DNA of 17,054 nt. Origin: an uncultured Desulfobulbus sp. GTDB taxonomy: Bacteria > Desulfobacterota > Desulfobulbia > Desulfobulbales > Desulfobulbaceae. Within the stretch, counting starts at the first letter, position 1. The number at the start of each line of letters is the position of its first letter. A model generated the notes under the pieces. That model searched no databases. It saw only the letters and a program-made list of their open reading frames with translations, and was not told the origin of the DNA. Below are positions 1-17,054 of this stretch, one piece after another. The stretch covers positions 1 through 17,054 of the forward strand of contig CAMNHX010000002.1 in NCBI GenBank assembly GCA_946539945.1, in the 5' to 3' direction. The translations under genes and the position numbers were made by a program.

Positions 1-13
1 GGAGATTTTTTGA

Positions 14-42
14 ATGTTATCAGAATGTTACACTTGTGTAAA
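14..42 (-). promoter_or_regulatory. Probable sigma-70 promoter firing off the left edge
   Basis: Read on the minus strand, TTTACA (37-42) is followed after 17 bp by TAACAT (14-19). A TG one base before the -10 gives an extended -10 element. The -35 hexamer overlaps a perfect palindrome (28-41), as expected for a regulated promoter. It lies about 80 bp downstream of the M24 peptidase stop and would drive a minus-strand gene beyond position 1. The call rests on consensus match and spacing only. Confidence 0.5.
28..41. promoter_or_regulatory. 14-bp palindrome, candidate operator
   Basis: TTACAC-TT-GTGTAA is a perfect inverted repeat with a 2-bp centre. Its overlap with the -35 box of the putative leftward promoter suggests a binding site for a dimeric repressor or activator. 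I do not recognise the regulator family from the sequence. A chance palindrome is possible. Confidence 0.35.
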
Positions 43-121
43 CACCCCCTAATTTGTAAGAGTTACAGGGTACTACAGCGCCTTGAAGGCTGCGGCAAAC
101 TCAGCCTCCAAGGCAACCTCC

Positions 122-1327
122 TCACTCCACGCAAACAATGTCAGTGTCCGCCCGGGTCAAGGTCTCCACTCCAGACTCTGTGACCAGATGGGTGTTCTCA
201 ATGCCCACTGCGCCTTCGGGAAACACGAATTTCGGCTCCAAAGCAAAGACCATGCCCGGCTCCAGTTCCTGCTTCAGACCCTTGGCAAAAACCGGCATCT
301 CGTCCAGCTCCAGGCCCACACCGTGACCTACAAAACGCACCCGATCCCGCCCCATGCCCATAAAGTGTTCGGATAAGCCAGCCTGTTCCGCCTTGTCCAA
401 GGCGAGCAGGTACAGGTCCTCCCAAATCGTGCCCGGACGCACCTTGTCAAGAATCGCCGCCTCGATGGCCAAGGCGGTCTCATAGGCAGTGCGTAGCTTG
501 GCAGGCATCTCACCGATGCAGAACATACGGGTTTCGTCTGTAGTGTAGCCGTCCACCACGCAACCGTAGTCCACGTAGATGGCTTCATTTTTGGCGAGCC
601 GGTTCCAACCGGCCCCTTGGGGATTGTTCGCCGGGCCAGTGCCGGAACCGCCCACCGGCCCGTCAAAAAAACTGGGCACTGCGGCGCTTACCCCGCAGTG
701 CGCGTTACCCATGAAGAAGTTCTGGTTGAAGGTGCGCATCTTCAGCCCTCCGCCGTAGCCGCGCCGCCGCAGTCCGGCCTCGAAGAGCGCGGCCAAATCC
801 AGTTCGGTCATGCCTTCGCGAAGCCAAGAGGGCATTTCTGCAAAAACCGCGTCCAGAACCGCTGCCGAGGCCCGGAGGCGCTCGATTTCCCAGGCTGACT
901 TGCGCATCCGCTGCTGTTTGAGCGCCGGGGAAACGTCGACCAAGGTCGACTTCTGAAAGAGTCCTGCATAGTTACCATAGAGGTTGAAGGGCAGAACGTC
1001 CAGTTCCAAGCCGAGGCTTTTGAGGCTGCCCGCAGCAAAGCCGTGGTCTTCCAGTGCCTCGGGCAGGGTCTTGAGACTACGCAGTTCCAGAATTTGGGTC
1101 AGGGGCGATTCGGCACAGGCACGATCAAGGCTTTTGCGGATCATGAGCAGGGGTTCGCCCTCCGTGGGCACAAAGAGATGCCCGCTCTGGGATGTGCCGC
1201 TGTAGTAGAACAGGTTGACATGGTGGGTAATGAGGGCCGCGTCCAGGCCCGCTTGGGCCAGACGACCTTGCAGGTTCGCGATACGGGCTTCTGTTTCGGT
1301 TTTGGGGGTGAGAATGGGGTTGCGCAT
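122..1327 (-). CDS. M24 family metallopeptidase (Xaa-Pro aminopeptidase/dipeptidase-like)
   Basis: This 401-aa protein has the two-part layout of Xaa-Pro peptidases. An N-terminal creatinase-like domain (about residues 15-145) precedes a pita-bread catalytic domain (about 148-395). The five dimetal ligands are in order: D253 in VDYG, D264 in TDETR, H335 in GHGVGLE, E364 in LEPK and E377 in GIENTH. It should cleave peptides before proline in the cytoplasm; no signal peptide is visible. The ATG at 1327 follows an AGAGG ribosome site 9 bases upstream. Length is normal for the family. It is separated from the upstream genes by about 285 bp of dispersed repeats, so it is probably not part of the BREX transcript. 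One oddity: a neighbouring frame stays open for about 18 codons past the stop (see findings). Substrate preference cannot be told, and some M24 members are not true peptidases. Confidence 0.88.
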   Translation of the reverse strand: MRNPILTPKTETEARIANLQGRLAQAGLDAALITHHVNLFYYSGTSQSGHLFVPTEGEPLLMIRKSLDRACAESPLTQILELRSLKTLPEALEDHGFAAGSLKSLGLELDVLPFNLYGNYAGLFQKSTLVDVSPALKQQRMRKSAWEIERLRASAAVLDAVFAEMPSWLREGMTELDLAALFEAGLRRRGYGGGLKMRTFNQNFFMGNAHCGVSAAVPSFFDGPVGGSGTGPANNPQGAGWNRLAKNEAIYVDYGCVVDGYTTDETRMFCIGEMPAKLRTAYETALAIEAAILDKVRPGTIWEDLYLLALDKAEQAGLSEHFMGMGRDRVRFVGHGVGLELDEMPVFAKGLKQELEPGMVFALEPKFVFPEGAVGIENTHLVTESGVETLTRADTDIVCVE

Positions 1328-1377
1328 GGTTTTTTGCCTCTCGTCTGTTTTGTCTGGTCTGTGCCGAATATCCTGAA

Positions 1378-1445
1378 GAATATCGGGAAGGCGGCAGGAG
1401 ACGGACTTTTACCGCTTCGCTGACAAGTCGCTTGTTCAGCATGAC
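1378..1445. repeat. Dispersed intergenic repeat, partial copy L1
   Basis: This stretch carries a GAATATCGGGAAGGCGGCAG box (from 1378) and ends with TTCAGCATGAC (1435-1445). The same two boxes occur in the copies at 1459-1588 and 14596-14784, and the ending also occurs at 14300-14449, all in the same orientation. It encodes nothing convincing. It appears to be a fragment of a non-autonomous intergenic repeat whose ends read GTCATNNTGA and its complement. Confidence 0.6.
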
Positions 1446-1458
1446 AGGGAAAGAAACT

Positions 1459-1615
1459 GTCATTCTGAAGAAGCGAAGCGCTGAAGAATTTCAAGGAGAG
1501 TACCGGGAAGAAGGCAGGAGTTGCTTTTGCCGATATTCTGGAATCCGTTTGGAGATACTTCACTCCGCTCCGCTTTGTTCAGTATGACATAAAAAGTGAA
1601 CGCAGAAACGCTCTA
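1459..1615. repeat. Dispersed intergenic repeat, copy L2 with A/T-rich tail
   Basis: The copy starts with GTCATTCTGA (1459-1468) and reaches its inverted counterpart TTCAGTATGAC at 1578-1588. A tail ending in GAAACGCTCTA (to 1615) closely matches the tails at about 14465-14488 and 14762-14784. Inside is the GAGTACCGGGAAG box (1498-1510). The element's terminal CTA supplies the TAG stop codon of the 65-aa gene on the minus strand, so it abuts or has clipped that gene. No U-tract terminator is visible here. Confidence 0.6.
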
Positions 1616-1810
1616 AAATAATTGACATCCCTGTTCCTTGTATTCCTTGACTCGCTCCAGAAGAAAATCTGTATCAACTTCCAAGAAATCTGCCAAGCAA
1701 TCCAAACAGTAAAAAGAAGTGGTTTCCATCTCAATCAATTTTTTTGTGAGTCCAATTTCGTTCCTGGTCAAAGGGATTTTTCCGCATACACAGCAATGAT
1801 GCTTTTTCAT
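1613..1810 (-). CDS. Small putative zinc-binding protein, last gene of the BREX operon
   Basis: This 65-aa protein has two CxxC pairs (C6/C9 and C35/C38) about 25 residues apart, the spacing of a zinc ribbon or treble-clef knuckle, plus C62 near the end in GCQLF. The region between is charged and probably helical. The ATG is 6 bases after the brxL stop and has no clear Shine-Dalgarno, so it is probably translated by coupling to brxL. The stop codon lies in the last bases of a dispersed repeat, so the natural C-terminus may have been altered. I do not recognise a named family, although the C-terminal motif looks like that of small conserved proteins of unknown function. Its place suggests a BREX accessory role, but co-location is the only evidence. 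Confidence 0.7.
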   Translation of the reverse strand: MKKHHCCVCGKIPLTRNEIGLTKKLIEMETTSFYCLDCLADFLEVDTDFLLERVKEYKEQGCQLF

Positions 1811-1816
1811 AAAGGC

Positions 1817-3271
1817 TTATTGAGGGATCAGTTTGACATCAAATTTGGGCATATCCTTGCCGCGAAATTCCAAATCAAGATAGCCCAATTGATTTTTTAT
1901 GGTTTCTCTCATCCATTTGGACCGAATCAAACAGTAGCGCCTGAAGGTTTCTGGATCAATATCTGTGGAACTCCGCACATGAGGAAAGAGCAGCTTGAGG
2001 TAAGCGGTTGCAATTCGTTTGACTGCTTCTGTATCTCTGGTGTCAGCAGCTTCTGGCACTTCAATCAGTTCATCAACGATGACACGGTAGCTCAAGTCTT
2101 CTCGCAACTCGTGCATGATCGCGCTGAAGTATTCTGAATTGAGCGCCCAGCCGGAGACTTTCAAATCATCATTCATTCTGGGGATATTCCACCCCTTGAT
2201 AAACCCATGAAAACGCTCTATCAGGGCCGATTCCCTGAACACAGATGGCAACTCTTCAAACATATTGGTAAATCCGTCCTGATCCATGGTTTCCTTTTTA
2301 ATGTTTCCGCACAGAATCACGCCAGCATCTGCCTTACCCTCATAGTTTCCAACAGTGAAAATACCGGATTCCAAATAACCTTTCAGAGCTGCTCGCATTT
2401 CATCCACATCAGTAAAAGAAATTGTCTGTACCTCGTCAAGGGTAACAAAGTCATTTCCTGCAACCAGTCCTTCACGTCGCTTGCTCAAATCGTAGAACAT
2501 TTTGGCACGGCTCATTACTCCGCCGCTGGATAGCCAGCCAAAACGGCTGACTCTCCCGAAGAGGTAGGATTTTCCTGTTCCTTTTGGAGCCAACTCAATC
2601 AGGTTCAAGCGCTTTTCCACAAAGGGCAACAAACGGGTCAGCATGGTCAGTTTTTTTTCTTCATCACCCCGGTAGCCTTCAGCATTGTAGTCCACTGCAC
2701 CCAAAAGAACATCCAGCCATTCTTCCGTGGAGAATTCTTTTCGAGCCTCTTTGAAATAGTCAAGATCAACTGTATAAGGACAGAAAGTCTTGAATGAAAT
2801 CAGTTTGATCTTGCCTCCACTTTTTCCTCCTTCTTCTCCATTGGGAACACGATAACCCAGTTCCACCAAACCCCAAGTCTCCCTGCCGCCCACAAGATCA
2901 CCCTTACAGCAGTCCCACACTTCATCTTCAATTACCGTGTCTCCGTACATCAAACCAAAGTCGGGAAGGGCAAAGGAAACCCCTGCAGTGCTGATGTTTA
3001 TGTCCACAGAGACTTTGGCCAGAAATTTGACCCGCTCATGTTCAATTACCACTCTATTCTTGATGGAAGTCCAGTCTTCCTTACGTGGCAGATACCGACG
3101 CACAAAGTCTTCAATCTCATACTGGTCAAAATGACCATTTTCATCGGCAAAACGCTTCAAAAGCCAATCACGCATAAAAGATGGTAGGGTAAGGGCAGAA
3201 AAGAAATTGCTCTTCTTGAGATCCTTATACACAACCATCTCGTCAAAGCAGTTTCTCAACTTGTCGATCAT
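1817..3271 (-). CDS. brxL: BrxL, BREX AAA+ ATPase (short form)
   Basis: This 484-aa protein matches the BrxL family. It has an N-terminal domain (about 1-200, with the motif VSVDINIS near 87-94) and an AAA+ core with Walker A APKGTGKS (228-235), Walker B VTLDEVQ (276-282), a GNI sensor-like stretch near 322-324 and ERFHGF (352-357) as a likely arginine finger. In type 1 BREX, BrxL is a DNA-binding AAA+ oligomer needed for phage restriction. Long BrxL forms (about 680 aa) carry a Lon-like C-terminal protease domain. This protein ends about 120 residues after the ATPase core, with no room for that domain, so an ATP-driven DNA or protein remodeller is likelier than a protease. The start at 3271 has GGGGAG 7 bases upstream, overlapping the pglZ stop, with a 12-bp gap. 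G+C looks lower than in pglZ and brxC. Confidence 0.88.
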   Translation of the reverse strand: MIDKLRNCFDEMVVYKDLKKSNFFSALTLPSFMRDWLLKRFADENGHFDQYEIEDFVRRYLPRKEDWTSIKNRVVIEHERVKFLAKVSVDINISTAGVSFALPDFGLMYGDTVIEDEVWDCCKGDLVGGRETWGLVELGYRVPNGEEGGKSGGKIKLISFKTFCPYTVDLDYFKEARKEFSTEEWLDVLLGAVDYNAEGYRGDEEKKLTMLTRLLPFVEKRLNLIELAPKGTGKSYLFGRVSRFGWLSSGGVMSRAKMFYDLSKRREGLVAGNDFVTLDEVQTISFTDVDEMRAALKGYLESGIFTVGNYEGKADAGVILCGNIKKETMDQDGFTNMFEELPSVFRESALIERFHGFIKGWNIPRMNDDLKVSGWALNSEYFSAIMHELREDLSYRVIVDELIEVPEAADTRDTEAVKRIATAYLKLLFPHVRSSTDIDPETFRRYCLIRSKWMRETIKNQLGYLDLEFRGKDMPKFDVKLIPQ

Positions 3272-3283
3272 GGCAATTCTCCC

Positions 3284-5572
3284 CTAAAACAGACTGTCAA
3301 ATTCGTCATTTGTTGTAGCACTTTTGCCTACAGCCTTGAATTTTATGTCTTTAAATACCTCATCCCCAGCATGAACTTCGACAAAATACTCTCCTGCCCG
3401 ATTTATATCCGGGATACTAACCAGAAAATGCTGGCGATCTGTATGAGGTTCAGCAGAGTACACCTTATCCTTCCAAAGCAAATGCACCTGACACTTCTGG
3501 TCCACCGGATGATTAAAGTAGAGTTCAATCTGTGTTCCTGTTTTAGAGTCGGCTTTGACTTGTTTCTCTACCACTTCCACAGTCAGGGCGCTGTTCTTCA
3601 GCGAGAGTTCAATCAGGGGAACCACTACTTCTTCCAGAGAAGCGCCGCCGTGGACCTCCACATCCGCTGCCCGGCTTCCCTTGAAACGCCCATAATCCGC
3701 CAGCACCAGCCAGCCGTTTTCTTCTGTGGCGCAGGGCAGATCCCAGTCGGCAAAGGCAGGACAGCAACGGCCCGAGTGCTTGCCTTGGGTTTCGGTTTCA
3801 TACTTTTCTGTCTTGTTGTGCAGCACAGCCAGCCGGGAAGTGCCGTGATCGCTGACAATGAGTATCCGCTTGTACTTGTCGTCCTTGAGCATCCGGGCTG
3901 CTTTTTCCATCACATCAGCAATGATCTCCAACTCTTTGGCAAGGTGGATAGGCAGTTGCTCCTTGGTGAAGTCGTAGCTGCTCCGGTCAGCGTGTTTGAT
4001 CTTGTCCAGTTCCTTGTCCGAGAACTTCTCGCCCGGCCAGTCGTCGTAAAAATGGCGGTTTTCAGAAGTAATGGTCGGCAATGCTGCACGGGCAAGGTGA
4101 ACCCGCAAAGTCAGCTTCTTTTTTTTGGCCTGTGCCTCCATAAAGGCCAGATATTCCACGCCGAGCGCGTCCAGCCAGTAGAGCAGTGTGTCCTTTTGCG
4201 TGTCCTTTCTGTTCAGCTTGGGCAGTACCTGTTCCCGGGTGGGCAGACGGTTGAAAGGGCGCTTGTGCGCCAATTCCTCCACTTGGGCCAGAAAGTCAGG
4301 GTCCAGCGTGTTGCACACCTTTTGCCGCCGATAGTCGGCAAAGTAGTGGGTCAGCAGTTCTGCTTGATCTGTACCTTTGAATCGATACGGCTTCAGATAG
4401 TCTGCCAGATCAGGGTAAATGTTTTCCAGATGCTCGTACAGTCCATGCTGGGCTATCCAGGCCAGAACAGCCTGCCGCTCTCTTATGGTATTGTCAGTCA
4501 GGCGGCAGATGCTTTCCTTCTGCCTTTTGTTGTTGGCCTGTATGAAATCAATAATGTCCGACTCTGCAAAGGATTTGACCAGTTTCTTGCGCTCCTGATA
4601 CCAACGGGCAAAATTCGGATCTTGAGGTGAAATTGAGACCAGGGCTATATTCAGTTCCTTGCCCAGTTGCTCCAGACTGGAAGCCCGGTTCAACGCAAAG
4701 CGCAGATAGCTGTTGTGCAGCTTGTCCCGCTTGGTGTGCAGGCACAGAAAGGCAAGCCAGTTGCGAAAGGTCTGATCTTGCAGAAAGTCAGACAGATTTT
4801 GCTCCAGATTGCCGTCCAGTCCGTGAGCAGAAAAGACGGCTTCCAGAGAACCCTGGTGCTGGTTCAGTTCTGCCAGCAGTTCTGCCCACTGCGCTTCAGT
4901 GCCGCCGCTTTCCGGGACCTCAAGGTTGGACACGGTTTGGCGCACGCCGTCATAAGCACTTTTGATCGCACCAACCGTGCAGAGGGACTCGGCAAAACTG
5001 ACTGCTGTGCAGACAGGGAGTCGCCCCTGTCTGCCCGTTTCCAGACTCTCCAACAGGGCCTTGAACCCGGAAATCGCGGCCAGTCCCAGATTGGGCGCAA
5101 CCAGTGTGACAGCCAGATCACAGTCCGTCGGTTCCAGTACGCAAAAGCGCCGCCCGTCAAAGCGCGGATCCCGCTGCAGTTCCGTGAGCTGGGCGGCAAG
5201 TCCGCGCAACAGCAGAACCACCTTGCCATTCTCCAGGTTCATGTCTTTCAGTCGGGCCAAGGTGTCGTCCGCCTGTCTTTTACCGCGCAAAGCCAGATAC
5301 TCCCCCAAGCCTGTGACCAGTAGCTTGTGCGGGCTTGTCCTGACTTCGCCCATCAGTGCGTCAAGGTTGGGCACTTTGTCTGGTCCGCTGCAAAAGCAGC
5401 TGGTTTTGCACTCTTGCAGACCAAAGCCAAGCAGTTCAGTCCTGACGCTTTGGTAAGCTGCATCGCCCACAAACACAAAGAAGGGTGTCGTGGCAGATGA
5501 TGCGGAAAAGGGCGCAGTGGCAGAGGGTACGGAAAAGGAGGCTGTCAAGTAGTGCTGTACCTCTTCAAGCAT
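3284..5572 (-). CDS. pglZ: PglZ, BREX alkaline-phosphatase-fold protein (BREX-4 type)
   Basis: This 762-aa protein belongs to the PglZ family, the signature component of all BREX systems. The phosphatase-fold region is about residues 460-660. It has YWLDALGVEYL (465-475) with the putative nucleophile-side D468, SDHGTSRL (574-581) with metal-ligand-like D575 and H576, and VHGGASLEEVVVPLIEL (640-656). The long N-terminal part (about 80-450) is helical and variable; the last 100 residues look like a small beta domain. PglZ is thought to act with BrxC in the modification and exclusion complex, but its substrate is unknown. The ATG at 5572 overlaps the brxC stop by 8 nt and has GGAGGA about 10 bases upstream. 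Residues 11-28 are a 9-residue tandem duplication (54 bp), probably a flexible, lineage-specific insertion. The protein is otherwise intact. Confidence 0.9.
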   Translation of the reverse strand: MLEEVQHYLTASFSVPSATAPFSASSATTPFFVFVGDAAYQSVRTELLGFGLQECKTSCFCSGPDKVPNLDALMGEVRTSPHKLLVTGLGEYLALRGKRQADDTLARLKDMNLENGKVVLLLRGLAAQLTELQRDPRFDGRRFCVLEPTDCDLAVTLVAPNLGLAAISGFKALLESLETGRQGRLPVCTAVSFAESLCTVGAIKSAYDGVRQTVSNLEVPESGGTEAQWAELLAELNQHQGSLEAVFSAHGLDGNLEQNLSDFLQDQTFRNWLAFLCLHTKRDKLHNSYLRFALNRASSLEQLGKELNIALVSISPQDPNFARWYQERKKLVKSFAESDIIDFIQANNKRQKESICRLTDNTIRERQAVLAWIAQHGLYEHLENIYPDLADYLKPYRFKGTDQAELLTHYFADYRRQKVCNTLDPDFLAQVEELAHKRPFNRLPTREQVLPKLNRKDTQKDTLLYWLDALGVEYLAFMEAQAKKKKLTLRVHLARAALPTITSENRHFYDDWPGEKFSDKELDKIKHADRSSYDFTKEQLPIHLAKELEIIADVMEKAARMLKDDKYKRILIVSDHGTSRLAVLHNKTEKYETETQGKHSGRCCPAFADWDLPCATEENGWLVLADYGRFKGSRAADVEVHGGASLEEVVVPLIELSLKNSALTVEVVEKQVKADSKTGTQIELYFNHPVDQKCQVHLLWKDKVYSAEPHTDRQHFLVSIPDINRAGEYFVEVHAGDEVFKDIKFKAVGKSATTNDEFDSLF
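5490..5543 (-). repeat. 27-bp tandem duplication inside pglZ
   Basis: Two adjacent 27-bp units (5490-5516 and 5517-5543) both begin GTGGCAGA on the plus strand and carry the shared core CGGAAAAGG. They encode the nonapeptides ASFSVPSAT and APFSASSAT near the PglZ N-terminus. A decayed third half-unit (TPFF) follows in the protein. The units keep the reading frame. Confidence 0.75.
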
Positions 5573-8500
5573 CGTCCTGTTCTCCTCCGGTCTGCTCTGC
5601 CAGAATGGCCAGCCCCACCTGGATATTGCCCGAAACCAGCGCCTTGAGATAGCGTTTCAACTGGGCATCGCCCATTTCCTCGATCTTGCGCAGGACCCGG
5701 TCGCTACCACCTGCCTGATACTCTGCTTCGGCAAGTTGCTGTACTTTTTTGCGGATATGCGGGTTCCTGTCCCAGTCGTACACGCTAACATCTACTACAG
5801 TTTCCAGCCTGTCTCGCACCGTGTTCAGGTCAGTCAGCAGGAGCGCATAGTCTTGCAACACAGCGTCACTGAACAGCGCATCGCGCCGGGTCTCGTCCTG
5901 TATGACCTCAAAGAGCTTTGTCTGTTCAAGAAAGCGCAGTCCAGCCTGAATGTCAGTCTCTGCTGCGCCCCAGTTCTTGTTGAGAATCTCAAAGGTGGTC
6001 TGGGCCTGTTCGTATTCCTCGTCTGCCACACAGCAGAGAATGGGCGTGCGGTAGCGTTGCGACCACTCTTCTGGCGTTCTGGTGTTGGTTTTGTCCCGCC
6101 ACAAGCGGAAGAGTTTGGATTTGAGCTGGTTCTTTTTGAACTCCTCTGCCTTGCTTTTGACGCAGGCATTGCAGTCTGTGGCAGACAGGGCAAAGAGTCC
6201 GTGTGGCAGGTCATTTTTGACTGCCTCAATCTCTTCTGCGCCCAGTTCTTCCAGATAGGGCGCGTACAGTTTGGCAAAGAGGGTGCTTTCCCCGTCCAGA
6301 ATCGCCTTGAGGGCAGCCCCCTGCGTCACAAGGTCCTGGTGCAGGTACTGCCACTGTTCAGGGAGCAGGTTTTCTCTCCTGTACACCTTCAAAAGTCCGT
6401 CCAGGACCTTGCCCAGTTCTGGCTGTCGTTGTTTCAGGGCATCGCAGGAGATACGGAACAGGTTCAAGCGCTCCTGCCAAGCCTTGCAGGCTGCCTCACG
6501 GGAAGAGGCTGAAGCGTTGAGCAGGTCCTGGCTGGTTTTGGCAAAGCCGTAATCGGTCAGGAGCTTACGGATTTCATTTTCCCCGATCTCCCGGTCCCAA
6601 AGGTTGGCGTGTTCTACATCAAAGAGGCTGCGGATGTCGTTCAGTACCGAGCTTTCCGCGCCAATTTCAGCGGCGAGTTGCAGAATCCTGCCGCCCTCAA
6701 AGTGGCGCAAAAAGTCCCGCATTCCCCGTTGGCACTGTTCCTTGCCCAGCAGTTCGCGCAGACAGGTAGCCAGATTGGGCTTGATCACAGCAATGCGCCC
6801 CAGTTCCACTGCCCTTCTGTGGGCTTCCTGCCCGCTGCTGCGCCCCAGTTCAATATAGCGTTGCACAATGTCAAAGCAACCACCCTCATCAATGCCTTCA
6901 AGACACCAGATCGGCAGACCCCATTCCTTCATCTTCTTGCCAATAGCCCTGGCTGCCTGATCGGCGGAGGTGCAGTTCTGCGCCGGAATATCCCAAACCT
7001 TTTCCGTCAACTCATAAAAGGCCATTTCATCCGGCGTCATTCTGACAAGGGCTGTGGTCTTGAGTCTGGCTCTCTTGGCAGGGTTGATATAGTCGCCCAG
7101 CATCTCGGCGAGTTTGTCTGGGGTCATGGGTTCGTGTGCGCCGGAAGAGTCACTGTAGCGATAGGGATCGCTGCTGTACTCCTTCAGGAGAAAGCCTGCC
7201 AGAAAGGCGGAGAGGTTACAGGGTGCAAAGCCGAACTGTCCTTCCAGCAGATCATATATGGCGCTGGTGGTAATCTGGCCTTCTTCCTGAAATGCCTTTT
7301 GAATGTGCGCATCCAGGGCAGACTTGATCTTGGCAATGTCTGCGGAGGCTGGTGAGGGATTGGTCCAGTAGTCAGGTTCAGCCAAAGTCCAGACTGTGGG
7401 CAGCAGATGCTTTTCCAGTCCCACCACAACACCGCTGCTCTTCTGGACAATGCCAGCCTTGGCAGACTGCTTTAGGGAACTGGGCTTGAACTGCGCCTCG
7501 GTCAGCCCTCTGGCAAAGTCAAAGACCAGAGGAAAGCGCTTTCTCACAATGACTTGCAGGATGCTGGCCACGCCTTGGGCATTGCCCACCTTTTCGCCTT
7601 CCTGATTGTCAAAGCTGGAGACTATAAAAGAGCCGTTGTATATGCGGTTTTTCCAGTCCTGTTCCAGAACCTGTTTGGCCTTGGCCGAGTTTTCAGCGGA
7701 TGCCTGGTTGTTACTCCCCTGATAGTACATGGACATGGCCGAATATTCCACATACTGTTCCAGTGCTTCCTCGCCAATGGGCGTGGACAGTGCATCAATG
7801 AACACGATGTTCCGGTACTCTTCCTTGCGGACAGCCTCCCTGATCTTCTCGCGCAGACCTGCAGCCTCGTTGTTGTCCCGGGCAAAGGCCAGAACCGCCT
7901 GAAATCTCCAATCTGCCGCCTTGTCACGCAATATATTGATGTTCTTGGTAAAGTCGGAATCAGTGACTGCTGTAATTTTGCCACTGCCTGCTTCAGTCTC
8001 AAAGCGCAGACGCAGGGCCGGAGGCAGGGCCAAAACAGAGGCCAAGCCGCCTTCTGTGACCAGTTTGGCAGTAGAACTGCTCAAGCGCACATCCTGCTTG
8101 TACTTGTCGATTTTGATCTGATCGCCAGCCAGTACGGCTGCGGCATAAGCCTGCCGGTTGCCGCTGATGGGCCGGGATACCAGAATGCCCTTCTCCTTGA
8201 GACCGCGTGCCAGATGTCCGGCCCGGGAACCTTCCAGATCAGGGATGCCTTGAAACACGTAGCTCAAATACTGGTCTGTGGCCTTGAACAGGTCAATGAT
8301 TCCGCCCAGTCGCAGGTCAATGGCCTGCATGATAAGAATGGCCTTGAGTACGGTTTTTTCATCCTCGCGCAGGTCCTGCTGTTGGGGAAAGGTGTCCAGA
8401 ATAAGGCGGATGTCTGAACTCAAGTTGTCCTTGCCCCGGTCGTAGAAGAAGTTCCAGAGCAGATCCACAGTCAAAAAGGGGTGGGCACTGGCCGGACTGT

Positions 8501-9758
8501 TGTGGGCGATGAACCACTGGAAAGCCTGCACATTGTCGTTGCCGCTGGACTTGATGAAGTCAAACATACTCCGCTGGTTGGACTGGAAGGCGGTAGCGAT
8601 ATTTTTCAGCAGCAGGGCAGCCACGGGATGCAGGGGCAGAATTTTTCGCATCACCTCCGGGTCCTTGATGCCTGCTGCCTCCATGACCTTGCTGCGTACC
8701 GTGTCGACCCGGCTGTTCAGGTTTCCTGAAATCCGCGTCCATTCGTCTTGGGCGGGTTCTTTGATCTTGAGCGCATGACCGATGAGTTCAAAGGCAATGT
8801 TGTCTGGCAGGGAAATCTTTACCGGGTGGAAGCGGTCGCGAACCTTGGTCCAGGTGGTGTCTGCGGTGGTGAAGAGCTGCCCGGATTCGTGCGTCACCAC
8901 CACCAGATAAAAGGGTTTTGCACTGACCAGCTCGACCAGCTTCTGAAAGTCGGACAGGCTTTCCCGGTTGTTTTTGAAGTAGTCGGAAAACTCGTCCCAG
9001 AGAAAGACCACCTTGATGTTGTTTTGATCAATAATGTCGCTAATCCAGGCAATCAGGCGGTCTGCGTCAATGTTCAGGGCAGTGATACCCACCTTGTCCG
9101 CCAACCGGAACAGGTTGTCCATCAGGCTTTTGATCTCGCCGTCCCGACTACGCAGAGCGGTCAGAATCTCGTCTGCAGAGGACTGCGGGAAGAGCGCCGC
9201 CCATTCCGGTTCCTGCAAGAGTGAGTCCAGATAGGTCTTGTTGGCAGCGCTCTGTTCAATCCAGGCAATCACGCTGTCCTTGAGAGTGTTTTCGCCAGTG
9301 TACAGACCAGCCTTTTCCAGAGCGTCTTTCAGGGTATTCTGGATGGCCAGAAACAGGTCCCGGGGTGAGTTGATGGACCCGGAAGCGTAGCGATAGGCGG
9401 TCAAAACACCGCTTTGCCTGTGTCCAATCAGCTTTTCCAGCAAATCGGGCTTCTGTTTGAGTGCTTCGTATTTGTTCCAATAGGCCCGCAGTTCCTCTTC
9501 TGGCACTTCCAGTATTTTTTTCAAGGCATAGATGCACTGCGACTTTCCTGTTCCGTATGCGCCTTCCACCCAGAGCGTGCGCATTTCCTGTCGCGCCAGA
9601 ATGCGCTCCATGCTGGATAACATTTCGATGAAAGTGGAGTGCGGATAGGTGAAGGTCCAGAAATCCGGCCCTGCTGAACGGATGGTGAATTCGTTGACCT
9701 GTGGAAAGTAGTTTTCATCAATGTCAAAATAGGCACTGTACGGGTTAGAGTTAGACAT
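5565..9758 (-). CDS. brxC: BrxC/PglY-like P-loop ATPase of BREX type 4
   Basis: This 1397-aa ATPase has Walker A GAYGTGKS (66-73) close to the N-terminus and Walker B VVFLWDEF (250-257), with helical and wHTH-like stretches in the remaining thousand residues. Size, an N-terminal ATPase followed by a very long alpha-rich tail, and position between brxP and pglZ fit the BrxC/PglY proteins of BREX, and more exactly the DUF6079-like form of type 4. BrxC is a core subunit required for both modification and phage exclusion in studied systems. I chose the ATG at 9758, not the in-frame ATG 30 codons upstream. It has AGGAG about 7 bases before it, overlaps the brxP stop by only 8 nt, and the protein it starts (MSNSNPYSAYF) looks natural, whereas the extension is antisense-like. 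It overlaps pglZ by 8 nt. G+C is uniform at about 53% by eye. Confidence 0.87.
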   Translation of the reverse strand: MSNSNPYSAYFDIDENYFPQVNEFTIRSAGPDFWTFTYPHSTFIEMLSSMERILARQEMRTLWVEGAYGTGKSQCIYALKKILEVPEEELRAYWNKYEALKQKPDLLEKLIGHRQSGVLTAYRYASGSINSPRDLFLAIQNTLKDALEKAGLYTGENTLKDSVIAWIEQSAANKTYLDSLLQEPEWAALFPQSSADEILTALRSRDGEIKSLMDNLFRLADKVGITALNIDADRLIAWISDIIDQNNIKVVFLWDEFSDYFKNNRESLSDFQKLVELVSAKPFYLVVVTHESGQLFTTADTTWTKVRDRFHPVKISLPDNIAFELIGHALKIKEPAQDEWTRISGNLNSRVDTVRSKVMEAAGIKDPEVMRKILPLHPVAALLLKNIATAFQSNQRSMFDFIKSSGNDNVQAFQWFIAHNSPASAHPFLTVDLLWNFFYDRGKDNLSSDIRLILDTFPQQQDLREDEKTVLKAILIMQAIDLRLGGIIDLFKATDQYLSYVFQGIPDLEGSRAGHLARGLKEKGILVSRPISGNRQAYAAAVLAGDQIKIDKYKQDVRLSSSTAKLVTEGGLASVLALPPALRLRFETEAGSGKITAVTDSDFTKNINILRDKAADWRFQAVLAFARDNNEAAGLREKIREAVRKEEYRNIVFIDALSTPIGEEALEQYVEYSAMSMYYQGSNNQASAENSAKAKQVLEQDWKNRIYNGSFIVSSFDNQEGEKVGNAQGVASILQVIVRKRFPLVFDFARGLTEAQFKPSSLKQSAKAGIVQKSSGVVVGLEKHLLPTVWTLAEPDYWTNPSPASADIAKIKSALDAHIQKAFQEEGQITTSAIYDLLEGQFGFAPCNLSAFLAGFLLKEYSSDPYRYSDSSGAHEPMTPDKLAEMLGDYINPAKRARLKTTALVRMTPDEMAFYELTEKVWDIPAQNCTSADQAARAIGKKMKEWGLPIWCLEGIDEGGCFDIVQRYIELGRSSGQEAHRRAVELGRIAVIKPNLATCLRELLGKEQCQRGMRDFLRHFEGGRILQLAAEIGAESSVLNDIRSLFDVEHANLWDREIGENEIRKLLTDYGFAKTSQDLLNASASSREAACKAWQERLNLFRISCDALKQRQPELGKVLDGLLKVYRRENLLPEQWQYLHQDLVTQGAALKAILDGESTLFAKLYAPYLEELGAEEIEAVKNDLPHGLFALSATDCNACVKSKAEEFKKNQLKSKLFRLWRDKTNTRTPEEWSQRYRTPILCCVADEEYEQAQTTFEILNKNWGAAETDIQAGLRFLEQTKLFEVIQDETRRDALFSDAVLQDYALLLTDLNTVRDRLETVVDVSVYDWDRNPHIRKKVQQLAEAEYQAGGSDRVLRKIEEMGDAQLKRYLKALVSGNIQVGLAILAEQTGGEQDDA

Positions 9759-10518
9759 GGGCAGTCTCCTGGAACAGGGCAAGAACGTCTTGGGAGTTTT
9801 TATCTTCAGCCAAGGTAATTTTTTCCAAATCGTGGGTGAAGGATGCAATGATGAAGTCAGAATATCGAGCTGACAGCCCTAGAAGCATCGGAATAACGTC
9901 TTCACGGGACAGACCGAAAATACGTGTTGGAGTGATGCCGTCGCGCTCTATGCTATCATTCATCAGAGTTGCCAGAGTAAACTCCTTGTAATTATTGCAC
10001 TTCTCCGCAAATTTGAAGAGACCATAAAGAAAAACACGCGGATCTGTGATGGAACATTTTGTTCTGACAAGTTCATCTTTATCAGTTACATAACCAAAAT
10101 GTAAAACTGTTCCGAGTGGAGTTAATGAAATACGTTTATATGCTTTGAATATAGATTTAGCATCTTTTGGTTTAACTTCAACTGAAGTAAGCATATCTTC
10201 AACAGCTTTACGAGAATACATTTTATTTATTTCAAAATTATTGATATACCATTGTATTTGTGGATTTTCACAACTCAAATTTATCAGTATAAGTCCTTGA
10301 GATGTATCAGTATCCCATCCAATCTGTGATACCAATTCAGCAAATCGTGTAAAATGGTTTTTTTCATTCAATGAAGCATCTTTCAGGAATCTTCTGAACA
10401 TATCGAACATCATAGGCCCAAGATTATGTTCAGTAAAAAAGGATTCTTTCAATTCAAAAAATGAATGAAGCCATTCTATCTTTGGTGCATGATCAGCAAA
10501 TGAATTCAGACTCTTCAT
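9751..10518 (-). CDS. Candidate internal gene: free DUF4007-like protein (255 aa) in frame inside brxP
   Basis: Codon 526 of brxP is an ATG (10516-10518) preceded, after 7 bases, by an ideal Shine-Dalgarno formed by the codons CAA GGA GGA GGA. Translation from here would give a 255-aa protein starting MKSLNSFADHAP, with exactly the DUF4007-like region and none of the Fe-S or PP-loop parts. DUF4007 proteins are commonly separate genes of this size beside DndC-like PAPS reductases. Either two former genes fused by loss of a stop codon, or both a long and a short product are made. The ribosome site and frame are seen directly. The use of this start is inferred. Confidence 0.5.
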   Translation of the reverse strand: MKSLNSFADHAPKIEWLHSFFELKESFFTEHNLGPMMFDMFRRFLKDASLNEKNHFTRFAELVSQIGWDTDTSQGLILINLSCENPQIQWYINNFEINKMYSRKAVEDMLTSVEVKPKDAKSIFKAYKRISLTPLGTVLHFGYVTDKDELVRTKCSITDPRVFLYGLFKFAEKCNNYKEFTLATLMNDSIERDGITPTRIFGLSREDVIPMLLGLSARYSDFIIASFTHDLEKITLAEDKNSQDVLALFQETAHV

Positions 10519-12093
10519 CGATTTTCCTCCTCCTTGTGGATGCCGAAGTGAGTGAAATAACAGGCAACCGCCATCGATAGCGTGACATTCGTGACATTGT
10601 ACACAGTTCTTGATTTTCACTTTTCCATCTGAAAAACTTATAAACCCATTTCTGCAATTTGTTTCGCAAACCCTGCATCCGGTACAATATGCAGATTTTC
10701 TGAAAACTTGCCGGAAAAGTTTTGAAAATTCAGGATATTTCTTAAGTATTGTTTCTTTTATTTGGACAATATACCCTTTCTCTGTATCATTAACTGTAAA
10801 TTGTATATTATCATTTTCATATTGAATATAATATATATTTCCATATTCATATATATATCCAATTGTTTTTATCCACTCTTTCCATTCAGATTTTGGTTTT
10901 ATTACGCTAATAATAAGATTTCCTTCTTTTGATGATTCTGTACATAAAAAATCATTTTTCAATAATTCTCTTCCGTTTTTTCTGGCATTCCATCCTCCAT
11001 TGATAACATAAGATTCTTTTTTTTCTTTACTGTTTGCGCTATATGTTGACTGAATTATATGTATGAACACATCAATTTCTTGTTGGTAACTACTTCTTCT
11101 AAAAAAATCACTTATTCCACCAGACATAGGACAAAATAAACATCCAGCTCTTGCATTTCCTTTTTTATATGTATTATTTATATATATGTTATATTTATAC
11201 ATATATAACCAGATTTCAGCGGAAGTCCAATCAAGTATTGCATTATAACTGTATTGTCCCTTTTGCTTTTTTCCATAGTTTTCAAATGTATAATTAGATC
11301 TTTGTACACTTTCTTGGGATCTTATTCCTACAAAATCCAAACCAGTAAAGTTGCTTTTCTCTGTTATCCCCCTTAACTTAAGAGTTTGCGGGGCGCTCTT
11401 ATGTACAGAACAGCACCAACGCAAGACCCGTGAAGGAGGTCCAAAGAGATTCCACGACTCTTGCGGATCGAGATGGGATTTGGCGATATAAAAGGCAATG
11501 TTTTCTTCCTGACACTGCGCCTGCGTTCTGCGCACAACCTCGTATGTGTCCGGGAACTCCATGCCAGTGTCCCCGAAAATCACCACAAAACTGCCCTTGG
11601 GCAAAGCCTTTTTCACCAAATCCAGCAACACACAACTGTCCTTGCCGCCAGAAAAAGCAACGTGAAAACAGTCCACCCGTTTTTTGTACTTGGTATAGGT
11701 AGCCACAATCCGCTTGACTGTGACCTGCTCGATAACGTCCAAGACTTCCCGGTTGGCTGCCACCATGGCCGGAATGTCCACCGGGCGAAGCACCTTGCCG
11801 GGCGGCTCCGGCATGACCGGCTGTCCGCTTTCGTCTTCGGGAATGATGATCTCTGGCGCGGTAAAGGCGTTGCCTCCCTTGAGTTTGGCAACCAGAAGCC
11901 CGCGATAGAAATACTGGTTGGCTTCAGCCCACATATAGGGAGCTTCGCTTTGCCTGTCATAGGTCCAGTATTTGTCAAATCCCAGAAGCTCCAGTTCAGG
12001 TGCGTACACTGGCCGGGGTTCGCGGGAGAAGTTGGTAGGAGAAAAGTTGAGAAGTAGCCCTCCAGTTGCAGGATCATAAGTATAGGAATACAT
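9751..12093 (-). CDS. brxP: BrxP, PAPS-reductase/DndC-like enzyme with dicluster ferredoxin motif and DUF4007-like C-terminus
   Basis: In this 780-aa protein the PP-loop SGGKDS (148-153) marks the PAPS-reductase/ATP-pyrophosphatase superfamily that includes DndC, the DNA phosphorothioation enzyme. RWCCSVHK (C227, C228) and GCLFCP (C318, C321) are plausible ligands of a catalytic Fe-S cluster. Residues 470-510 hold two ferredoxin-type sets: C470/473/476/480 and C497/500/503/510. From residue 526 the sequence resembles DUF4007, with FGLSREDV near 726-733. In BREX type 4 this gene stands where other types have the methyltransferase PglX, so it probably makes the sulfur-based self mark; a cysteine desulfurase must come from elsewhere. 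The ATG at 12093 is one base after the upstream stop, behind GAAAGGG. The middle of the gene is strikingly A+T-rich, and a strong internal start precedes the DUF4007 part. Confidence 0.87.
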   Translation of the reverse strand: MYSYTYDPATGGLLLNFSPTNFSREPRPVYAPELELLGFDKYWTYDRQSEAPYMWAEANQYFYRGLLVAKLKGGNAFTAPEIIIPEDESGQPVMPEPPGKVLRPVDIPAMVAANREVLDVIEQVTVKRIVATYTKYKKRVDCFHVAFSGGKDSCVLLDLVKKALPKGSFVVIFGDTGMEFPDTYEVVRRTQAQCQEENIAFYIAKSHLDPQESWNLFGPPSRVLRWCCSVHKSAPQTLKLRGITEKSNFTGLDFVGIRSQESVQRSNYTFENYGKKQKGQYSYNAILDWTSAEIWLYMYKYNIYINNTYKKGNARAGCLFCPMSGGISDFFRRSSYQQEIDVFIHIIQSTYSANSKEKKESYVINGGWNARKNGRELLKNDFLCTESSKEGNLIISVIKPKSEWKEWIKTIGYIYEYGNIYYIQYENDNIQFTVNDTEKGYIVQIKETILKKYPEFSKLFRQVFRKSAYCTGCRVCETNCRNGFISFSDGKVKIKNCVQCHECHAIDGGCLLFHSLRHPQGGGKSMKSLNSFADHAPKIEWLHSFFELKESFFTEHNLGPMMFDMFRRFLKDASLNEKNHFTRFAELVSQIGWDTDTSQGLILINLSCENPQIQWYINNFEINKMYSRKAVEDMLTSVEVKPKDAKSIFKAYKRISLTPLGTVLHFGYVTDKDELVRTKCSITDPRVFLYGLFKFAEKCNNYKEFTLATLMNDSIERDGITPTRIFGLSREDVIPMLLGLSARYSDFIIASFTHDLEKITLAEDKNSQDVLALFQETAHV
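10030..11390. other. A+T-rich mosaic segment inside brxP
   Basis: Composition changes abruptly inside the gene. The 60 bases from 11821 contain 34 G/C, but the 60 bases from 10801 and from 11161 contain only 9 each, and long AT alternations occur. The right border near 11390 is sharp; the left border is more gradual and is interrupted by a moderate patch around 10500-10600. The segment encodes roughly residues 235-690, including the half of the PP-loop domain after the first catalytic cysteines, the Fe-S region and the start of DUF4007. The frame remains open throughout. Confidence 0.7.
10526..10535 (-). promoter_or_regulatory. Internal Shine-Dalgarno site within brxP
   Basis: The mRNA-sense sequence AAGGAGGAGG lies 7 bases before the in-frame ATG at 10518. 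It is the strongest ribosome-binding match in the operon, better than the one in front of full-length brxP. It translates as QGGG at the junction between the ferredoxin and DUF4007 parts, where a Gly-rich linker would also be tolerated, so its codons may serve both purposes. Confidence 0.6.
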
Positions 12094-12094
12094 A

Positions 12095-13933
12095 TCAATT
12101 CTGCCCTTTCTGAAGAAGTCTCGCCGCGCTCACAATCTCCTTAATTTTTGCGGATTTCCTAGCGATATATCCCTGATTTGTCAGAAATTCTCCTATCTCT
12201 TTTTCCGTAATTTTGACACCTGCCTGCAAGACAGCATCCACCAGAATACTGACATAAGACTGGTGACGTTTGTTGGATATAATTGCACCGCAGTTACTTG
12301 AATTTATTGTGAAGGTATCAAAGTGAAATGCCTCACTGAAGCGACGGCAGTACGTTTCCAGAACAAACAGATTCCACGTCTGTCCACAGTCAGGAAAAGC
12401 CGCAAAAGTTGTGAAAGTCTGTATTGGTGCAAAATCTTCAGTGATAAAATTGGCGATAACCCTGTCCGTTTCAGGAATGTCAAAATGAAAAAGGCTTTCT
12501 GAAACAAAGATGTCCTTGCCAGTACGGACCATTGCCGCGTTGCCCACTTCCATAATCATTTGCGCGGCAGGCTTGCTTCCAGTCAGTTCTTCTGCAAAAC
12601 CATTCAGTTCATCAAGAGAGCAATGTTCCTGGGTACGGCAATATTTTTCCATAATCACCCGCACATTCAGGACTTCACCCTTGCGCATGACAATTTTCCC
12701 TTTCCGGTCAAATGCCAAGGACAAACAGAGATTAAAAACAGCATTCTGCAAACCTGCTTCAGACAACTCATAGTTGCTTTCTGAAAGATCATCAAGAGAT
12801 AAATCTGCCAAGGAAGCATAGCCATCTTCTGTGCATTTTTTCAGAACTTCATCATATATTCTTGTCTTTTCTTCCTCTTCAATATGTACGTTTCTCAAGT
12901 TGGCATAGGTTTCCGTACCGTTGGAAACAAAATTTGCACTCTGTACCAGAGCATTTTTAATTCTATCAAGAGGAATATAGGGGAGTCTTTCAGAAAGTTG
13001 TTGGTATGTGAGCAGAACATTATCTCCCCATACCCGGATCAATTCATCTTCAATAGCAACAGGGATATTTCCTTGAATAGAGCCGAAATATGTTGCGGTA
13101 AAGACAAGAGTGCTGAATTTTTCCTGTAACAGCGTTTTCAGCATTTCTGATGAAATAACGCAGTGTTCATAAAGCCAAGTATAGTGACTTTCATAAAATT
13201 GTTCGTAAAAGATAATCTGTGCGCCATTGGCAAAGTATTGGCTGACCAATTCATAAATATGTTGAATTGTCTCATCTGAAACTGGATACACCTTTTGATG
13301 AAAAACAGGACCACAGGAGCAAATGCACTGGGTGAGGGTTTTGTCTGTGATTTTTTCGTTTATTGGTTTACCAATATCCTGAAAGGTAAATTCTCTGAAT
13401 CGTACCAATTCAATATCATCGTTTAGTCTGAATCCATTTGTGAAGTGCTTATACAGAACAGATCTTAAAATTTTTCGAACTTCATCAGGAATTTTTATTT
13501 TATTCTGTGCTTGTAAGGGCAACATTTCTTGATGAGGAACTGGAGAAGAAGAGGAAAATTTGTTTTCTGGAACAGTGCTTCCTGCGTTTCCTGTTTGCAA
13601 GAACTGCAAATAACGCAAAAAACACTTCATTCCAGAATCAAATGCACTTCCGGTTTTTGATTTTGCTTGTAGGTAATTTGGCGCGGTCTTCAGAATTGCC
13701 CAGTATTGGTTCAATTCTTCCGGGGTTTGGCAGGAGAAAATACTTTTGCTGGTCAGTTCAGGGGGGAGATCCAGCTTGGCAGGCATGGTACGAAGCGCCC
13801 ACATATAACTTCGAGCAACGTGTTCCAGATACAGCGTGCCGCGAGCGTTCGGTTGCGTGACCAGCCAGGCAACAACGCTTTCCGGGGAAATCGGCGGGCG
13901 CGAGGCTTCCTGTGGCCGGGCATCGGGCGACAT
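12095..13933 (-). CDS. Unrecognised 612-aa protein, first gene of the BREX operon
   Basis: I cannot assign a function. Residues about 18-115 form a helical block ending in KCFLRYLQFL. It resembles the N-terminal core-binding/SAM-like domain seen in some restriction-associated proteins. After a polar linker (about 116-145), the rest is alpha-rich with repeated short helix-turn-helix-like units, for example around 305-335, 437-475 and 565-600. There are conserved-looking cysteines in ICSCG (204-208) and in PDCGQTWNLFVLETYC (514-529). No catalytic motif, signal peptide or membrane segment is evident. A nucleic-acid-binding or regulatory role is a guess. The frame is open 105 codons further upstream, but I chose ATG 13933 because AAGGAG lies 7 bases before it and the upstream extension looks non-coding. 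The stop is one base before the brxP ATG, so the two are surely co-translated. Most of the gene is A+T-richer than its first 250 bases. Confidence 0.8.
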   Translation of the reverse strand: MSPDARPQEASRPPISPESVVAWLVTQPNARGTLYLEHVARSYMWALRTMPAKLDLPPELTSKSIFSCQTPEELNQYWAILKTAPNYLQAKSKTGSAFDSGMKCFLRYLQFLQTGNAGSTVPENKFSSSSPVPHQEMLPLQAQNKIKIPDEVRKILRSVLYKHFTNGFRLNDDIELVRFREFTFQDIGKPINEKITDKTLTQCICSCGPVFHQKVYPVSDETIQHIYELVSQYFANGAQIIFYEQFYESHYTWLYEHCVISSEMLKTLLQEKFSTLVFTATYFGSIQGNIPVAIEDELIRVWGDNVLLTYQQLSERLPYIPLDRIKNALVQSANFVSNGTETYANLRNVHIEEEEKTRIYDEVLKKCTEDGYASLADLSLDDLSESNYELSEAGLQNAVFNLCLSLAFDRKGKIVMRKGEVLNVRVIMEKYCRTQEHCSLDELNGFAEELTGSKPAAQMIMEVGNAAMVRTGKDIFVSESLFHFDIPETDRVIANFITEDFAPIQTFTTFAAFPDCGQTWNLFVLETYCRRFSEAFHFDTFTINSSNCGAIISNKRHQSYVSILVDAVLQAGVKITEKEIGEFLTNQGYIARKSAKIKEIVSAARLLQKGQN

Positions 13934-13940
13934 TGTGAGA

Positions 13941-13946
13941 CTCCTT
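13941..13946 (-). promoter_or_regulatory. Ribosome binding site that fixes the start of the first operon gene
   Basis: AAGGAG on the minus strand lies 7 bases before the ATG at 13933. No comparable site precedes the in-frame ATG at 14248, which is why the shorter 612-aa product is annotated. Confidence 0.75.
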
Positions 13947-14025
13947 GAAAAAGGCGAGAACGCCGTTTTGGCAAACGGATGACGACAAAACTGGTTTCCA
14001 TACCATAAGCAGAAGGGAAATGGAA

Positions 14026-14120
14026 GGGAACCTTGCAAAATAGCCGACAAGCTGAATTGCCGATTTTCCTCAACTTTACCTGCAAGGATGAACGCGGATT
14101 TTGAATTTTTCAAGGTTCCC
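14026..14120. repeat. Widely spaced 16-bp inverted repeat upstream of the BREX operon
   Basis: GGGAACCTTGCAAAAT (14026-14041) and the reverse complement of GGGAACCTTGAAAAAT (14105-14120) match at 15 of 16 positions. They are separated by 63 bp. The pair lies 93-187 bases upstream of the operon's first start codon, in a stretch without a gene. It could be a pair of operator half-sites allowing looping, or the base of a long stem in the leader RNA. I saw no clear -35/-10 pair nearby to decide between these. Confidence 0.55.
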
Positions 14121-14199
14121 GGAAGCGTGATGGCATCCAGTGCGGTTCCGCTTTCGTTTTTTATGTCATGGTAAACGTCAGAAAAAGTTGTACATTTTG

Positions 14200-14215
14200 A
14201 GCCGTGTTGACGGCT
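14200..14215. repeat. Small perfect hairpin
   Basis: AGCCGT-GTTG-ACGGCT is a 6-bp perfect stem with a 4-base loop. On neither strand is it followed by a convincing U-tract, so it is not an obvious terminator. It lies between the dispersed repeat and the spaced inverted repeat, in the presumed promoter and leader region of the operon. Confidence 0.4.
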
Positions 14216-14299
14216 GTTTGGCTCTGCGTGATTCAGGAAGATACGCACAGTCTATGTCAAAAAATTATGACGTTCACTACCGTGCTGATGCCCTGAAAA

Positions 14300-14449
14300 G
14301 TCATTTTGAGCGCGTCAGCGCAAAGAATCTCCAGATTTTGGCGGGAGATGGGCTTTTACCGTGCTTCGCACTGAAATATTTTTACCGTGCTTCGCACTGA
14401 AATACTTTTACCGTGCTTCGCACTGAAAAGTCGCTTCGTTCAGCATGAC
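14300..14449. repeat. Dispersed intergenic repeat, copy X
   Basis: This copy is bounded by GTCATTTTGAG (14300-14310) and the inverted counterpart TTCAGCATGAC (14439-14449), the same ends as in the copy at 1459-1588. The region after GGCGGGAGATGGGCTTTTACC resembles 1392-1413 in copy L1. An A-rich tail similar to that of the other copies (about 14465-14488) follows. It differs from the other copies by containing three tandem hairpin units. No coding sequence is visible. Confidence 0.6.
14354..14431. repeat. Three tandem 26-bp hairpin units
   Basis: The units at 14354-14379, 14380-14405 and 14406-14431 are identical for their first 23-24 bases (TTTTACCGTGCTTCGCACTG and following A's). Each contains the palindrome GTGC-TTC-GCAC. 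There is no spacer variation, so this is not a CRISPR array. It looks like local expansion of one arm of the surrounding dispersed repeat. Confidence 0.85.
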
Positions 14450-14546
14450 GGCCAAAGGGAAAGTAAAAAATGAAAACAGAAACGCTGTATTGTAAAACCT
14501 ATGAGACAACAGTACTTTTTGTAAGGTATATCCATCAATCAAACAC

Positions 14547-14579
14547 AAAAGGAGCCGGGGAAATCCCCGACTCCTTTTT
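14547..14579 (-). terminator. Rho-independent terminator, probably bidirectional
   Basis: GGAGCCGGGG-AAAT-CCCCGACTCC (14551-14574) forms a 10-bp stem with one C-A mismatch. On the minus strand it is followed by TTTTGTGTTT; on the plus strand by TTTTT. It lies about 220 bp past the stop of the acidic repeat protein and so most likely ends that transcript and insulates the BREX operon from upstream read-through. Confidence 0.8.
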
Positions 14580-14595
14580 CATACCTCTTTCTCTT

Positions 14596-14784
14596 TAGAG
14601 CGTTCCCGCTTTGTCTTTTTACTGTCTACTTTCACCGCTTCGCTGGAAAGTCTGAAGCGCGAAGCGCTGAAGGCTTTCCAGTGCGCCAGCACGGTGAAAG
14701 CAGTCATGGAGAATACCGGGAAGGCGGCGGGAGATGCTTCACTTCGTTCAGCATGACATCAAAAATGAAAACGGAAACGCTCTA
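14596..14784. mobile_element. 189-bp non-autonomous element with terminal inverted repeats (MITE-like)
   Basis: The left end TAGAGCGTTCCCGCTTT (14596-14612) matches the complement of the right end AAACGGAAACGCTCTA at 15 of 17 positions. The middle is a nested hairpin: CTTTCACCG (14629-14637) pairs with CGGTGAAAG (14692-14700), CTGGAAAG (14643-14650) with CTTTCCAG (14674-14681), and AGCGC-GAA-GCGCT sits at the tip. The right half (14711-14758) carries the GAATACCGGGAAGGCGGCGG box and the TTCAGCATGAC end shared with the other dispersed copies. No transposase is encoded. It ends 9 bp from the stop of the acidic protein gene. Clear target duplications are not evident. Confidence 0.6.
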
Positions 14785-14793
14785 TTACCCTGT

Positions 14794-17054
14794 TTACCGT
14801 TTCTTCATGGCTTCGCGAATCTCTGCCAACTCCTGTTCAAGCGTGGAGCGAAGCTCGGCAATTTCCTGATGCAGGGATGTATCCGCAACCGGCGCGACAG
14901 GGGCTGTCGGAGCAGCAGGTTTGGGCGCAGAGGTAATCAGCGTCTGAACCCACTGGGTGTAGGCAGTCACAGTTTCCAAAGTAATATGTTCCTGCGGCTC
15001 GGCAAGCGAGTTATAGAGGCTTTCCACAATGGCAGCAGTTTGTTCGTTGTCCCGATCCGCCCGCTTGGGCAGGCCGGACAGCACTGTATCCAGCATACTG
15101 GCCGCTGCCATTTGCACCGGTGAAAGCGGCGTGCTTGTCCGTAGGTTCTGCAGCTCTTGCCGGGTACTCTCCAAGTGTGCGTCCGAATAGTGAGAGAGCA
15201 GGGTTGGCAGGGCTTCGCCCAAGGCACTCAATGAATCGGCAGAAGCTGCCGGAGGTACTGGAGTTTCATCCAGCATGGCGCTCAAGCCCTGGTCCGCAAA
15301 CGTCTCTTCTTCGTCGGCAGGAACACTGACACTGGGCGCAGACTCGACCGCTTCATCCAGAAGAGAGGTTGCCTGCTCCTGGGATGCCTGTTCACCTTCT
15401 TCGGGCATGGCGACCTCGGTCAAGGTCTCTGCAGCAGACGCCGGAGAAACAGTGGAACTCTCCTCCTTCGGCTCGGCGTCAAGAGCTGCATCCGCTTCTG
15501 TGAAGGCAAGTTCCTCGTCCGGGATGTCTTCAATATCATGTCCGCTCATCAGGAAATCGCGCACTTCTGCGCTGTCCAGATCGTCAAAGCCGCTGGGTGT
15601 GGCTTGTGCTTCAGACTTCTCCAGCACAAGCGGAGTTTCTTCAGAAAGCGCATCTTCCAGCGCGGCAGAAGCTTCTTCCGCCGTTGCAGCAGCTCCCGAT
15701 TCAGCGTCAAGTAGCGCCTCGTCCAACCCAAGCGACTCTTCCTTCTCCGGCGTTTCCACTGCAAGCGCGTCTTCCAGCGCGGCAGAAGCTTCTTCTGGTT
15801 CTGGTGTTGCAGCCGGGACCGGTTCAGCATCAAGCAGAGTTTCATCCAGTCCAAGCCCAAGCGATTCTTCCTTCTCCGGCTCCACACCAAGGGCTTCATC
15901 CTGCGCCGCAAAAGGTTCTTCTGGCGTTGCTGCCAAGACCGGTTCAGAATCAGGCAGAGCCTCGTCCAGTTCAAGTCCCGACGACTCTTCTTTCTCCAGC
16001 ATTTCCACAGAAAGCGCTTCTTCCTGCGTCGCGGAAGGTTCTTCTGGTGTTGCAGCCGGGACCGGTTCAGCATCAAGCAACGTCTCGTCCAATCCAAGCC
16101 CAAGCACTTCTTCTGTCTCCGGCATATCCTCGGCACGCGCATCATCCTGCGCCGTAGAAGACTCTTCCGGTACTGCAGCCGGAGATGGGGTGTCGGTGAC
16201 AAGTTCTGACTCGGATGCGGGAGCAGTCAAGAGTGTATCGTCCAGCGCAGGCGCTCCTTCCTCTGTCTGATCGCTGACCGCTTCGTCGACAAACAACGCT
16301 GCTTCCTCTGTTTCCTGCGCAACAGGCGTCGCTTCTTCAGGAGAGCTATCAAAGAAGCTGTCCAACTGGCTCTGGAAGATCGGATCGCTCTTTTCCTGCA
16401 CAGGAACAGTGCTACGTTCCGCAAGGTCTTGCAGCGCTGCAACCACATTGTCGTCATAGTACGGAGGCTTATCCTGCCTTGAAGCCTGTGAAGCCGCCTC
16501 CTGTTTGCCGGTCAACTGCTCGTCCGTGTTGACCGCCGTCTGGGCCGGAGCAGCTTCGCCAGCATTGCCAAAGAAACCGTCCAGTTCTGCAGCAAGCTCC
16601 TTGTTGGCCTCGCTGTTAAACAGAGCGCCTTCTTCCGGCAGCTCGATACCATCCAGAGCGTCAGGCGCTGCCGTCGCGTCCGTTGGGACCGCATCGGTGA
16701 AGAACGCTTGGTCATCTGCTGACAGGGTAGTCATGTCCGTAGGAGCTACTGCTTGCGGAGTATCTGGTGCGGCATCGGCAAGGAGCGCATCACCATCAGC
16801 AAAGGTCTTGTCCTCTGCTGCTGCCGGGGCATCGGCAAAGAGTGCCTGATCATCTGCCAACACCTTGGCCTTGTCAAGCGCGGCAGCCGTATGCGGCGTG
16901 TCTGGTGGGGCGTCTGCCAGAAGCGCATCGCCACCAGCGAAGAGAGTTTTACCTTCCGCTGCTGCCGGGGCGTCTGCCAAGAGTGCATCGCCATCAGCAA
17001 AGAGTGTCTGTCCCTCTGCGACCGGTGCTTCCTGCGCAGGGGTAGGAGCCGCTG
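14794..17054 (-). CDS. Acidic repeat-rich protein of unknown function, 5' end outside the window
   Basis: The frame is open to the window edge, so about 752 C-terminal residues are seen and the true start is missing; the TTG at 16980 is internal to the repeat and not a convincing start. The protein is dominated by Ala, Glu, Asp, Ser, Leu and Pro. Near the edge are repeats containing GDALLADAP (16690-17054). Further in are four or five 35-45-residue acidic repeats built on LGLDETLLDAEP and ATPEEP (15617-16115). The C-terminal part is more conventional: a helical domain (about 14950-15240) and a final coiled-coil-like, highly charged helix (14797-14880). No transmembrane segment is seen in the visible part. 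Such acidic tails occur in secreted, surface or scaffold proteins, but the function is unknown. TAA stop at 14794; terminator downstream. Confidence 0.75.
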   Translation of the reverse strand, partial: AAPTPAQEAPVAEGQTLFADGDALLADAPAAAEGKTLFAGGDALLADAPPDTPHTAAALDKAKVLADDQALFADAPAAAEDKTFADGDALLADAAPDTPQAVAPTDMTTLSADDQAFFTDAVPTDATAAPDALDGIELPEEGALFNSEANKELAAELDGFFGNAGEAAPAQTAVNTDEQLTGKQEAASQASRQDKPPYYDDNVVAALQDLAERSTVPVQEKSDPIFQSQLDSFFDSSPEEATPVAQETEEAALFVDEAVSDQTEEGAPALDDTLLTAPASESELVTDTPSPAAVPEESSTAQDDARAEDMPETEEVLGLGLDETLLDAEPVPAATPEEPSATQEEALSVEMLEKEESSGLELDEALPDSEPVLAATPEEPFAAQDEALGVEPEKEESLGLGLDETLLDAEPVPAATPEPEEASAALEDALAVETPEKEESLGLDEALLDAESGAAATAEEASAALEDALSEETPLVLEKSEAQATPSGFDDLDSAEVRDFLMSGHDIEDIPDEELAFTEADAALDAEPKEESSTVSPASAAETLTEVAMPEEGEQASQEQATSLLDEAVESAPSVSVPADEEETFADQGLSAMLDETPVPPAASADSLSALGEALPTLLSHYSDAHLESTRQELQNLRTSTPLSPVQMAAASMLDTVLSGLPKRADRDNEQTAAIVESLYNSLAEPQEHITLETVTAYTQWVQTLITSAPKPAAPTAPVAPVADTSLHQEIAELRSTLEQELAEIREAMKKR
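15617..16115 (-). repeat. Coding acidic repeats (about 115-135 bp units)
   Basis: At least four degenerate units encode the pattern E-E-S-L-G-L-x-L-D-E-x-L-L-D-A-E-P, then ATPEEP, then a segment like AALEDALAVETPEK. Lengths vary between units by a few codons, including a PEPEE insertion. Nucleotide similarity remains visible (for example the recurrent plus-strand GACTCTTCCTTCTCCGGC-like blocks), pointing to recent duplication or gene conversion. Confidence 0.7.
16690..17054 (-). repeat. Coding repeats with GDALLADAP / DDQALFADAP motifs
   Basis: Alternating motifs GDALLADAP and ADDQALFADAP recur three times each, counting the divergent copies, with a longer period of about 46 codons and a shorter one of about 20. 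The repeats run off the window edge, so the full number is unknown. Confidence 0.65.

Follow-up and report, generated by a model that had tools for sequence, protein, structure and literature searches.

Type 4 BREX operons, as described in PMC12839542, carry brxP, brxC, pglZ and brxL in this order, with a BrxL that lacks C-terminal extensions, and both a zinc-finger gene and a cysteine desulfurase gene are reported for them. Their BrxP combines PAPS-reductase, ferredoxin-type and DUF4007/SspB-like parts with an alpha+beta stretch, the role of which is called unclear in section 34 of the same paper. The passages of PMC12839542, PMC11931770 and PMC12707154 that deal with BREX-4 treat it as a phosphorothioation system, citing a preprint by Yuan et al. 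(10.1101/2024.06.03.597175).

The window analyzed here, a stretch of 17,054 nucleotides from an uncultured Desulfobulbus sp., contains an operon of this known type, which shares with the account in PMC12839542 the four core genes in their order, the short BrxL, the small zinc-finger gene and the make-up of BrxP. It differs in having one gene more (given the working label gene5), in lacking the desulfurase gene and in the mosaic structure of brxP. Two of its features were undescribed in the literature searched: a first gene that is conserved in one branch of these operons, and an enzyme in which a cassette is exchanged.

Gene Content of the Operon

The four core genes are encoded on the minus strand: brxP (9751..12093, 780 aa), brxC (BrxC/PglY ATPase; 5565..9758, 1397 aa from its ATG), pglZ in its BREX-4 form (3284..5572, 762 aa) and a brxL of the short form without a C-terminal extension (1817..3271, 484 aa). 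The PADLOC profiles identified BrxP (PDLC02510, E=1.5e-256), BrxC (PDLC02485, 1858 bits), PglZ (E=1.6e-211) and BrxL (E=9.6e-225), all far above chance. Among the NCBIfam profiles, BREX_PglZ_4 (NF033445) gave 482 bits (cut-off 140) and the BrxL profile TIGR02688 gave 400 bits (cut-off 329). The ATG of brxC lies over the stop codon of brxP (8 nt of overlap), brxC and pglZ likewise overlap by 8 nt, and pglZ and brxL are 12 nt apart. No methyltransferase family match was obtained at E<=0.01 with PADLOC, Pfam or NCBIfam in any of the seven long ORFs of the window that were scanned. A PglZ of the type 4 subfamily, a brxP replacing pglX without a methyltransferase, and BrxC and BrxL in the same operon confirmed that the locus is an intact BREX type 4, as an earlier note on this DNA had proposed, and its statements on the integrity and order of the four genes and on the absence of a methyltransferase proved to be correct. 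The short BrxL is not a truncation, since this is the form described for type 4 in PMC12839542.

The same note had called the operon complete over 1613-13933. This was right for the core genes, but the span holds two further operon genes that had gone unrecognized, and a desulfurase gene is missing. The operon begins one gene before brxP, with gene5 (12095..13933, minus strand, 612 aa), and its last gene (1613..1810, minus strand) encodes a CxxC protein of 65 aa, of the zinc-ribbon type by its motif.

The CxxC protein had no match in Pfam. Relatives of its gene, searched by tblastn, adjoin brxL in 24 of the 25 related operons with enough sequence, a count that omits L115, where the contig ends, and L110, where brxL is absent; a cysteine desulfurase gene comes next in 15 of these 25. 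In a distant branch of BREX-4, described below, the CxxC gene was found at 5 of 11 loci and the desulfurase gene at none of the 11. The window operon has no cysteine desulfurase gene, and an M24 peptidase gene follows instead. Since the desulfurase is optional in the published account, where it is given for 56% of taxa (PMC12839542), its lack costs the operon no membership of type 4. A NifS-like gene is present on another contig of the source genome (406 contigs, 75% complete), and its product is the likely sulfur donor.

Short dispersed repeats were observed in both flanks of the operon (1328-1612 and 13934-14793). The 15-mer TCATGCTGAACGAAG occurs exactly in the right flank, and 89 occurrences with at most one mismatch were counted in the genome (G000), compared with 0 for the same letters read backwards. 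Next to these repeats, a long acidic and repetitive Ala/Glu-rich open frame (14794-17052, minus strand), with no family match in PADLOC, Pfam or NCBIfam, runs off the window end.

Domains of BrxP

The PP-loop motif SGGKDS of BrxP is located at aa 148-153, and eight cysteines of the [4Fe-4S] type at positions 470, 473, 476, 480, 497, 500, 503 and 510; both features had been claimed before, and the cysteines were invariant in all 39 aligned BrxP proteins, the window's included. In the predicted structure, PAPS reductase matches the N-terminal half and SspB the C-terminus, with an alpha+beta domain as a further part, and BrxP thereby has the SspB-like fold that marks Ssp systems. Similarity to SspC was detected in BrxC by the PADLOC profile scan. 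Compared with SspABCD, the SspD- and SspB-like parts are fused in BrxP, and the operon has PglZ and BrxL in addition; the PADLOC profiles of SspA and SspE found no match among the seven window ORFs scanned, so that a set of separate sspABCD genes with sspE was not found there. Profiles of DndD and DndE had no match among the same ORFs either.

The description of BrxP as DndC-like, made earlier, calls for caution. BrxP shares with the DndC of DndABCDE a PP-loop sulfurtransferase domain (PADLOC DndC profile, E=1.2e-8), but it reached 30.8 bits against the DndC equivalog TIGR03183 (cut-off 290.4) and has an additional SspB-like part, which had been overlooked. Because BrxP unites Fe-S-type cysteines with a PAPS-reductase domain and a C-terminus like that of SspB, DNA phosphorothioation is the right reading of this protein. 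The sulfur marking suggested in the earlier note is supported as an interpretation by this make-up and by the three papers cited above; phosphorothioation, the predicted mark of the window operon, is already reported for its BREX-4 relatives and is not new here.

A Conserved Gene Upstream of brxP

No family match was found for gene5 (scanned as a 717-aa ORF) in PADLOC, Pfam or NCBIfam. A protein search found 140 homologues, and the 120 listed measure 465-1067 aa; several of the homologues were located on contigs equal in length to those of BrxP homologues. The AF2 model of gene5 (mean pLDDT 88.6) predicts a helical N-terminal module (about aa 15-114) and a tandem winged-helix core (about aa 150-612), and the structural matches were to arrays of winged helices, UFL1 and SelB among them, with scores that indicate a common arrangement only. 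The copy number of the N-terminal module ranges from none (for example P0059) up to three (P0002), and the precomputed annotation gives a HARE-HTH domain in one relative, P0111. Ten of the 25 differences between gene5 and the 96% identical P0001 are found within aa 88-100 of this module (window 13634-13672).

Genome contigs scanned with an alignment of 26 proteins yielded 43 gene5 loci, distributed over bacteria of several phyla and archaea. In 41 of them brxP was located directly downstream of the gene5 relative and on the same strand, with gaps of up to about 210 nt (1 nt in the window). The two exceptions are both partial, L029 starting inside gene5 at a contig end and L044 matching aa 425-608 only, and no brx gene was seen beside either of them within the retrieved sequence. 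One genome, G364, contains eight gene5-like matches over three contigs (C14, C117 and C3), one of which lies at its BREX-4 locus.

In the reverse search, BrxP served as the query against 297 genomes from the phylum of the window and 55 relatives, two sets that overlap, and against 398 and 395 genomes from the phyla of G344 and G343, respectively. A BrxP at least 39% identical to that of the window was accompanied by gene5 upstream in all of the 11 genomes concerned (the window's own excluded), eight of which had been missed by the gene5 search and were recovered through BrxP. The divide between the two branches of BrxP was placed at this 39% identity; the locus of G674, where gene5 is lacking, shows 38%.

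Among the five main proteins, conservation over 31 loci was lowest in gene5, with a median identity to the window of 38.3%, compared with 59.5% for BrxP, 49.5% for BrxC, 43.1% for PglZ and 76.5% for BrxL. Its core co-varied with brxC (rho 0.73, 0.88 and 0.90 by third) and with pglZ (0.89). Gene5 is absent from the five or six core components given in section 34 of PMC12839542, and neither a published name nor a description of it was found in literature searches that included terms within PMC12839542 and PMC10853773, supplementary files being outside their scope.

In the distant branch, no gene5 match at E<=1e-3 was obtained in flanks of about 1.5 kb at the 16 loci with a BrxP at most 38% identical to the window's. 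Longer stretches and an iterated profile linked one of these loci, L083, to gene5, and the upstream gene of L083 resembles that of L084. The genes upstream of brxP belong to another family at five loci and are of the sigma type at two, and no clear partner was seen in the rest. The members of this other family measure 371-483 aa, share 67-72% identity with the first one and were located at L074:3590-4705 (+), L076:14984-16435 (-), L086:13747-14889 (-), L087:14987-16402 (-) and L088:2227-3369 (-), and the two that were scanned had no Pfam match. As for the sigma type, the gene at L079:15017-16498 (-) encodes a complete sigma-70 factor with regions 1.1-4, and that at L080:15060-15701 (-) corresponds to the first part only, a sigma-70 region 1.1 domain.

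Exchange of the Middle of BrxP

The GC content falls to about 32% within brxP. A likelihood fit to GC3 placed the change-points at codons 248 and 691 (2-unit ranges 235-253 and 675-696), with GC3 values of 0.60, 0.19 and 0.52 for the N end, the middle and the C end, and the gain of the fit was 63.3, compared with at most 11.6 in 100 shuffles. Independent evidence was provided by P0237, which is 99% identical to the window's BrxP at aa 1-236 and 682-780 and 50% identical between them, with borders close to those of GC3. GC3 and the protein comparison delimited an exchangeable AT-rich cassette in brxP (10051..11385, minus strand, codons about 237-681), which contains the last PAPS-reductase part, the alpha+beta stretch, the Fe-S region and the first SspB-like part. 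BrxP is a mosaic of constant ends and a middle that has been swapped among related operons. In G014, a single-contig genome of the same genus, GC drops from 0.61-0.62 to 0.28-0.29 near codon 250 of a broken brxP, the middle of which (aa 298 to about 590) is 39% identical to the window's and 57% to that of P0237. At this locus (L110) gene5 and the broken brxP are present, and no matches to brxC, pglZ or brxL were found in the 20 kb fetched.

For the comparison of BrxP pairs, 159 of 167 proteins were kept. The 409 pairs with ends at least 0.90 identical fell into two separate classes: the middle was retained in most of them (identity of at least 0.75 in 378) and reached 0.50-0.60 in 31, with none at 0.60-0.75. 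Since 28 of the 31 discordant pairs share L021, the others being L020/P0149, window/P0237 and L004/L006, they represent four recipient lineages and not 31 events. The identities of ends and middle were 0.92 and 0.56 in L021/L008, 0.91 and 0.54 in L020/P0149, and 0.91 and 0.50 in L004/L006, where the first border is more gradual; the switch zones of these three pairs lie at about aa 240-300 and 660-690. In the distant branch, a cassette-like pattern was seen in L065/L066 (ends 0.83, middle 0.60), one of seven pairs with ends at least 0.78, and not in the six others. No recent cassette donor was detected (0 pairs with the middle above 0.9 and the ends below 0.8) in protein lists that are biased to window-like middles.

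Over 12,556 pairs, identities correlated at r=0.88 between the N and C ends and at 0.86 between the halves of the middle, compared with 0.66 for the N end and 0.59 for the C end against the middle. With 36 proteins, the middle rejected the tree of the ends by 1491 lnL units, or 3.4 per site; in the opposite test, the ends rejected the tree of the middle by 820 units. The AU control was unclean, as the N and C trees also rejected each other, although with a margin of about 0.7 per site, which is about 3.6 times less than the roughly 2.5 for the tree of the middle. Furthermore, the middle had a lower GC3 than the two ends on average at 37 of 40 gene5-branch loci (p=3.5e-11; 37/40 at fourfold sites alone, p=1.0e-10) and at 11 of 14 loci of the distant branch (p=0.013); proportional thirds of the other genes showed no such pattern (brxC 25/42, pglZ 25/40, brxL 16/33).

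The concordance of the operon segments was analyzed in the 32 operons that retained 70% or more of every segment, namely the window, 28 out of 43 gene5 loci and three loci found via BrxP; incomplete ones were dropped. The gene5 core, the BrxP ends, BrxC, PglZ and BrxL agreed with each other at rho 0.64-0.96, BrxL being the lowest (0.64-0.79). The middle of BrxP was the most discordant segment compared (rho 0.49-0.62 against the others), and within it the alpha+beta stretch at aa 331-450, which contains several of the most variable windows of BrxP, reached only 0.30-0.48 against the segments outside the middle. Saturation does not explain this discordance, because gene5, less identical than BrxP, stays concordant. 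An early signal of no shuffling (alpha+beta aa 335-445 against the rest, r=0.88, with 2 of 396 close pairs discordant) was discarded, because that rest included aa 461-680 of the same cassette. No report of cassette exchange in BrxP was found in literature searches and by terms inside PMC12839542 and PMC10853773, supplementary files excepted; recombin-, mosaic and swap have zero occurrences in the main text of PMC12839542.

Discussion

The locus as a whole is best explained as a phosphorothioating anti-phage BREX-4 with gene5 as a partner and a BrxP cassette that sets the target, an explanation we consider fairly probable. The operon would mark the host DNA with phosphorothioates and act against phage. 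BrxP would be the sulfur writer, with a PAPS-reductase domain that activates the DNA phosphate, Fe-S cysteines that relay sulfur from a housekeeping desulfurase of the NifS/IscS type and an SspB-like C-terminus that engages, and perhaps nicks, DNA. The BrxC ATPase, the nuclease-family PglZ and the MCM-like BrxL would form the exclusion machine, and gene5 would be a co-inherited DNA-binding partner of tandem winged helices. The constant ends of BrxP, with the PP-loop in one and the last SspB-like segment in the other, would dock into the complex, and homologous recombination at the conserved borders would swap the cassette (aa about 237-681) and thereby alter the DNA sequence that is marked.

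Constant flanks and an exchangeable middle that switches at conserved borders are found in the target-recognition domains of type I restriction HsdS and of BREX-1 PglX. Likewise, a single block has been exchanged among BrxP proteins that otherwise resemble each other closely, but this block lies in a sulfurtransferase and includes the Fe-S ligands, and therefore the cassette is no pure recognition domain. By analogy, the chances that the cassette sets the target sequence of phosphorothioation may be put at about even. The account of target choice in PMC12193691 places it, for Dnd, in a loop of DndC, which makes a choice within BrxP plausible, not necessarily across the whole cassette. No recognition domain had been assigned for BREX-4 in the literature searched.

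A mosaic could also arise if two organisms of the metagenome bin had been joined in a chimeric assembly, and the fragmentation of the source genome and the sharp GC step in brxP would suit such a chimera. Nevertheless, two junctions would be required, both returning to the same gene, and the GC step recurs in the same codon region on the single contig of the same-genus genome; moreover, three more lineage pairs share the border zones and the ends exceed the middle in GC3 at 37 of 40 loci, which leaves a chimera with next to no credibility. Thiolation of a substrate other than DNA, such as tRNA or a nucleotide, in the manner of PP-loop Fe-S enzymes of the TtuA/NcsA type, is very unlikely as well. 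The structural matches to the PP-loop part of BrxP include TtuA and NcsA, and the top NCBIfam matches of the protein, all under cut-off, are "hypothetical proteins" of the PRK13795 type, which we take to be archaeal PAPS-reductase/ferredoxin proteins. Against such a substrate stand the SspB-like C-terminus, the partner BrxC with its SspC similarity and the phosphorothioation reported for BREX-4 (PMC12839542, PMC11931770, PMC12707154).

The exchange itself would fit equally well if the middle of BrxP were replaced to evade phage-encoded inhibitors, the cassette varying like an antigen and the phosphorothioate motif remaining constant. The high discordance and variability of the alpha+beta stretch would agree with such an escape, but variation of a surface patch would not require a block that extends over the Fe-S region and into the SspB-like domain as well, and we regard this purpose as unlikely, if not negligibly so. 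For gene5, the main rival to a DNA-binding component co-inherited with the BREX-4 complex is a mere transcriptional autoregulator of the operon, with no part in marking or exclusion. BrxR/WYL regulators sit upstream of BREX-1, gene5 is the first gene of its operon and has a fold of tandem winged helices, and a complete sigma-70 factor occupies its place in L079, a distant-branch operon, although that factor may be no homologue of gene5. The large size of gene5 (465-1067 aa among the 120 homologues listed), its modular N-terminus, its distance of 1 nt from brxP in the window and its tracking of brxC and pglZ as tightly as core parts do argue against a regulator, which is possible but on balance doubtful.

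A gene5 that acts as a component of the complex would mean that constructs with brxPCZL only may be incomplete for the gene5 branch. Natural BrxP pairs whose ends are very similar and whose middles differ offer swaps that already exist for locating target choice. If the cassette does set the target, for and against which the odds seem balanced to us, BREX-4 would retarget its phosphorothioate in several phyla by swapping a block of about 445 residues at fixed borders, the rest of the operon, gene5 included, being one inherited unit.
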